The notes under the pieces were generated by a model. That model was not told where the DNA came from. It saw only the letters and a program-made list of their open reading frames with translations, and made no database searches. A DNA stretch of 56,250 bases from Clostridia bacterium (GTDB taxonomy: Bacteria > Bacillota > Clostridia > Oscillospirales > Acutalibacteraceae), in the NCBI GenBank assembly GCA_017466365.1, contig JAFTUG010000014.1:1-56250 (forward strand), given 5' to 3'. Made by a program: the position numbers and the translations under genes. Shown here piece after piece: positions 1 to 56,250 of the stretch. Every line of letters begins with the position of its first letter. Within the stretch, counting starts at the first letter, position 1.

Positions 1-103
1 ACTTCGCATTGCTCTGTGTTTCTTCCTGCTCCGTCATCGCCTTCATCCGCCACTGGCGGCGGCAATGCCCGAGCCACTACACCCCGTCGGGGTTTCGCTT
101 GCA
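1..103. other. Window edge without a supported gene
   Basis: I see no supported gene here. The stretch holds two short perfect inverted repeats, CCGCC-ACT-GGCGG at 47-59 and ACCCCG-T-CGGGGT at 81-93. It lies just past the terminator of the tRNA gene. It could be the edge of a dispersed GC-rich repeat or of a structured RNA, but nothing in the sequence decides this. The open frames crossing it only read through the tRNA and are not credible proteins. Confidence 0.3.
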
Positions 104-129
104 ATAAAAAAGCACCGATTTCTCGGTGC
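104..129 (-). terminator. Terminator of tRNA-Pro
   Basis: On the minus strand a GCACCGA/TCGGTGC stem (112-118 with 123-129) is followed by TTTTTTA. It starts two bases past the CCA end of the tRNA gene, so it is a factor-independent terminator for that single-gene transcript. Confidence 0.85.
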
Positions 130-130
130 A

Positions 131-206
131 TGGTCGGAGTGACACGATTCGAACGTGCGACATCCTGCTCCCAAAGCAGGCGCGCTACCAGCTGCGCTAC
201 ACCCCG
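131..206 (-). tRNA. tRNA-Pro (anticodon UGG), CCA encoded
   Basis: The minus strand folds as a complete tRNA. The 7-bp acceptor stem CGGGGTG/CACTCCG contains one G-U pair. The D arm is GCGC..GCGC, and the anticodon stem CCTGC/GCAGG frames the loop TTTGGGA, giving anticodon TGG (UGG, proline). The T arm contains TTCGAAT. The 3' CCA is encoded at 133-131. UGG can read most proline codons. Confidence 0.96.
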
Positions 207-362
207 AAATATTTATCTTACATATTCTATTATATTTATCCGTTAAAGTCAAGAAGTTAATCGGCAAATTTAATAAATGTGATAAAAAATTTTTCGTCAA
301 CTCAACCAAAAAAGCAGGTAATTTTTAGTGTAAAATGTTGTCTTTTAAAAAGGGTTGAGAAG

Positions 363-371
363 TGATATAAT
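363..371 (+). promoter_or_regulatory. Extended -10 promoter for the MFS gene
   Basis: TGATATAAT is a perfect extended -10 element (TGnTATAAT). No good -35 is found at 16-18 bp, which is usual for extended -10 promoters. It leaves a leader of about 85 bases before the start codon. That leader carries a near-palindrome, TGTTATTTAAAGTAACA (411-427), that could be an operator. Confidence 0.6.
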
Positions 372-463
372 ACTCATATGAAATGCGAAGGCTTATGCTT
401 TCGGATTTTCTGTTATTTAAAGTAACATGCAAATTCATCAGCGGTTACTAAAGGAGAATAATT

Positions 464-1957
464 ATGAATAACACCTTTTTCTGTGCAAGGGAAAACGGTA
501 AGCTCCACCGCCCCAGAACAATTCTGACGGGCTTCGGCTTTATGGCTTCCTCGATTGCATGGGCAATCTATGACCCCTACATCACAAAAATTCTTGAAAG
601 ACTTCTTAATGCATCCGCTACCGTTACCCAGTGGAGCACAAGCCTTAACGAAATGTTCCCCGTTCTCGCAAAATTTGCGGAATCTCAGGGTGAAAACGTT
701 GTTACCGAAGCAGGCGGCATAACTCTTGTTCCGCTCTTTATCGGTATCATTATGACATTTGATAACATTTTCGGCGTTATCTTCCAACCGACCTTCGGCA
801 AGCTTTCAGACAGATGCCATTCAAAGCTCGGCAAACGCCGTCCCTTTATTGTTTTCGGTGCTCCCGTTTCGGCATTCCTCTTTGCCGTTATTCCCTGGGT
901 TGCACTTTCAAACTCGCTTCCTCTCACAATGCTCTTCATCATCCTCTTTGTTTTCTCGATGTCACTCTGGAGAGCTCCCTGCGTTGCACTTATGCCCGCA
1001 CTTACTCCCCCTTCACTCCGCAGTGAAGGCAACGCCATCATCAACCTCATGGGCGGAATCGGTTCAGCCCTCGGCATGGTTGCAGGTACACTCGTAGGCG
1101 CAATTTACACAGGTGTTACAGGAACAAAAATCACAACAGCTAACGAGCAGGTTGCATTCCCCTATGTTTTCCTTTTGGGCGCAATCGTTATGATAATCGG
1201 CATGCTTGTTGTTCTGTTCTTTGTTAAAGAGCCTTCAAGCAAGCTTGAAGCTGTTGCAGAGCATAACAAGGCCGTTGATGCAGCTGCAAGAGCAAAAGCC
1301 GAAAAAGAAGCAAAGAAAGCCGCAAAGGCTGCCCAGAAGGCACAAAAGCTTTCAAAGGGTGAGAGAGCAAGTCTTATCTTTATGCTCGGCGGTCTCTTCT
1401 TCCTCTTCTGCGGCACAAATGCAATCACAACCTTCTTTGCACTTTTCGCCGCTGAAGTTCTCGGCAAAACCACTTCGGAAGCAACAATTATGACCACTCT
1501 CTTTGCTGTTTGCTCCGCAGTAGCAGCAATTCCCGCAGGCTACATGGGCAAGAAAATCGGCAGAAAAAAGACCATTCTTATAGGTCTTGTGGTGTTCATG
1601 GCAGTATTTGCACTCTATGTTGCAACACAGAGCTTCGCTCTTATCTGGGTTGCTCTTGTTCTCGGCGGCTTTGCAAACATGTTCATCACAGTTAATACTC
1701 TTCCCCTTGTTCTGGAAATCGGCGGCATTGATAAGGTCGGTACCTTCACAGGCTATTACTACACCGCAACCTTCTCCGCACAGATTGCATCCCCCATTAT
1801 CTATGGTATTGTCCGCATGCTTTCGGGCACATATCTTTCACTCTTCATTTACAGCCCCATAATGTTCCTTCTCTCAATTCTCTGCATCCTCTTTGTTAAG
1901 CACGGCGAGGCAATTCCCGAGAATGTTGTTAAGGCTGCAAAAGAAGAAAACGACTAA
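464..1957 (+). CDS. MFS transporter, SLC45/GPH-like (probable sugar:cation symporter)
   Basis: A 497-residue polytopic membrane protein of the major facilitator superfamily. The loop after helix 2 reads GKLSDRCHSKLGKRRPF, the signature of SLC45/GPH-type sugar symporters, and GKKIGRKK repeats it in the second half. The two six-helix halves are joined by a long Ala/Lys-rich charged loop (about residues 255-305) that should be cytoplasmic and helical. The start follows AAGGAG at good spacing. It is transcribed alone between its own promoter and a strong terminator. Substrate is not readable from sequence; a sugar is the family expectation. Confidence 0.82.
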   Translation: MNNTFFCARENGKLHRPRTILTGFGFMASSIAWAIYDPYITKILERLLNASATVTQWSTSLNEMFPVLAKFAESQGENVVTEAGGITLVPLFIGIIMTFDNIFGVIFQPTFGKLSDRCHSKLGKRRPFIVFGAPVSAFLFAVIPWVALSNSLPLTMLFIILFVFSMSLWRAPCVALMPALTPPSLRSEGNAIINLMGGIGSALGMVAGTLVGAIYTGVTGTKITTANEQVAFPYVFLLGAIVMIIGMLVVLFFVKEPSSKLEAVAEHNKAVDAAARAKAEKEAKKAAKAAQKAQKLSKGERASLIFMLGGLFFLFCGTNAITTFFALFAAEVLGKTTSEATIMTTLFAVCSAVAAIPAGYMGKKIGRKKTILIGLVVFMAVFALYVATQSFALIWVALVLGGFANMFITVNTLPLVLEIGGIDKVGTFTGYYYTATFSAQIASPIIYGIVRMLSGTYLSLFIYSPIMFLLSILCILFVKHGEAIPENVVKAAKEEND

Positions 1958-2047
1958 GACTTCTTCCGCCGATATTTGAAACCGCACGGCATTCCGCAGC
2001 CTGCGGCGGATATTTCGGCAAACATACATCCTTCTATAAAGTCAAGG

Positions 2048-2072
2048 GCACCGACGTTTTGTCGGTGCTTTT
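2048..2072 (+). terminator. Terminator after the MFS gene
   Basis: A perfect 8-bp stem GCACCGAC/GTCGGTGC with a GTTTT loop is followed by TTTT. It closes the single-gene MFS transcription unit. Confidence 0.85.
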
Positions 2073-2108
2073 GGCTTTATTAATGTATTGTTAAGTTTTA
2101 TTACGCCC

Positions 2109-2137
2109 TTGATTTTCACAATCGCTTATGATAATAT
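2109..2137 (+). promoter_or_regulatory. Promoter almost touching the mltG-like start codon
   Basis: TTGATT (2109-2114), a 17-bp spacer and TAATAT (2132-2137). A normal start site about 7 bases past the -10 would fall on or next to the ATG at 2145, predicting a leaderless message. No Shine-Dalgarno sequence precedes that ATG. Confidence 0.5.
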
Positions 2138-2144
2138 AGTATAC

Positions 2145-2978
2145 ATGAATAAACTGAAACATATAAATATAAGATACATCTCTTTGCTGATGCTTTTTAT
2201 CGCAATCGTTTCCGTGCTTTCCGGCTGCAAACCGAATAAACAGGAGGAAAGTCCCTCCGCTTCAACAACATCAAACGTTGTTACGGTCATGTTTCCCGAG
2301 GGGTCAAGCGTCAGTCAGATTGCCGACCTTCTGGAGAAAAACGGAGTATGCTCTGCGGCGGAATTTATGGCAGAGGCTAATAATCCGCTGAATCTCGAAG
2401 GGTTTAATTTTACAATCCCGAGCCGGGAAAACCGAGCATTTTTGCTTGAGGGTTATCTTTTTCCCGACACATACGAATTCTATCGAAACGAAAGCGCTTC
2501 ATCGGCGATAAAGAGATTTCTCAAAAACACTCAATTAAAGCTTACGGCGGAAATACGCGCTGAATGCGATAAACTCGGCTTCACTCTCGACGAAATTCTG
2601 ACTCTTGCCTCGATAATTCAGGAGGAAGCGGGAAATCCGTCGGAAATGGGCAAGGTTTCCTCCGTGCTTCATAACAGATTACAAAGCAAAAAATATCCGC
2701 GCCTGCAATGCGATGTTACTGCACACTATCTTCGTGACTGCGTTAAGCCTTACACCGATGAAACCCGTTATGAAGAGCTGGTTGAGCTTTACAACACCTA
2801 TAACTGCGACGGCTTGCCTGCAGGTCCGATTACCAATTGCGGAATTGATGCCGTCAAAGCGGCGCTTTACCCCGAAAATACCGACTGGTATTATTTTGTT
2901 ACCGACAGCAACGGCGTTTATTACTATGCCGAAACATGGTCGGAGCATCTTGAAAACTGTGAAATTGCAGGGCTTTAA
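2145..2978 (+). CDS. mltG: MltG-like endolytic murein transglycosylase, lipoprotein
   Basis: 277 residues in the YceG/MltG family, which cuts nascent glycan strands at the membrane and ends peptidoglycan polymerisation. Seen: a signal peptide with lipobox LSGC (Cys28), a LysM-like region (FPEGSSVSQIADLL, about 50-63), LEGYLFPDTYEF (101-112), the catalytic segment ASIIQEEAG (155-163, Glu161 the conserved acid), and the C-terminal LPAGPITNCGIDAVKAAL motif. Most MltG proteins keep a transmembrane helix; this one has a lipid anchor instead. An in-frame TTG at 2088 would add 19 residues, but the ATG at 2145 puts the signal peptide at the N-terminus. That ATG lacks an RBS. Confidence 0.88.
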   Translation: MNKLKHINIRYISLLMLFIAIVSVLSGCKPNKQEESPSASTTSNVVTVMFPEGSSVSQIADLLEKNGVCSAAEFMAEANNPLNLEGFNFTIPSRENRAFLLEGYLFPDTYEFYRNESASSAIKRFLKNTQLKLTAEIRAECDKLGFTLDEILTLASIIQEEAGNPSEMGKVSSVLHNRLQSKKYPRLQCDVTAHYLRDCVKPYTDETRYEELVELYNTYNCDGLPAGPITNCGIDAVKAALYPENTDWYYFVTDSNGVYYYAETWSEHLENCEIAGL

Positions 2979-3016
2979 TGCTCTCAAATATAAACATAAC
3001 CGAAAGGATAATTATT

Positions 3017-3634
3017 ATGAAAAAGATTTTATCACTTATTCTTGTTTTTGTGGCTGTTATGACTCTTTTCTGCTCATGCGGAGACAATAAGCCCGGCGAA
3101 TCAAAGCCCATCGAAGCTGCCGAATACACCTATGTTATTCTTGAGGATAACACAGCAAAGATAACAAAATATAACGGCACAACAAATGTTGTTGAGCTTG
3201 ATATCCCTTCCTCTTTTGAAGATGTAACCGTTACGGTTATAGGTGCGGAAGCCTTCGCAGGCGTTCAGACAATCACCGTTGTTAACTTCCCTGACACAAT
3301 CACAAAGATTGAAGAAAGCGCATTCAAGGGCAGCTCAATCAAAAAGGCATTCATGCACCGTTCGTCAATCACGGAAATCGGCGCATATGCATTCTCGGAA
3401 TGCAAAAATCTTGTTCAGACCGATATGCCTGCAACTCTTACAACTCTCGGTGAAAGAGCTTATCACTACTGCGATAATCTGAAGGTTGCAACCTTCAGAG
3501 GCGACACTGCAAATATTGATAAGTTTGCATTCGATGCATGCCCCAAGGTAAAGCTCTATGTTAAGGATACCATGCAGAATGTTATCAGCTTTGCAAACAC
3601 TTATAACCTTGAGCTTGATATAGCCGAAAAATAA
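3017..3634 (+). CDS. BspA-type leucine-rich-repeat lipoprotein
   Basis: About 205 residues. The N-terminus MKKILSLILVFVAVMTLFCSC is a signal peptide with a lipoprotein-like Cys. The body holds LRR_5 (BspA/TpLRR) repeats of the pattern IGAEAFAGVQTITVVNFPDTITKIEESAF, with the paired I-x-x-x-A-F and L-P-x-x-(I/L)-T positions recurring about every 22-23 residues. Such surface proteins usually serve in binding or adhesion; the ligand is unknown. The start at 3017 has AAAGGA eight bases upstream. It follows mltG by 38 bases, so the two are probably co-transcribed. Confidence 0.82.
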   Translation: MKKILSLILVFVAVMTLFCSCGDNKPGESKPIEAAEYTYVILEDNTAKITKYNGTTNVVELDIPSSFEDVTVTVIGAEAFAGVQTITVVNFPDTITKIEESAFKGSSIKKAFMHRSSITEIGAYAFSECKNLVQTDMPATLTTLGERAYHYCDNLKVATFRGDTANIDKFAFDACPKVKLYVKDTMQNVISFANTYNLELDIAEK

Positions 3635-3677
3635 TATTTAAAGCCTTCATCTCATATTATATACCGAGGTGAAGGCT

Positions 3678-5012
3678 GTGTTTTTTGAAATCAATTCTGC
3701 AATAAGCTCCGTTATCTGGGGACCGCCTATGCTTGCGGTTTTCCTCGGAACGGGGCTTTTTTTATCGGTAAAAACAGGATTTTATCAGATTTTCGGTATC
3801 GGTGACTGGCTTAAATCCACCGTAGGAACGTTAATTGGAAGAAAGGAAAAGAAAAAAACGGATGAAGGCTCGGTTTCTCAACTCGGTGCGCTTTTTTCCG
3901 CACTTGCCGCCTGCCTCGGCACGGGTAACATAGTCGGAGTTGCAACGGCTCTTTGCTCGGGCGGTGCAGGCTCTGTTTTTTGGATGTGCATTTCCGCAAT
4001 TCTCGGAATGATGACCTGCTGCTGCGAGAATATTCTCGGAATAAAATACCGAATCAGGGATTCCCTCGGTAATTGGCTGGGCGGCCCGATGCTCTATATT
4101 GAGCGGGGTCTGGGCATGAAAAAGCTCGCCCGTGTATATGCTGTTTTCCTCATAGGCGCTTCACTCGGAATGGGCAACATGACCCAGGCAAATTCCGTTG
4201 CACAGGGACTTTCGGGCTTTGGAGTTCCTCCCGTTATAACAGCGGCTATTCTCTGCATTACCGTTCTTCTTGCGGTTTCGGGCGGTCTTAAACGCATAAC
4301 CGCAGTTTCGCAGCTGCTCATTCCCGTGCTTTCGGGTGCATTCATACTCGCCTGCTTTGCCGTGATTTTTGTCAACCGTGAAAATCTTTTGCCGAGCATA
4401 AAATATATTATTACCGAAGCATTTTCAATTAAAGCAATATCGGGCTTCGGGCTTGCAAAGGCAGCAAGATACGGCATTGCAAGGGGCGTTTTTTCAAACG
4501 AAGCAGGTCTTGGCAGCAGTGCAATTATCCATGCCGCCGCTGACTGCAAAAGCGCAGGCGAGCAAGGGAAATGGGGAATTCTCGAGGTTTTTATCGACAC
4601 GGTCTTTATGTGCAGCATCACCGCTGCCGCAATACTTACGAGCGGTGTTATGCATGATAAATCGCTCGGCGGTGTGGAGCTTTGCGCCGCCGTTTTTGAA
4701 AGTGTATTCGGCAAAGCAGGCGGATATTTTTTGAATATCTGCATCTGCCTTTTTGCTTTCGCCACTCTTGTTGCATGGTCATATTACGGCAAAATGGGAA
4801 CGCAGTATCTTTTCGGCACAGAAAGCGGAAAAATCTATAATGCCGTTTACGCCGCAGCAGCATTTATCGGCTGCATAATGAAGCTCGAGAGTGTTTGGAC
4901 GGTTTCCGATATTTTTAACGGACTCATGGCTGTTCCCAACATCTTCGCTCTGCTCTGCCTTTCAAAGGAGGCAACCGATGCACTCAACAGAAAACGGCAT
5001 GCACAGAGATAG
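3678..5012 (+). CDS. Sodium:alanine symporter (AGCS family)
   Basis: About 444 residues with many hydrophobic helices. It has AGCS hallmarks: an N-terminal WGPPMLAVFLGTGLFLS segment, ALFSALAACLGTGNIVGVA, and GVFSNEAGLGSSAIIHAAA near the middle. The family imports alanine or glycine with sodium across the cytoplasmic membrane. I chose GTG at 3678, because GAGGTG lies six bases before it. GTG at 3669 is the alternative and lacks an RBS. The stop codon lies inside a hairpin shared with the convergent gene's end. Confidence 0.9.
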   Translation: MFFEINSAISSVIWGPPMLAVFLGTGLFLSVKTGFYQIFGIGDWLKSTVGTLIGRKEKKKTDEGSVSQLGALFSALAACLGTGNIVGVATALCSGGAGSVFWMCISAILGMMTCCCENILGIKYRIRDSLGNWLGGPMLYIERGLGMKKLARVYAVFLIGASLGMGNMTQANSVAQGLSGFGVPPVITAAILCITVLLAVSGGLKRITAVSQLLIPVLSGAFILACFAVIFVNRENLLPSIKYIITEAFSIKAISGFGLAKAARYGIARGVFSNEAGLGSSAIIHAAADCKSAGEQGKWGILEVFIDTVFMCSITAAAILTSGVMHDKSLGGVELCAAVFESVFGKAGGYFLNICICLFAFATLVAWSYYGKMGTQYLFGTESGKIYNAVYAAAAFIGCIMKLESVWTVSDIFNGLMAVPNIFALLCLSKEATDALNRKRHAQR

Positions 5013-5027
5013 CTGAAGTGCATGCCG
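4995..5027. terminator. Hairpin between convergent genes
   Basis: Perfect 10-bp arms CGGCATGCAC and GTGCATGCCG with a 13-base loop span the symporter stop codon. There is no real T-run on either side, so it may be a weak bidirectional terminator or an mRNA 3' end stabiliser. Confidence 0.5.
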
Positions 5028-5037
5028 CATATTATTA

Positions 5038-6687
5038 TCAGTTTTCTTCGCTCGCCGCTTTGTTGATATTATAAGTTATTCTTACGTTTGCGGTTTTCTG
5101 CGCCTGAATAATCATTTTTTCATCCCGTTCGGGCTGATAGTTTGCCTCAACAAATTCCTCATACTCATTGGTGTATCTTTCGGCGCTCATTTCATTCCTG
5201 ATGTTTACACTCCAGTCAAAATCCTCGGGATTGTTGTGGCAATAATAAATGATATAGACCGTAGTGCCATCGTTGAACATCTGCAAATCGCCGCTCTTGC
5301 GCTCATCATCAAGAATCCAGCTGTTCACCACAAAGAACATATCACCTGTGCGGTAGGTTTTTTCAAAGCCGAAGCCCGTGGAAAGACATTCTTCTCTGAA
5401 TTCATCCTCGGTCAGCTTTCGCTCAACCCAGCTGTCATATCTTTCTTGAATTTCACCTGCCATTACATTGAAATCATCTTCCGTCAGTCCATCGGGATAA
5501 GTGAATTCATATGTAATAATATCACAGCTTGTATCAAGGAATGCGGGCTTTTCAATATAAATAAGGCACTCATAAAGCTCGCCCTGAACAACACCCATTT
5601 CGCCCGGAACACGGAATTCACTGAATGCCCAGTCCGCAACATCGTAGCCGTAGGTTTTTCCTACCGCATCATAGCTTACATAATGGCAGTTGGTTTTATA
5701 TTCGGCAAAATAATTTGCATCGGAATAATTCTTTTGAGCAAACTCAAGAAACTGCTCCTCTGTTTTGATAAGAGAAATCTCTTTGGAGTCATATTCGTTT
5801 TCAATCGGATAAATTCTTGCCTTTATAACCTTATATTTCGTTACGTTTTCTTCAAGCTTTGCACGGGCATCTTCATCGGTCAGGCTTTCAAAATAGTTCT
5901 CAACGGTTACTGTTTCATGGTATCTCGCATAAGACTGCATGATTTCTCTTGCGGCAAACATGGCATAGCTTGTTCCCGCACCGTAAATATTCTGAACATA
6001 TTCATCGGGCGAGAGCTTTTCTTTTGAATATTCCGCATATTCCAGAACTCTTTCGTAGCCTGCAATCGTATTGCTTATTTCCGCTTCGGAAAGCTGGGTT
6101 CCGCTTCTTAAAGCAAGGTCAAAGCTTGCGTAATTTGTCTGAATAACATTGATTGCCTTGCGTGTGAAATCCTCCGCAAAGGTATAGTCAGCTCCGACTG
6201 CATTCTGTTCGTCGGGCAGAATTTCGGGATCATAGCCCGTCAAATTCGAGCCTTTTTCTTCTATTGAATAGTTAATTTCGTACATCTGCAGGCGGTACTG
6301 GTCAAGATAATACATAACAAATTCGCTTCTGGATATTTCTCTGTCTCCGAAGCTTACCGCAACGCCTTGGCTTTCACAGGCTTTTTGGCTGTCGATTTCT
6401 GCCTGATTGAGAATTTCAACAAATTCCACGGGCATTTTTGTTCCCTTGTAATCAACATAAGTATAGTTTTCACCCTCATTCGGGGCATTGGTTATGAGGG
6501 GTACGGTTGTGGGCTCTTTTCCTTTATCAATTGCCGGTTTGACAACAAATATACCTACAAGCACGGCAGCAATAACAACGATTGCCGCAGCCGCAATTAT
6601 AATCGCCTTTGTTGATTTTTTGGGTGCAGACACATTTTTTTCTTCAGCTTTATTCGGAGCTTTTGCGTTTTGGGGTTTCTTACTCAT
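5038..6687 (-). CDS. Membrane-anchored SurA/PrsA-like protein without a clear PPIase domain
   Basis: 549 residues. A lysine-rich cytoplasmic head is followed by one transmembrane helix (about residues 29-50), then a large extracytoplasmic domain. The segment AVSFGDREISRSEFVMYYLDQ resembles the SurA/PrsA N-terminal chaperone module (x-I-N/D-x-x-x-I-x-x-x-E-F-x-x-Y). The rest is acidic and helical, and I cannot find a parvulin domain. It may fold or guard secreted proteins; this is inference. It ends the long minus-strand cluster, 19 bases after the small Cys-rich gene. The start has AAGGAG ten bases upstream. Confidence 0.6.
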   Translation of the reverse strand: MSKKPQNAKAPNKAEEKNVSAPKKSTKAIIIAAAAIVVIAAVLVGIFVVKPAIDKGKEPTTVPLITNAPNEGENYTYVDYKGTKMPVEFVEILNQAEIDSQKACESQGVAVSFGDREISRSEFVMYYLDQYRLQMYEINYSIEEKGSNLTGYDPEILPDEQNAVGADYTFAEDFTRKAINVIQTNYASFDLALRSGTQLSEAEISNTIAGYERVLEYAEYSKEKLSPDEYVQNIYGAGTSYAMFAAREIMQSYARYHETVTVENYFESLTDEDARAKLEENVTKYKVIKARIYPIENEYDSKEISLIKTEEQFLEFAQKNYSDANYFAEYKTNCHYVSYDAVGKTYGYDVADWAFSEFRVPGEMGVVQGELYECLIYIEKPAFLDTSCDIITYEFTYPDGLTEDDFNVMAGEIQERYDSWVERKLTEDEFREECLSTGFGFEKTYRTGDMFFVVNSWILDDERKSGDLQMFNDGTTVYIIYYCHNNPEDFDWSVNIRNEMSAERYTNEYEEFVEANYQPERDEKMIIQAQKTANVRITYNINKAASEEN

Positions 6688-6706
6688 TTTAACAACTCTC
6701 CTTGGG

Positions 6707-6886
6707 TCAGTTCTGTTTTCTTACAATTTTATATTCATCATAAGGATTGTAATACGGGCATTCAAATTCGCCGCCCTGCATAAATCTGTAAAGCTCGTCC
6801 TCATCAAGATTAACGAGGCATTCGTAGCACTCATAATCCTCATTGTAGTCATAATGAGCGCAGTTTTCGCAGATTGATACCGCCAT
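6707..6886 (-). CDS. Small conserved Cys-rich acidic protein (DUF6472-like)
   Basis: 59 residues with SICENCAHYDY, YECYECLVNLDEDE and FECPYYNPYDEYKIVRKQ. There are five cysteines, two in CxxC pairs, suggesting a small zinc-binding fold. I recall similar proteins as an uncharacterised family (DUF6472) in Clostridia; the function is unknown. The start is ATG at 6886 with GAGGTG four bases upstream. An in-frame TTG at 6898 would overlap the folK stop codon and is less likely. It lies eight bases after folK. Confidence 0.75.
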   Translation of the reverse strand: MAVSICENCAHYDYNEDYECYECLVNLDEDELYRFMQGGEFECPYYNPYDEYKIVRKQN

Positions 6887-6894
6887 AATACACC

Positions 6895-7395
6895 TCAATA
6901 AATAGGAATGATAATTTCTTTTTCGGTTTTTCTTATTCCGTCGGTACCTATATCGCGAAGATGCGGACCGAAGAACATTCCCGGCGCTCTGCCCGAAGGA
7001 TAAAGCTCAAGAAGCGGCGCCATAACAAAGGCTCTTTCAAGCACTCTCGGGTGAGGAAGAGTAAGCTCAAAGCTTTCTGTCTTAAAGCCGTCATAAAGAA
7101 TGAGGTCAAGGTCAATTATCCTCGGTGCATTCTTTTTTGTTCTCACTCTGCCCATAGCCGCCTCTATTCCGAGGCATTCACCAAGAAGCATTGCAGGCGA
7201 GATATTTGCGTCAACAAGTATAGCCGCATTAAGGTACATATCGTCCTCTTCACAGTCAACGGGCTCTGTTTCATAAACGCTTGATGCCTTGATAATCTTA
7301 ACATCGGGCAGCTTTGCGATTGCCCTTACCGCCGCATTGAGATTTTCTATTCTGTTGCCCAGATTTGAACCGAGAGCAATTACCGCTTCACTCAT
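6895..7395 (-). CDS. folK: Hydroxymethyldihydropteridine diphosphokinase (HPPK)
   Basis: 166 residues, the usual HPPK length. It transfers pyrophosphate from ATP to 6-hydroxymethyl-7,8-dihydropterin in folate synthesis. Seen: IALGSNLGNR at the N-terminus, SSVYETEPV, LNAAI, and the signature RIIDLDLILYDG followed by LPHPRVLERAFVMAPLLEL. Its start overlaps the folB stop by 4 bases, so the two are translationally coupled. Confidence 0.96.
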   Translation of the reverse strand: MSEAVIALGSNLGNRIENLNAAVRAIAKLPDVKIIKASSVYETEPVDCEEDDMYLNAAILVDANISPAMLLGECLGIEAAMGRVRTKKNAPRIIDLDLILYDGFKTESFELTLPHPRVLERAFVMAPLLELYPSGRAPGMFFGPHLRDIGTDGIRKTEKEIIIPIY

Positions 7396-7763
7396 TTTTC
7401 TTCAGCCCTTTCTCTGAATATTTCCACTCCGACATATTCAAAATCTGCTTTGATCGGTGCCTCGGGTTTTTTCAGGAGAATGCGAAGCTTCTGTATTCTG
7501 CCGAAAGCTTCAAACAAACCGTCGGCAACCCTTTGCGCCGCTCTTTCAAGCAAATCATCCTTCTGCACGGTGAATATGCGGACTGTTTCTTTTATAATTT
7601 TTGCGTAGCTTACCGTATCATCAACATTATCGCTCAAGCACGGCTTGCTTATATCAACATAAGCATCTATATCAAAAACAAAATTCTGACCGTTCTCTTT
7701 TTCCTCGGGATTTACCCCGTGATAGGCAAAGATTTTAAGGTTTTTCACTATGATTTTATCCAT
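7392..7763 (-). CDS. folB: Dihydroneopterin aldolase
   Basis: 123 residues, typical for FolB. It cleaves dihydroneopterin to 6-hydroxymethyl-dihydropterin and glycolaldehyde. The motif FAYHGVNPEEKENGQNFVFD carries the conserved Glu and the N-terminal Tyr/His region. VSYAKII and LLERAAQRVAD follow, and KPEAPIKADF holds the catalytic-lysine region near the C-terminus. The gene sits 8 bases after folP and overlaps folK. Confidence 0.95.
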   Translation of the reverse strand: MDKIIVKNLKIFAYHGVNPEEKENGQNFVFDIDAYVDISKPCLSDNVDDTVSYAKIIKETVRIFTVQKDDLLERAAQRVADGLFEAFGRIQKLRILLKKPEAPIKADFEYVGVEIFRERAEEK

Positions 7764-7771
7764 ATTGAGAA

Positions 7772-8599
7772 TTAATCCTTCCTGTATATCGCATCGGCAA
7801 CTCTTGCACCCTGAACACCCGAGAAAACATCGTGAACACGGATAATATCCGCTCCGCCCGCAATTGCCGCAGTATGCGCCGCAACCGTTCCCGAATCACG
7901 CAGGGCAGAATTTTCTTCGCCGCTTGCCGTACCGATAAATCTTTTTCTTGAGCCTGCCGCAAGCAGCGCAACGCCCTTGAATTTAAGCCACTGCAAATCA
8001 CGGAGAATTTCGAGATTATCCTCATAAGTCTTACCGAAGCCGAAGCCGGGGTCAAGACAAAGCTGCTCTTTAGGCAAGCCGAATTTTGCTGCAAGCTCGA
8101 TTGCATCAATAAAGAACTTTCTTAAATCCGCAACAACTCCGTCAGGATATTCCGAAGCCGCCGCAGAGCCGCAGGGATTATGCATAACAATATATCCTGC
8201 TCCGTATTTCGCCGCAAGCTTTGCAGTTTCGGGATTGAAAACACCGCTCACATCGTTGATAATATCCGCTCCCGACTTAAGAGCCGCTTCGGCACAAGCG
8301 GGGTAAAACGTATCAACCGATACTGCCGCCGTAATTTTGCCTCGAACAGCTTCAAGCACGGGAATAAGCCTTTCTTTTTCTTCTGCCGCTCCGAGAATAA
8401 CCGCATCGGGGCGTGTGGAATTTGCTCCGATATCTATAATATCCGCACCCTGCTCCTGCATTTTAAGTGCATGCTCAAGAGCCTTTTCGGGGGTAAAATA
8501 CATTCCGCCGTCAGAAAAGGAATCGGGTGTGTAATTGAGAATTCCCATAACATAGGTTCTTTTTCCCAAGGGGAATTCATGCTTGCCTGCCCTGAACAT
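7772..8599 (-). CDS. folP: Dihydropteroate synthase
   Basis: 275 residues. It condenses p-aminobenzoate with hydroxymethyl-dihydropterin pyrophosphate and is the sulfonamide target. Seen: GILNYTPDSFSDGG near residue 20, DIGANSTRP, SVDTFYPACAEAALKSGADIINDVSG, DPGFGFGKT, and the C-terminal RVHDV. The frame is open upstream to 8725, but I chose ATG 8599: the family motif begins soon after it and GGGAGGC lies just upstream. That ATG shares one base with the folE stop (TAATG), so translation is coupled. Confidence 0.95.
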   Translation of the reverse strand: MFRAGKHEFPLGKRTYVMGILNYTPDSFSDGGMYFTPEKALEHALKMQEQGADIIDIGANSTRPDAVILGAAEEKERLIPVLEAVRGKITAAVSVDTFYPACAEAALKSGADIINDVSGVFNPETAKLAAKYGAGYIVMHNPCGSAAASEYPDGVVADLRKFFIDAIELAAKFGLPKEQLCLDPGFGFGKTYEDNLEILRDLQWLKFKGVALLAAGSRKRFIGTASGEENSALRDSGTVAAHTAAIAGGADIIRVHDVFSGVQGARVADAIYRKD

Positions 8600-9162
8600 T
8601 ATCTGCCTCCCGTCAGAAGCGAAATAGCCTCTGCTCTTGTTTTTGCGTTGCTTCTCATTGTGCCTCGGAGTGCGGAGGTGCGGGTCTGTGCGCCCGAAGC
8701 CCTTGCGCCCCTCATGGTCATGCAAAGATGCTCCGCCTCAATAACAACCGCAACGCCGAGAGGATTGAGATTTTCTTCAAGAAAATCGGCAATCTGCGCC
8801 GTGAGCCTCTCCTGAAGCTGGGGCTTCTTTGCAAAGCAGTCTACTATTCTTGCAAGCTTTGAAAGACCGATAACCTTGCCGTCAGACGGCAGATAAGCTA
8901 TATGCGCCTTGCCCATAAACGGTATGAGATGATGCTCGCACATCGAATAAAGAGGGATATCCCTCACAACAACCATTTCCTCGTTGCCCGTTTCGTTGAA
9001 AAGCTTAAGATGTCTCTCGGGGTTATCCTCAAGACCCGAAAATATCTCCTCATACATTCTGGCAACCCTTGACGGTGTTTCAACAAGACCCTCTCTGTCG
9101 GGGTCCTCACCGATGGCGATAAGAATTTCTCTGACCGCCGCTTCTATTCTTGCTTTATCCAT
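8599..9162 (-). CDS. folE: GTP cyclohydrolase I
   Basis: 187 residues, usual length. It converts GTP to dihydroneopterin triphosphate, the first step of folate synthesis. The zinc and active-site motifs are present: [19 protein letters not shown], and later [10 protein letters not shown] with the second zinc Cys, plus the C-terminal region with RTSALRG. It opens the fol block folE-folP-folB-folK, 20 bases after the transglutaminase-like gene, so the fol genes are probably transcribed together with the envelope genes upstream. Confidence 0.97.
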
Positions 9163-9182
9163 ATTTGCCTGCCGCCTTTACA

Positions 9183-10349
9183 TCATTTTGTTTCTATTAC
9201 AAGTGTCACCAAAAGCTGACCTGAATCTTTATAGTAAGAAAGTGACTCCGTTGAGAAATTCACCTTCGTTTTGCCCTTTGCGCCTTTCAGCACATTATAA
9301 AGCCTGCCCGAATCGATAAGCTCGGAAACAGCTTCATTATAAACCTTTTTGCTGCCGAAGCGAAGCTGAATAACGTTTCCGCCGCTATTAAGCTCATTTG
9401 CAACTATAGAGCTTATCTTCTTTTCATCGCTTCTGTCATAGCTTTCAAAATAACTGCCCGTTTTAATATAATAATTTTCCGCAGTTGCAGTGCAGTTAAA
9501 TTCATAAGAAAAATCGCTGTGGGTTGCGGCAATCATCTCATCGTTGAGATTAAAATAGGCATACATCACCATTTCCTTGCCGCTTTCGCTGACGGGGTCA
9601 TCCCATGTGCAGTCAAGATAATAAAAATCACCGTTAACCTTGACCGCATTCCACATATGAGGCCCTTCAGGGTCCTCGGTATTATCCGAAATGCCGCTCA
9701 CAACCGCACTTTCCATGCCTGCCATATCCAAAAGCAGCTTTGCCGCCTTTGAATAGCCCTCACAAGCCGCCTCACCGTTAACAAGCGCACCGTATGCCGA
9801 GGAATAAACAAATTCTCCCTTTTCAAGGCGGTAAGCACAATTCTCAACTATAAAATCATGTATTTCAAGCTCGGTGCGGAATTCATCCTCCGGGTCGGTA
9901 AGCGAAGCCATAACCTCACTGCAGACCTTTTCAAGCTCCGCCTTCTGATTAAGATAAGTTTCGTAATCAATATAGTATTCAACAGCGCAGTAGGTTGAAA
10001 GACCCTTCGCCGTAAGAGTGCATTTTCTGCCTACAAAGAACAAATCGGGGTTATCCGCAAGCAGCGCAGAAAAAATTCTGTCAAGCTGCTCACCGTCAAT
10101 ATCGGGAATTCTCACCTTCTCCGGCATGGTATAGATATTTGAAAGAATTTCGTTATACGCATGCTTTTCGGTATCGTTAAGCTCCTCATAATAAAACTTA
10201 TAGGGGCTTCCGATATCGGTAAGCTTTTCGGGTGATTTATTCTTCCACGGGTCGGCTGAATCAACAACGTTATTTGCGACATGAACGCCGATAACAAGCG
10301 CAAAAACGCACAATGCCGCTTTGAACAAAAATGAAACAAGCCTTTTCAT
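9183..10349 (-). CDS. Transglutaminase-like protein, membrane-anchored
   Basis: 388 residues with an N-terminal transmembrane helix (about 5-25) and an exported remainder. The transglutaminase-like fold shows a full Cys-His-Asp triad: Cys196 in GEAACEGYSKA, His231 in GPHMWNAVKV, and Asp246 in YYLDCTWDDP. This subgroup usually acts as a protease or transferase at the cell surface; the substrate is unknown. The C-terminal third is unlike known domains. It lies 34 bases after the LCP-like gene and 20 bases before folE in the same transcription direction. Confidence 0.8.
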   Translation of the reverse strand: MKRLVSFLFKAALCVFALVIGVHVANNVVDSADPWKNKSPEKLTDIGSPYKFYYEELNDTEKHAYNEILSNIYTMPEKVRIPDIDGEQLDRIFSALLADNPDLFFVGRKCTLTAKGLSTYCAVEYYIDYETYLNQKAELEKVCSEVMASLTDPEDEFRTELEIHDFIVENCAYRLEKGEFVYSSAYGALVNGEAACEGYSKAAKLLLDMAGMESAVVSGISDNTEDPEGPHMWNAVKVNGDFYYLDCTWDDPVSESGKEMVMYAYFNLNDEMIAATHSDFSYEFNCTATAENYYIKTGSYFESYDRSDEKKISSIVANELNSGGNVIQLRFGSKKVYNEAVSELIDSGRLYNVLKGAKGKTKVNFSTESLSYYKDSGQLLVTLVIETK

Positions 10350-10383
10350 AACGCATTCCTTTCGTCAGGTTTTGCCGTGATAA

Positions 10384-11208
10384 TCATTCAATCTTGCTCG
10401 GCAAATCGACCGTTGAGATTGCCTCAAAGCCGTTTTCACAGAGTATTTTTATGGCCTTTTCAGCCGATGAAAAATCAACAATCGTTATATCGGTATTGAG
10501 TGTGTTTGAAATTTTGGCAAAAACGGAATCCGTTTTGCTCGCTCTTGAGGGCTTGAAAACGCCCTTAAGAATATCGCCCATAACAAGAGCCTGCGAGGCG
10601 TTGCCTCTTGCTCCGAGGGTGTCGAGATAACAAAGATATTTGAAAAGGGAATCGCCTTTAAGAGTCTGTTTTCCCTTTACAAGAATTAAAGTAAGCCCCT
10701 CATTTCTGTATTCAACCTGCTCGGGCACGGTTATTTCGGCACCGCCGAGATAGTTAATCATAGTTCTGAAATCGGTTTCATCGGAGCTTATGTAGCCGTC
10801 AATTTCAGAGCCGAAGGTGGATTCAACCGCCGCAGCAAACTCCGCATCCCCTGTTTTTGAAAGCACGTTTTCGATGCTCGATACCGTGCCGTTATAGTTT
10901 ACAAGCGTTTCGGGAGGCACTGTGCATACCGTTGCCCTTCTTTCGGGCATTTTTATATTGACAAGCCATGCAAAATACAGGTTATCTCTGCTTTCGCTCG
11001 CACACCAAAAGAAATAGGTTTTGTCTGCATAAACCTCGGGAATGCCCGATGATGCCGTTTCGGTGGTCGGCTCGGTTTTTGCCTCGCCGCTTATCGCACG
11101 CTTAACGTCAAAATCATATTTTTTAAGAATTGCAAGGCTTGATATTGCAAGCACCGTAAAAACACAGGCAAAAAACACGATAAAAAACTTTTTGGTTTCT
11201 TCGTTCAT
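10384..11208 (-). CDS. Divergent LCP (LytR-CpsA-Psr)-like protein
   Basis: About 274 residues, one N-terminal transmembrane helix, then an exported domain with the LCP layout: VPPETLVNYNGT where LCP enzymes have S-I-P-R-D-T, MINYLGGAEI for the L-V-D-x-I-G-G-V element, and LVKGKQTLKGDSLFKYLCYLDT for the G-x-x-x-L-D-G-x-x-A-L-x-Y-x-R element. The lipid-pyrophosphate-binding arginines are missing at both positions, so it may bind rather than transfer cell-wall polymers. ATG 11208 has AGGGGG just upstream; ATG 11253 is an alternative with a poorer RBS. Confidence 0.62.
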   Translation of the reverse strand: MNEETKKFFIVFFACVFTVLAISSLAILKKYDFDVKRAISGEAKTEPTTETASSGIPEVYADKTYFFWCASESRDNLYFAWLVNIKMPERRATVCTVPPETLVNYNGTVSSIENVLSKTGDAEFAAAVESTFGSEIDGYISSDETDFRTMINYLGGAEITVPEQVEYRNEGLTLILVKGKQTLKGDSLFKYLCYLDTLGARGNASQALVMGDILKGVFKPSRASKTDSVFAKISNTLNTDITIVDFSSAEKAIKILCENGFEAISTVDLPSKIE

Positions 11209-11278
11209 TTTGCCCCCTCGGGTGCGAAAATCTATATTTTTTCTCTTTTTCATTATTGCTTCACCGCTAAATATTATT

Positions 11279-13132
11279 TTATCGTTTAATTAATATTGCC
11301 GCAGTTTCTTTTTCAAGATAAAGCTCTCTGCCGATAACTGTACCGCCGCAGAGAGACTCATAGCCCTCCTCGGGAAGAATATAGACAATCGAATGCCCGT
11401 TACGGTTTGCAACGGTCATTATTCTCTCGCCTCTGCCGCTTCTTTCATAGGCAACACAGCCGAGAGTTGAAGAAACGGGAACAAACTCGCCGTCTTTGAA
11501 AACGGGATGCTCCGCTCTGATTTTTCCGAGAGTCTTATAGTATTCAATAAGCTCATTATCCTCATTTCCCCACGGATAACAGCCTCGGTTAAACGGGTCC
11601 TCGCCTCCGTCAACACCCGCCTCATCGCCGTAATAGATGCACGGAACACCGGGCAGAGTGAACTGCATTGCAGCCACAAGGCGAAGAAGCCTTTTGCCGA
11701 TATTTTTCTGCTCATCGGTAAGACCGCCGGGATATCTTCCGCTGCAGCCGATTCTGTAGTTTCCGAGAGTGGCAAGACGGTTGAGCACTCGGCAGGTATC
11801 GTGAGTTCCGATATGGTTCATAAGGCAGTCAACCGCAGGCTTCGGATAGTTTTCGCATATCTGTGTGATTTTATCATTGAAGCCGTCTGCATTCGCCGTA
11901 ATTGCAAATTCGATAAGGCAGTCCGCAAAGGGATAATTCATAACCGAATCAAGCTGACCGCCGAGAAGATAAGGTCTTCTTTTGCCGTAGCTTATCTTGT
12001 TTGACGCATCCTCCCAGACCTCACCGAGAATATATGCATCCTCATTTTCAGCCTTTACCGCACTGCGGAGCGCATCAAGAAATTTATCGGGAAGCTCATC
12101 CGCAACATCGAGTCTCCAGCCGCTTGCACCTGCCTTAAGCCACCTGCGGAGAATGCCGTTTTCGCCTGCCATATAGTCAATATAGCCGTCGTTTTCTTCG
12201 TTGATTTCGGGCAGGATATCAACACCCCACCAGCTTTCGTAGTCATCGGGATATTCCCTGAATTTATACCAGCCATAGAAGGGAGACTCCTTGCTGTTAT
12301 ATGCGCCGACAGTATCATATCTTTTTTCTTTGTTAAAATAAATGCTGTCCGAACCCGTGTGACTGAAAACACCGTCAAGGATGATTTTTATTCCTTTTTT
12401 CTCTGCCGCCCTGCAAAGTGACGAAAACTGCTTTTCCGTTCCGAGCAAGGGGTCTGTTTTTTCATAATTTGCAGTATCGTAACGGTGATTTGAGTGTGCC
12501 TCGAAAATCGGATTGAGGTAAATGCAGCCGACTCCGAGCGATTTGATATAATCAAGCTTTTGCTCAATTCCCTTGAAATCACCGCCGAAGAAATCGTATT
12601 TTGTTATTCTTCCCTCACTGTCAGGCTCCCAATTCGGTGTGCCGCCCCAATCGGAGCGCAGAATTCTTTCGGAGGGAATATTTCTCTTTTTCGTTCCCGA
12701 TGACGCAAATCTGTCGGGAAAAATCTGATATATAACCGAACCTTTAATCCACTCGGGAGTTGAGAATTTCTTGGAATAAACGGTAAGCTGGAAGCTTGTG
12801 CCATCGGGCGAAATTCTTCCGGATGAGCCTTCAAAGCGGGTTATTATGCTGCCGCCGTCCCATCTTGCAACCGCAAAATGATACCAGTAAAGACCGCATT
12901 TTTCGGGAACGAAGGTTACCTTCCACCATTCCTCGTTATCTCCCTCCATGCGTTCCCACGTCATGGGATAAATACATCTTTCGCCGCTGTCGCTTGTCAG
13001 AACAAGGCTTGCGCCCGTGCAGCAGTAGCTCCTCGGCATAACTATTCTGAATGTTACCTTTTCGCCCTCGCAAACTGCTCCGAACGGGCTTTTATGATAA
13101 CTTAATCTTGAATTATAGGGTATAAAATCCAT
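11279..13132 (-). CDS. GH13 alpha-glucan hydrolase (neopullulanase/cyclomaltodextrinase type)
   Basis: 617 residues without a signal peptide, so cytoplasmic. An N-terminal beta-sandwich (about 1-125) precedes the (beta/alpha)8 barrel. Conserved regions: DGVFSHTG (253-260), GWRLDVADE with nucleophile Asp342, LGEVWEDA with acid/base Glu371, and IGTHDT with Asp445. The layout fits enzymes that degrade maltodextrins or cyclodextrins taken into the cell. It is 16 bases downstream of the small membrane protein gene. Exact substrate specificity cannot be read. Confidence 0.9.
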   Translation of the reverse strand: MDFIPYNSRLSYHKSPFGAVCEGEKVTFRIVMPRSYCCTGASLVLTSDSGERCIYPMTWERMEGDNEEWWKVTFVPEKCGLYWYHFAVARWDGGSIITRFEGSSGRISPDGTSFQLTVYSKKFSTPEWIKGSVIYQIFPDRFASSGTKKRNIPSERILRSDWGGTPNWEPDSEGRITKYDFFGGDFKGIEQKLDYIKSLGVGCIYLNPIFEAHSNHRYDTANYEKTDPLLGTEKQFSSLCRAAEKKGIKIILDGVFSHTGSDSIYFNKEKRYDTVGAYNSKESPFYGWYKFREYPDDYESWWGVDILPEINEENDGYIDYMAGENGILRRWLKAGASGWRLDVADELPDKFLDALRSAVKAENEDAYILGEVWEDASNKISYGKRRPYLLGGQLDSVMNYPFADCLIEFAITANADGFNDKITQICENYPKPAVDCLMNHIGTHDTCRVLNRLATLGNYRIGCSGRYPGGLTDEQKNIGKRLLRLVAAMQFTLPGVPCIYYGDEAGVDGGEDPFNRGCYPWGNEDNELIEYYKTLGKIRAEHPVFKDGEFVPVSSTLGCVAYERSGRGERIMTVANRNGHSIVYILPEEGYESLCGGTVIGRELYLEKETAAILIKR

Positions 13133-13148
13133 GTGATATGTCCTTTGA

Positions 13149-13382
13149 TTATTTTATCGGAATATACGGCAATTCCGTTATTTTAAGCAGAATATCCGTT
13201 AAAAAATAGCCCGTGCCGATAAGGGCAAGTATTCCCGCCGTAACAAGAATTGCGGAAACAATTCTCTTTGCCCTGACTCTTTCCTCATAAGTCGGACCCG
13301 TACCGAAGCGTGCGGCAAAATCCGTTATACTCTTTCGCTCGGAGGGCTTGAGGGTTTTTTCTATTTTTCCCTTTTCAGGCAT
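13149..13382 (-). CDS. Small single-helix membrane protein, unknown
   Basis: 77 residues: a basic cytoplasmic head with several Lys/Arg, one transmembrane helix (about 42-66) and a short tail. I do not recognise it. It lies 14 bases after the RnfA-like gene, the place where rnfB stands in a classical rnf operon, but it has no cysteines and no ferredoxin motif. It may be an accessory subunit of the Rnf-like complex; that is inference from position only. Confidence 0.65.
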   Translation of the reverse strand: MPEKGKIEKTLKPSERKSITDFAARFGTGPTYEERVRAKRIVSAILVTAGILALIGTGYFLTDILLKITELPYIPIK

Positions 13383-13396
13383 ATTCTTTCCTCCTG

Positions 13397-13990
13397 TCAG
13401 GCAAACAAATTCGTATCGCTGAAGCCTGCAAACGCAAGCGAGAGCATTGCAACATAAAGAAACATGGTCGGTGTTCCCTTAAAAATTGCGGGAATATTTT
13501 CGTTTTCTTCAAGAATGCGCGAACCCATGCTGATAAGCGCCGCCGCAAGAACAAAGGCTATTCCCGCGCCTATGCCCGAACCGATGCTGTCGGCAAAGGA
13601 ATAAGCGGCTGAATGGTTGATATACGGCACGGCAAGCACAAGAGTATTGAGCGCCGCAATGCCGAGAGTTCCGAGAAATTTAGGGGATGCCTTAAAAATG
13701 AAGCGTGCCGCAGCGGCAACAATAATAAACACCGCCGCAAGAATACCGCCGTAAACCGCCGCCCTTACAGCATAGGTAACGTTTGCCATAGCGGCAATTT
13801 TATCGATAAGACTGCAAAGAATGCTCGTTACAACGGAAAAGCCCGATATCATAACCGCAAACTTGCCGAAGGTGCCGGGTTTTGTTGAAACACGGATTGC
13901 CTCACTCATGCCGAGACCCGAGCTGAGCACAAGATTCTGAACAAAAACGGTGTAAAGGGCAGTCATAAGCAAATCGGAGATTATATTCAT
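13397..13990 (-). CDS. RnfA/NqrE-like membrane subunit lacking Fe-S cysteines
   Basis: 197 residues, six predicted helices. It aligns over its whole length with RnfA/RsxA as I recall them: FVQNLVLSSGLGMS matches N-N-F-V-L-x-x-F-L-G-(I/L)-C, and IPAIFKGTPTMFLYVAMLSLAFAGFSD matches the C-terminus. Both cysteines that RnfA contributes to the membrane [2Fe-2S] cluster are replaced, by Ser29 and by Thr116 (ALNTLV for x-T-N-C-A-V). Overlaps the RnfE-like gene by 4 bases. Family placement is secure; electron transfer by the usual route looks impossible. No symbol is given because the function may differ. Confidence 0.85.
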   Translation of the reverse strand: MNIISDLLMTALYTVFVQNLVLSSGLGMSEAIRVSTKPGTFGKFAVMISGFSVVTSILCSLIDKIAAMANVTYAVRAAVYGGILAAVFIIVAAAARFIFKASPKFLGTLGIAALNTLVLAVPYINHSAAYSFADSIGSGIGAGIAFVLAAALISMGSRILEENENIPAIFKGTPTMFLYVAMLSLAFAGFSDTNLFA

Positions 13991-14832
13991 TGCTTATCCC
14001 CCTTTTCATAATAATCTATGCCGATAGACCTGAAGAAATCCTCAATATCTTCGTTTGCGCTGCTTTGAATTTCCTGCGCTGTCTGCGGCTGAGCTTTTTC
14101 GGCGGGTGCAGGCTCTTCCTCTGCAGGCTGCTCTACCCAGAACTCGTCAAAAATCTCAACCTCGGCAATTTCATCCTCAATGATTTCTTCATCCTCAACA
14201 GGAGCTTCTTCCTCTGTCTCCTCCTCGTCGCCATATCTGTAATTGATGAAGGCTTTGAGTCCTGCCGCCATAAATCCGAGAAGAATAAGGCAGCCGAAGG
14301 GCAATGACATTCCCTTGAAAATAACGGGAAGGTCAAGGTTTACTCCCGCAAGTGAGCCGCTGCCGAAAATCTCTCTTACCGTGCCGACGAGAAGCATAAC
14401 CGCCGATGCGCCTATGCTGACAGCTGCCGCATCAAAGAATGCAAGCTTTACGCTGTTTTTAACCGCAAACTGCTCGCAGTGAACAGCCGTTACGGAGTTG
14501 ATTGCAATGAGCGGAATATATATTTTCATACCGAGGCTCATATTGATAAGGGTTTTTGTTTCTATATACCAAAGCACGGGGCAGATAAGTGCAAGTCCGA
14601 TTATAAGATAAAGCGGCACACGCACCCATCTGGGAATTTTCTTGAAAAGAGCGCTTGCGATAACGCAGGTTGCCGTAAGCTCAATGCAAAGAGCGGCGGA
14701 AAGAGCCGCAGAGCCTGCAAGAGTTGTTGATGCGGCAACTACGGGGCAAAGACCTACAAGCTGAATAAGCACGGGGTTAAAAATAAGTGCGCCCTTGACG
14801 AGCATATCTTTAAACGATACATTGTTGCTCAT
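13987..14832 (-). CDS. RnfE/NqrD-like membrane subunit with acidic C-terminal tail
   Basis: 281 residues. Residues 1-200 follow RnfE: NPVLIQLVGLCPVVAAS (Cys29 kept), IPLIAINSVTAVHCEQFA and VGTVREIFGSGSL. The second cluster cysteine of the N-C-x-x-x-x-R-A-E element is Ser113. Residues 201-281 are an added cytoplasmic-looking tail, extremely Glu/Asp-rich, ending with a short amphipathic stretch (NEDIEDFFRSIGIDYYEK). Classical RnfE has no such tail. It overlaps both neighbouring Rnf-like genes by 4 bases, implying coupled translation and a stoichiometric complex. Confidence 0.85.
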   Translation of the reverse strand: MSNNVSFKDMLVKGALIFNPVLIQLVGLCPVVAASTTLAGSAALSAALCIELTATCVIASALFKKIPRWVRVPLYLIIGLALICPVLWYIETKTLINMSLGMKIYIPLIAINSVTAVHCEQFAVKNSVKLAFFDAAAVSIGASAVMLLVGTVREIFGSGSLAGVNLDLPVIFKGMSLPFGCLILLGFMAAGLKAFINYRYGDEEETEEEAPVEDEEIIEDEIAEVEIFDEFWVEQPAEEEPAPAEKAQPQTAQEIQSSANEDIEDFFRSIGIDYYEKGDKQ

Positions 14833-15794
14833 TTTTCGGCAGCCTCCTTTCTTTTGAAAGAAACGGAGGGCAGAGCCCTGAAGGCGGCATCAAGCACGGG
14901 TCGCATACCGTTTGCAAGAAGAATGGCAAAGCACACGGTTTCTTCAAAAACACCCGCACCTCGCATTGCCATGCAAAGAACGCCGCACAATGCGCCGTAA
15001 ATCACTCTGTTAATTCCGTTATGGGGAAGAGTGGCGTGGTCAGTTAAAAGAAATACGCCTGCAAACATAAGCGAGCCTGCGGAAAGCTCGAGAACAATGC
15101 TTGTTAATGCCGAAGCATTTATTCTCGGTGAAACCGCGGCATAAACCGCACATGCAGCAACAAAGCCGATGGTTGCAAGCAAAGCCTTTCTTCTTCTCAC
15201 AAAAAGATATACGCAGCAGGCAAGCATAAGTATGCCGCAGCCCGTACCCATCGGACCCGCAACATTGCCTGCGATAATATCAAAAACATTGGCGGTGCTG
15301 ATATAGACGGACTTTCCCTTTGAGAGCATGCTTCCCAGAGACTCCGCACCGAGAAGCCTTGTTTCGGAATTGACACTGTAATCAAAAATCAAATCCTTAA
15401 AGCATATACTTATGAATGCGAAGCCTGCGGCGGCGGGCACAAACGGTGCATGAAGCGCACCGCCGAAAGGAATTTTGACTGCAAGCACGGCAAATGCGGC
15501 AGCCGTAACAGGCACATAAAGCGGTATGCCTGCAGGAAGCATGAGTGCAATTGCAATGCCGATAAAAATATTGCTGAAATCACGCAGATGAAAGGTTTTC
15601 CCGAGAATTGCTTTTGCTGCGAAATCACAGAAAAGTGCGGTTATAACGCTCACTGCGGCAACGGAGAGAAAACGCGAGCCGTGATACCATGCGGCAACAA
15701 AGCACGGTGCGGCAAGCATAATAAGATAATCACCGAAAATCCGTGAGCCTTTTATTGTATTTTGTTTTGCGGGGTTATTAGCCAAGGCTGTCAC
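14829..15794 (-). CDS. RnfD/NqrB-like membrane subunit lacking the FMN threonine
   Basis: 321 residues, about ten hydrophobic helices. RnfD/NqrB marks: RDFSNIFIGIAIALMLPAG, FGGALHAPFVPAAAGFAFI (for F-G-G-x-x-x-N-x-F-N-P-A-x-x-G-x-A-F) and GNVAGPMGTGCGILML. The S-G-A-T motif whose Thr carries covalent FMN appears as LLGAESLG, with Glu151 at the Thr position. It is the first gene of the minus-strand cluster. rnfC normally precedes and rnfG follows rnfD; neither is here. Its upstream region is shared with the divergent mecA-like gene. Confidence 0.85.
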   Translation of the reverse strand: MTALANNPAKQNTIKGSRIFGDYLIMLAAPCFVAAWYHGSRFLSVAAVSVITALFCDFAAKAILGKTFHLRDFSNIFIGIAIALMLPAGIPLYVPVTAAAFAVLAVKIPFGGALHAPFVPAAAGFAFISICFKDLIFDYSVNSETRLLGAESLGSMLSKGKSVYISTANVFDIIAGNVAGPMGTGCGILMLACCVYLFVRRRKALLATIGFVAACAVYAAVSPRINASALTSIVLELSAGSLMFAGVFLLTDHATLPHNGINRVIYGALCGVLCMAMRGAGVFEETVCFAILLANGMRPVLDAAFRALPSVSFKRKEAAEK

Positions 15795-15818
15795 CTCTGA
15801 AATTCCATTATTTATTCA

Positions 15819-15847
15819 TTGCATACCGCCGAAGAAAATCATATTAT
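15819..15847 (+). promoter_or_regulatory. Promoter of the mecA-like gene
   Basis: TTGCAT (15819-15824), a 17-bp spacer and TATTAT (15842-15847), 34 bases before the start codon with AAGGAGG between. A divergent promoter for the Rnf-like cluster must also lie in this 87-bp gap, but I could not single one out. Confidence 0.65.
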
Positions 15848-15881
15848 TATAGTAAGCACTAATTTTTAAGGAGGCGGCATA

Positions 15882-16451
15882 ATGAAGATTAATTCCCCTG
15901 CCGAGGACAGAATAATTGTTGATTTGAGCGAGCAGGATTTGCTCGGGCTGAATATTACATATGAGGATATGGATTATTCCACAATAGAAACTCGCAGAGT
16001 TATCTGGACCGTGCTTGATGAAGCAGGTAAGGCTCTGGGAAGAGAATTTGACCCGTCACGAAGAATGATAATCGAAGCATCCCCGAAGCGCGACGGAGGC
16101 TGCACTTTAAGCTTTACGATGCTGGACAGCAAAAGAGCCGTGGGGGTACAGAAGCAGTTTCTCAAAAAGCAGGAAAAGAATATCCTGTGCGAATTTGAAA
16201 ATGCGGATATGCTTATGAAGGCTGCCGAATGCCTTGAAAGCCTTAACGCAGTAACAAACAGCAGTCTTTATGAGCTTGGCGGAAAATACCGCCTGCTTTT
16301 AAGCGGCAACGGAGATATTCCGAAAATTAAGCAAAGCTGCTCTGAATTCGGAACATCGGAAAGCTGCTCGGAGCTTGTCTGCTGCTTCACAAAAGAGCAT
16401 TGGAAGGAGCTTGTTGCAGATAATGCAATCGGTAAAATTCTTAACCGATAA
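15882..16451 (+). CDS. mecA: MecA-like ClpC adaptor protein
   Basis: 189 residues. The N-terminal domain (NSPAEDRIIVDLSEQDLLGLNITYEDMDY) matches the MecA substrate-binding domain. The C-terminal part (NSSLYELGGKYRLLL, then a C-S-E-F-G element, and DNAIGKIL at the end) matches the ClpC-binding domain. MecA proteins hand substrates such as ComK to ClpCP and also drive ClpC hexamer assembly. The linker between the two domains is short. Its 3' end overlaps the convergent rpe gene by 11 bases. The exact target in this organism is unknown. Confidence 0.75.
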   Translation: MKINSPAEDRIIVDLSEQDLLGLNITYEDMDYSTIETRRVIWTVLDEAGKALGREFDPSRRMIIEASPKRDGGCTLSFTMLDSKRAVGVQKQFLKKQEKNILCEFENADMLMKAAECLESLNAVTNSSLYELGGKYRLLLSGNGDIPKIKQSCSEFGTSESCSELVCCFTKEHWKELVADNAIGKILNR

Positions 16452-17109
16452 AAGCCTTTTCGGCAAGACCCCTCAAGCTCTCAATTGCCTTTGATGCATC
16501 GGCGGCACCGAAAACCGCACTGCCTGCAACAAAAACATTGGCTCCTGCTGCGGCGGCTGTTTCAACCGTTTTTTCGTTGATACCGCCGTCAACCTGAATA
16601 TCCGTTGAAAGACCTCTGTGCTGTATTTCCGCACGCAGGGTCTTTATTTTATCCATTGTTTCGGGCATAAAAGACTGACCGCCGAAGCCCGGCTCAACCG
16701 TCATAACAAGCACCATATCAAGCTTATCAAGATAAGGAAAAACCTCCTCAACGGGCGTTTTGGGCTTTACGCTTATTCCTGCCTTGCAGCCGCAAGCGAT
16801 AATCTTATCAACCGTTTCTGCGGCAGGCGACGAGCTTTCGATATGGAAAACAATAATATCCGCACCCGATTTTTTGAAATCCTCAATATAATCAAGCGGA
16901 GTATCTATCATAAGATGAACGTCAAAAACAAGGTCTGTTTTGTTTCTTATACTCTTGATAACGGGCGCACCGAAGGTAATATTCGGCACAAATCTGCCGT
17001 CCATAACATCAAGATGCAGATAATCGGCACCGCACTCCTCCATTCTCTTTGCCTCTGCACCGAGAGATGAAAAGTCGCTGGCAAGCACCGACGGAGAAAT
17101 TTTAATCAT
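16441..17109 (-). CDS. rpe: Ribulose-phosphate 3-epimerase
   Basis: 222 residues, normal length. It interconverts ribulose-5-P and xylulose-5-P in the pentose phosphate pathway. Signature elements: SPSVLASDFSSLG, HLDVMDGRFVPNITFG (metal-binding His/Asp), FDVHLMI, VMTVEPGFGGQSF and IQVDGGI. It has its own promoter and overlaps the tail of the convergent mecA-like gene by 11 bases. Confidence 0.97.
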   Translation of the reverse strand: MIKISPSVLASDFSSLGAEAKRMEECGADYLHLDVMDGRFVPNITFGAPVIKSIRNKTDLVFDVHLMIDTPLDYIEDFKKSGADIIVFHIESSSPAAETVDKIIACGCKAGISVKPKTPVEEVFPYLDKLDMVLVMTVEPGFGGQSFMPETMDKIKTLRAEIQHRGLSTDIQVDGGINEKTVETAAAAGANVFVAGSAVFGAADASKAIESLRGLAEKAFIG

Positions 17110-17137
17110 GGTACAATCCTCCTATATTAATCAATAT

Positions 17138-17166
17138 ATTATAGCAGTTTTATTTTATAAGGTCAA
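17138..17166 (-). promoter_or_regulatory. Promoter of rpe
   Basis: On the minus strand: TTGACC (17166-17161), a 17-bp spacer and a perfect TATAAT (17143-17138), about 29 bases before the rpe start codon. Confidence 0.8.
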
Positions 17167-17187
17167 TGATATAAATATTAATTTATT

Positions 17188-17221
17188 ATAAATAAAAGAG
17201 ACAGGGGGATTTCCCTGCCTC
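17188..17221 (-). terminator. Terminator after the foldase-like lipoprotein gene
   Basis: On the minus strand a GAGGCAGGG/CCCCTGTCTC stem-loop (one G-U pair) is followed by TTTTATTTAT. It separates the lipoprotein transcript from the rpe promoter downstream. Confidence 0.8.
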
Positions 17222-17224
17222 AAT

Positions 17225-18166
17225 TTAAAGCATCTTGTTAACTATTCTGTCTGCACCCTTTTCTTCAACCGTCAGATTCTCAATGTAGCTTGAAATCTCC
17301 TGCTCCGATGCACCGGAATAAAGGTCGTTTATGCATGAGGTGCGGTAGTTTGCATAAACCGCCTCTCCTTTATCCTCAAGGCTTTCCTTTACAACGGCAA
17401 AAACGCACTCGTCATATTCCAGAATCTGAACCGTACCGTTTGCTTGTGCATATACCTTATCAAAAAAGCCTGCAGGGTAGCCGTCGGAATCCTTTTTGAG
17501 AATAATGGAATCCGAAAGAGTGTAGCCTGCCGAAGTCACGGCTTCAGAGAATTTTTCGGTATCAACGGCGGTTTTCTGCTCCATTGCCTTGAAAGCTTCA
17601 ATGACTGCATTTTTCTCTGCCTGCGGCATTGCCGAGCCGTCGGCAGAGGTAAAATAAGCGCATACGGTGCGGAAGCTCACATAGTTGGAATAAAAATAAT
17701 CCGTAAGCTCTTTTTCAGCCGCCGCATTTTCCGTTCCTCTGTCATAGGTTGCGGTAAAAATCGCATCCTCATAGGCATCGGCGGTCATAATTTTGGTAAG
17801 AGTCTGCTTTGAAACGCCTATATCTTTATAGTGGTTTTCAAAACGAGTCCAAAAATGATTTACGTTATCGGAAATTTCAACCTTATCCGAAGCCGAAAGC
17901 GTAAGCCCTTTATCCCTGAAGCTTGTGTTTACGGCAACATATTTTTTGCACTCGTCAATTACCGTCTGCTTAAGAAGCTTTTTCTCGGGATTCTCCGCAA
18001 GGCCGTAATCAGAGGGTCGGCTGATAACCTTATCAAGATAATAAGTGAATATCTCGCTGTCAATTTCCGTTCCCGATATAACAAGCGCCGTCTTTTTTTG
18101 AGAGGTGCAGGCGGCAAAGGAGAATAACATTAAAACGGCAAGCAATGCCGATATTATTTTTTTCAT
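17225..18166 (-). CDS. Foldase-like lipoprotein (SurA/PrsA relative)
   Basis: About 313 residues. Signal peptide with lipobox SFAAC, mature Cys at about residue 20. The start of the mature domain (TALVISGTEIDSEIFTYYLDKV) resembles the SurA/PrsA chaperone module. A later region (FFDKVYAQANGTVQILEYDECVFAVV) is PPIase-like in layout but too divergent to call active. It probably assists secreted proteins. The frame is open to 18229, but ATG 18166 gives a proper signal peptide. It resembles the 5038-6687 protein in layout. Confidence 0.65.
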   Translation of the reverse strand: MKKIISALLAVLMLFSFAACTSQKKTALVISGTEIDSEIFTYYLDKVISRPSDYGLAENPEKKLLKQTVIDECKKYVAVNTSFRDKGLTLSASDKVEISDNVNHFWTRFENHYKDIGVSKQTLTKIMTADAYEDAIFTATYDRGTENAAAEKELTDYFYSNYVSFRTVCAYFTSADGSAMPQAEKNAVIEAFKAMEQKTAVDTEKFSEAVTSAGYTLSDSIILKKDSDGYPAGFFDKVYAQANGTVQILEYDECVFAVVKESLEDKGEAVYANYRTSCINDLYSGASEQEISSYIENLTVEEKGADRIVNKML

Positions 18167-18269
18167 AAATATACACCCGTTTCTTTGATGTTGCAGCGAA
18201 ATTATATCACAAAAATTGCTCTTTATCAATGAAATGCAAAAAATACATCAAAAAAATTTAAAAAATCTC

Positions 18270-18298
18270 TTTATTCCTGCAAAATTATGTTGTATAAT
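18270..18298 (+). promoter_or_regulatory. Probable zapA promoter
   Basis: A perfect TATAAT at 18293-18298 with a weak TTTATT 17 bp upstream. The start codon is 36 bases downstream. Confidence 0.55.
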
Positions 18299-18333
18299 TG
18301 TAGTGTATCAAAATAATTACGGGGTGAAAAGTA

Positions 18334-18669
18334 ATGGAAAAAATCAAAATTAAAATTGCCAACGAAGAATATAACATTATAACAGACGATAATCTTGAGT
18401 ATGTTGCACAGCTCGGTGATGAGCTTGATAAAAAGCTCACAGCAATCATCGCCAATAATTCGAGAATTTCCGTCACACAGGCTGCAATTCTTTCGGCGCT
18501 CGAATATGCAGATGCCGCAAAGAAATGCGAAATTACAGCAGAAAACCTCAGAGGTCAGATTCAGGATTATCTTGAAGAATCCGCAAGAGCAAGAACAGAT
18601 GTTGAAATTATGAAGCGTGAAAACGAAAGACTTATGAAGGAAATCGCTTCACTTAAGGCTGCTAAATAA
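18334..18669 (+). CDS. zapA: Cell division protein ZapA
   Basis: 111 residues. ZapA binds FtsZ and cross-links protofilaments at the division ring. The N-terminal beta/alpha part (IKIKIANEEYNIITDDNLEYVAQLGDELDKKL) is typical. A long C-terminal coiled coil (about 60-111) mediates dimerisation. The start follows GGGGTG. It lies one base before the U32 peptidase gene; that pairing is common in Firmicutes. Confidence 0.9.
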   Translation: MEKIKIKIANEEYNIITDDNLEYVAQLGDELDKKLTAIIANNSRISVTQAAILSALEYADAAKKCEITAENLRGQIQDYLEESARARTDVEIMKRENERLMKEIASLKAAK

Positions 18670-18670
18670 A

Positions 18671-20719
18671 ATGGCGGCTGAAATTCTTGCACCTGCCGGC
18701 TCTTTTGATGCCCTTACCGCCGCCGTAAGATGCGGCGCAAATGCGGTTTATCTGGGAACAAAGGCTCTCAACGCACGCAGAAACGCAGCCAATTTCTCCG
18801 ATGAGGAGCTGAAAAAGGCTGTAGAATATTGCCATGAAAGAAACGTTAAGGTATATCTTACTCTTAACACCCTTGTCGGCGATGACGAAAAAGAAACAGC
18901 ATATGAAGCAATCAAGTGCGCCTGCAATGCATCTGTAGACGCACTTATTTTGCAGGATATCGGGCTTGCTTCCATGGTGAGGCAGGTTGCTCCCGATATG
19001 CCCATTCATGCTTCAACACAGATGTCCGTGCAAAGCATTGAGGGCATAAAAATCCTTGAAAAGCTTGGCTTCACAAGAGCTGTTCTGCCCCGTGAACTTT
19101 CCGAAAAGGAAATAAGAGAGATTTCATCGCAGACCGATATGGAGCTTGAATGCTTTGTTCACGGTGCGCTTTGTATGTGCGTTTCGGGTCAATGCCTTAT
19201 GAGCGCAATGCTCGGCGGCAGAAGCGGCAACAGAGGTCTCTGCGCCCAGCCGTGCAGGCTTCCCTTTGGAGTAAACGGCAAGGGCGGCAGCAACTTGAGC
19301 CTTAAGGATTTATCGCTTGTCGAGGAGCTTTCAAGGCTTGAAAAAGCAGGTGTTTGTTCGTTTAAAATCGAAGGCAGAATGAAGCGCCCCGAATATGTTG
19401 CAGCGGCGGTAACAGCCTGCAAAAACAGCATAAACAACACTCCCGATGATAAAATTAACAGCTCATTGCATGCGGTTTTTTCGCGTTCGGGCTTCACAAA
19501 AGGCTACTTTGAAGGCAGACTCGGCAAAGAGATGTTCGGAACAAGGCGCAAAGAGGATGTTGAAAACGCCGCATACGTGCTTTCGGGTCTGCAAAGACTT
19601 TACGATAACGAAAATCCGCTTATCCCCGTTGATTTTTCGCTTGTTTTCAAATCAGATAAGCCCATAAAGCTTACAGTTTCTGCCCTTGGCAAAACCGCCG
19701 TTGCGTCGTGTGAAAAAACGCCCGAAAAAGCAATAAACAAGCCTTTGAGCCGTGATGATTTGAGCGACAGACTTTCAAAATGCGGCGGCACACAGTTTTA
19801 CGCAAACAATATTCATATAGATTTTGAAGAAGGTCTCATCGTTTCCGCAGGTGCACTCAATGCACTCCGCAGAGATGCTCTAAACGCACTCGCAAATGAA
19901 CTTTCGGAAAGAAAAGATATTTCTGTTAATGAATATAAGTGCGGTTTTTCACGTCACGAGGCAAAGCCCTTCTCGCTCCACGCAAGATTTTTCCGTGAAG
20001 AGCAGATTCCGGAAAGTTTATGCGGAATTTCAAGGGTAATTATACCTATTGAATCAAGTCCCGAAACGGTAAAAAGCCTTATTTCTCAAGGAATTGAGGT
20101 CGCAGCGGAAATACCTGCCGCCGTATTCGGAAGCTCGGAAAAATATATAAAAAAACTCACCGAATTGAAAGAAAACGGTCTTTCTCTTGCATGGGTCTGC
20201 ACTCTCGACGGAGTCGGCATTGCCCAAAAAAACGGGCTTGATTTTTGTTCAGGCTTCGGAATGAATATATATAATAGTATATCTTTAAGTGAAATAGAAA
20301 AGCTTGGTGCGAAAGACTGCCTTGTTTCCTGCGAAGCACAGCTTTACGAAATTTCACGTCTCGGAACTGACCTTCCGAGAGGTGCAATGCTCTACGGCAG
20401 AATTCCCCTGATGATGACCCGCAACTGTCCCGTTAAAAACAAGCTGACATGCGGTGAATGTCAATCAAAAAGCTTCCTTGTTGACCGAATGGGCATAGAA
20501 TTCCCCGTTATCTGCAAAAACGGCGCAAGCTTTATTCTCAACTCCCGCCCGTTATGGATTGCAGATAAGAAAAACGAGCTGAAAAGCCTTGATTACGGTC
20601 TGATTTATTTCACAAACGAAAGCAAAGAAGAATGCAAAAAAATCATTTCCGAGGTAAAAAGCGGCTCAAATCCCCCGGAAGAATTCACCAGAGGAATGTA
20701 TTTCAAGGGAGTTTTATAA
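18671..20719 (+). CDS. Peptidase family U32 protein (YhbU/RlhA-like)
   Basis: 682 residues. The N-terminal half is the U32 barrel: EILAPAGSFDALTAAVRCGANAVYLG, VHGALCMCVSGQCLMS and GGRSGNRGLCAQPCRLPF, with the cysteine pattern that may hold an Fe-S cluster. The C-terminal half carries the DUF3656-type extension and ends with further cysteines (RNCPVKNKLTCGECQ). Members act in RNA hydroxylation (RlhA) or are annotated as collagenases; the RNA role is better supported. It is coupled to zapA. Confidence 0.85.
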   Translation: MAAEILAPAGSFDALTAAVRCGANAVYLGTKALNARRNAANFSDEELKKAVEYCHERNVKVYLTLNTLVGDDEKETAYEAIKCACNASVDALILQDIGLASMVRQVAPDMPIHASTQMSVQSIEGIKILEKLGFTRAVLPRELSEKEIREISSQTDMELECFVHGALCMCVSGQCLMSAMLGGRSGNRGLCAQPCRLPFGVNGKGGSNLSLKDLSLVEELSRLEKAGVCSFKIEGRMKRPEYVAAAVTACKNSINNTPDDKINSSLHAVFSRSGFTKGYFEGRLGKEMFGTRRKEDVENAAYVLSGLQRLYDNENPLIPVDFSLVFKSDKPIKLTVSALGKTAVASCEKTPEKAINKPLSRDDLSDRLSKCGGTQFYANNIHIDFEEGLIVSAGALNALRRDALNALANELSERKDISVNEYKCGFSRHEAKPFSLHARFFREEQIPESLCGISRVIIPIESSPETVKSLISQGIEVAAEIPAAVFGSSEKYIKKLTELKENGLSLAWVCTLDGVGIAQKNGLDFCSGFGMNIYNSISLSEIEKLGAKDCLVSCEAQLYEISRLGTDLPRGAMLYGRIPLMMTRNCPVKNKLTCGECQSKSFLVDRMGIEFPVICKNGASFILNSRPLWIADKKNELKSLDYGLIYFTNESKEECKKIISEVKSGSNPPEEFTRGMYFKGVL

Positions 20720-20821
20720 AAAATTTTTTCAATATATATGTTTTATCGGAAAAATTTCTTTTTTGATGCACAATATATATTAAACGTATATTTACAACCG
20801 AAAAATTTTCAAAAAAAGTTC

Positions 20822-20850
20822 TTGACTGCAGTTGACGATTGTGTTATGAT
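20822..20850 (+). promoter_or_regulatory. Promoter of the rpmG-secE-nusG-rplKA operon
   Basis: TTGACT (20822-20827), a 17-bp spacer and TATGAT (20845-20850), preceded by A/T-rich runs that could act as an UP element. The predicted start near 20857 falls at the foot of a small hairpin, leaving a leader of about 130 bases. Confidence 0.8.
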
Positions 20851-20856
20851 AATCGT

Positions 20857-20882
20857 ACCTCTGCAAGAGGGTTCTTTTTTTG
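20857..20882 (+). promoter_or_regulatory. 5'-end hairpin and T-run in the rpmG leader
   Basis: ACCTCT-GCA-AGAGGGT forms a hairpin right at the predicted +1, followed by TTCTTTTTTT. It looks like a terminator but may sit too near the start site to release RNA polymerase. It could instead protect the 5' end or promote pausing. Confidence 0.45.
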
Positions 20883-20986
20883 CGCCCGAAAACAAGTTGT
20901 TACGCAGAGGGAGGCCTGGCTCTGTTTCAGGTTGCCTGATAGACCCGATATACAGGGCTAAATATTCCAAAATGGAGGTGCCGCAC

Positions 20987-21151
20987 ATGGCTGCTAACGG
21001 TAAAAGAGTAAAAATCACACTTTCTTGCACCGAATGCAAACAGCGCAATTACAACACAATGAAAAACAAGCAGAACACACCCGACAGAATGGAGATGAAC
21101 AAGTACTGCCGTTTTTGCAGGAAGCATACTCTCCACAAAGAAACCAAATAA
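20987..21151 (+). CDS. rpmG: 50S ribosomal protein L33
   Basis: 54 residues. It has the zinc-ribbon form with two CxxC pairs: [11 protein letters not shown] and YCRFCRKHT. The frame is open further upstream, but ATG 20987 has GGAGGTG six bases before it and gives the full, standard L33 length. It leads the secE-nusG operon, as in many Firmicutes. Confidence 0.97.
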
Positions 21152-21172
21152 TTAAGCGGGAGGATTTAACCT

Positions 21173-21583
21173 ATGGCTAAAAAGGAAGTTTCCCAAGCAG
21201 CAGAAAAGGTTGCCGCCGCTGAAAAGCAGAAGGAAAAGAAACCTGCTAACCCCAATGGTAATATCTTCGTAAGAGCCGGCAAGGCAATCAAAAAGTTCTG
21301 CAAAGACATCAAAGGCGAAACAAAGAAGATTGTTTGGCCCGACGCAAAAACTGTCTTGAAGTCAACCGCAGTTGTTCTCGTGGTAGTTATTATCTGCGCA
21401 CTCGCAATTTACGGTGTTGACCAGCTTCTCGCTCTCCTTCTTTCACTCCTCGAAAGAGCTGCTGAATCGGTAGGCGCTGCTGACACAACAAACATTGCCG
21501 AGGTTGCAACAACAGTTGCAAACGAAGTTGTTGACCACGGTGACCACACTCACGTTGCAGGAATGATTAACCTCATTCGATAA
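21173..21583 (+). CDS. secE: Preprotein translocase subunit SecE with a C-terminal extension
   Basis: 136 residues. SecE clamps SecY in the membrane. The core FCKDIKGETKKIVWPDAKTVLKS followed by one transmembrane helix (about 63-90) is typical. Single-helix SecE proteins usually end just after the helix. This one continues for about 45 residues (AAESVGAADTTNI..., with the His-rich DHGDHTH), which by topology should lie outside the membrane. The Lys-rich N-terminal extension is also long. It is located between rpmG and nusG. Confidence 0.93.
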   Translation: MAKKEVSQAAEKVAAAEKQKEKKPANPNGNIFVRAGKAIKKFCKDIKGETKKIVWPDAKTVLKSTAVVLVVVIICALAIYGVDQLLALLLSLLERAAESVGAADTTNIAEVATTVANEVVDHGDHTHVAGMINLIR

Positions 21584-21599
21584 GACAGGAGGTTACCGA

Positions 21600-22148
21600 A
21601 TGTCTATTGACACAAGATGGTATGTAGTTCATACCTATTCGGGTTATGAAAACAAGGTTGCGACCAACATCGAAAAGATGGTCGAAAACCGCAGAATGCA
21701 GGATCAGATTTTAGAGGTCAAAATCCCGACCGAAATCGTAACCGACGTTGAGAAAAAGAAAGAGGTTGAGCGCAAGCTTTTCCCCGGCTATGTTCTCGTT
21801 AAGGTTGCTGTTTCACCCGATAAGGACAACCGTCCCGCAATGAGCGACGAAACATGGCTCCTTATCCGTAACACAAGAGGCGTTACAGGGTTCGTCGGTC
21901 CTGAAAACAAAGCAATACCTCTTACCGATGAAGAAGTTATCAGGCTCGGAGTCGAGAAGAGAAGCGTTGAAGTTTCTTATAACGTTGGCGACACAGTCAA
22001 CATCATCGATGAAATTTTCGACGGCTTCAGCGGTGTTGTTGAGGAAATCGATATTGATAATAACCTCGTTAAGGTTACGGTTTCCGCTCTCTTTGGCAAA
22101 CAGACAACAGTCGAGCTTGAGCTTGACCAGGTTGAGCTTGCCGAATAA
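21600..22148 (+). CDS. nusG: Transcription elongation/antitermination factor NusG
   Basis: 182 residues. It binds RNA polymerase and links it to ribosomes and Rho. The NGN domain shows WYVVHTYSGYENKVATNIE, KLFPGYVLVKV and IRNTRGVTGFVG. The C-terminal KOW domain begins near VGDTVNIIDEIFDGFSG. It lies 16 bases after secE with AGGAGG upstream. Confidence 0.97.
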   Translation: MSIDTRWYVVHTYSGYENKVATNIEKMVENRRMQDQILEVKIPTEIVTDVEKKKEVERKLFPGYVLVKVAVSPDKDNRPAMSDETWLLIRNTRGVTGFVGPENKAIPLTDEEVIRLGVEKRSVEVSYNVGDTVNIIDEIFDGFSGVVEEIDIDNNLVKVTVSALFGKQTTVELELDQVELAE

Positions 22149-22221
22149 TCACGGTAATTTGAGGGTTAATCCCTTTCAAATTTAGCGCTTTTTGCGCAGT
22201 CCCGCTATATGCGTGGGCTTC

Positions 22222-22255
22222 GTGGGAGGAGCTTTGAGGCTCCGCAATTTACCAC
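22222..22255 (+). promoter_or_regulatory. L1-type regulatory site before rplK
   Basis: GTGG-GA-GGAGC-TTTGAG-GCTCC-GCAATTTA-CCAC folds as an outer GTGG/CCAC stem, an asymmetric internal loop and an inner GGAGC/GCTCC stem. This is the form of the L1-binding mRNA site that mimics 23S rRNA, through which L1 represses its own operon. It ends 20 bases before the rplK start codon. Confidence 0.7.
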
Positions 22256-22275
22256 AATTTATGGAGGTTTTAATT

Positions 22276-22701
22276 ATGGCACAGAAAGTAGTTGGCTTAA
22301 TTAAGTTGCAGATTCCCGCAGGTAAGGCAACACCCGCTCCCCCTGTAGGTCCTGCTCTCGGTCAGCACGGCGTTAACATTATGGCTTTCACAAAGGAATT
22401 CAATGAGCGCACAAAGAACGACATGGGTCTTATCATCCCTGTTGTTATCACTGTTTACGCTGACCGTACATTCAGCTTCATCACAAAGACCCCGCCCGCA
22501 GCAGTCCTCATCAAGAAGGCTTGCGGTATTGAAAGCGGTTCGGGCGTTCCCAACAAGACCAAGGTTGCAACTCTCACTCAGGAACAGGTTCGTAAGATCG
22601 CTGAGCAGAAGATGCCTGACCTCAACGCTGCTTCAGTTGAAGCTGCTATGAGCATGGTAGCAGGTACAGCTCGCTCAATGGGCGTTACAGTTGCTGACTG
22701 A
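22276..22701 (+). CDS. rplK: 50S ribosomal protein L11
   Basis: 141 residues, standard length. It forms the GTPase-associated stalk base with 23S rRNA. Seen: [27 protein letters not shown] and [16 protein letters not shown] 22276 has TGGAGG nine bases upstream; the frame is open further 5' but that region is the structured leader. Confidence 0.98.
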
Positions 22702-22710
22702 TTTGCAAAC

Positions 22711-22738
22711 TGTGGGAGGAAAAATCCGATTAACCACA
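22711..22738 (+). promoter_or_regulatory. Second L1-type site between rplK and rplA
   Basis: TGTGG-GA-GGA-AAAA-TCC-GATTAA-CCACA repeats the layout of the 22222-22255 motif: outer TGTGG/CCACA stem, 5' GA bulge, inner GGA/TCC stem and 3' A-rich loop. It lies 22 bases before the rplA start, so L1 may also act here on its own cistron. Confidence 0.6.
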
Positions 22739-22760
22739 TCTTTGGGAGGAATTAATTAAC

Positions 22761-23471
22761 ATGAAACACGGAAAGAAATATAATGAGAGTGCAAAGCTCG
22801 TTGAAAGAGCAACACTCTATGATACCGACGCTGCACTTGAGCTCGCTGTTAAGACCGCAAGTGCAAAGTTCGATGAAACAGTAGAAGTACATGTTCGTCT
22901 TGGTGTTGACTCACGTCATGCTGACCAGCAGGTTCGCGGCGCTGTAGTTCTCCCCAACGGAACAGGCCGTACTGTAAGAGTAGCAGTTTTTGCTAAAGGC
23001 GCAGATGCTGACGCAGCAGCTGCAGCAGGTGCAGAAGTAGTTGGCGCTGAAGACCTTGTTGCAAGAATTCAGGGCGAAGGCTTCATGGATTTTGACGTAT
23101 GCATCGCAGCACCCAACATGATGGGTCTCGTTGGTCGTCTCGGTAAGGTTCTCGGTCCCCGCGGTCTTATGCCCAGCCCCAAGGCAGGTACAGTTACACC
23201 TGACGTAGCTAAGGCTGTTGAAGAAGCTAAAGCAGGTAAGATTGAATACCGTCTTGACAAAACAAACATCATCCACTGCCCCATCGGCAAGGTTTCCTTC
23301 GGTGCTGAAAAGCTCGCTGAGAACTTCAACACTCTCCTCGATGCTATCATCAAGGCAAAGCCCGCTGCTGCAAAGGGTCAGTACATCCGTTCCTGCGTTC
23401 TCGCAACCACAATGGGCCCCGGAATCAAGGTTAATCCCAACAAGGTTGGCACCGCAGTAACAGAAGCATAA
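22761..23471 (+). CDS. rplA: 50S ribosomal protein L1
   Basis: 236 residues. L1 forms the mobile stalk at the ribosomal E site and is also the repressor of its own mRNA. Signature elements: [38 protein letters not shown], and [17 protein letters not shown], plus [21 protein letters not shown]. It is preceded by GGGAGG. Confidence 0.98.
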
Positions 23472-23479
23472 AAAAATGC

Positions 23480-23508
23480 TTGACAAGCGCAATTTATTGT
23501 GCTATTAT
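23480..23508 (+). promoter_or_regulatory. Promoter of rplJ-rplL
   Basis: A perfect TTGACA (23480-23485), a 17-bp spacer and TATTAT (23503-23508), beginning only 9 bases past the rplA stop codon. It drives the L10 leader. Confidence 0.88.
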
Positions 23509-23514
23509 ATTTGA

Positions 23515-23650
23515 GCTGTTCTTTTTAAGACAGCAGGTGCTTTTCGCATAAAGGTTATTAACCGCCTGCCGAGAGAGGATGCATACAAGGCTATAAAGCT
23601 TAATTATGTATGTTCATGCCCTTTCTGCAGAAGCGGAAAGGGCTTTTTTA
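23515..23650 (+). ncRNA. L10 leader (ribosomal protein L10-L12 autoregulatory RNA)
   Basis: Starts just past the promoter. It contains the L10-leader core ACCGCCTGCCGAGAGAGGATGC and ends in a strong terminator hairpin, GCCCTTTC/GAAAGGGC (23618-23625 with 23636-23643) followed by TTTTTTA. In this RNA class, L10(L12)4 binding favours the terminator form and lowers rplJL expression. The 200 bases from 23651 to 23850 before rplJ hold no convincing gene: one 50-codon open frame starts at 23649 inside the terminator tail, without an RBS. Confidence 0.8.
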
Positions 23651-23850
23651 TGTCAACCACCGATTTAATCTTGAATACGCATCTTGACGGAATATTATCC
23701 GATGCTGTTGCGCTGAAATCCTCGTTAATACACAAAGTATTGTCTGCGGTTTCATCTCATATCATCAAAAAATCTTCTCGTCAATCTGCATATCCCGATT
23801 AAATCACCGATTGTAAATTTAATATATAAACCTACGGAGGTGAAATATAA

Positions 23851-24384
23851 ATGCCCAGCGCAAAGGTTTTGGAACAGAAAAAGCAAATCGTTGCTGACAT
23901 CACCGAGCAGATTCAGAATTCAGTAGCAGGTGTTATCGTTGACTATAAGGGTATCAACGTTGCTGACGATACAAAGCTTCGTAAAGAGCTTCGTGAAGCA
24001 GGCATCAAATATTCAGTAGTTAAGAACACTCTTCTCGGACTCGCTGCAAAGAATGTTGGTCTTGACGATCTCTGTGATGTTCTCGAAGGCACAACAGCTA
24101 TCGCTATCAGCCCCGAAGATCACACAGCAGCAGCAAGAATCCTTTCAAAGTTTGCTGAAACACACAAGAACTTCTCCGTAAAGAGCGGTTATCTTGACGG
24201 TAAGGTTGTTGACACAGCAACAATTGACTCACTTGCAAAGCTTCCCACAAGAGAAGTACTTCTTGCAACAGTTTGCAACGCATTCAATGCACCCATCGCA
24301 TCCTTCGCTCGTGCTATCCAGGCTATTGTTGACAAGAGCGGCGAAGCTCCTGCAGCAGCTGAAGAAGCACCCGCAGAAGCATAA
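23851..24384 (+). CDS. rplJ: 50S ribosomal protein L10
   Basis: 177 residues, usual length. It anchors L7/L12 dimers on the ribosome. Seen: AGVIVDYKGINVADDTKLRKELREAG, KYSVVKNTLL, then FNAPIASFARAIQAI, and an Ala/Glu-rich C-terminus that continues into the L12-binding helix. It is preceded by GGAGGTGA and controlled by the L10 leader upstream. Confidence 0.97.
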   Translation: MPSAKVLEQKKQIVADITEQIQNSVAGVIVDYKGINVADDTKLRKELREAGIKYSVVKNTLLGLAAKNVGLDDLCDVLEGTTAIAISPEDHTAAARILSKFAETHKNFSVKSGYLDGKVVDTATIDSLAKLPTREVLLATVCNAFNAPIASFARAIQAIVDKSGEAPAAAEEAPAEA

Positions 24385-24427
24385 TTTATTATTAAACTAA
24401 ACATTTAACAAATTGGAGGAAAATAAA

Positions 24428-24805
24428 ATGGCATCAGAAAAGATTGCAGCAATGATTGAAACAATCAAAGAACTTACAGTACTTGAACTTTCAGAACTCG
24501 TTCACGCAGTAGAAGAAGAATTCGGCGTATCCGCAGCAGCAGCAGTTGCAGTAGCAGCTCCCGTTGACGGCGGTGCAGCAGCAGCAGAGGAAAAGACAGA
24601 ATTTGACGTTATCCTTGCTGAAGTTGGCGCAGAAAAGATTAAGGTTATCAAGGTTGTTCGTGAGCTCACAGGTCTCGGCCTTGCAGAAGCTAAGGCTGCT
24701 GTTGACAGCGCTCCCAAGGCTCTCAAGGAAGGCATCTCCAAGGAAGATGCTGAAGCTGCAAAGGCTAAGCTTGAAGAAGTTGGCGCAAAGGTTGAAATTA
24801 AATAA
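24428..24805 (+). CDS. rplL: 50S ribosomal protein L7/L12
   Basis: 125 residues. The N-terminal dimerisation helices ([20 protein letters not shown]) lead to an Ala-rich hinge (about 42-58) and the C-terminal factor-binding domain ([20 protein letters not shown], then [11 protein letters not shown]). ATG 24428 follows GGAGGA. It ends its operon at a strong terminator. Confidence 0.98.
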
Positions 24806-24822
24806 GTTTGATTTCAATAATC

Positions 24823-24855
24823 AATCCGTTCTGCTTCGGCAGGGCGGATTTTTTT
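24823..24855 (+). terminator. Terminator after rplL
   Basis: An 11-12 bp stem (AATCCGTTCTGC with GCAGGGCGGATT, two G-U pairs), a stable TTCG tetraloop and a run of seven T. A very strong factor-independent terminator for the rplJL operon. Confidence 0.92.
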
Positions 24856-24919
24856 GTCCCTTATTTCTTGTGGTAGAAAAACTCTCTTATCGAGAGAATT
24901 TGTTTCAATGAACGGGTTA

Positions 24920-24948
24920 TTGTTTCTTTCTGAAAAAACTGTTATTAT
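24920..24948 (+). promoter_or_regulatory. Promoter of the XRE regulator gene
   Basis: TTGTTT (24920-24925), a 17-bp spacer and TATTAT (24943-24948), about 50 bases before the start codon at 25001. Confidence 0.6.
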
Positions 24949-25000
24949 CTGGTTGTAACCAACGGCCGGGTTAACAATAACAATTGAAAGGTGATATACT

Positions 25001-26092
25001 ATGACAATCTATTTTGGTGAAAATCTTAAGAAGCTCCGTAAATCAAAGGACCTCACACAGGAGGCGCTCGCAGATTTCCTCGGTATGTCATTCCAGGCAA
25101 TAAGCAAATGGGAAAGAGGCGAAACCTATCCCGACATAACCATGCTTCCTACAATCGCGTTCTTCTTCGGCGTTACTGTTGACAGTCTTCTCGGCACAAA
25201 TGAAATTGAAAACGAAAACAAGGCAAATGAATATAACGAAGAATATTTACGTCTTTGCAATGAAAGAAAATACGATGAAGCAAGAGAACTTATGAAAAAA
25301 GCTTCGCACGAATTCCCCGGCAACTATGAAATTCTTTCCAAATATTTTGCAGCCCTTACAAACAACCGTGACTACAAAGACGGCGAATATCTGATTTCCA
25401 TAAAACCCGAAATGCAAAGGATATATGATATCATCTGCAATTACTGCACGGATGACAGCATCAGAATATGGAGCAAAAGAAATATGTGCTTCTATCTCCG
25501 TGACTTGAGTCTTGTTGAAAATTCCGGCGTTGATATTTCTGAAGCGGAAGCAATTCTTGCGGAAATGCCCATTATGAGAAACACTCAGGATTATGTTTCA
25601 ATGTACATGTATCCGTTTGACGACGAAAAACGCTCCCTTTCTTGCGCAAACGGGATTTCAGAAATGCTCCGCCTTTTCGGCGAAATAATGGACAGACGCC
25701 ACAAGAACTTCCTTGATGTCGATGATGAAATAGCTGATGCATATATCAACCTTGTTGAAAAGGTTATGCCGGACGGAGATTACGGAAAAAGCTGGTATCT
25801 TATCGTTATACACACTCAAAGAATCGGAGTGAGAAAATATCTCAAGGGCGATGAAAAGGGCGCACTTGAATGTTTTGAAAAAGCTGTCAGACTTGCAGAA
25901 AAATATGATGAAACTCCCGAAATCAGCATCCATACCTCCCCTGCCGTCAAAGGAGTTGTGTTTGATAAATCCAAAGCATACAGATTCTGGGAAGGCTCCT
26001 TTGCAGAGGATATCAAAGACGGTCTGCGCAACAGACCCCAGCTTTCCGAAGAATTCAAAAACAGCGAAGAGTTTAAGAGGATAGTTAAGTAA
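25001..26092 (+). CDS. XRE-family regulator with a helical C-terminal domain
   Basis: 363 residues. The N-terminal HTH_3 domain reads LKKLRKSKDLTQEALADFLGMSFQAISKWERGETYPD (about 10-46). The rest is Glu/Lys-rich and alpha-helical, TPR-like in feel (NERKYDEARELMKKAS, then GALECFEKAVRLAEKYDE), probably for ligand or protein binding. This layout is common in Clostridia; targets are unknown. AAAGGTGA precedes the start. It is transcribed alone and ends at a long hairpin. Confidence 0.85.
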   Translation: MTIYFGENLKKLRKSKDLTQEALADFLGMSFQAISKWERGETYPDITMLPTIAFFFGVTVDSLLGTNEIENENKANEYNEEYLRLCNERKYDEARELMKKASHEFPGNYEILSKYFAALTNNRDYKDGEYLISIKPEMQRIYDIICNYCTDDSIRIWSKRNMCFYLRDLSLVENSGVDISEAEAILAEMPIMRNTQDYVSMYMYPFDDEKRSLSCANGISEMLRLFGEIMDRRHKNFLDVDDEIADAYINLVEKVMPDGDYGKSWYLIVIHTQRIGVRKYLKGDEKGALECFEKAVRLAEKYDETPEISIHTSPAVKGVVFDKSKAYRFWEGSFAEDIKDGLRNRPQLSEEFKNSEEFKRIVK

Positions 26093-26094
26093 AC

Positions 26095-26136
26095 ATCATC
26101 CCCCTGAAAATGCATGCACATTTTCAGGGGGATGAT
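26095..26136. terminator. Long perfect hairpin between convergent genes
   Basis: Two perfect 18-base arms (26095-26112 and 26119-26136) surround a CATGCA loop. The T-run on the plus strand begins only after an ATATATTATTG spacer. It lies between the stops of the convergent XRE and AI-2E-type genes and probably terminates both or blocks antisense reading. Confidence 0.7.
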
Positions 26137-26141
26137 ATATA

Positions 26142-27302
26142 TTATTGTTTTTTCTTTCTGTCCATACCCCAGAGGTGAATAATACCTTCGTCGTTGAGTG
26201 CCTTGACAAGCACGAAGGTTACCGGCAGGATAAAAATTCCGAGGAATCCGAAAAGCTGTACGCCGAGATACATTCCGAAAAGAGTAATTACGGGGTGCAT
26301 TCCAACATTCATTGCAACCAATCTCGGTTCAAGCACCTGACGGATAACGGTAATCACCGCATAGAGAATGATAAGACCGATTCCGAGTCCGATATTGCCC
26401 GTAAAAAGATTGAATATCGCCCACGGAATAAGAATTGTGCCCGTTCCGAGAACGGGAAGAATATCAACAATCGCCGTGATAATCGAGAGAACAAGTATAT
26501 ATCCTCCGCTGTAAACGCCGATAAGCTTAAGTATATTCAGACCTATCGAAACCTCGCAGAAGGTGATAAAAATAAGTGTTGCATAGGATTTGAGCATCTT
26601 TCCGAGAATATCGCCGAGAAGCCTTCTTGTTTTGACTATTGCAATCTCATGCTCACGGGAAATATTCTCGCTGATAAGTATTCTGAACTTATCGTAGTCA
26701 CAAGTTATGAAGAAACATGCTATAATACCCATGAAGACTGCCGCAAAAATACCGGGAATTTCCTTGGCGGTTGAAAGCAATCCTCCGAGAGGCGTTGCAA
26801 GAAAAGATAAATCAAAACTGCCTTCCATCGGGTCGGGCATGTTGGAAACCTCCTCCTGCGAAGCAAGCAGAAGTCTGTCAACAATGCCGGTAACTGAATC
26901 GGTAACGGTTTTTTCAAGAGTATCGGGCAAAACGGTGATTCTTGCAAGAATCCAGCTTTCCGCAGAACGGATTAAATTCGGCAAATCCGAAATTTTGGAC
27001 ATAATATATTCGCCGAAGCCCTTGAATTCAACAAAAAGTCTGTAACCGACGAGAACAACCGCCGAAATGATTACCGAGATAATCAGCAACACCGCCACGG
27101 CGCCGAGAATATTCTTTTTTATTTTTGTTTTCTCGGAAATAATTCTCAAAGGTTTTTGAAGAAGTATGGCAATCGCAAAGGCAACAATGAACGGCGCCAC
27201 AAGCCCGAATGCGAACTTCATAAAAAGATAGAAAAGCGCAACTATAACGGTGTAATAAGCAATATTTATCAGCGTTGCCTTTCTTTTTTCCGTAAGCTCC
27301 AT
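26142..27302 (-). CDS. AI-2E family transporter (putative permease)
   Basis: 386 residues with seven to eight helices: a helical pair at the N-terminus, the family segment PFIVAFAIAILLQKPL, a soluble middle (about 100-160), and a C-terminal membrane block with VDILPVLGTGTILIPWAI and EPRLVAMNVGMHPVITLFGMYLGVQLFG. Known members export autoinducer-2 or act in sodium/proton exchange; substrate here is unknown. It is transcribed alone and opposite to the XRE gene. Confidence 0.88.
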   Translation of the reverse strand: MELTEKRKATLINIAYYTVIVALFYLFMKFAFGLVAPFIVAFAIAILLQKPLRIISEKTKIKKNILGAVAVLLIISVIISAVVLVGYRLFVEFKGFGEYIMSKISDLPNLIRSAESWILARITVLPDTLEKTVTDSVTGIVDRLLLASQEEVSNMPDPMEGSFDLSFLATPLGGLLSTAKEIPGIFAAVFMGIIACFFITCDYDKFRILISENISREHEIAIVKTRRLLGDILGKMLKSYATLIFITFCEVSIGLNILKLIGVYSGGYILVLSIITAIVDILPVLGTGTILIPWAIFNLFTGNIGLGIGLIILYAVITVIRQVLEPRLVAMNVGMHPVITLFGMYLGVQLFGFLGIFILPVTFVLVKALNDEGIIHLWGMDRKKKQ

Positions 27303-27481
27303 TTAAATTCCCCCTTTTTAAAATGGTCTTCTCGGGTTATTTTACACCATTTTTCACTAAAAGGCAATTATTGTTATAAAAAAGACATAAAAATTTAACA
27401 AAAGTTAAAAATAGCTCTTTATTATTTTGAAAAAGTATGTTACAATTCTTTTAATTAGTTATTTTTAAAGGAGCGATTCGG

Positions 27482-28720
27482 ATGTATGTTGCCATAATGG
27501 GTTACGGCGTGGTCGGCTCGGGTGTTGCAACCCTTCTCAATAAAAACCACGAACACATCGTTAAAAAGAGTCTGCAGAGCGATATGCAGCTCAAATATAT
27601 TCTTGACCGCCGTACATTTCCCGGTGACCCTTATGAACATCTTCTCATCTCCGATTTCTCAAAGATAGCAGAGGATGACGAGGTAAAGATAGTTGTTGAA
27701 ACCATGGGCGGACTTCACCCCGCTTACGAATATGTTCTTGCTTGCCTTAAAGCAGGCAAAAACGTTGTAACCTCAAACAAAGAGCTTGTTGCCGCAAAGG
27801 GCTGTGAGCTTCTTAAGGTTGCAGACGAAAACAATGTTAACTTCCTGTTTGAAGCAAGCGTTGGCGGCGGTATTCCCATCATCAGACCCATCAGCCAGTG
27901 CCTTGCAGCAAACGATATTGATGAAATTGCAGGTATCCTCAACGGTACAACCAATTTCATCCTCACAAGAATGATAGTTGACGGAATGACCTTTGACGAG
28001 GCACTCCTTCTTGCCCAGAAAAACGGCTATGCAGAGCGTGACCCCTCCGCAGACGTTGACGGCCATGATGCTTGCAGAAAAATCTGCATTCTCGCCGCAC
28101 TCTGCTTCGGCAAGCACGTTTATCCCGACTCGGTTTATACCGAAGGCATTCGCAAGATTGACCTTGCAGACGTTGAATATGCACGCTCATGGGGCGGTGT
28201 AATCAAGCTCATCGCAAGAGCAAAGATGCTCGAAAGCGGCAAGGTTTCCGTTATGGTATCCCCCGCTTTTGTTCAGAATCACAGCCAGCTTGCAACCGTT
28301 GACGATGTATTCAACGCAATCCTCGTAAGAGGCGATGCAATCGGCGACGTTGTATTCTACGGCAAGGGCGCAGGCAAGATGCCCACAGCAAGCGCAGTTG
28401 TTGCAGACGTTATCGACTGTGCAAGACACATGCAGCGCAAGAAGTTCTTCGGCTGGGCTGACAGCGAAGAAGGCTATGTTGCAGACCACGGCGAAAGCGC
28501 ATCCGCTTTCTATATCAGAGCAACAACAGAGAATGCAGCGGCAGCCGTTGCACAGTTCAATTCTCTCTTCGGCTCTGTTAAGATGCTTACAAGAGAAAAT
28601 GCGCCTGACGGCGAAATCGCTTTTGTTACCGATATCTTCTCCGAAAAGGAAATGGCGGAAAAGCTTGCGCTTGTTAAAGAAGCAAAAATCGAATCGGTTA
28701 TCCGCATAACCGATTATTAA
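27482..28720 (+). CDS. hom: Homoserine dehydrogenase
   Basis: 412 residues. It reduces aspartate semialdehyde to homoserine on the way to Thr and Met. Seen: the NAD(P) motif MGYGVVGSGVATLL, TSNKELVAAKG, ASVGGGIPIIRP, LNGTTNFILTRM, and the catalytic region YAERDPSADVDGHDACRK. A C-terminal regulatory extension follows the catalytic domain and looks ACT-like. It is preceded by AAGGAG and 21 bases upstream of lysC, so the two form an aspartate-pathway operon. Confidence 0.96.
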   Translation: MYVAIMGYGVVGSGVATLLNKNHEHIVKKSLQSDMQLKYILDRRTFPGDPYEHLLISDFSKIAEDDEVKIVVETMGGLHPAYEYVLACLKAGKNVVTSNKELVAAKGCELLKVADENNVNFLFEASVGGGIPIIRPISQCLAANDIDEIAGILNGTTNFILTRMIVDGMTFDEALLLAQKNGYAERDPSADVDGHDACRKICILAALCFGKHVYPDSVYTEGIRKIDLADVEYARSWGGVIKLIARAKMLESGKVSVMVSPAFVQNHSQLATVDDVFNAILVRGDAIGDVVFYGKGAGKMPTASAVVADVIDCARHMQRKKFFGWADSEEGYVADHGESASAFYIRATTENAAAAVAQFNSLFGSVKMLTRENAPDGEIAFVTDIFSEKEMAEKLALVKEAKIESVIRITDY

Positions 28721-28741
28721 TCCCGACTGGAGGTCAATTTT

Positions 28742-29956
28742 ATGGGTTTAATTGTTCAGAAATTCGGCGGCAGCTCCGTTGCCAATGCCGAAAGAGTTAT
28801 GAATGTTGCAAGAATCGTTACCGATACTTATAAGGAAGGTAATGACGTTGTTGTTGTTGTTTCCGCACAGGGCGACACAACCGACGACCTTATTGCAAAG
28901 GCTAACGAAATCAACCCCAAGGCATCAAAGAGAGAAATGGATATGCTCCTTGCCTCGGGCGAACAGATTTCAATTTCACTTCTCGCCATGGCTATTGAAA
29001 GCCTCGGCTTCCCCGTTTGCTCGCTCCTCGGTTGGCAGGCAGGCTTCTCAACAAATTCCGTTTACGGCTCGGCAAGAATCAAGAAGGTTAAGGCTGACCG
29101 CATCAAGATGGAAATTGCAAAGAAAAACATCGTAATTGTTGCAGGCTTCCAGGGTCTTAACAAATACGATGATATAACAACACTCGGCAGAGGCGGTTCA
29201 GACACAAGCGCAGTTGCAATCGCAGCTTCAATGCACGCTGACCGCTGCCAGATTTTCACCGACGTTGAGGGTGTTTACACCGCAGACCCCAGAAAAGTCA
29301 AAGGTGCAATCAAGCTTGGCGAAATCACATACGACGAAATGCTTGAGCTTGCAACTCTCGGCGCACAGGTTCTCAACAACCGTTCGGTAGAAATGGCAAA
29401 AAAATATAATGTTAAGCTTGAAGTTCTTTCAAGCCTTGTAAGAAAGCCCGGCACAATTGTCAAGGAGGTAGCAGACATGGAAAAAATGCTCGTTAGAGGT
29501 GTAACAAAGGATACAGACGTTGCCCGTGTATCAATCATCGGTGTTCCCAACGTTCCCGGTATCGCATATAAAATTTTCGGAAAGCTCGCTGCAAAGGATG
29601 TTAACGTTGATATCATCCTTCAGTCAGTAGGCAGAGGCGACACAAAGGATATCGCTTTCACAACCGCAAAGGCAAAGCTTGATGACACCGTTGAAACCCT
29701 TAAGTCACTCGACCTTCTCGAGGGTCTTGAAATCATCTGCGACACAGATGTTGCAAAGGTTTCAGTTGTCGGTGCAGGCATGGAATCACATCCCGGCATC
29801 GCAGCAAAGATGTTTGAGGCACTCTTTGAGTCCGACGTTAACATTCAGATGATTGCAACAAGCGAAATCAAGATTTCCGTTCTCATCGATGTTAAGGATG
29901 CAGACAAGGCTGTTGAAGCAGTTCACAACGCATTCATTCCCGTTATCAACGAATAA
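28742..29956 (+). CDS. lysC: Aspartate kinase
   Basis: 404 residues. It phosphorylates aspartate, the committed step to Lys, Thr and Met. Seen: VQKFGGSSVANAERV at the N-terminus, LLASGEQIS, TLGRGGSDTSAVAIA, and FTDVEGVYTADPRKV. Two ACT domains follow (about 260-404), the usual sites of feedback inhibition by lysine and/or threonine. It is translated from its own GGAGG site after hom and followed by a strong terminator. Confidence 0.97.
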   Translation: MGLIVQKFGGSSVANAERVMNVARIVTDTYKEGNDVVVVVSAQGDTTDDLIAKANEINPKASKREMDMLLASGEQISISLLAMAIESLGFPVCSLLGWQAGFSTNSVYGSARIKKVKADRIKMEIAKKNIVIVAGFQGLNKYDDITTLGRGGSDTSAVAIAASMHADRCQIFTDVEGVYTADPRKVKGAIKLGEITYDEMLELATLGAQVLNNRSVEMAKKYNVKLEVLSSLVRKPGTIVKEVADMEKMLVRGVTKDTDVARVSIIGVPNVPGIAYKIFGKLAAKDVNVDIILQSVGRGDTKDIAFTTAKAKLDDTVETLKSLDLLEGLEIICDTDVAKVSVVGAGMESHPGIAAKMFEALFESDVNIQMIATSEIKISVLIDVKDADKAVEAVHNAFIPVINE

Positions 29957-29965
29957 GAATGATTT

Positions 29966-30000
29966 AACCCCTCGGATTTCTCCGAGGGGTTTACTTTTTA
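29966..30000 (+). terminator. Terminator after lysC
   Basis: Perfect 11-bp stem AACCCCTCGGA/TCCGAGGGGTT with a TTTC loop, then TTACTTTTTA. It overlaps the stop end of the convergent ogg-like gene. Confidence 0.85.
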
Positions 30001-30828
30001 ATAATAATTCCTTCTCCAATGGAACAAATACTGCTGTGCGATGCCTCTTGCACCGTTTGTGCATTCGGGCAGACCGTCGGGATAAAGCTCGCTCATAATT
30101 CGTTTCACCCACACATCAATGGGGAAGGCATCAATCTTTCCGAAGCCGTAGAGAAGCGAGCACTGTGCAACCTTCTCCCCCACTCCCTTAATTTTTATCA
30201 GCTCATCTCTGCCCTCATCAATGGTGAGGGCATAAATTTTTTCGATATCAATTTCGCCGTTTGCAACCTTTTCAGCGGCATCGATTATATATTTTGCCCT
30301 GAAGCCTGCCCTTATAGGTGCAAGCGCTTCAACTCCTGCCTCTGCAATTTTTGCAGCGGAGGGAAAGGAATAGTCATCATTGCCCAGAGGCTCGCCAAGA
30401 AGTCGGCAAAGGCGGTCTATGATGCCTTTTATACGGGGGATATTGTTATTCTGTGAAATAATAAAAGAGCAAATCGCCTCCCACGGCTCCTGACACAGCA
30501 GCCTTATTCCGTAGCAGGTATCAACCGCCTCGGCAAGATATCGATCTGCCATGAAATTGCGGCAGAGTGTGCCGTAATCACGTTCAAGGTCGAAATACCC
30601 AATCCAGATATTCTCAAAATCCTCTTTGTTTGTTCCGATGAATTCAATTCCCCTCTCGGTTTTTTTGAGGGTAAGCGGTTTTGAAAATGCCACGCCGTGC
30701 CATTCGTCATCACCCGTCTGCACCCAGCGGAATGCCTGACCGCAGTCAAGAGTCAAAGCGAGGTCGAAGCAGTCGGGAACTAAAATAATCTTATTATCCT
30801 CAATTGTATATGTATTTTTTACAGCCAT
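29998..30828 (-). CDS. ogg: 8-oxoguanine DNA glycosylase (OGG1-type)
   Basis: 276 residues. It removes 8-oxoguanine from DNA. An N-terminal OGG_N domain (CGQAFRWVQTGDDEWHGVAF, about 29-48) precedes the HhH-GPD domain. The catalytic Lys219 lies in IKGVGEKVAQCS and Asp238 in AFPIDVWVKRI, as in the bifunctional OGG1 glycosylase/lyases. FIISQNNNIPRIK is the damage-reading helix. It is a single-gene unit convergent with lysC. Confidence 0.92.
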   Translation of the reverse strand: MAVKNTYTIEDNKIILVPDCFDLALTLDCGQAFRWVQTGDDEWHGVAFSKPLTLKKTERGIEFIGTNKEDFENIWIGYFDLERDYGTLCRNFMADRYLAEAVDTCYGIRLLCQEPWEAICSFIISQNNNIPRIKGIIDRLCRLLGEPLGNDDYSFPSAAKIAEAGVEALAPIRAGFRAKYIIDAAEKVANGEIDIEKIYALTIDEGRDELIKIKGVGEKVAQCSLLYGFGKIDAFPIDVWVKRIMSELYPDGLPECTNGARGIAQQYLFHWRRNYY

Positions 30829-30957
30829 TTTCTTTATTCTCCAAACTGTAATATTATGATAATTTTGCGAAAAAAATCGCTATAATTTCATCGACAAATT
30901 GCAACATTTTGTAAAGTTTGTACAACCTTTTGTATATTCTATTTTAGAATTATAAAG

Positions 30958-31033
30958 TTTTCCACACCCGTTTTTGGTGATAAATAAGGGGTCTTTCACT
31001 TGGTTGTTCAACTTTTCCACACAGTTATCCACT
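30958..31033. promoter_or_regulatory. Cluster of DnaA-box-like 9-mers
   Basis: Two TTTTCCACA (30958-30966 and 31013-31021) and one TTATCCACT (31025-31033), each one mismatch from the DnaA box TTATCCACA, all in the same orientation, next to an A/T-rich stretch. The whole 325-bp gap 30829-31153 holds no gene; it also carries the promoters of ogg and of the 31154 gene, which I could not place precisely. Confidence 0.45.
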
Positions 31034-31153
31034 TTTTTGGCGGAAAAGTCATTTATACAGATTGTATATTAAACATTAAAAACTGCAATGAATATCTTCC
31101 CTCTCCTCTGCCAAAAATAACATAGAACTTCCGCAGTGAAAGGAGAACTCGAG

Positions 31154-31426
31154 TTGATAAAAGGGGTCAACAGACAGGTTGTTGAAATAACGCAGACACA
31201 GTGCGAATATTTTGAAAGGGTGCTGTTTTTCATAAAACCCGAATACTCGGCGGTCAGTGAGGGTGATTTGAGGGAAAGGGCAAGTGAAATAGCCCAGAGT
31301 GCAGGCATGCCGCCTGCCGCAAGGCTGCGAAAAAGCAGAATACGCCTTGCATTGAGCATGAGTGCCGCCGCCTGCGCAGGGGCATCAATCAGCGGAATCA
31401 TTTTTCTGCTGACATCATTTTTCTGA
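31154..31426 (+). CDS. Small conserved membrane protein, unknown
   Basis: 90 residues from a TTG start (31154), chosen because AAAGGAG lies eight bases upstream. A GTG at 31136 overlaps that RBS and is less likely. Residues 1-50 are soluble (LIKGVNRQVVEITQTQCEYFERVLFFIKPEYS), and the C-terminus is a Gly/Ala-rich transmembrane helix (about 66-89). I recall similar uncharacterised proteins in Ruminococcaceae. Its 3' end overlaps the convergent nth gene by 12 bases. Confidence 0.75.
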   Translation: MIKGVNRQVVEITQTQCEYFERVLFFIKPEYSAVSEGDLRERASEIAQSAGMPPAARLRKSRIRLALSMSAAACAGASISGIIFLLTSFF

Positions 31427-32047
31427 ATAATGGCTGCAAAAGCCGTTCATAACGCAGCTTTCGCACTTGGGTCTGCCCGAAATGCAGGTTTCTCTGCCGT
31501 GAAGAACGCAGCGGTGGCAAAAATCGTTGCTTTCTTCGGGCGGAAGAATTTCACGAAGCTGCATTTCAACCTTGAAGGGGTCTTTTGAAGAAGCGAGACC
31601 GAGCAGGTTGGAAATTCTTATCAGGTGAGTATCCGCAACAACGGCAGGCTGACCGTAAACATCGCCCATGATAAGGTTTGCGGTTTTTCTTCCTACGCCG
31701 GGCAGAGAAGTGAGCTTTTCAATGGTATCAGGTACTTCACCGCCGAATTCTGCAATCATTTTTTGGCACATTCCGATGATATCCTTCGCCTTTGCCCTGA
31801 AAAATCCGCAGGAATGAATGAGGTTTTCAACATCGGATAAATCAGCATTTGCAAAATCCTCAACGGTTTTGTATTTTTCAAAAAGTGCGGGCGTAACAAG
31901 ATTCACCCTTGCATCGGTGCATTGAGCTGAAAGACGGGTTGCGATTATCAGCTGCAAAGGATTTTCGGCATTGAGTGAACAAATTGAATCGGGATATTTT
32001 TCCTTGAGCGCATTAACTGCGAGCAGGGCTTTTTCTTTTTTATCCAT
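31415..32047 (-). CDS. nth: Endonuclease III
   Basis: 210 residues. DNA glycosylase/AP lyase for oxidised pyrimidines. Seen: the HhH motif LPGVGRKTANLIM with catalytic Lys121, ADTHL with Asp139, and the C-terminal [4Fe-4S] motif C-X6-C-X2-C-X5-C (Cys188, 195, 198, 204). The frame is open to 32086, but ATG 32047 has GGAG seven bases upstream and gives the usual length. It overlaps the small membrane protein gene by 12 bases tail to tail. Confidence 0.96.
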   Translation of the reverse strand: MDKKEKALLAVNALKEKYPDSICSLNAENPLQLIIATRLSAQCTDARVNLVTPALFEKYKTVEDFANADLSDVENLIHSCGFFRAKAKDIIGMCQKMIAEFGGEVPDTIEKLTSLPGVGRKTANLIMGDVYGQPAVVADTHLIRISNLLGLASSKDPFKVEMQLREILPPEESNDFCHRCVLHGRETCISGRPKCESCVMNGFCSHYSEK

Positions 32048-32243
32048 AAGCTTCTCCGTTTTAATAAATGAATTGTGCAGATACACATTATAAGCTACAG
32101 CTCAATTATATACTAACAGCTCTTATTTTTGAATATTAAATTTGAAATTAATATGAATTTTTATCTTTACCATATAAAAACAGTTGATTTTGAAATGATT
32201 TCATGTTAACATAATAATAACTATAAAATGGGAGGATACCCTT

Positions 32244-34292
32244 ATGAAGAATAAATTCACCTCAAGGCTCTGTGTATTCATGTGCTTTATTCTTATTCTT
32301 TCAACATTTGCAGCCTGCAGTGTTAAACAGGATGAAAACGGCACAACAACAGCGCCCGTTATACCACAGGATGAATGGGTGCCCGGAATTGATACATATG
32401 TACCCGTTACAATTACAAACGTTGAGCTCGTTGAGCTTGTTTCCGAGGCTCTCGGTGAAGAAGCAAGCGGATTTAACGGCGATTTGAACACTCTTACTCC
32501 CGAGCAGCTCGAAAAGGTTGAAAACCTCGCTGCCGATAAGGGCCTTGTTGTTGAAAAGGATGAAAACAACAACACCGTTATCAAGAAGGAAGATGTTCCC
32601 GCAACCAACGTAACACCTGAAGAATACACACAGATTATGAATCAGGTTTCCGTTAAGGACCCGAATAACATCAGCCCCAGCGAATACGTTGAAATTTCAA
32701 AGGTTGCGGCAACCAACAACATGATTGCCGTTACAAAACCCGGCTCAAGTGAGGTTGCTATCGTTAAACCCGTAAGCACCACCAAGAGACCCACCTCACC
32801 CGCAGCAAAACCCACCAACGCTAACTCCGCAAATCCTGTTAACCCCGTTCCTTCACAGGATTTCAACGCAACAGTAGCTCCCCTTGACACAACAAAGAAA
32901 ACAACATCTGTTTATGTTCCTGTAACTCCTGCTTATGTTGCTTCAAAAGGAACAACCAAGGCTGATGTTTCCACTCTTGCAACTGACTGGGTCAGCACCG
33001 CAGGCACAGCTTCGGGCAGCGTTTTCTGGGACAATGAAGCAACAGCAGACGGCGGAATAGTATCCGTCGGATACACATATCAGTTCATCGACGGCTCCGT
33101 TAAAGATTACACCTCGGGTATTATTGCCAAATACTCCGACGACGGCAAGCTTGAATGGTCAAAAATCATCGGCGGTACGGCAGCAAACAGAGGCGAATAT
33201 GCAGTTAAGGCAAAGACCTCATTTGAAAATGTTGCTGTTCTCAATGACGGCAGTATACTTGTAGTCGGCGAAACAAGAGCCGAAGATATCGTAAGCCCCG
33301 CAGAATACAAATGTCCCGAAACCGTTGAAGGCATCGTTGTTAAGCTCAACAGCAAGGGCGACGTTGTATGGACAAAGCTTTACGGCGGCAGCAAGGGTGA
33401 CATGATTCACTCCGTACATCCTACCGCAGACGGCGGCTTTGTAATCGGCGGTAAGTCCGAATCCCCCGATGCTGACCTTAAAGACCTCGGAACACAGTCA
33501 ATCAAGGCATTTATTTTCAAGTGCGATGCAAACGGCAACATCCAGTGGCGTCAGGCACTTTCAGGCTCGAAACATAACACGGTTGAAGATCTTGAAGTTA
33601 ACTCCGCAGGTGAAATTTATGCAGATATCGCTTGCTACAGCGGCGACGGTGAATTCGCAGATGTTGAAGGCACCGGACTTCTTAAGAAAACAACCGTTAT
33701 CGTAAAAATCAGCCCCACCGGCAGCATTCTCTGGAAAAAGGGCATCTTTGACACAGGCGTAACAAACCTCTATGCAATGGATATTGCACATGACGGCGGC
33801 GTTGTTATCGCAGGTAACTATTCCGTTCCTGCAAGCGGAACAGGCGAAGGAACAGCCTTTGAGGGCATTTATAACGGCGGTACTGCAGGTACAATGGACG
33901 GCGCAATCATTAAGATTAAGTCCGACGGTTCAATCGGCTGGACCCGTACTGTTGTAGGATTTGAACATGATTTCATTACCGGCATTGTTGCAATCCCCGG
34001 CGGATATGCTGTTTCGGGCTACACCAAGTCCACAAACAGAGACTTTAAGGTTACCAACGCAGGCAATTTTGACTGCTTTGTTTATACCTTATCCACAGGC
34101 GGAAAGCTTGAAAGCATCTATGCCTTCGGCGGAAGCAACACCGATAACGCAAGAGGTCTTTGCACCGACGGCGAAGCACTTTATATCTGCGGTTCAACAA
34201 ATTCAAGCGACGGTATGTTCTCAAACGGCTCCGTAAAGAGCAACGGCGAAGTACCCGTTTGCTTCATCGGACGTTATCAGATAGCTAAATAA
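32244..34292 (+). CDS. Secreted beta-propeller-type lipoprotein
   Basis: 682 residues. Signal peptide with lipobox FAAC (Cys25). Residues 26-240 are low-complexity, Thr/Pro/Asn-rich with short acidic helices, probably a wall-spanning stalk. From about 245 to the end, units of 40-60 residues repeat, of the form 'G-D-x-x-W-x-K-x-x-G-G-(S/T)...D-x-x-x-x-x-x-x-x-D-G-G-x-(V/I)-x-(G/A)-G' (for instance GGSKGDMIHSVHPTADGGFV), typical of delta-60/PQQ-like propellers. The ligand is unknown. It has a strong GGGAGG RBS and is transcribed alone. Confidence 0.8.
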   Translation: MKNKFTSRLCVFMCFILILSTFAACSVKQDENGTTTAPVIPQDEWVPGIDTYVPVTITNVELVELVSEALGEEASGFNGDLNTLTPEQLEKVENLAADKGLVVEKDENNNTVIKKEDVPATNVTPEEYTQIMNQVSVKDPNNISPSEYVEISKVAATNNMIAVTKPGSSEVAIVKPVSTTKRPTSPAAKPTNANSANPVNPVPSQDFNATVAPLDTTKKTTSVYVPVTPAYVASKGTTKADVSTLATDWVSTAGTASGSVFWDNEATADGGIVSVGYTYQFIDGSVKDYTSGIIAKYSDDGKLEWSKIIGGTAANRGEYAVKAKTSFENVAVLNDGSILVVGETRAEDIVSPAEYKCPETVEGIVVKLNSKGDVVWTKLYGGSKGDMIHSVHPTADGGFVIGGKSESPDADLKDLGTQSIKAFIFKCDANGNIQWRQALSGSKHNTVEDLEVNSAGEIYADIACYSGDGEFADVEGTGLLKKTTVIVKISPTGSILWKKGIFDTGVTNLYAMDIAHDGGVVIAGNYSVPASGTGEGTAFEGIYNGGTAGTMDGAIIKIKSDGSIGWTRTVVGFEHDFITGIVAIPGGYAVSGYTKSTNRDFKVTNAGNFDCFVYTLSTGGKLESIYAFGGSNTDNARGLCTDGEALYICGSTNSSDGMFSNGSVKSNGEVPVCFIGRYQIAK

Positions 34293-34302
34293 TTAAATTC
34301 AA

Positions 34303-34342
34303 AAAAAGAACTGCTTCTCTGAAAAGTGAAGCAGTTCTTTTT
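34303..34342. terminator. Bidirectional terminator
   Basis: Arms AAAAAGAACTGCTTC and GAAGCAGTTCTTTTT (15 bp, 10-base loop) give a T-run at the 3' side on both strands. It serves the propeller lipoprotein gene and the convergent LURP-like gene. Confidence 0.9.
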
Positions 34343-34343
34343 G

Positions 34344-34832
34344 TTATGTTGCAGACGATGCTGCCGCCGCAGCCGCCATAACGCAGTCAATTGTAAGAAC
34401 AACGGCGAGAGCTATTTTTTCATCCCTCGGGTCGGAAATATCCAGCTCGTAGCTGTCACCCCAGGTCATCCACTCCTTGCTTATGGAAACGATGTGACGG
34501 CCGCCTTGAGTGATTTCATAATCATGTGCCCAGAAGCTGCCGTTTATCTCCCAGTCAAGACCCTCTATTCTGTATCTCGGTTTAAGGAAGGTGAATTCCT
34601 TGACTATTTCGGCAACCTGCTCTCCGTTAATGAAAACAAAATATTTCGGCATAAAGCTGAATACCTTCTGCTGAATGAAAGCCGCTTCGTTTCCGTTAAC
34701 ATCATTCACATGGAGCTTTTTACCCCACGAGAAAAGCTCGCCCTCAACGTAATACTTATCCTGACCGTTTTCATCCTTGACGGTAAACTTATCTGTCCAC
34801 GAAAAAACCTTCTGTTTGATATAAAGCTTCAT
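34344..34832 (-). CDS. LURP-one-related (YxjI-like) protein
   Basis: 162 residues from ATG 34832, chosen for AAGGAG eight bases upstream; the frame is open to 34883. The pattern YIKQKVFSWTDKFTVKDENGQDKYYVEGELFSWGKKL repeats as FIQQKVFSFMPKYFVFINGEQVAEIVKEFTF, the two-fold tubby-like barrel of the LURP-one/YxjI family. The C-terminus is Ala-rich and hydrophobic. Tubby-like folds often bind phospholipid; the bacterial role is unknown. Confidence 0.85.
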   Translation of the reverse strand: MKLYIKQKVFSWTDKFTVKDENGQDKYYVEGELFSWGKKLHVNDVNGNEAAFIQQKVFSFMPKYFVFINGEQVAEIVKEFTFLKPRYRIEGLDWEINGSFWAHDYEITQGGRHIVSISKEWMTWGDSYELDISDPRDEKIALAVVLTIDCVMAAAAAASSAT

Positions 34833-34953
34833 GCAATCACTCCTTTTCTGTTTCATAATAACACATTTTTCAAAAAATAACAAACCATTCCCGAAAATAA
34901 ATCGTCTTATAGATGAAAGGACAAATAATATTCTATAAAGAAAGAGTGATTTT

Positions 34954-35940
34954 ATGAAAAAGAAACTTCAAACCGTTCCTCAAGCGCTTGTGTTTTGCGT
35001 TCCTTTTGCGTACCTGCTGCTCTGCAGCGAATATTTCGATGCAGACTGGTTAAGACTGATTTCGCTTGCCTTTATTATGGGATTTTCAATAATCTGCGGA
35101 TTTTCGGGTAAGCTTGCACCCATGCTTGCAGGAGGATTAACGGGCGGCATCATATCGGTCATAATAACCGTTATCACAAGAAACACCTACGATAACTCAT
35201 GGTTCAGCCCGTTCAATGCCGTGGCATATTCAATTTTCCTTTCCGTTTTTATTTATTTTGTTCAGGTTGCTTTGGCAACAGGAACAAAGGCTCTGATAAA
35301 TATGATTGAGAAAAAATACGGTGAAAATAAAAAATCCCGAAAAATCACCATAGCATTGGTGCTTGCGGCTGTGATTGTATGCTTTTCTGCAGGAACATGC
35401 ATGGGCTACATTGCAGGCGATTTTGAGAAAAACGGCATTGACAGCGCGGAATTTTCGGAAACGCATTATTTTGACGAAACCGAAAACATCAAGATATCCA
35501 ACATATCGGCAAAGCTTGATGATAACGGAGATATTGTTTCCGAATCGGAAAGACTTAACATCGGAAGCTCCTACTACGCAACGGTGGGAGAAATGCCTCA
35601 AACGGGTACGCTTGTTCTTTATGTCCATGAAAGACTCGCTTACTACAGTCCGTTTGATATCCGCAGAACGGATTTCTCAAAAGGAAATAAAAACGATGAG
35701 GGCGAATATGAAACCATGTATTTTCCGCATCAATACGGAACAGACAAAGAGGGAAGAAAAATCGAGCTTCAGTTTATGGGCGGAAACAAGATTTCAACCG
35801 ACGGCATAAAAACCACAGAATATCTTATTGCCGATGCACAAGGAAATTATCTTACCGCCAAAGACTTTGAAAATGTATTTCCCATTAATGTAACTCTTGA
35901 GGGTCACACGGTAAAATACGAAAGAGAATCCCTGTTCTGA
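34954..35940 (+). CDS. Polytopic membrane protein with an exported C-terminal domain, unknown
   Basis: 328 residues. About five transmembrane helices (N-terminus to residue 110 and again 127-150) are followed by an exported domain (about 155-328) rich in beta strands and charged residues. I do not recognise the family. AAAGAGTGA precedes the start. It stands alone between divergent LURP-like and convergent purL genes. Confidence 0.6.
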   Translation: MKKKLQTVPQALVFCVPFAYLLLCSEYFDADWLRLISLAFIMGFSIICGFSGKLAPMLAGGLTGGIISVIITVITRNTYDNSWFSPFNAVAYSIFLSVFIYFVQVALATGTKALINMIEKKYGENKKSRKITIALVLAAVIVCFSAGTCMGYIAGDFEKNGIDSAEFSETHYFDETENIKISNISAKLDDNGDIVSESERLNIGSSYYATVGEMPQTGTLVLYVHERLAYYSPFDIRRTDFSKGNKNDEGEYETMYFPHQYGTDKEGRKIELQFMGGNKISTDGIKTTEYLIADAQGNYLTAKDFENVFPINVTLEGHTVKYERESLF

Positions 35941-35946
35941 ACAGCA

Positions 35947-35978
35947 AAGAGGCAGTTTCAAAAAAGAAACTGCCTCTT
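35947..35978. terminator. Hairpin between convergent genes (3' of purL)
   Basis: Perfect 13-bp arms AAGAGGCAGTTTC and GAAACTGCCTCTT with an A6 loop, followed by TTATTACATTATATTATTT on the plus strand. It lies just past the purL stop and terminates the plus-strand gene and probably the purine operon too. Confidence 0.8.
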
Positions 35979-35989
35979 ATTACATTATA

Positions 35990-38900
35990 TTATTTATAAT
36001 ATTCAACTGCTGACTCGAAGAGCTTGAGGTCGAATTCGCCGGGAACATTCTTATAAAGACCTGCGCCCGTTCTTTCGGAGTGACCCATCTTACCGAGAAC
36101 ACGTCCGTCGGGTGAAACGATGCCTTCGATTGCAAAATCGGAGTTGTTGGGGTTGAAAGCGATATCGTTTGTTGCGTTGCCGTCAAAGTCAACATACTGG
36201 GTGATAATCTGACCGTTTGCGGCAAGCTTTCTGATGAGAGCTTCGTCAGCAATGAATCTGCCTTCACCGTGTGAAATGGGAACGGTGTAAATCTCACCCT
36301 GCTTTGCCTTTGAGAGCCAGGGAGAATTGTTGGAAACAAGCTTTGTTCTTACAAGCTTCGACTGGTGTCTGCTGATGGTGTTATAAGTAAGGGTCGGGCA
36401 GGTTTCATCGGTGTCGATAATCTTGCCGTAGGGGACAAGACCGAGCTTGATGAGAGCCTGGAAACCGTTACAGATACCGAGCATGAGACCGTCACGCTTT
36501 TCAAGAAGCTCTGTTACAGCCTGCTTGATTTCTGCGTTGCGGAAGAATGCCGTGATGAACTTACCCGAGCCATCGGGTTCGTCGCCGCCCGAGAAGCCGC
36601 CGGGAACAAAGATAATCTGGCTCTCGCCTACCTTCTTTGCGAAATCCTCAACCGACTTTGCAATGCTTGAAGCGGAAAGGTTATTGATAACAAAGATTTC
36701 TGCCTCTGCGCCTGCTCTTTCGGCATACTTTGCGGAATCGAATTCGCAGTTTGTGCCGGGGAATACGGGGATAAGAACCTTGGGCTTTGCTGTTCTGATT
36801 GCGGGCTTTGCAAATGTTGTTGCCTTATAATCAAAAGTTTCAATCTTCTTTTCGGGCATAGCGATGTTGCAGGAATAGATATCCTCAAGCTTATCCTCAT
36901 AAATAGGAAGAAGCTTTGCAAAATCAACTGTTTCTGCGCCGTATACGATTGCAGCCTTATCGGTTGTGTAACCGAGGAGAGTTCCGCAGTCTGTATCGTC
37001 ATTAAGCTCGATAATGAATGAGCCGTAGGAATAACCGAAGATGTCTTCGAGTGAAACATCTGCAAAGTCAAAGCCGATTCCGTTACCCATAGCCATCTTG
37101 AGGACTGCTTCTGCAGCGCCGCCCATAGCAGGAGTATAGATTGCGGCAGCCTTGCCTGCTGTTACGAGCGAATAAACTTCATCGTATACTTTAAGAAGTG
37201 AAGCTGTTTCGGGAAGATTATCTGCTGTGTATTCAGGTTTGAGGATAACAACCTTATGGCCTGCAGCCTTGAATTCGGGGGAAACGATGTTCTTAAGATC
37301 CTCTGTTGTTACTGCGAATGAAACAAGTGTGGGAGGAACATCGATATTTTCAAATGAACCGCTCATTGAGTCCTTGCCGCCGATAGCAGCAATCTTGAGA
37401 TCCATCTGTGCTTTGAATGCACCGAGGAGAGCTGCGAGAGGCTTGCCCCAACGCTTGCCGTCCTTCATGGGCTTCTCGAAGTATTCCTGGAAGGTGAGAT
37501 AAACTTCGTTGAAGTCTGCACCTGCAGCAATAAGCTTTGAAACGGATTCGATAACTGCAAGATATGCGCCGTGGTAGGGGCTCTTTTCGGTAATGAACGG
37601 GTTATAACCCCATGCCATGAGTGAGCAGGTGTCTGTATCCTGCTTTTCAACGGAAATCTTATGTACCATTGCCTGAATGGGAGTAAGCTGATTCTTGCCG
37701 CCGAAGGGCATGAGAACGGTGTTTGCACCGATTGTTGAGTCGAATCTTTCGGAAAGACCTCTCTTTGAGCAGATGTTGAGGTCGCCTGCAAGAGCAGTAT
37801 ACATATCGCTGAATGAACCGTCAATCTTCTTTGAGTAGTCCTCAAGCTTTGCGGGAGCGATATCGATATGCTTCTCTGCACCGTTTGAATTGAGGAACTC
37901 ACGGCTGATGTTGCAGATTGCCTTGCCGTTCCAGTTCATTACAAGATAGGGCTTTTCCTTAACCTCGGCAACGATTGTTGCTTCAAGGTTTTCGCTTGTT
38001 GCAAGCTCGATGAATCTTGCGGCATCCTTTGCTTCAACAACAACTGCCATTCTTTCCTGGCTTTCGGAAATTGCAAGCTCTGTGCCGTCAAGACCTTCAT
38101 ATTTCTTGGGAACAGCGTTGAGATTTATTTCAAGACCGTCTGCAAGTTCGCCGATAGCAACGGAAACACCGCCTGCACCGAAGTCGTTGCAGCGTTTGAT
38201 AAGCTGTGATGCTTCTTTGTTTCTGAAAAGTCTCTGGAGCTTTCTTTCTTCGGGAGCATTACCCTTCTGAACTTCTGCTCCGCAGTTTTCGAGTGACTTG
38301 AGGTTATGTGACTTTGACGAACCTGTTGCACCGCCGCAGCCGTCACGGCCCGTACGTCCGCCGAGAAGGATAACAACGTCACCGTCCTGCGGACATTCAC
38401 GGCGTACATTTTCTTCGGGAGCAGCCGCAATAACCGCACCAATTTCCATTCTCTTTGCAACGTAGCCGGGATGATAGAGTTCATCAACGATACCTGTTGC
38501 AAGACCTATCTGGTTACCGTATGAGCTGTAGCCTGCTGCTGCAGTCTGAACAATTTTTCTTTGGGGAAGCTTGCCCTCGATTGTTTCGCTCACGGGAACT
38601 GTGGGGTCGCCTGCGCCCGTTACACGCATAGCCGCATAAACGTAGCTTCTGCCTGAAAGGGGGTCACGGATTGCGCCGCCGATGCAGGTTGCAGCACCGC
38701 CGAAGGGCTCGATTTCCGTGGGATGGTTATGAGTTTCGTTCTTGAAGAGGAGAAGCCATTTCTGTGTTTCGCCCTCAACATTAACGTCAATCTTTACTGT
38801 GCAGGCGTTGATTTCTTCGCTTTCATCAAGCTTGGGAAGAAGACCCTGCTGTTTGAGATATCTTGCGGCAATTGTACCGATATCCATAAGATTTACGGGC

Positions 38901-39676
38901 TTTGTTCTGTTGCAAGCCTTTCTTGCTTCGATATATTCGTCATATGCCTTCTGAAGAAGCTCGTCCTCAAACTTAACGGAATCGATGTTTGTGAGGAAGG
39001 TTGTATGACGGCAGTGGTCTGACCAGTATGTATCAATCATTCTGATTTCGGTTATAGTCGGATCTCTCTGCTCGCTGATAAAATACTTCTGGCAGAATTT
39101 GATATCGTCAAGGTCCATTGCAAGGCCGTAATCATCAACAAAAGCTTTAAGACCTGCTTCATCAAGAGCGATGAAGCCGTCAAGAGTTTTAACTGTTTCG
39201 GGAACAACGTAGTCCATTGCAAGAGTTTCATATTCTTCAAGTGAAGCTTCTCTTGATTCAACGGGGTTGATAACGAACTTCTTTATCTGTGCAAGCTCAT
39301 CATCGGTGATGTTTCCGTAAAGGCAATAAACCTTTGCTGTTCTTACGAGGGGTCTTTCGCCCTTTGAGATAATCTGAATGCATTCTGCGCAGGAATTTGC
39401 TCTCTGGTCAAACTGACCGGGAAGGAATTCAACGGCAAAAAGTCTGTCACATTCAAGATCGGGATTTTCGCTGATATCGTCAAGCTGGGGCTCGGAAAGA
39501 ACGGTGCCCTTTGAATAATCAAAAAGCTCTTTTTCGATATTTTCGATATCATAACGGTTAAGAACTCTTACCTTCTCAAGGCTTTCAATTCCGAGAAGGG
39601 AAACAAGCTCGTTTTTGAGTGAACGGGCTTCGTTATCGAGTCCGCTCTTCTTTTCAACATACGCTCTGTATACCAT
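35990..39676 (-). CDS. purL: Phosphoribosylformylglycinamidine synthase, single-chain
   Basis: 1228 residues: the large fused form with synthetase halves plus a C-terminal glutamine amidotransferase, so no separate purQ or purS is needed. It makes FGAM from FGAR, ATP and glutamine. Seen: DTYWSDHCRHTTF, NETHNHPTEIEPFGGAATCIGG, GGRTGRDGCGGATGSS, GGKDSMSGSF, and the amidotransferase nucleophile Cys1069 in GICNGFQ with His1136 and Glu1138 in ISHGEGRF. The frame is open to 39781; ATG 39676 has GGAGG upstream and lies 4 bases after purD. Last gene of the purine operon. Confidence 0.97.
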   Translation of the reverse strand: MVYRAYVEKKSGLDNEARSLKNELVSLLGIESLEKVRVLNRYDIENIEKELFDYSKGTVLSEPQLDDISENPDLECDRLFAVEFLPGQFDQRANSCAECIQIISKGERPLVRTAKVYCLYGNITDDELAQIKKFVINPVESREASLEEYETLAMDYVVPETVKTLDGFIALDEAGLKAFVDDYGLAMDLDDIKFCQKYFISEQRDPTITEIRMIDTYWSDHCRHTTFLTNIDSVKFEDELLQKAYDEYIEARKACNRTKPVNLMDIGTIAARYLKQQGLLPKLDESEEINACTVKIDVNVEGETQKWLLLFKNETHNHPTEIEPFGGAATCIGGAIRDPLSGRSYVYAAMRVTGAGDPTVPVSETIEGKLPQRKIVQTAAAGYSSYGNQIGLATGIVDELYHPGYVAKRMEIGAVIAAAPEENVRRECPQDGDVVILLGGRTGRDGCGGATGSSKSHNLKSLENCGAEVQKGNAPEERKLQRLFRNKEASQLIKRCNDFGAGGVSVAIGELADGLEINLNAVPKKYEGLDGTELAISESQERMAVVVEAKDAARFIELATSENLEATIVAEVKEKPYLVMNWNGKAICNISREFLNSNGAEKHIDIAPAKLEDYSKKIDGSFSDMYTALAGDLNICSKRGLSERFDSTIGANTVLMPFGGKNQLTPIQAMVHKISVEKQDTDTCSLMAWGYNPFITEKSPYHGAYLAVIESVSKLIAAGADFNEVYLTFQEYFEKPMKDGKRWGKPLAALLGAFKAQMDLKIAAIGGKDSMSGSFENIDVPPTLVSFAVTTEDLKNIVSPEFKAAGHKVVILKPEYTADNLPETASLLKVYDEVYSLVTAGKAAAIYTPAMGGAAEAVLKMAMGNGIGFDFADVSLEDIFGYSYGSFIIELNDDTDCGTLLGYTTDKAAIVYGAETVDFAKLLPIYEDKLEDIYSCNIAMPEKKIETFDYKATTFAKPAIRTAKPKVLIPVFPGTNCEFDSAKYAERAGAEAEIFVINNLSASSIAKSVEDFAKKVGESQIIFVPGGFSGGDEPDGSGKFITAFFRNAEIKQAVTELLEKRDGLMLGICNGFQALIKLGLVPYGKIIDTDETCPTLTYNTISRHQSKLVRTKLVSNNSPWLSKAKQGEIYTVPISHGEGRFIADEALIRKLAANGQIITQYVDFDGNATNDIAFNPNNSDFAIEGIVSPDGRVLGKMGHSERTGAGLYKNVPGEFDLKLFESAVEYYK

Positions 39677-39680
39677 GTTA

Positions 39681-40934
39681 TCAAACCTCCAAAGCTTTTT
39701 TACCGATGTCTTTTCTGTAATATGCATTTGCAAAGTTAACTGTTTTAACCGTTTCGTATGCCTTTGCAATTGCGTTTTCAAGAGTATCTGCGGTTTCGGT
39801 TACACCGAGAACTCTGCCGCCTGCGGTGAGAAGCTTGCCGTCGGAAAGCTTTGCACCTGCAACGTATATATTTTTATCAGCAGGCATTGTTATTTCAAAG
39901 CCGCTTTCATATTTCTGAGGATAACCGTCGGACGCCATAACAACGCAGCAAGCGCTCTTATCGCTGAACTTAACCTGTTCTTCGGTGAGAGTTCCTGCGG
40001 CAACACTCTTCATAATTTCAAAAAGATCGCTTTCAAGAAGAGGAAGAACAACCTGTGTTTCGGGGTCACCGAAACGGCAGTTATATTCGATAACCTTGGG
40101 GCCGTTCTTTGTTATCATAAGTCCGAAATAAAGACAGCCCTTGAAGGTTCTGCCCTCGGCATTCATTGCATTGATTGTGGGAAGGAAGATTTCCTTCATG
40201 CATCTTTCTGCAACTTCCGCAGTATAGTAGGGATTGGGAGCGATTGTTCCCATGCCGCCCGTGTTGAGGCCTTCGTCATTGTCCTTTGCCCTCTTGTGGT
40301 CCATTGAAGAAATCATCGGAACAACTGTCTTGCCGTCGGTGAATGAAAGAACAGAAACTTCGGGACCCTCAAGGAATTCCTCAATAACTATCTGATTTCC
40401 GCTTTCGCCGAACTGCTTATCCTGCATGATGGACTTGACAGCATCAGCAGCTTCTTCACGGGTCATTGCGATGATAACACCCTTGCCGAGTGCAAGACCG
40501 TCAGCCTTGATAACGGTGGGGATGGGTGCGGTTTCGATATAAGCGAGAGCTTTTTCGGCATCGTCGAATACTTCGTAAGCCGCTGTGGGAATGCCGTATT
40601 TCTTCATAAGGTTTTTCGAGAAAACCTTGCTTCCCTCGATAATCGCCGCCTTTGCTTCGGGACCGAAGCAGGGAATTCCGAGCTTTGAAAGCTCATCAAC
40701 CGCGCCTAAAACAAGGGGGTCATCGGGTGCAACAACCGCAAAACCGATATCGTTGTTCTTTGCAAAATCAACTATTGCAGGGATATCCTTTGCACCGATT
40801 GCAACGCATTCGGCATCGTTTGCCATGCCGCCGTTACCGGGAAGCGCATATATTTTTTCGATTTCTTTGTTTTCTTTAAGCTTTTTTATGATGGCGTGCT
40901 CACGTCCGCCGCCGCCGACAACAAGAACCTTCAT
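39681..40934 (-). CDS. purD: Phosphoribosylamine-glycine ligase (GAR synthetase)
   Basis: 417 residues, standard length. ATP-grasp enzyme joining glycine to phosphoribosylamine. Seen: the N-terminal VLVVGGGGREHAI, PDDPLVLGAVDEL, KADGLALGKGVI, FLEGPEVSVLSF and CRFGDPETQVVLP. It overlaps purN by 4 bases upstream and lies 4 bases before purL, so the operon genes are translationally coupled. Confidence 0.98.
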   Translation of the reverse strand: MKVLVVGGGGREHAIIKKLKENKEIEKIYALPGNGGMANDAECVAIGAKDIPAIVDFAKNNDIGFAVVAPDDPLVLGAVDELSKLGIPCFGPEAKAAIIEGSKVFSKNLMKKYGIPTAAYEVFDDAEKALAYIETAPIPTVIKADGLALGKGVIIAMTREEAADAVKSIMQDKQFGESGNQIVIEEFLEGPEVSVLSFTDGKTVVPMISSMDHKRAKDNDEGLNTGGMGTIAPNPYYTAEVAERCMKEIFLPTINAMNAEGRTFKGCLYFGLMITKNGPKVIEYNCRFGDPETQVVLPLLESDLFEIMKSVAAGTLTEEQVKFSDKSACCVVMASDGYPQKYESGFEITMPADKNIYVAGAKLSDGKLLTAGGRVLGVTETADTLENAIAKAYETVKTVNFANAYYRKDIGKKALEV

Positions 40935-41533
40935 TTTTTAGCCTCCAAAATTTCTTTGCATACCTTTTCCGCAGACTGCGGAAGAATTATCCATTCTGCC
41001 TGCTCCATAACACGCTTCTGGAGTGTTTCGGGAGTATCATCAGGCTCTATGTCAACGGCTTTCTGCATGATGATGCGTCCGCCGTCGGGGATTTCGTTAA
41101 CAAAATGAACCGTTGCACCCGTCACCTTGACACCGTAGCCGAGAGCCGCTTCATGCACACGCAGACCGTAAAAGCCTTCGCCGCAGAATGACGGAATGAG
41201 CGAGGGGTGAACGTTGATTATTCTGTCTTTATAGTGATTTGTGAATCTCTCGGAGAGAATGCTCATAAAGCCTGCAAGAACAATCAGGTCAATTCCGTCG
41301 CCATCGAGAAGCTCAATAAGTCTGCCCTCGAAATCAGGGGTTTCCTTTTTGAGCACGGTTTCGGTTCTGATTCCTGCCTTTGCGGCTCTTTCAAGCGCAT
41401 ATGCGCCTGCTTTGTTGGAAATAACGAGGGTTATTTCACCGCTGCTGATAATTCCCGCCGCCTGAGCGTCAATCAGCGCCTGAAGATTTGTTCCGCCGCC
41501 CGAAACGAGAACGGCAATACGAGCTTTTTTCAT
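40931..41533 (-). CDS. purN: Phosphoribosylglycinamide formyltransferase
   Basis: 200 residues. It formylates GAR with 10-formyl-THF, which ties the purine pathway to the folate genes at 6895-9162. Seen: AVLVSGGGTNLQALI, the active site NVHPSLIPSF (His), and HFVNEIPDGG with the catalytic Asp. ATG 41533 has AAGGAG upstream; the frame is open to 41551, overlapping purM. Confidence 0.96.
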   Translation of the reverse strand: MKKARIAVLVSGGGTNLQALIDAQAAGIISSGEITLVISNKAGAYALERAAKAGIRTETVLKKETPDFEGRLIELLDGDGIDLIVLAGFMSILSERFTNHYKDRIINVHPSLIPSFCGEGFYGLRVHEAALGYGVKVTGATVHFVNEIPDGGRIIMQKAVDIEPDDTPETLQKRVMEQAEWIILPQSAEKVCKEILEAKK

Positions 41534-41543
41534 ATTTTTCTCC

Positions 41544-42584
41544 TTATGCAATAACTACTTTTTCTTCGCCTGCAATTATTTCACCGATGATATAAGCATC
41601 TTCGCCGTTTGCCTTGAGAACTTCGATAGCCTTTTCAGCATCTTCCTTTGCAACAACGATGCTCATGCCAACGCCCATGTTGAAGGTGTTGAACATATCT
41701 CTTTCGGGGATGTTGCCCGTCTTTGCAATGAGGTCAAAGATGGGAAGAATCTTAAGAGCTGATTTATCAATCTTTGCGCCGAAGCCGTCGGGAATGCTTC
41801 TGGGGATATTTTCATAGAAGCCGCCGCCTGTGATATGAGAAACAGCCTTAACCGTTACTTCTTCAAAGAGAGCAAGCATGGGCTTAACATAAATCTTTGT
41901 GGGAGTGAGGAGAGTTTCGCCGATTGACTTGCCGCCGAGCTCTGCAACGGGAGTTTTGATATCAGCGTTATCAACGTCAAATACTTTTCTTACAAGTGAG
42001 AAGCCGTTTGAGTGAACGCCGCTTGAGGGAAGAGCGATAACAACATCGCCTTCTTTCATCTTTGTGTTGTCAAGAACCTTATCCTTATCAACAACGCCTA
42101 CGCAGAAGCCTGCAAGGTCATATTCGTCGATAGGATAGAAGCCGGGCATTTCAGCAGTTTCGCCGCCGATGAGGGATGCGTTTGACTGAACGCAGCCTTC
42201 AGCAATACCGCTTACGATTTCTGCAATTTTTTCGGGAACATTCTTGCCGCATGCGATATAGTCAAGGAAAAGCAGGGGCTTTGCGCCGCAGCAGATGATA
42301 TCGTTTGCGCACATTGCAACGCAGTCGATACCTACTGTGTCATGCTTGTCCATGATGAAAGCGAGCTTGAGCTTTGTGCCAACGCCGTCGGTGCCGCTTA
42401 CGAGAACGGGCTTTGATATGCCTGTGAGGTCAAGCTCAAAAAGACCGCCGAAGCCGCCGATATCGGACATTGCGCCCGCTGTGAGAGTTCTCTTAATATG
42501 GGTTTTCATAAGTTCTACCGCTTTATAACCTGCGGTAATATCAACGCCTGCTGCTGCATAGCTTTCGCTGAAGCTTTTTTCCAT
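41544..42584 (-). CDS. purM: Phosphoribosylformylglycinamidine cyclo-ligase (AIR synthetase)
   Basis: 346 residues, standard length. It closes the imidazole ring of AIR. Seen: [47 protein letters not shown] and [14 protein letters not shown] structured gap of 198 bases separates it from the purF-like gene upstream, in contrast to the tight spacing of the other pur genes. Confidence 0.97.
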
Positions 42585-42782
42585 AATTTATATCCTCCTG
42601 TGAAAATCACATTTTTAATTATAAATATTTCTATCAAAACATTTCTGTATGGCTGTCGGAAAAGGATGACAGATGGCGTTTTTCTCGCATGAAGGCGTAT
42701 CTGTGTATACGTCGAATGTGAAAAAACATCAAGTAAACATTGCAGATGTTTACGTTCTGTCGCCTTTAACGGCAGTCAGACA
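42585..42782 (-). other. Structured purF-purM intergenic region
   Basis: 198 bases without a gene. It contains inverted repeats CTGTC/GACAG (42653-42657 with 42668-42672), CGTAT/ATACG (42696-42700 with 42707-42711) and GTAAACAT/ATGTTTAC (42733-42740 with 42746-42753). On the minus strand the last hairpin is followed by a TTGATGTTTTTTC tail, so it may be a partial terminator that lowers expression of purM onward. Confidence 0.5.
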
Positions 42783-44207
42783 TCAACCTTTGCCGTTCCA
42801 ACAGTAAGTACATACGCAGTCCTCGGGAAGTCCGATTGCTTCAATAAGACCTGCGATTGACTGATATTCGAGAGAAGAAAGATGAAGCTTTTCGCAGATG
42901 TTCTCACGAAGCGCCTTACCTCTTTCGGTTGAAGCATCGCTGTATTCATCGATATATTTATCACCGTCAGTGCCTTCAAGCTCGTGGATAACACGTCTTG
43001 CTATAAGGTCATCATCAGTGGTGTTGCGTGAGAAATTAAGGTATTTACAGCCGTACATAATCGGCGGACATGCAGAGCGCATATGAACCTCTTTTGCTCC
43101 GTGGCTGTAAAGGAATTCAACAGTTTCACGAAGCTGTGTTCCTCTTACGATTGAGTCATCAACAAAGAGCAGGCTCTTGTTCTGAATCAAATCGTGAACG
43201 GGAATCATCTTCATTTTCGCAACCTTGTTGCGCTCACTCTGGCTTGTGGGCATAAAGCTTCTGGGCCAGGTGGGAGTATATTTGATAAACGGTCTTGCAA
43301 ACGGTATTCCGCTTTCGTTTGCATAGCCGATTGCATGAGGTGTTCCCGAATCAGGCACGCCGCTTACATAATCTATACCCTCGCAAAGACCCTTTGCCTT
43401 ATCCTCTCTTGCCATAACGGCACCGTTTTTGGTTCTCATAACCTCAACGTTAATTCCCTCATATCTCGATGTGGGGTATCCGTAATATGACCAGAGGAAA
43501 GCACAGATTTTCATTTTCTTATGGGGCTTTGAAAGAGTTTCAATCTTATCGGGATAAATTCTTACGATTTCTCCCGGACCGAGCTCCTTTTCAAATTCAT
43601 AATCAAGCTTTTCAAAAGCGAATGATTCAAACGAAACACAGTGTCCGTCATTATCTTTACCTACAAGAATCGGCAGCCTGCCGAATTTATCCCTTGCGGC
43701 AATGATACTTCCGCTTTCTTCAAGAATAAGCACTGAAAGCGAGCCGTCAATTTTTTCCTGTGCAAAGCGGATGCCGTCAACGAAATTGCTTTTTTGATTG
43801 ATAAGTGCAGCGGCAAGCTCCGTTGAGTTGATTCTGCCGCCTGTCATTGTTGTGAAATGACCGCCGCTGAAAGAAAGATACTGATTTATAAGCTCATCGG
43901 CATTGTTTATGCTTCCGATAGTGGTTATGGCATAAACGCCGAGATTTGAGCGGATAAGAAGGGGCTGCGGATCGCTGTCACTTATGCAGCCGATGCAGGC
44001 GTTGCCGTGCATTTCATCAACAATTCCCGCAAACTTTGTGCGGAAAGGAGAGTTTTCAATATTATGTATATCTCTCTGAAAACCTTTCTCCTCATTGACC
44101 GCTGCCATACCGCCTCTGCGTGTGCCGAGGTGAGAATGGTAGTCAACTCCGAAAAAGACGTCCAAAACAACATCCCTTGTTGATGTTGCGCCGAAAAATC
44201 CTCCCAT
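42783..44207 (-). CDS. PurF-like amidophosphoribosyltransferase lacking the N-terminal Cys
   Basis: 474 residues. Both PurF domains are present: Ntn-type N-terminal (VDYHSHLGTRRGGMA, HNIENSPFRTKF) and phosphoribosyltransferase with PRPP loop LLFVDDSIVRGTQL. The C-terminus has CVCTYCW. PurF enzymes start Met-Cys-Gly, the Cys being the glutaminase nucleophile; this one starts Met-Gly-Gly-Phe-Phe. It could use only free ammonia, or may be regulatory. I recall Cys-less PurF paralogues in other gut bacteria. Its place between purE and purM argues for a purine role. The start is firm (GGAGG upstream), so the Cys is not lost by mis-annotation. Confidence 0.88.
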   Translation of the reverse strand: MGGFFGATSTRDVVLDVFFGVDYHSHLGTRRGGMAAVNEEKGFQRDIHNIENSPFRTKFAGIVDEMHGNACIGCISDSDPQPLLIRSNLGVYAITTIGSINNADELINQYLSFSGGHFTTMTGGRINSTELAAALINQKSNFVDGIRFAQEKIDGSLSVLILEESGSIIAARDKFGRLPILVGKDNDGHCVSFESFAFEKLDYEFEKELGPGEIVRIYPDKIETLSKPHKKMKICAFLWSYYGYPTSRYEGINVEVMRTKNGAVMAREDKAKGLCEGIDYVSGVPDSGTPHAIGYANESGIPFARPFIKYTPTWPRSFMPTSQSERNKVAKMKMIPVHDLIQNKSLLFVDDSIVRGTQLRETVEFLYSHGAKEVHMRSACPPIMYGCKYLNFSRNTTDDDLIARRVIHELEGTDGDKYIDEYSDASTERGKALRENICEKLHLSSLEYQSIAGLIEAIGLPEDCVCTYCWNGKG

Positions 44208-44228
44208 AAATTTTACCTCCGAGTAGGG

Positions 44229-44723
44229 TTAGTTATTGAACTTTTCTTCAATCTTTGCGTTTGCCGCAAGCACCTTTTCGGTTGCGGCTGCTCTTGCATC
44301 GGCAAGCTTCTTTGCAAGCTCGTCGTCAGATACTGCAAGAATCTGTATAGACAACAAAGCGGCATTAACTGCACCGTCAATAGCAACCGTTGCAACGGGA
44401 ATGCCTGCAGGCATCTGTACGGTTGAAAGAAGTGCGTCCATGCCGTCAAGAGTTGATGATTTTACGGGTATACCGATAACAGGGAGGGTGGTATTGGCTG
44501 CAACTGCACCTGCAAGATGAGCTGCCTTACCTGCAGCGGCAATTATTGCGCCGAAACCGTTGTTCTTTGCGTTCTGTGCAAAATCCTTGGACTGCTCGGG
44601 TGTTCTGTGAGCCGAATAAACGTGAACCTCGTAGGGTACACCGTATTCCGCAAGGGTATTGATTGCTTTTTCAACAACAGGCAAATCGCTGTCGCTTCCC
44701 ATGATAATTCCGACTTTTTTCAT
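44229..44723 (-). CDS. purE: N5-carboxyaminoimidazole ribonucleotide mutase
   Basis: 164 residues, class I PurE length. It converts N5-CAIR to CAIR. Seen: [47 protein letters not shown], and [12 protein letters not shown]. The frame is open to 44864; ATG 44723 has AAGGAGG upstream and is standard. It is the first gene of the purine operon. Confidence 0.97.
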
Positions 44724-44754
44724 GGTTATCCTCCTTTTATTGATATCATAAAAG

Positions 44755-44784
44755 ATTATACAATATATTAATATATATTTGCAA
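44755..44784 (-). promoter_or_regulatory. Promoter of the purine operon
   Basis: On the minus strand: TTGCAA (44784-44779), an 18-bp A/T spacer and a perfect TATAAT (44760-44755), about 32 bases before purE. With this start site the leader is too short for a purine riboswitch. Confidence 0.75.
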
Positions 44785-44857
44785 GGGCTTGAGCAGTAAA
44801 ATTTATATAATAATAGTGCAATTATTTTGTTATTCTTTCCAAAAGACAATATCAGCA

Positions 44858-44887
44858 TTGACAAACCTTTTCATTGCATGATAAAAT
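44858..44887 (+). promoter_or_regulatory. Promoter of mntP-tetR
   Basis: A perfect TTGACA (44858-44863), an 18-bp spacer and TAAAAT (44882-44887), 42 bases before mntP. The leader is too short for the manganese (yybP-ykoY) riboswitch often found before mntP. Confidence 0.7.
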
Positions 44888-44929
44888 AAATTTTAATCGG
44901 ATTTTTTTATTTTCTTCGGAGGAAATAAT

Positions 44930-45511
44930 ATGTCTTTAACAGAGCTTTTCATAATAGCCGTCGGTCTTTCGATGGATGCCTTTGCGGTTGCAATCTGCAA
45001 GGGTCTTTCGGTAAAAAAAGCAGGAATAAAAGAAATGGCAAAAGCAGGTCTTTGGTTCGGCGGATTTCAGGCGCTTATGCCGACGATCGGCTATTTCCTC
45101 GGCTCAACTTTTGAAGCATACATAACAAAAATCGACCATTGGGTCGCTTTCATTCTTCTCGGAATTATCGGCGCAAACATGATTAAGGAATCGCTTTCCA
45201 AAGAAGATGAATGCGGCTGCGAAAAATCGGAAAACTCCATGAATATCAAGGAAATGTTCACCCTTGCCGTTGCAACAAGCATCGATGCGCTTGCGGTCGG
45301 AATAACCTTTGCTCTTCTTCCCGATGTAAACATCGGTGCGGCGGTCAGTTTTATAGGAATTATCACCTTTGCCCTTTCCGCCGTGGGTATCAAAATCGGA
45401 AATATTTTCGGCATTAAATTCAAGTCCAAAGCAGAATTCGCAGGCGGTCTTATCCTCATTCTCATGGGACTCAAAATTCTGCTTGAACATCTCGGAATTA
45501 TTAATTTTTAA
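44930..45511 (+). CDS. mntP: Manganese efflux pump MntP
   Basis: 193 residues, six helices. The repeated family motif is visible twice: [14 protein letters not shown] (about 12-25) and [15 protein letters not shown] (about 117-131), each with the conserved acidic residue. It exports excess Mn2+. A cysteine-containing loop (DECGCEK) lies between the halves. It shares a transcript with the TetR-type regulator 11 bases downstream. Confidence 0.92.
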
Positions 45512-45522
45512 GGGGTGAAACC

Positions 45523-46110
45523 ATGCCCAGAAAAGATTCACGCAACACTAAAATGAAGATAGTCAATGCCGCATGGGAGCTGTTTTATGAAAACGGCTAT
45601 GAAAACACGACCATCGAGGATATAGTTGAGCGTTCCGAAACCTCAAAAGGCTCGTTTTATCATCATTTCAGCGGTAAGGATGCCCTTCTTTCAACTCTTT
45701 CATATCTTTTTGATGATAAATACGAGGCGCTTGAAGGGGATATCGACCTCGACGGCGATGCATTTCAAACTCTCATTGACCTTAACAGAGAGCTTTTCTT
45801 TATGATAGAAAACCGTGTTTCGCTTGATTTGCTTGCAAGAATGTATTCAACCCAGCTCATCACAGCAGGCGAAAAGCACCTGATGGATAATAACAGAACC
45901 TACTTTAAACTTCTCCGCAAAATTATATCAAAAGGTCAGCAAAACGGAATTTTGCGTTCGGATGTTTCAACCAACGAAATTCTTAAGGCATATGCCCTTT
46001 TTGAAAGAGCGCTTCTCTATGATTGGTGCCTCTGCAACGGAAACTACTCTCTCTGCAATTATTCGCAGAGCCTTTTGCCGATGTTCCTCGACGGTTTCAG
46101 ACAAAAATAA
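45523..46110 (+). CDS. TetR/AcrR family transcriptional regulator
   Basis: 195 residues. The N-terminal HTH (about 10-55) contains NGYENTTIEDIVERSETSKGSFYHHFSGKDALL, the classical TetR signature. The C-terminal ligand domain is family-specific and unassigned. It follows mntP by 11 bases with AAGGGGTGA upstream, so it may control mntP or its own operon. Effector unknown. Confidence 0.9.
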   Translation: MPRKDSRNTKMKIVNAAWELFYENGYENTTIEDIVERSETSKGSFYHHFSGKDALLSTLSYLFDDKYEALEGDIDLDGDAFQTLIDLNRELFFMIENRVSLDLLARMYSTQLITAGEKHLMDNNRTYFKLLRKIISKGQQNGILRSDVSTNEILKAYALFERALLYDWCLCNGNYSLCNYSQSLLPMFLDGFRQK

Positions 46111-46156
46111 AAGTCTTTTTTTGTTAAAAAATTCAGTTTAAATTTTCGTACTGTTT

Positions 46157-46190
46157 AAAAGCTTTGATTTTTCAAGGCTTTTTTATTTTT
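46157..46190 (+). terminator. Terminator after the tetR gene
   Basis: AAAAGCTTTGA/TCAAGGCTTTT stem (one G-U) with a TTTT loop and a T-rich tail TTTATTTTTTATTT. It ends the mntP-tetR unit. Confidence 0.75.
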
Positions 46191-46304
46191 TATTTATATT
46201 TAGTATGAACTGTGTTCTGTAATTTAGTCTGTATTGCATATATGTTCATTTTCTGTTAATATATCGTCTACAGTATTTTAAAAAGAGAAAGGATTTTGAT
46301 TTCT

Positions 46305-47801
46305 ATGACTCCTCAGATTGCGGCATTTATAGTTTATTTTGCGGCAGTTCTTGCAATCGGTCTTGTTTTCTTCTTCAAGTCGAAGGGAACAGGCGAAAAA
46401 GATTATTTCCTCGGCGGACGCTCAATGGGTCCCTGGGTAACGGCACTCAGTGCACAAGCATCCGACATGAGCGGATGGCTTCTCATGGGTTTCCCCGGAA
46501 GTATCCTTGCTTTCGGCATGGGTCAAGTCTGGATCGGTATCGGTCTTGCACTCGGCACAGCAGCCAACTGGATTTTTATCGCACGCAGACTCCGTAAATT
46601 CTCGCAGGCTGCAAACGACTCCATCACTGTTCCTCAGTATCTTTCAAACAGATTCCTCACAACAAGCCCTGCACTCCAGATTATCTGCGCGGTTGTTTTT
46701 CTTATCTTCTTCACCATCTACGTTGCTTCAAGCTTCGTTGCAGGTCAGAAGGTTTTCATTCAGGTTGTTCCTCAGCTTGAAAGCAATCCCAACCTTGCGC
46801 TCCTTATCTTTGCCGCTATTATTATTGTTTATACTTTCCTTGGTGGCTTCAAGGCTGTTTGTTGGACAGACTTCTTCCAGGGTCTTATGATGCTTGCAGC
46901 CCTTCTTGCAGTTCCTCTTGTTCTTGTTTTTGTAAAAGACCTTGACTACAGCGTATTTGAAGCAGTTGAAGGCGGCGTTAACCCCCTCAACCCCTTCGCA
47001 GCAAGCTGGCAGGATATCGCTTCGGGTCTTGCATGGGGTCTCGGCTACTTCGGTATGCCCCACATCATCGTAAGATTCATGTCAACAAAGAACTCAAAGG
47101 TACTCAAGAAGTCCGCAACAATCGGTATTATCTGGGTTGTTCTTTCGCTCGGTGCAGCTATTGCAATGGCCATCCTCGGCAGAGGCTACGCTCCCACTCA
47201 GGCACTCGTTGACGCAGGTCAGCAGGAGCTTGTTTTCGTAACTCTCGTACAGGATATCTTCAGCGGCCCCTGGGCATTCGTTGCAGGTCTTCTTCTTTCC
47301 GCTATCGTTGCAGCAGCAATGAGCACCGCAGATTCACAGCTCCTTGTTGCTTCTTCATCCTTCACAAGCGATATTTATAAGCCCATCTTCCGCAAGAAGG
47401 CTTCCGATAAAGAAGTTCTCTGGGTAGGCAGAATCGTTGTTCTTGTTATCGCCGTTGTCGCTTACTTCATTGCAAGCAGCAAATCAGAAGGCGCAGCAAC
47501 CATCATGACACTTGTTGACAACGCATGGGGCGGCTTCGGTTCAGCTTTCGGTCCCGTTATCATTCTCTCTCTCTTCTGGAAGAGATTTACTTACAAAGGC
47601 GCAATCGCAGGCGTTGTCGGCGGCGCAGTTGTTGACGTTCTCTGGATGAACTTCCTTACAGAATCTACGGGTATTTACGAGCTTCTTCCCGGCTTCATCG
47701 CAGGCTTCCTTTTCGCAGTTGTTGTTTCACTCATTGATAAGAAACCCTCCAAGGAAGTTGAAGCACTCTACGACCTCGCAGTAAGCTCCGAAATCGAATA
47801 A
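46305..47801 (+). CDS. putP: Sodium/proline symporter
   Basis: About 498 residues, 13 helices, solute:sodium symporter family. PutP marks: DYFLGGRSMGPWVTALSAQASDMSGWLLMGFPG (with the sodium-site region) and TYTFLGGFKAVCWTDFFQG-like and STADSQLLVASSSFTSDIY motifs. It imports proline with Na+. I chose ATG 46305; a TTG at 46296 sits too close to AAAGGA. Single-gene unit with its own terminator. Confidence 0.92.
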   Translation: MTPQIAAFIVYFAAVLAIGLVFFFKSKGTGEKDYFLGGRSMGPWVTALSAQASDMSGWLLMGFPGSILAFGMGQVWIGIGLALGTAANWIFIARRLRKFSQAANDSITVPQYLSNRFLTTSPALQIICAVVFLIFFTIYVASSFVAGQKVFIQVVPQLESNPNLALLIFAAIIIVYTFLGGFKAVCWTDFFQGLMMLAALLAVPLVLVFVKDLDYSVFEAVEGGVNPLNPFAASWQDIASGLAWGLGYFGMPHIIVRFMSTKNSKVLKKSATIGIIWVVLSLGAAIAMAILGRGYAPTQALVDAGQQELVFVTLVQDIFSGPWAFVAGLLLSAIVAAAMSTADSQLLVASSSFTSDIYKPIFRKKASDKEVLWVGRIVVLVIAVVAYFIASSKSEGAATIMTLVDNAWGGFGSAFGPVIILSLFWKRFTYKGAIAGVVGGAVVDVLWMNFLTESTGIYELLPGFIAGFLFAVVVSLIDKKPSKEVEALYDLAVSSEIE

Positions 47802-47817
47802 TAAGCATAAAAATTAT

Positions 47818-47848
47818 CGCCGCAACCGATTGGCTGCGGCGGTTTTTA
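47818..47848 (+). terminator. Terminator after putP
   Basis: CGCCGCA..TGCGGCG stem extended by CC/GG around a GATT loop, then GTTTTTATTTG. It marks the end of the ordinary chromosome block; AT-rich accessory DNA begins here. Confidence 0.85.
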
Positions 47849-48055
47849 TTTGTAATTCAAAATATAATCCGTAGATGTTTCAAAAAACAACGCAAGTTTA
47901 ACCAACACGTCACAAGAGATATTATGTGAACCTGTTTCATATTTTGAGTATGTGCTTCTGGTTATATAACATCCCGTTTTCTTCAATTCTTCACATAATT
48001 CTTTCTGCGACATCTCCCTGCACTCTCTCAAATATCTCAACTTATTTTCTCTCAT
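47846..48055 (-). CDS. Small XRE-family regulator
   Basis: 69 residues, essentially one HTH_3 domain: LRECREMSQKELCEELKKTG, then ITRSTYSKYETGSHNISCDVLVKLALFF and a short STDYIL tail. Probable repressor. I chose ATG 48055 with GGTGA upstream; the frame is open to 48094. It is divergent from the ribbon-helix-helix gene at 48190. Its stop lies in the putP terminator. Confidence 0.85.
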   Translation of the reverse strand: MRENKLRYLRECREMSQKELCEELKKTGCYITRSTYSKYETGSHNISCDVLVKLALFFETSTDYILNYK

Positions 48056-48084
48056 AACATCACCATTCACTTTACTGTAAAAAG

Positions 48085-48114
48085 ATATTATCACAATTTA
48101 TTGCAATTTGCAAT
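48085..48114 (-). promoter_or_regulatory. xre promoter overlapped by a palindromic operator
   Basis: On the minus strand: TTGCAA (48113-48108), a 17-bp spacer and TAATAT (48090-48085). The -35 lies inside ATTGCAA-T-TTGCAAT (48100-48114), a near-perfect palindrome; TGCAAATTTG recurs at 48126-48135. This fits autorepression by the XRE protein and joint control of the divergent gene. Confidence 0.6.
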
Positions 48115-48189
48115 ATTTTTATAAGTGCAAATTTGTAGTGTATATAACAACCGTAAATTTTAGTAAAATATATTACAGAGGTGATTCGG

Positions 48190-48354
48190 TTGTTTAAAGT
48201 GGAGAAACAAGAATATATAAATAAAACATTTCGTATGCCTGTTGAACTTGTAAAAGAAATGGAAGTTTTGGCTCAATCAAAGGAAATTTCGTTGAATCAG
48301 CTTGTTATACAGTGTTGCAAATATGCACTGAATAATCTTGAAGAAGAAAACTGA
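48190..48354 (+). CDS. Ribbon-helix-helix (Arc/CopG-like) protein
   Basis: 54 residues. It starts with TTG at 48190, six bases after AGAGGTG. The strand KTFRMPVELVKEMEVLAQ and the helix-turn-helix stretch EISLNQLVIQCCKYAL fit the RHH fold of small DNA-binding repressors (CopG, Arc, HicB C-terminus). No toxin gene adjoins it, so a toxin-antitoxin role is not supported. It is divergent from the XRE gene with a shared 134-bp control region, and ends just before a strong terminator. Confidence 0.75.
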   Translation: MFKVEKQEYINKTFRMPVELVKEMEVLAQSKEISLNQLVIQCCKYALNNLEEEN

Positions 48355-48363
48355 ATATAATCA

Positions 48364-48388
48364 AAACCCCCGGCTGAGCCGGGGGTTT
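48364..48388 (+). terminator. Terminator after the RHH gene
   Basis: AAACCCCCGGC/GCCGGGGGTTT, an 11-bp GC-rich stem with a TGA loop. The T-run is only three bases and continues TTTGCAC. It is followed by two further GC hairpins. Confidence 0.75.
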
Positions 48389-48393
48389 GCACT

Positions 48394-48436
48394 GCCCCTT
48401 CAAGGGGCGATTACTGGCTTTGCCCCTGAAAGGGGC
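48394..48436. repeat. Tandem GCCCCT hairpins
   Basis: GCCCCTT-C-AAGGGGC (48394-48408) and GCCCCT-GAA-AGGGGC (48422-48436), two near-identical GC-rich palindromes separated by 13 bases in otherwise AT-rich DNA. Together with the terminator before them they form a three-hairpin cassette that looks like a dispersed REP/BIME-type unit or a mobile-element end. The 142 bases after it hold no gene. Confidence 0.6.
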
Positions 48437-48578
48437 GTTGAAGGTTTAGCAGCGTATTTATTGCGCTTTTAACAATCCGAAAACAAAAAACATTTAAAAT
48501 TAAAATAAAAATTAATCAAATCAATAACATGCAGCAAATATACTTAAGGCACAAACTCAAAAAGAAAAGGTGAAAAAC

Positions 48579-48824
48579 ATGGGTGAATTTTTTAAAAAGG
48601 CATTTAATGATATGAAAGAAAGCGCAAAGGCACAGCACGAGGTCGACAAAGCTAACCTTGCAGCTGTGAAGGCAGAGTCAAAGGCACAGTGGGAAGAAGC
48701 CAAAGCAATGGGCAATCCCCAAAGACACAAGGAAATTATGCAGGCAGAGCGTGAAAAGCAGATAGAGAAAGCAAACGAACGCATCAAAGCCGCAAAAGAG
48801 AGAACGGAAAAAGCAAAGAAATAA
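48579..48824 (+). CDS. Small charged coiled-coil protein, unknown
   Basis: 81 residues, almost entirely helical and very rich in Ala, Lys and Glu (FNDMKESAKAQHEVDKANLA, EIMQAEREKQIEKANERIKA). It has no cysteine, membrane helix or signal peptide. ATG 48579 follows AAAGGTG. I do not recognise it. It could be a small DNA- or protein-binding coiled coil. It lies in the accessory island between the GC hairpins and the DUF6061-like gene. Confidence 0.65.
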   Translation: MGEFFKKAFNDMKESAKAQHEVDKANLAAVKAESKAQWEEAKAMGNPQRHKEIMQAEREKQIEKANERIKAAKERTEKAKK

Positions 48825-48874
48825 ATATGACTGCAAAAAAGGGGCTGTAAATGCGGCGTTCCGATAAGACAGTA

Positions 48875-48943
48875 TAGCAGAAATAAATAAGTGCGGCAGA
48901 TGCCAAACAGATTGCTTATTAAATTAAGAAAGGATTTCTGCTA
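48875..48943 (+). repeat. Inverted repeat over the start of the 48943 gene
   Basis: TAGCAGAAAT (48875-48884) and ATTTCTGCTA (48934-48943) are perfect 10-base arms, with AATAAG/CTTATT nested inside. The right arm includes the first base of the start codon, and the AGAAAGGA Shine-Dalgarno lies in the loop side. The RNA hairpin could hide the start codon. Confidence 0.6.
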
Positions 48944-49200
48944 TGAAAAATAAAATTAAGTATTGTGAATTCAACATTGACACCGCTTGTGTTGAGGTTA
49001 AACTTACCGATGGCACTATGGTATCAATTGACTGTATTGCCGTTGAGAACGAATATGCTAATAATATGTATGAGGTATCGGAACTCGATTATCTTATCTA
49101 CAACGAACCGATAAGCTATGTAAAATTATTGTTAAGCGGTAAAATGGAAGAATATTTGCGAGAAAGCACAGATTATACTCCGTTAGCCAATTTAAGATAA
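48943..49200 (+). CDS. DUF6061-like small protein
   Basis: 85 residues: KIKYCEFNIDTACVEVKLTDG, VSIDCIAVENEYANNMYEVSELDYLIYNEP, then a C-terminal helix. I recall this as a small family (DUF6061) carried on conjugative and integrative elements of Firmicutes; function unknown. Its presence supports an accessory or mobile origin of this region. AGAAAGGA precedes the ATG. Confidence 0.75.
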   Translation: MKNKIKYCEFNIDTACVEVKLTDGTMVSIDCIAVENEYANNMYEVSELDYLIYNEPISYVKLLLSGKMEEYLRESTDYTPLANLR

Positions 49201-49204
49201 TATA

Positions 49205-49256
49205 AAAAACAAGTCGAATTTTTCTTTAACTCAAGAAAATTTCGACTTGTTTTTTT
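49205..49256. terminator. Bidirectional terminator between 48943 gene and qatD
   Basis: AACAAGTCGAA (left) pairs with TTCGACTTGTT (right), with TTTTCTT/AAGAAAA extending the stem. T-runs follow on both strands (TTTTTTT plus, TTTTTTATA minus). It ends both the DUF6061-like gene and the qat operon. Confidence 0.85.
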
Positions 49257-49281
49257 GCAAGTAGAGTTGGTTGAAATGAAC

Positions 49282-49335
49282 ACTAACAGCGGATATGAAA
49301 TATTGAAAATTTTTATAATTCTCAATATTGTTAGT
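49282..49335. repeat. Imperfect inverted repeat downstream of qatD
   Basis: ACTAAC/GTTAGT (49282-49287 with 49330-49335) encloses AATATTGA/TCAATATT (49299-49306 with 49322-49329). There is no T-run. It could be an mRNA 3'-end structure of the qat transcript or an element boundary. Confidence 0.4.
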
Positions 49336-49342
49336 AAAAATT

Positions 49343-50080
49343 TTAATTTATTAATAGATTTCTAAAATTAGATTTAATTGTTTCAGAAAGAAGTTCAATG
49401 TTAATATGTCTGGTGTCTGACAAGTAATTATAAATCTTTTCTACAAAAAAAACCGAATATTTTTTATCAAATCCATAAGTAAATGGTGCATCACTTTCAA
49501 TTAGTAGTTTTTCAGTAGGAATTAGATTTATAATTTTTCTGCCATTTTCACTTTTTAACATTTGATGATTAATTGATAAAAAATAACCTCTCTCAATTAT
49601 TTCTTCTAAATCTTTAATAGAACCGGAATACCAGTGAAAAATTGCTTTTCCCTCAAAAAACTTCATGGTTTCTAACGTTTCTTTCACTGCTTTCCGTGAG
49701 TGGACAGATAAGATCTTATTTTTGTATTTGCTGCATTCGTTAATGATTTGCTGAAAGATCTCAATCTGAATTTTTTTTTGCAACAAATCATTATTAGAAA
49801 AATCCAATCCAACTTCTCCTATATATCGTGAGTTAGGAAGCATTTTTTTGAAGTTATCAATTTGATTGCAGTGCTGCACAACTAATTCTGGATGAAATCC
49901 TAATGCAAGCCTACAATATTTATACTTATCCCAGTTAATTTGATTTTTATATTTTATATATAATTCAGGTAAGTTAGTAACAGCGATAGTATAAATATTC
50001 TCGCGTTCTAGTTGTTCCAACAAAGCATATCTTTTGACATCTATCAAATCAAAATGCATATGTGTGTCCAAAAGAAACAT
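49343..50080 (-). CDS. qatD: QatD: TatD-like metal-dependent DNase
   Basis: 245 residues. Amidohydrolase of the TatD family, with His7 and His9 in LDTHMHFD, Glu89 in GEVGLDF, His127 in SVHSRKA, His149 in IFHWYSG and Asp197 in IESDAPF: the complete metal site. In Qat systems this nuclease is one of four genes needed for phage resistance. Last gene of the operon, one base after the qatC stop codon. Confidence 0.93.
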   Translation of the reverse strand: MFLLDTHMHFDLIDVKRYALLEQLERENIYTIAVTNLPELYIKYKNQINWDKYKYCRLALGFHPELVVQHCNQIDNFKKMLPNSRYIGEVGLDFSNNDLLQKKIQIEIFQQIINECSKYKNKILSVHSRKAVKETLETMKFFEGKAIFHWYSGSIKDLEEIIERGYFLSINHQMLKSENGRKIINLIPTEKLLIESDAPFTYGFDKKYSVFFVEKIYNYLSDTRHINIELLSETIKSNFRNLLIN

Positions 50081-50081
50081 A

Positions 50082-51371
50082 TTATTTTATTCCTCCGATA
50101 TATTCACCTAACTCTCTTATGCCTCTCTCGTATAGTTCTGAATAATCCTTGATATTTTCTGAAATTGGACCATTTTGTTGAATTGTCATAAACGAGAGTC
50201 TAGGATCAAACCTTTTCAATCCCTGTCTATAAGAATTCAAGTTTATTTTTGCTATCGCTACTTTTTGGCAATCAGGATCGTAGTACTCACTGTTATCAGT
50301 TATGCCAGATCTTTTTAGTGCCGCTCTTCGAATGACACAAGGTAAACAATACCCACAGTGAAGTGTATGTGTTTCACCGCGATTCCGTCCCACATCAGGA
50401 TGAGAACAGGACATCGTATTTGAAACATTCTCTTTCATAAAATTTTGTTCCTTGCATTCAAGAATCATTTCACCTTTGGTTTTAAATTGATATGGATTAT
50501 TAATCATGACATTTAATCCCAATTCTGTAATTAATTCTTGTAACTTGCTCATATAGAAAGGATGTGTTGTTCTAGTGCTGCTTGTTCCTATTCTAGAGAA
50601 AGTGCTTGGAATATTAAGAGAAATCAAACCGTTTTCTGGTATTGTTAATGGAATAGTTTTTTTGAAAGTCGATGCCAATACTATTGCATGGGCAAAAAAC
50701 ATAAAAGATCGTGTCCTTGTTGTTTCTTCTATTCCGTTTATCACTGCGGTATGAAATTGCTGAAAATTATTATCCTCTAAACCATAGTGGGCACAAAATT
50801 TTTCAATTAAAAAGTCCTGATATTCTTTGGTACCCTTACCTCCTCCATAGTGACTTACAAACAGTATTTTATTATTCTTATCTATACTTTCAAGAAGATC
50901 TATTGCACCTATAAATGAATCAAGACCACCTGAAAACATACACACTTTATCATATGACTGTGGTGAAGTTTTTTTCTTTATCCATTTGTTTTTATAATGT
51001 TTTTCTGTACAGCTTTCAGTTCTTGGTCGAAACTCAATAGACCATCTATCTCCACTTAGAAATGATAAAGTTTCTTCTAATAAACTTTTGTTTTTGATCC
51101 ACAAATCATTTTCAAGAACTGGGATTAATAGCTTTATATCACGGCTCCACGCATCAAAAGCATCGCTTCTCTTACATAACCTATCTGCAGCAAAAACCGA
51201 AAACGATACATAAAGCAAATCAATTGCAACATTACTAAACCAGTTTTCCGGAACAAAGCCGCTGTTCCAAAAAGTATAATGTAAATGTTTGCTGTTATTA
51301 TAGTTGAAAATTAAATCTGTGTTGTCTGTTTCAAAGGAATCGTTTTCGTCATGAATAAAATTAATAATCAT
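50082..51371 (-). CDS. qatC: QatC: QueC-like ATP-dependent enzyme
   Basis: 429 residues. A QatC-specific N-terminal part precedes the PP-loop of QueC (CMFSGGLDSFIGA, 144-156). Zinc-type cysteines follow: Cys322 and Cys339-x-x-Cys342-x-x-Cys345 (CGYCLPC). QueC makes 7-cyano-7-deazaguanine; QueC-like proteins in defence islands may attach that base to a target. The start overlaps the qatB stop (ATGA), so the two are coupled. Codon use is AT-rich like the rest of the island. Confidence 0.93.
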   Translation of the reverse strand: MIINFIHDENDSFETDNTDLIFNYNNSKHLHYTFWNSGFVPENWFSNVAIDLLYVSFSVFAADRLCKRSDAFDAWSRDIKLLIPVLENDLWIKNKSLLEETLSFLSGDRWSIEFRPRTESCTEKHYKNKWIKKKTSPQSYDKVCMFSGGLDSFIGAIDLLESIDKNNKILFVSHYGGGKGTKEYQDFLIEKFCAHYGLEDNNFQQFHTAVINGIEETTRTRSFMFFAHAIVLASTFKKTIPLTIPENGLISLNIPSTFSRIGTSSTRTTHPFYMSKLQELITELGLNVMINNPYQFKTKGEMILECKEQNFMKENVSNTMSCSHPDVGRNRGETHTLHCGYCLPCVIRRAALKRSGITDNSEYYDPDCQKVAIAKINLNSYRQGLKRFDPRLSFMTIQQNGPISENIKDYSELYERGIRELGEYIGGIK

Positions 51372-52159
51372 ATAATTCCCTCCATAATTTTATAGCATTT
51401 GCTTAACAATCCATCAACAGCTTCTTCTGGACTTTTCTTGAAAATACCATTATCTTTTTCAAACTCAACTTCTACAATTCCTTTTACATAACCCTTAAGA
51501 TCTTGTTCAACTTCCCAAGCTTTGTCTGGGTTATTTTCATAAATTTCAAGTCTGCTAGCAATATCTTTCATCATTGTGCCCCAAATATAAGATACTAAAA
51601 AAGCACACATAGACGTATCTACAAGGTCTTGAGGCATATTGTCGAGACATTGAATATCCATATTATTTCTATCTATATAATCATATATGTAAGCGGTTGC
51701 TTCTTGAGTTGCCTTTCTTGCAACGATATCTTCTTTGGTAATACAATTTGGAGAGATAGCATTTACAAGTAATGAAATTATTTCATTTACACTTTTTCCT
51801 TTGAATTGAATATGAAGGATCTCTAATGTTTGATATATGCCGTTTGAGCGAATGCTTTCATAAAAGCCATACAAAGCTCTACCCGAAACAGTTCCGGATG
51901 TTGATTTTGACATTAATGCTTTTGTTCCGCCGGAAGCTTTAATATATTGTTTTGCAACATTTTTTATTGAACCACCGTTTCGGGAACTGCTTCCGGATTT
52001 ACCATTAATATATTTAGTGAAATCCGTTTTAACAGTTTTCCAAGTTACAATCGGTTCATTTGTTGTATTATTCTCCTGGTTTGGTTTTTCATCTTCATAA
52101 TCGGATGGAAGTAAGGGGTTGTTCTTTGTTGGTCCGTGATAAATACTCGAAGTTCCCAT
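51368..52159 (-). CDS. qatB: QatB defence protein
   Basis: 263 residues. The N-terminus MGTSSIYHGPTKNNPLLPSD matches the QatB signature (M-G-T-S-x-S-x-x-G-P-x-x-x-x-P-L-(L/V)-P). The remainder is mostly helical, without a known catalytic motif. It is required in Qat defence. The N-terminal Gly is exposed once Met is removed, a possible target of the QueC-like partner (inference). GGAG of its RBS lies in the last codons of qatA. Confidence 0.9.
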   Translation of the reverse strand: MGTSSIYHGPTKNNPLLPSDYEDEKPNQENNTTNEPIVTWKTVKTDFTKYINGKSGSSSRNGGSIKNVAKQYIKASGGTKALMSKSTSGTVSGRALYGFYESIRSNGIYQTLEILHIQFKGKSVNEIISLLVNAISPNCITKEDIVARKATQEATAYIYDYIDRNNMDIQCLDNMPQDLVDTSMCAFLVSYIWGTMMKDIASRLEIYENNPDKAWEVEQDLKGYVKGIVEVEFEKDNGIFKKSPEEAVDGLLSKCYKIMEGII

Positions 52160-52163
52160 TGTT

Positions 52164-53993
52164 TTACTCCTGTTTTAAACTATTATCTAAAAATGTGGTA
52201 AATGTTTTATTTACAGACCATTTTCCGTCTGCAAGTTCTTTTATTTGGTCAACATGATTACTGTCTTGTGCGAATTTGGCAATATGAGCAGCTGACGATG
52301 AAGGAAATTGATCCGCAGAAAAGCGTTTTAAAACATTAAAACCTTCTTCTGCAAACTTCTGCTTTTTGCCTGAAAGCGAAAGGAAGGTTTTTATTTGAGT
52401 TTCATTTACCTCGCTCATCGAAAGCAGTTGGTCACCCATGGCGTTTATTATAGATATGGTTTCACTTGTAGCTAATTCATCAACATCTTCCATTGCTTTT
52501 TTGATAATAATTTCAGATTGAGACATTAATTTTGTCAACACCTCACGCGCCTTGGGAGAAAGACTTGATGTTATTAAACTAAGTCGTTCTTCTAAAGATG
52601 TTCTTGAAAAATAGAAATATAATTTTAAATCTTTGTCTCCTAAATTTGGTTCAATATGGCACCAACTCATAAACCAATCGTCTGCAATACAGTTTTTTAG
52701 TTTGTCCAACGATGTATTACCTTTTTCAGAATCATCAGACACACAAATCTTTTCTAGCTCCAAAAGTTCTGCTTTCAAGCAATCATTTTGCGCCAATGTT
52801 GCCATTGTTTTAAATACATTAATTCTAAAGTATTCAAGCATCATCATTTTTGCAAGAATACGTCTGTCAAGTGTTTTATTCTTGTAAGTTGCTTGTTTCA
52901 TTCTTAAATCCATCATATTAAGAAAACGCTTGCATTGACGAGGATTTCCATTTAAACCGTTTGATAAAAGTTTTGAAAGTTGATGTGCAGTTGTCAAAGT
53001 GTCTTTTATATCTATATTTTTTTCGGATGCAACCTTTGTTAAAGATGCGGTAGTGAAATCTTCGCTTTGAGCATCATGAAAAGCATCTATTAGTTCTTTA
53101 AAAGAAGCTGCATTTAATTCATTTTGTAATAACAAACAACCTATGTAAGTTTCTACTTCTGCTGTATCAAGTCTTGGAATTTTTATTGGATACTGAACAA
53201 GCTTTTCAAGATATTCTTTTCCAATATCAATTTCTTGTCCCTCAATGTCCTTGAATTTGCTTTTTACTGCATAAGCAATATGTCTTTCGTCAGCTCCGAG
53301 TACAAAAGCTGCTTTTCCGGTAAACAAAAAGAGTTTTATTGCTTCAAGTGTATCGAGAATTGTATCTGGTCTACATCTATCAAGTTCATCGATGAATACT
53401 ACTAAACGAGATATTTTGCTTTCTTCGAGAAGAGTTGAAAATTCTTTTTGAAATTCTCGGATATCCTCTCTTAATTCTTTGTAATTCAATTCATCTTTAA
53501 TAGTGGATTCTATTTTATCAAAATCGACATCAGGGAGTTTGTCGGAAGCAGCTTCAGCAACTTTTTTGATGGATAAACTTGTAAGTGTACCTAAACCGCC
53601 AGTTAGAAAGAAATCTATTCCATATTTAAGTGCGTTCTTTGCTAACTTTAGTTTGTCTATACTATTATAAAGAGCTTTTATAGAACGTTTTGCTTTGTCA
53701 GATATTTTGGCCTCCTCTTTAAAAGCATCAAGAATTTCACCTAGGATAGCTGTTTTTGCATCGTCGTAGTTTTCAAAAAGCCATCCATTAAATATAAGAC
53801 ACTTAACTTTATCATCTTGAGTTTCAAGCTGGGATTTACACATTCTTATTAAACTGGATTTTCCGCTTCCCCAATCACCATATAAGCCAATACAGGCTGG
53901 AAGGAGAGAATCGTCTCTAATTATTTCAATCATACTTTGAACAAGATAGTTATAATCTAAAAAATCAAGTTCAGTTTCGCTATCTTTCCACAT
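52164..53993 (-). CDS. qatA: QatA: KAP-family P-loop ATPase
   Basis: 609 residues. Walker A GDWGSGKSS (39-47, Lys45), Walker B RLVVFIDELDRCRPD (196-210) with the KAP NTPase insertion (about 115-190) between. A helical C-terminal region follows. QatA powers or senses the Qat response; KAP NTPases often associate with the membrane. The frame begins at GTG 54002; ATG 53993 has AGGTGA closer to normal spacing. It opens the qatABCD operon. Confidence 0.93.
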   Translation of the reverse strand: MWKDSETELDFLDYNYLVQSMIEIIRDDSLLPACIGLYGDWGSGKSSLIRMCKSQLETQDDKVKCLIFNGWLFENYDDAKTAILGEILDAFKEEAKISDKAKRSIKALYNSIDKLKLAKNALKYGIDFFLTGGLGTLTSLSIKKVAEAASDKLPDVDFDKIESTIKDELNYKELREDIREFQKEFSTLLEESKISRLVVFIDELDRCRPDTILDTLEAIKLFLFTGKAAFVLGADERHIAYAVKSKFKDIEGQEIDIGKEYLEKLVQYPIKIPRLDTAEVETYIGCLLLQNELNAASFKELIDAFHDAQSEDFTTASLTKVASEKNIDIKDTLTTAHQLSKLLSNGLNGNPRQCKRFLNMMDLRMKQATYKNKTLDRRILAKMMMLEYFRINVFKTMATLAQNDCLKAELLELEKICVSDDSEKGNTSLDKLKNCIADDWFMSWCHIEPNLGDKDLKLYFYFSRTSLEERLSLITSSLSPKAREVLTKLMSQSEIIIKKAMEDVDELATSETISIINAMGDQLLSMSEVNETQIKTFLSLSGKKQKFAEEGFNVLKRFSADQFPSSSAAHIAKFAQDSNHVDQIKELADGKWSVNKTFTTFLDNSLKQE

Positions 53994-54037
53994 TATTTTC
54001 ACCTGCTTATAAAAATTTTTTAAAAAATTCTAATCTT

Positions 54038-54066
54038 ATTTTGTCACATTATGTAGTTCTTGTCAA
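54038..54066 (-). promoter_or_regulatory. Promoter of the qat operon
   Basis: On the minus strand: a perfect TTGACA (54066-54061), a 17-bp spacer and CAAAAT (54043-54038). It lies about 45 bases before qatA, in the 239-bp region shared with the divergent recombinase gene. Confidence 0.65.
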
Positions 54067-54178
54067 ACAATAAAACTTTAACAAAGAATTAGACTTATAA
54101 CTAATATGTGTCTTATATGATACTTTGATAAAAAGAATATTAACTATATACACTCTTTGAATTGTTGTGCTTTAAAGT

Positions 54179-54206
54179 TTGATTATTTACAATAATCTGA
54201 TACAAT
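54179..54206 (+). promoter_or_regulatory. Promoter of the recombinase gene
   Basis: TTGATT (54179-54184), a 16-bp spacer and TACAAT (54201-54206), 35 bases before the start codon, with AAGGAG between. Confidence 0.65.
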
Positions 54207-54241
54207 TAGTTGTGTGTATTCATTTATAAGGAGTGTTGTAA

Positions 54242-55177
54242 ATGCTTAATCTATCAAAAATCATAAGCCAATATATTGAATTTTGCAAATATATTAAAGG
54301 TCTTAGCGATAAGTCTATTAAGGCTTATTCAAATGATCTAAATCAATTTATAAAATGGAACGGTAACAACTCAGATTGGTGTTCAAAACAAATAATAGAA
54401 AATTATATAAAACACTTGTATGAAGAATATAAACCTAAATCCGCAAAGCGAAAAATTGCTTGTTTAAAAGCTTTTTTTCGCTATCTTGAGCAAGAGGAAA
54501 TGATTGATGCCAGTCCATTTTACAAGATAAAATTTAAAAGGCGTGAAGAAATAATATTACCAAAATCTGTTCCAATTTCAGCAATATCAAAAATCTTAAA
54601 CACCATTTATGATATGGTTAAAAATGAAAGCATCTCTGAATATAAAAAGAAAAATGTTATTAGAGATATTGCTGTTATGGAACTTCTTTTTGCCTCAGGT
54701 ATGAGAATCGGAGAATTATGCACCTTACATCCATATGACATAGATTTAAAGAATAAAGTAATCAAAGTATATGGCAAAGGTTCAAAAGAACGCTATGTCC
54801 AAATTACAAACAAAGATGTTGTTTCAGCATTAAAAAATTACGAAAAACTTTTTTGTAATGAAATGAATAGTTGCGGATATTTTTTTTGTAATAATAGGGG
54901 CAATAGGTTATCAGAGCAGTCAGCACGATTTATGATTGAAAAATATGCTAAAATGAGTGGGGTCGATATGCATATTACTCCTCATATGTTTAGGCACTCT
55001 GTTGCAACGCTATTAATTGAAGAAGGTGTCGATATCAGATATATACAAGTTTTACTCGGACACAGCTCAATAACAACCACTCAAATTTACACTCATATAA
55101 GCCTATCTGCTCAGAGGAAAATACTTGCCCAAAAACATCCAAGAAACAAAATTGAAATTATAAATAAAGAACGATAA
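54242..55177 (+). CDS. Tyrosine recombinase (XerC/XerD-like integrase)
   Basis: 311 residues. The SAM-like N-terminal domain (about 5-85) precedes a catalytic domain with all active residues: Arg155 in SGMRIGEL, Lys179 in GKGSKERY, His248 and Arg251 in HMFRHSVATLL, His274 in LGHSSI and nucleophile Tyr283 in QIYTHIS. A short-form recombinase as in mobile elements, not the housekeeping XerC/D neighbourhood. It is divergent from qatA and may have mobilised the island. No attachment site could be identified. Confidence 0.93.
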   Translation: MLNLSKIISQYIEFCKYIKGLSDKSIKAYSNDLNQFIKWNGNNSDWCSKQIIENYIKHLYEEYKPKSAKRKIACLKAFFRYLEQEEMIDASPFYKIKFKRREEIILPKSVPISAISKILNTIYDMVKNESISEYKKKNVIRDIAVMELLFASGMRIGELCTLHPYDIDLKNKVIKVYGKGSKERYVQITNKDVVSALKNYEKLFCNEMNSCGYFFCNNRGNRLSEQSARFMIEKYAKMSGVDMHITPHMFRHSVATLLIEEGVDIRYIQVLLGHSSITTTQIYTHISLSAQRKILAQKHPRNKIEIINKER

Positions 55178-55181
55178 GACC

Positions 55182-56111
55182 TTATAGCAAGGATTTATTT
55201 TGCAGAAGGTTATGGATTCTTTTAATATAGTTTAAAATCATATTTGTATCTTTTGTTGAGCATGCAAAAGACAATTCAGAAGTCAACAAAAATAGTTGAT
55301 AGTAAAAGTTGGTTTTAGAAGATTTGAAAAGGTTGTGTTCATTGTTCAGTTTTTTCGTTACATAGGACCAACACTCCCCAAAATATGGATTTCGAATAAC
55401 GGCAACATTCCCTCTAAATAATTCGTGAGACAAATCGCCAAATCTCGAATGTTCAAAATCGATAAATGTTACAGTTTTGTTGTTTGCATCATAGATTATA
55501 TTTTTGGGTTTTATGTCAAAGTGCAAAAATGATGGTTGGTTAATAAATTCTTTGTCAATTCCATATAAACTATTTATGATTTGTTCAACAAGTTCTAATG
55601 ATAACACACCTGAATCTTTGCTGTTTTTTATATGCATTTTAATTCTATCCGAAAGCATTTCACCATAATTGTTATATTGTTTTGTTGTATTATCAAAGCT
55701 TTCAAAACAATCATTGTGAATTTGACTAATTGATATAATAAAATCCAACAAATTATTGGATATACAATCCCAATCTTCTAAAGTCAATGTACTATGTATT
55801 TTATCAAGACTTTCACCTGAGTGATACGTTTCAATAAGATAGGAAACATTTGGTTTCTTAGTATCATCAAAATATATTATTTCTGGAATATTATTAATCT
55901 TATATTTATTTAAAATGGATAATGCTTTTGCTTCTTTAATTACAGAGTTAGGGTTAATCTGTGATGGTAATCTAAGTTTATACAAATTTCCTTCACAACT
56001 TACTTTATAACATGAAGGAAACATATCATTAACATATATGTTTTCTTCAACTACAAATTGCTTTCCTTTTAAAAAAGGGATGTCAGCTATAATATTTTCA
56101 GATTCTATCAT
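55182..56111 (-). CDS. APH-like phosphotransferase (aminoglycoside/choline kinase fold)
   Basis: 309 residues. The Brenner motif is LHFDIKPKNIIYD with His197, catalytic Asp199 and Asn204; the metal-binding Asp218 lies in FIDFEHSRFGD. The N-terminal lobe shows a lysine-bearing strand (NLYKLRLPS). Members phosphorylate aminoglycosides, choline, thiamine or other small molecules. Substrate unknown. Convergent with the recombinase gene with only 4 bases between stops. AT-rich like the island. Confidence 0.82.
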   Translation of the reverse strand: MIESENIIADIPFLKGKQFVVEENIYVNDMFPSCYKVSCEGNLYKLRLPSQINPNSVIKEAKALSILNKYKINNIPEIIYFDDTKKPNVSYLIETYHSGESLDKIHSTLTLEDWDCISNNLLDFIISISQIHNDCFESFDNTTKQYNNYGEMLSDRIKMHIKNSKDSGVLSLELVEQIINSLYGIDKEFINQPSFLHFDIKPKNIIYDANNKTVTFIDFEHSRFGDLSHELFRGNVAVIRNPYFGECWSYVTKKLNNEHNLFKSSKTNFYYQLFLLTSELSFACSTKDTNMILNYIKRIHNLLQNKSLL

Positions 56112-56188
56112 AATTACTCCTTCTTTTTAACATTATATGACACAAAAATTTTTATCAATTATTTCTAAAACAAAACTTTCTAATTTGT

Positions 56189-56226
56189 TAAAGCCTGTGG
56201 TTATTACATGGGCTTTATTTTTTTCT
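56189..56226 (+). terminator. Terminator-like hairpin near window end
   Basis: TAAAGCC (56189-56195) with GGCTTTA (56211-56217), followed on the plus strand by TTTTTTTCTTTTT. There is no plus-strand gene directly before it, so it may belong to a small transcript, or mark the end of the island. Confidence 0.5.
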
Positions 56227-56250
56227 TTTTAAATGATAACTAAAAATTAT

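Follow-up and report, generated by a model that had tools for sequence, protein, structure and literature searches.

A rocker switch under the control of the [2Fe-2S] cluster has been proposed to carry Na+ through RnfA and RnfE in the Rnf complex (RnfCDGEAB) of A. woodii (PMC11889175). The RnfE Arg67Ala and RnfA Thr110Gly mutants did not grow; among further RnfE mutants, Glu115Gln grew poorly, Asn107Ala was impaired or partial, and Glu115Ala was normal (PMC11889175). Both the Na+ path in Rnf and Nqr, via RnfA/E or via RnfD, and its redox control are debated (PMC12174285, PMC11889175). Na+-NQR is reported to derive from a duplicated rnf operon that lost rnfB (PMC4014512); it retained the membrane cofactors and acquired NqrF (PMC12174285). 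The NQR/RNF-like systems comprise only part of an Rnf or Nqr set and include a membrane domain resembling RnfD/NqrB; they are flavinylated, with a NAD domain of the NqrF type fused to them (PMC8238504).

The locus described here contains genes homologous to rnfD, rnfE and rnfA, arranged in the same order as in the rnf operon. It lies in a 56,250-nucleotide stretch of DNA from a Clostridia bacterium of the family Acutalibacteraceae (the whole stretch is called the window). The open reading frames were called mechanically, and some starts are therefore extended. The relevant features are:

11279..13132, minus strand: GH13 (alpha-amylase family) gene, after the anchor gene (PF00128, 1e-51)
13149..13382, minus strand: 77-residue protein with a single transmembrane segment, putative anchor of a DUF4015 companion without the outer domain (BLAST to the L092 protein)
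13397..13990, minus strand: RnfA-like protein (trio A), 197 residues (PF02508, Rnf-Nqr, 3.4e-21)
13987..14832, minus strand: RnfE-like protein (trio E), 281 residues (PF02508, Rnf-Nqr, 2.6e-26)
14829..15794, minus strand: RnfD-like protein (trio D), 321 residues, GTG start (PF03116, NQR2_RnfD_RnfE, 3.5e-52)
15882..16451, plus strand: mecA-like gene, divergent neighbour of trio D (PF05389, 3.1e-15)
16441..17109, minus strand: rpe, upstream neighbour of the trio (gene cluster c1, in 18 of 21 loci)

The D and E genes, and likewise E and A, overlap by 4 nt, and a gap of 14 nt separates A from the gene for the 77-residue protein. A sequence-only reading had called the three overlapping genes RnfD-, RnfE- and RnfA-like, and Pfam scores well over the gathering scores place them in PF03116 (D, 178.1 bits vs. 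27.7) and PF02508 (E and A, 93.1 and 76.5 bits vs. 23.8). Trio D is the PF03116 domain alone, unlike the fused proteins of the NQR/RNF-like systems. The NCBIfam cut-offs for rnfA, rnfD and rnfE were not reached (58.2, 123.8 and 87.6 bits vs. 229.3, 207.05 and 213.4), and the scores of the trio with the nqrB, nqrD and nqrE models were far under cut-off; with its cofactor residues absent as well, the trio does not constitute a Na+-NQR gene set with membrane cofactors. The nearest solved relatives by sequence are the 7zc6 subunits, RnfA and RnfE for the family profiles (3.1e-31 for the A profile against 7zc6_A) and RnfD for trio D of the window. Retention of the membrane fold, also claimed from the sequence, holds for the predicted models of D and E; the E model has 9eri_E as its best match, and the D fold resembles, next after Rnf, the ammonia/urea channel family. 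The rpe assignment comes from a Ribul_P_3_epim Pfam match for one member of cluster c1. An Rfam scan of window positions 9000-19000 returned nothing at gathering scores.

When the window proteins were aligned with the canonical copies of the same genome, trio A was found to have Ser29 in place of Cys25 and Thr116 in place of Cys113, trio E to keep Cys25 as Cys29 and to have Ser113 in place of Cys108, and trio D to have Glu151 in place of the FMN-bearing Thr. Every one of these residues had been named in the sequence-only reading, and alignments with solved structures give the same readings. As for the riboflavin residues of RnfD (A. woodii numbering), Asn123 is lost (Val119) and Asp249 is kept (Asp252). 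Only D, E and A of the six-subunit Rnf set are present in the window cluster, from which rnfB, rnfC and rnfG are missing. With one of the four cluster cysteines, no FMN threonine, one riboflavin residue lost and no RnfB, RnfG or RnfC at the locus, the Rnf electron route cannot run in the window trio, and electron transfer of this kind is excluded on sequence grounds. This separates the trio from Rnf, and also from Na+-NQR, since the lineage of the trio lost the membrane cofactors that Nqr retained.

The absence of rnfB, rnfC and rnfG stands for the window cluster but not for the genome, in which contig C12 holds a complete rnfC-D-G-E-A-B operon (L005, 4890-9945). The D-E-A trio is thus a paralogue. 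In this genome, which is 79.6% complete, PF02508 has four matches, two on C12 and two in the window, and RnfC_N and FMN_bind have one match each, both in the C12 operon. The RnfE encoded in that operon (L005, 7712-8536) carries a cysteine-rich C-terminal tail.

A search of 295 genomes of the order with trio A yielded 30 loci: the window, nine canonical operons and 20 further D-E-A trios, which were refetched with wider flanks (L036-L055). Neither rnfB nor rnfG was found next to any of the 20 trios in the fetched stretches, where a missing neighbour may reflect a contig end. The window and these 20 trios form a set of 21 diverse loci that was not selected by pattern; Cys25 of A is kept in none of them, Cys113 of A in 7, Cys25 of E in 3 and Cys108 of E in none, so that 11 loci have no cluster cysteine and 10 have one. 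The S-G/T-A-T stretch is absent at the FMN place from all 20 further trios; L038 has an aligned Thr there in a different context, EGTSLAS. At another stripped locus (L223), two degenerate RnfC-like genes (8529-9656 and 11141-12274) flank rpe and mecA near the trio.

A second collection consisted of the best 80 of 107 relatives, the closest of which shares 90% identity in trio A. Their titles name Clostridia, Clostridiales, Oscillospiraceae, Ruminococcaceae, Clostridiaceae, Bacillota, Ruminococcus sp., Ca. Fimenecus and Ca. Limimonas (the last placed by NCBI in the Acutalibacteraceae), and the sources are mostly metagenome-assembled genomes, many of them from the guts of ruminants and other animals. 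D was found in 76 and E in 78 of the fetched stretches of these best 80, and B, C or G beside A in none, with the same proviso about contig ends. In both sets together, which include two repeats (L116 = L036, L128 = L037), 97 loci have four readable positions; 24 of them have no cluster cysteine and 73 have one. Thr occupies the Cys113 site in 92 of 101 rows, a count biased by a search pattern that had Thr at this site. Of 97 D rows, 20 align a Thr to the FMN position, within stretches of GTS or STS type; S-[GT]-A-T occurs at this position in none of the rows, and six show a loose [ST]-x-A-[ST] at other places in the loop. As a control, 37 of the 39 canonical loci of the order with readable A and E have all four cysteines, the exceptions being L196 (T,T/C,G) and L218 (G,C/C,G), and every canonical locus in which D is readable (37 of 37) has the FMN threonine and both riboflavin residues. 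The L218 locus (G018, 5387-10850) is a six-gene rnf operon with two of the four membrane cysteines and with the RnfB/RnfC Fe-S motifs kept.

The substitutions are therefore conserved as a clade (Cys25 of A and Cys108 of E lost in 20/20 further trios, at most one cysteine in 97/97 loci), and isolated mutations were rejected because the same losses recur across related trios. The proposed loss of electron transfer extends, as judged by the cofactor residues, to the Rnf electron path throughout the clade. Taken together, the alignments indicate that a second, well-conserved Rnf membrane core, which has lost its electron-carrying sites, occurs in gut Clostridia. A search of 342 genomes of the class gave nine matches at 182-240 bits, all from the window's order and seven of them already contained in the query alignment; outside this order the top score was 125 bits, and very divergent copies such as L183 cannot be distinguished by score.

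The trio genes are under purifying selection. Compared with 12 relatives, omega is 0.12-0.26 for D, 0.13-0.24 for E and 0.09-0.18 for A, near the values of rpe, mecA and the GH13 gene, with dS above 1 for most pairs. In the least saturated pair (L058), dS is 0.70, 0.79 and 0.68 and omega 0.12, 0.13 and 0.09 for D, E and A, respectively. These values led us to reject a pseudogene. At some positions the clade has fixed new residues; for instance, Gly30 is replaced by Arg in 90 of 101 A rows and Ala134 by Cys in 80 of 99 E rows (L005 numbering).

In many trios the A gene is followed by a gene for a DUF4015 (PF13200) protein with an N-terminal membrane segment. PF13200 was detected in 12 of 40 relatives, in several of them adjoining rnf genes, and in none of the 25 in the window's genus; the window genome has no match. 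We fetched 52 loci (L181-L232), on part of which the DUF4015 model was trained. In 13 of them (L181, L182, L191, L194, L197-L201, L203, L229-L231), spread over several families of the order, a membrane-anchored DUF4015 protein follows canonical rnf genes, usually as the seventh gene after rnfCDGEAB (L203 is cut by the contig end). DUF4015 also follows a cysteine-poor six-gene set (L196), a fragment (L185) and six stripped sets (L183, L184, L205, L221-L223). Five of the 52 loci have DUF4015 but no rnf genes in the fetched sequence, and the rest are without DUF4015, some of these being contig ends. At L192 (G008, 7452-10416) the DUF4015 protein adjoins mecA and rpe, in a genome that is 100% complete and has no PF02508 match.

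A tree of D, E and A (62 rows, with an arbitrarily chosen canonical row as root), with supports from a quick search and several long branches, recovers the stripped rows as monophyletic (26 rows, SH-aLRT 99) and nests them in a 49-row set (SH-aLRT 99), in which 12 of the 23 canonical members carry DUF4015. None of the 12-row clade that contains the resident Rnf of the window genome carries it, and it is likewise absent from the canonical operons in 16 genomes that bear a trio (0/16, 13 of them with more than 3 kb of downstream room). The stripped rows are nested likewise in a tree of A only, rooted on a row from another family of the class. Forcing them together with the resident 12-row clade made the tree 47.6 log units worse (AU p 0.022, for groups named after the tree was seen), so a recent duplication of the resident Rnf is disfavoured by the tree position. 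The stripped clade is stepwise at its base, from L196 through L183 and L205 to the others: L196 (G093, 2374-7426 and beyond) has six genes plus DUF4015, one of four cluster cysteines, and RnfB/RnfC Fe-S motifs that are kept; L183 has C, D, E and A plus DUF4015; and L205 has the order rpe, mecA, degenerate rnfC, D, E, A, DUF4015. The earlier proposal of a complex repurposed from Rnf fits this tree, with the stripped clade placed inside canonical operons, and the trio seems to descend from the Rnf membrane core of a DUF4015-linked Rnf lineage. One type of Rnf would have had a task linked to DUF4015; its redox function would then have been lost, where another Rnf was present or where Rnf was given up, and the remainder kept.

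For an active DUF4015 enzyme we presume an Asp in the LLDxVxFP stretch, and this residue varies in canonical-linked and stripped-linked proteins alike. DUF4015 is fused to YkyA domains, which elsewhere are fused to polysaccharide deacetylase domains (PMC12700454), a fusion pattern that gives a hint of envelope glycans. The GH13 gene was also considered as the basis of a glycan theme and set aside as not core, because only 41 of 80 related loci carry it (best 80 of 107 relatives) and other genes occupy its place in the remainder; it is a lineage-specific neighbour outside the trio core. In the same loci, rpe is found beside the trio in 67/80 and mecA in 54/80.

The 77-residue protein encoded after A in the window has no Pfam or NCBIfam match, DUF4015 included. 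Its residues 27-74 align with residues 35-82 of the 378-residue DUF4015 protein of L092 (44% identity, E 8.5e-13, BLAST against a small set), and on this alignment the protein is the predicted N-terminal anchor of a DUF4015 companion whose outer domain is gone. An RnfG-like topology, with one helix and an outer arm, is an idea that we mention in passing. The sequence-only reading had raised the question of whether a small membrane protein always follows the trio. A homologue of the anchor follows A in 72 of the 80 loci (best 80 of 107; 19 of DUF4015 length), with a model trained on the same loci, and an anchor or DUF4015 is present in 13 of the 21 diverse loci, but neither was found in eight of the 20 further trios (L039-L044, L046, L047), so that the companion is frequent and not universal. 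Trio E of the window ends in an acidic C-terminal tail of 74 residues (13990-14211) with a predicted terminal helix. Tails of at least 40 residues are found in 79 of 99 rows, 73 of the 79 being net acidic, and the tail is short in the other 20 (L039-L055, L103, L113, L132). A short hydrophobic-acidic helix motif at the end of the tail recurs, as noted by eye, and the helix is also in the window model. The acidic tail looks like a docking tail.

Of the residues implicated in the ion path of A. woodii, the RnfE gate is kept in the window, with Arg71, Asn112 and Glu120 corresponding to Arg67, Asn107 and Glu115, and RnfA Thr110 is replaced by Ala113. Across the 21 diverse loci, Arg67 is kept in 20, Asn107 in 17 and Glu115 in only 10; the larger, window-weighted set has Arg67 in 96/97, Asn107 in 86/97 and Glu115 in 87/98. 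On the RnfA side, Thr110 is found in none of the 21 diverse loci, Pro107 in 4 and Tyr105 in 4, and neither Thr110 nor Glu88 in any of the 101 larger-set rows. Both Arg67 and Glu115 are lost in L205 and L223. The RnfE gate is thus kept in the window's own lineage and partly in the wider clade. Retention of the gate residues may reflect a role in folding.

The sequence-only reading had suggested an ion channel, a transporter or an assembly scaffold. Our leading reading, to which we assign a probability of about 0.38, is that the trio is a non-redox, ion-gated membrane transporter or transducer between cytosol and envelope. The A and E proteins would still pair in an inverted fashion and alternate between inward and outward forms; without a redox drive, the switch would be set by the ion gradient via the RnfE-type Arg67-Glu115-Asn107 gate, and also by the partners, namely the anchor protein and the acidic tail. 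In relatives, the outer part of the partner is a glycosyl-hydrolase-like and possibly glycan-binding domain. This reading draws support from the identity of the trio and its clade-wide cofactor losses, the purifying selection, the nesting among DUF4015-bearing operons, the retention of Arg67 and Asn107, the likeness of D to ammonia/urea channels and the conservation of the anchor or DUF4015. It is weakened by the retention of Glu115 in only 10/21 loci, by the tolerance of Glu115Ala in A. woodii (PMC11889175), by the largely lost RnfA path, by the losses in L205 and L223, and by the fact that the best 80 of 107 relatives were partly found by a pattern with Thr at the Cys113 site. The closest rival is a membrane scaffold that moves nothing and would hold the anchor or DUF4015 protein, with the acidic tail as binding site for a partner in the cytosol. 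The companion conserved in 72/80 of those relatives, the long, mostly acidic tails with their recurring terminal helix motif, the lost RnfA-side residues and the absence of Glu115 from 11 of the 21 diverse loci all suit a scaffold, but Arg67 (20/21) and Asn107 (17/21) are kept, a fifth of the rows (20/99) have a short tail, and eight of 20 loci have no detected companion to be held. We regard the scaffold as a serious contender, at clearly less than even odds, and the ion-gated reading is only slightly ahead of it because the wider clade keeps only part of the RnfE gate.

Could the trio serve the resident canonical Rnf instead, assisting or regulating it or supplying hybrid subunits, with B, C and G borrowed from it? 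A canonical-scoring E/A pair does occur in 19 of the 20 trio genomes. However, two genomes, G199 (99% complete) and G006 (98%), hold the stripped pair only, which also speaks for the ion-gated reading, and the trio belongs to a different Rnf lineage from the resident one; we find this explanation improbable. In G093 (87% complete) the L196 intermediate is the only Rnf-Nqr pair. It appears slightly more improbable still that the trio is a redox complex relying on different cofactors or donors, such as riboflavin and the [4Fe-4S] clusters of a degenerate RnfC present in relatives. Such an RnfC is encoded ahead of 10 of the 20 trios (L039-L048) and keeps both CxxCxxCxxxC ([4Fe-4S]) motif sets in 10/10 cases, and both riboflavin residues are present in 8/10 loci that have it vs. 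3/11 that do not. Nevertheless, this association follows the tree, the GGAGFP and NAAECEP stretches of canonical RnfC are found in 0/10, the FMN domain scored 25 bits in one of two scanned proteins and was undetected in the other (vs. 161 for canonical RnfC), and the window itself has no degenerate RnfC and has lost Asn123. Finally, a decaying, functionless leftover would agree with the stepwise loss of genes and cofactors, but it is very hard to reconcile with the low omega values of the L058 pair, with frames that stay open and overlapping in relatives at about 20-40% identity, and with the residues newly fixed in the clade.

Among the matches listed in our literature search (titles and abstract openings), cofactor-free D-E-A trios and a DUF4015 gene in rnf operons are undescribed. 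It is tempting to speculate, at odds that we consider rather poor, that after Rnf and Nqr the trio represents a third machine to arise from the rnf operon: the core of a redox Na+ pump would have become a cofactor-free, ion-gated device with an envelope-glycan arm, kept because one Rnf type had a DUF4015-linked task that outlived the handover or abandonment of redox function. A natural cofactor-less clade with intermediates separates the structural and ion-path residues of the Rnf membrane core from its redox residues, and it points to an unsuspected task of one type of Rnf, tied to the DUF4015 protein.
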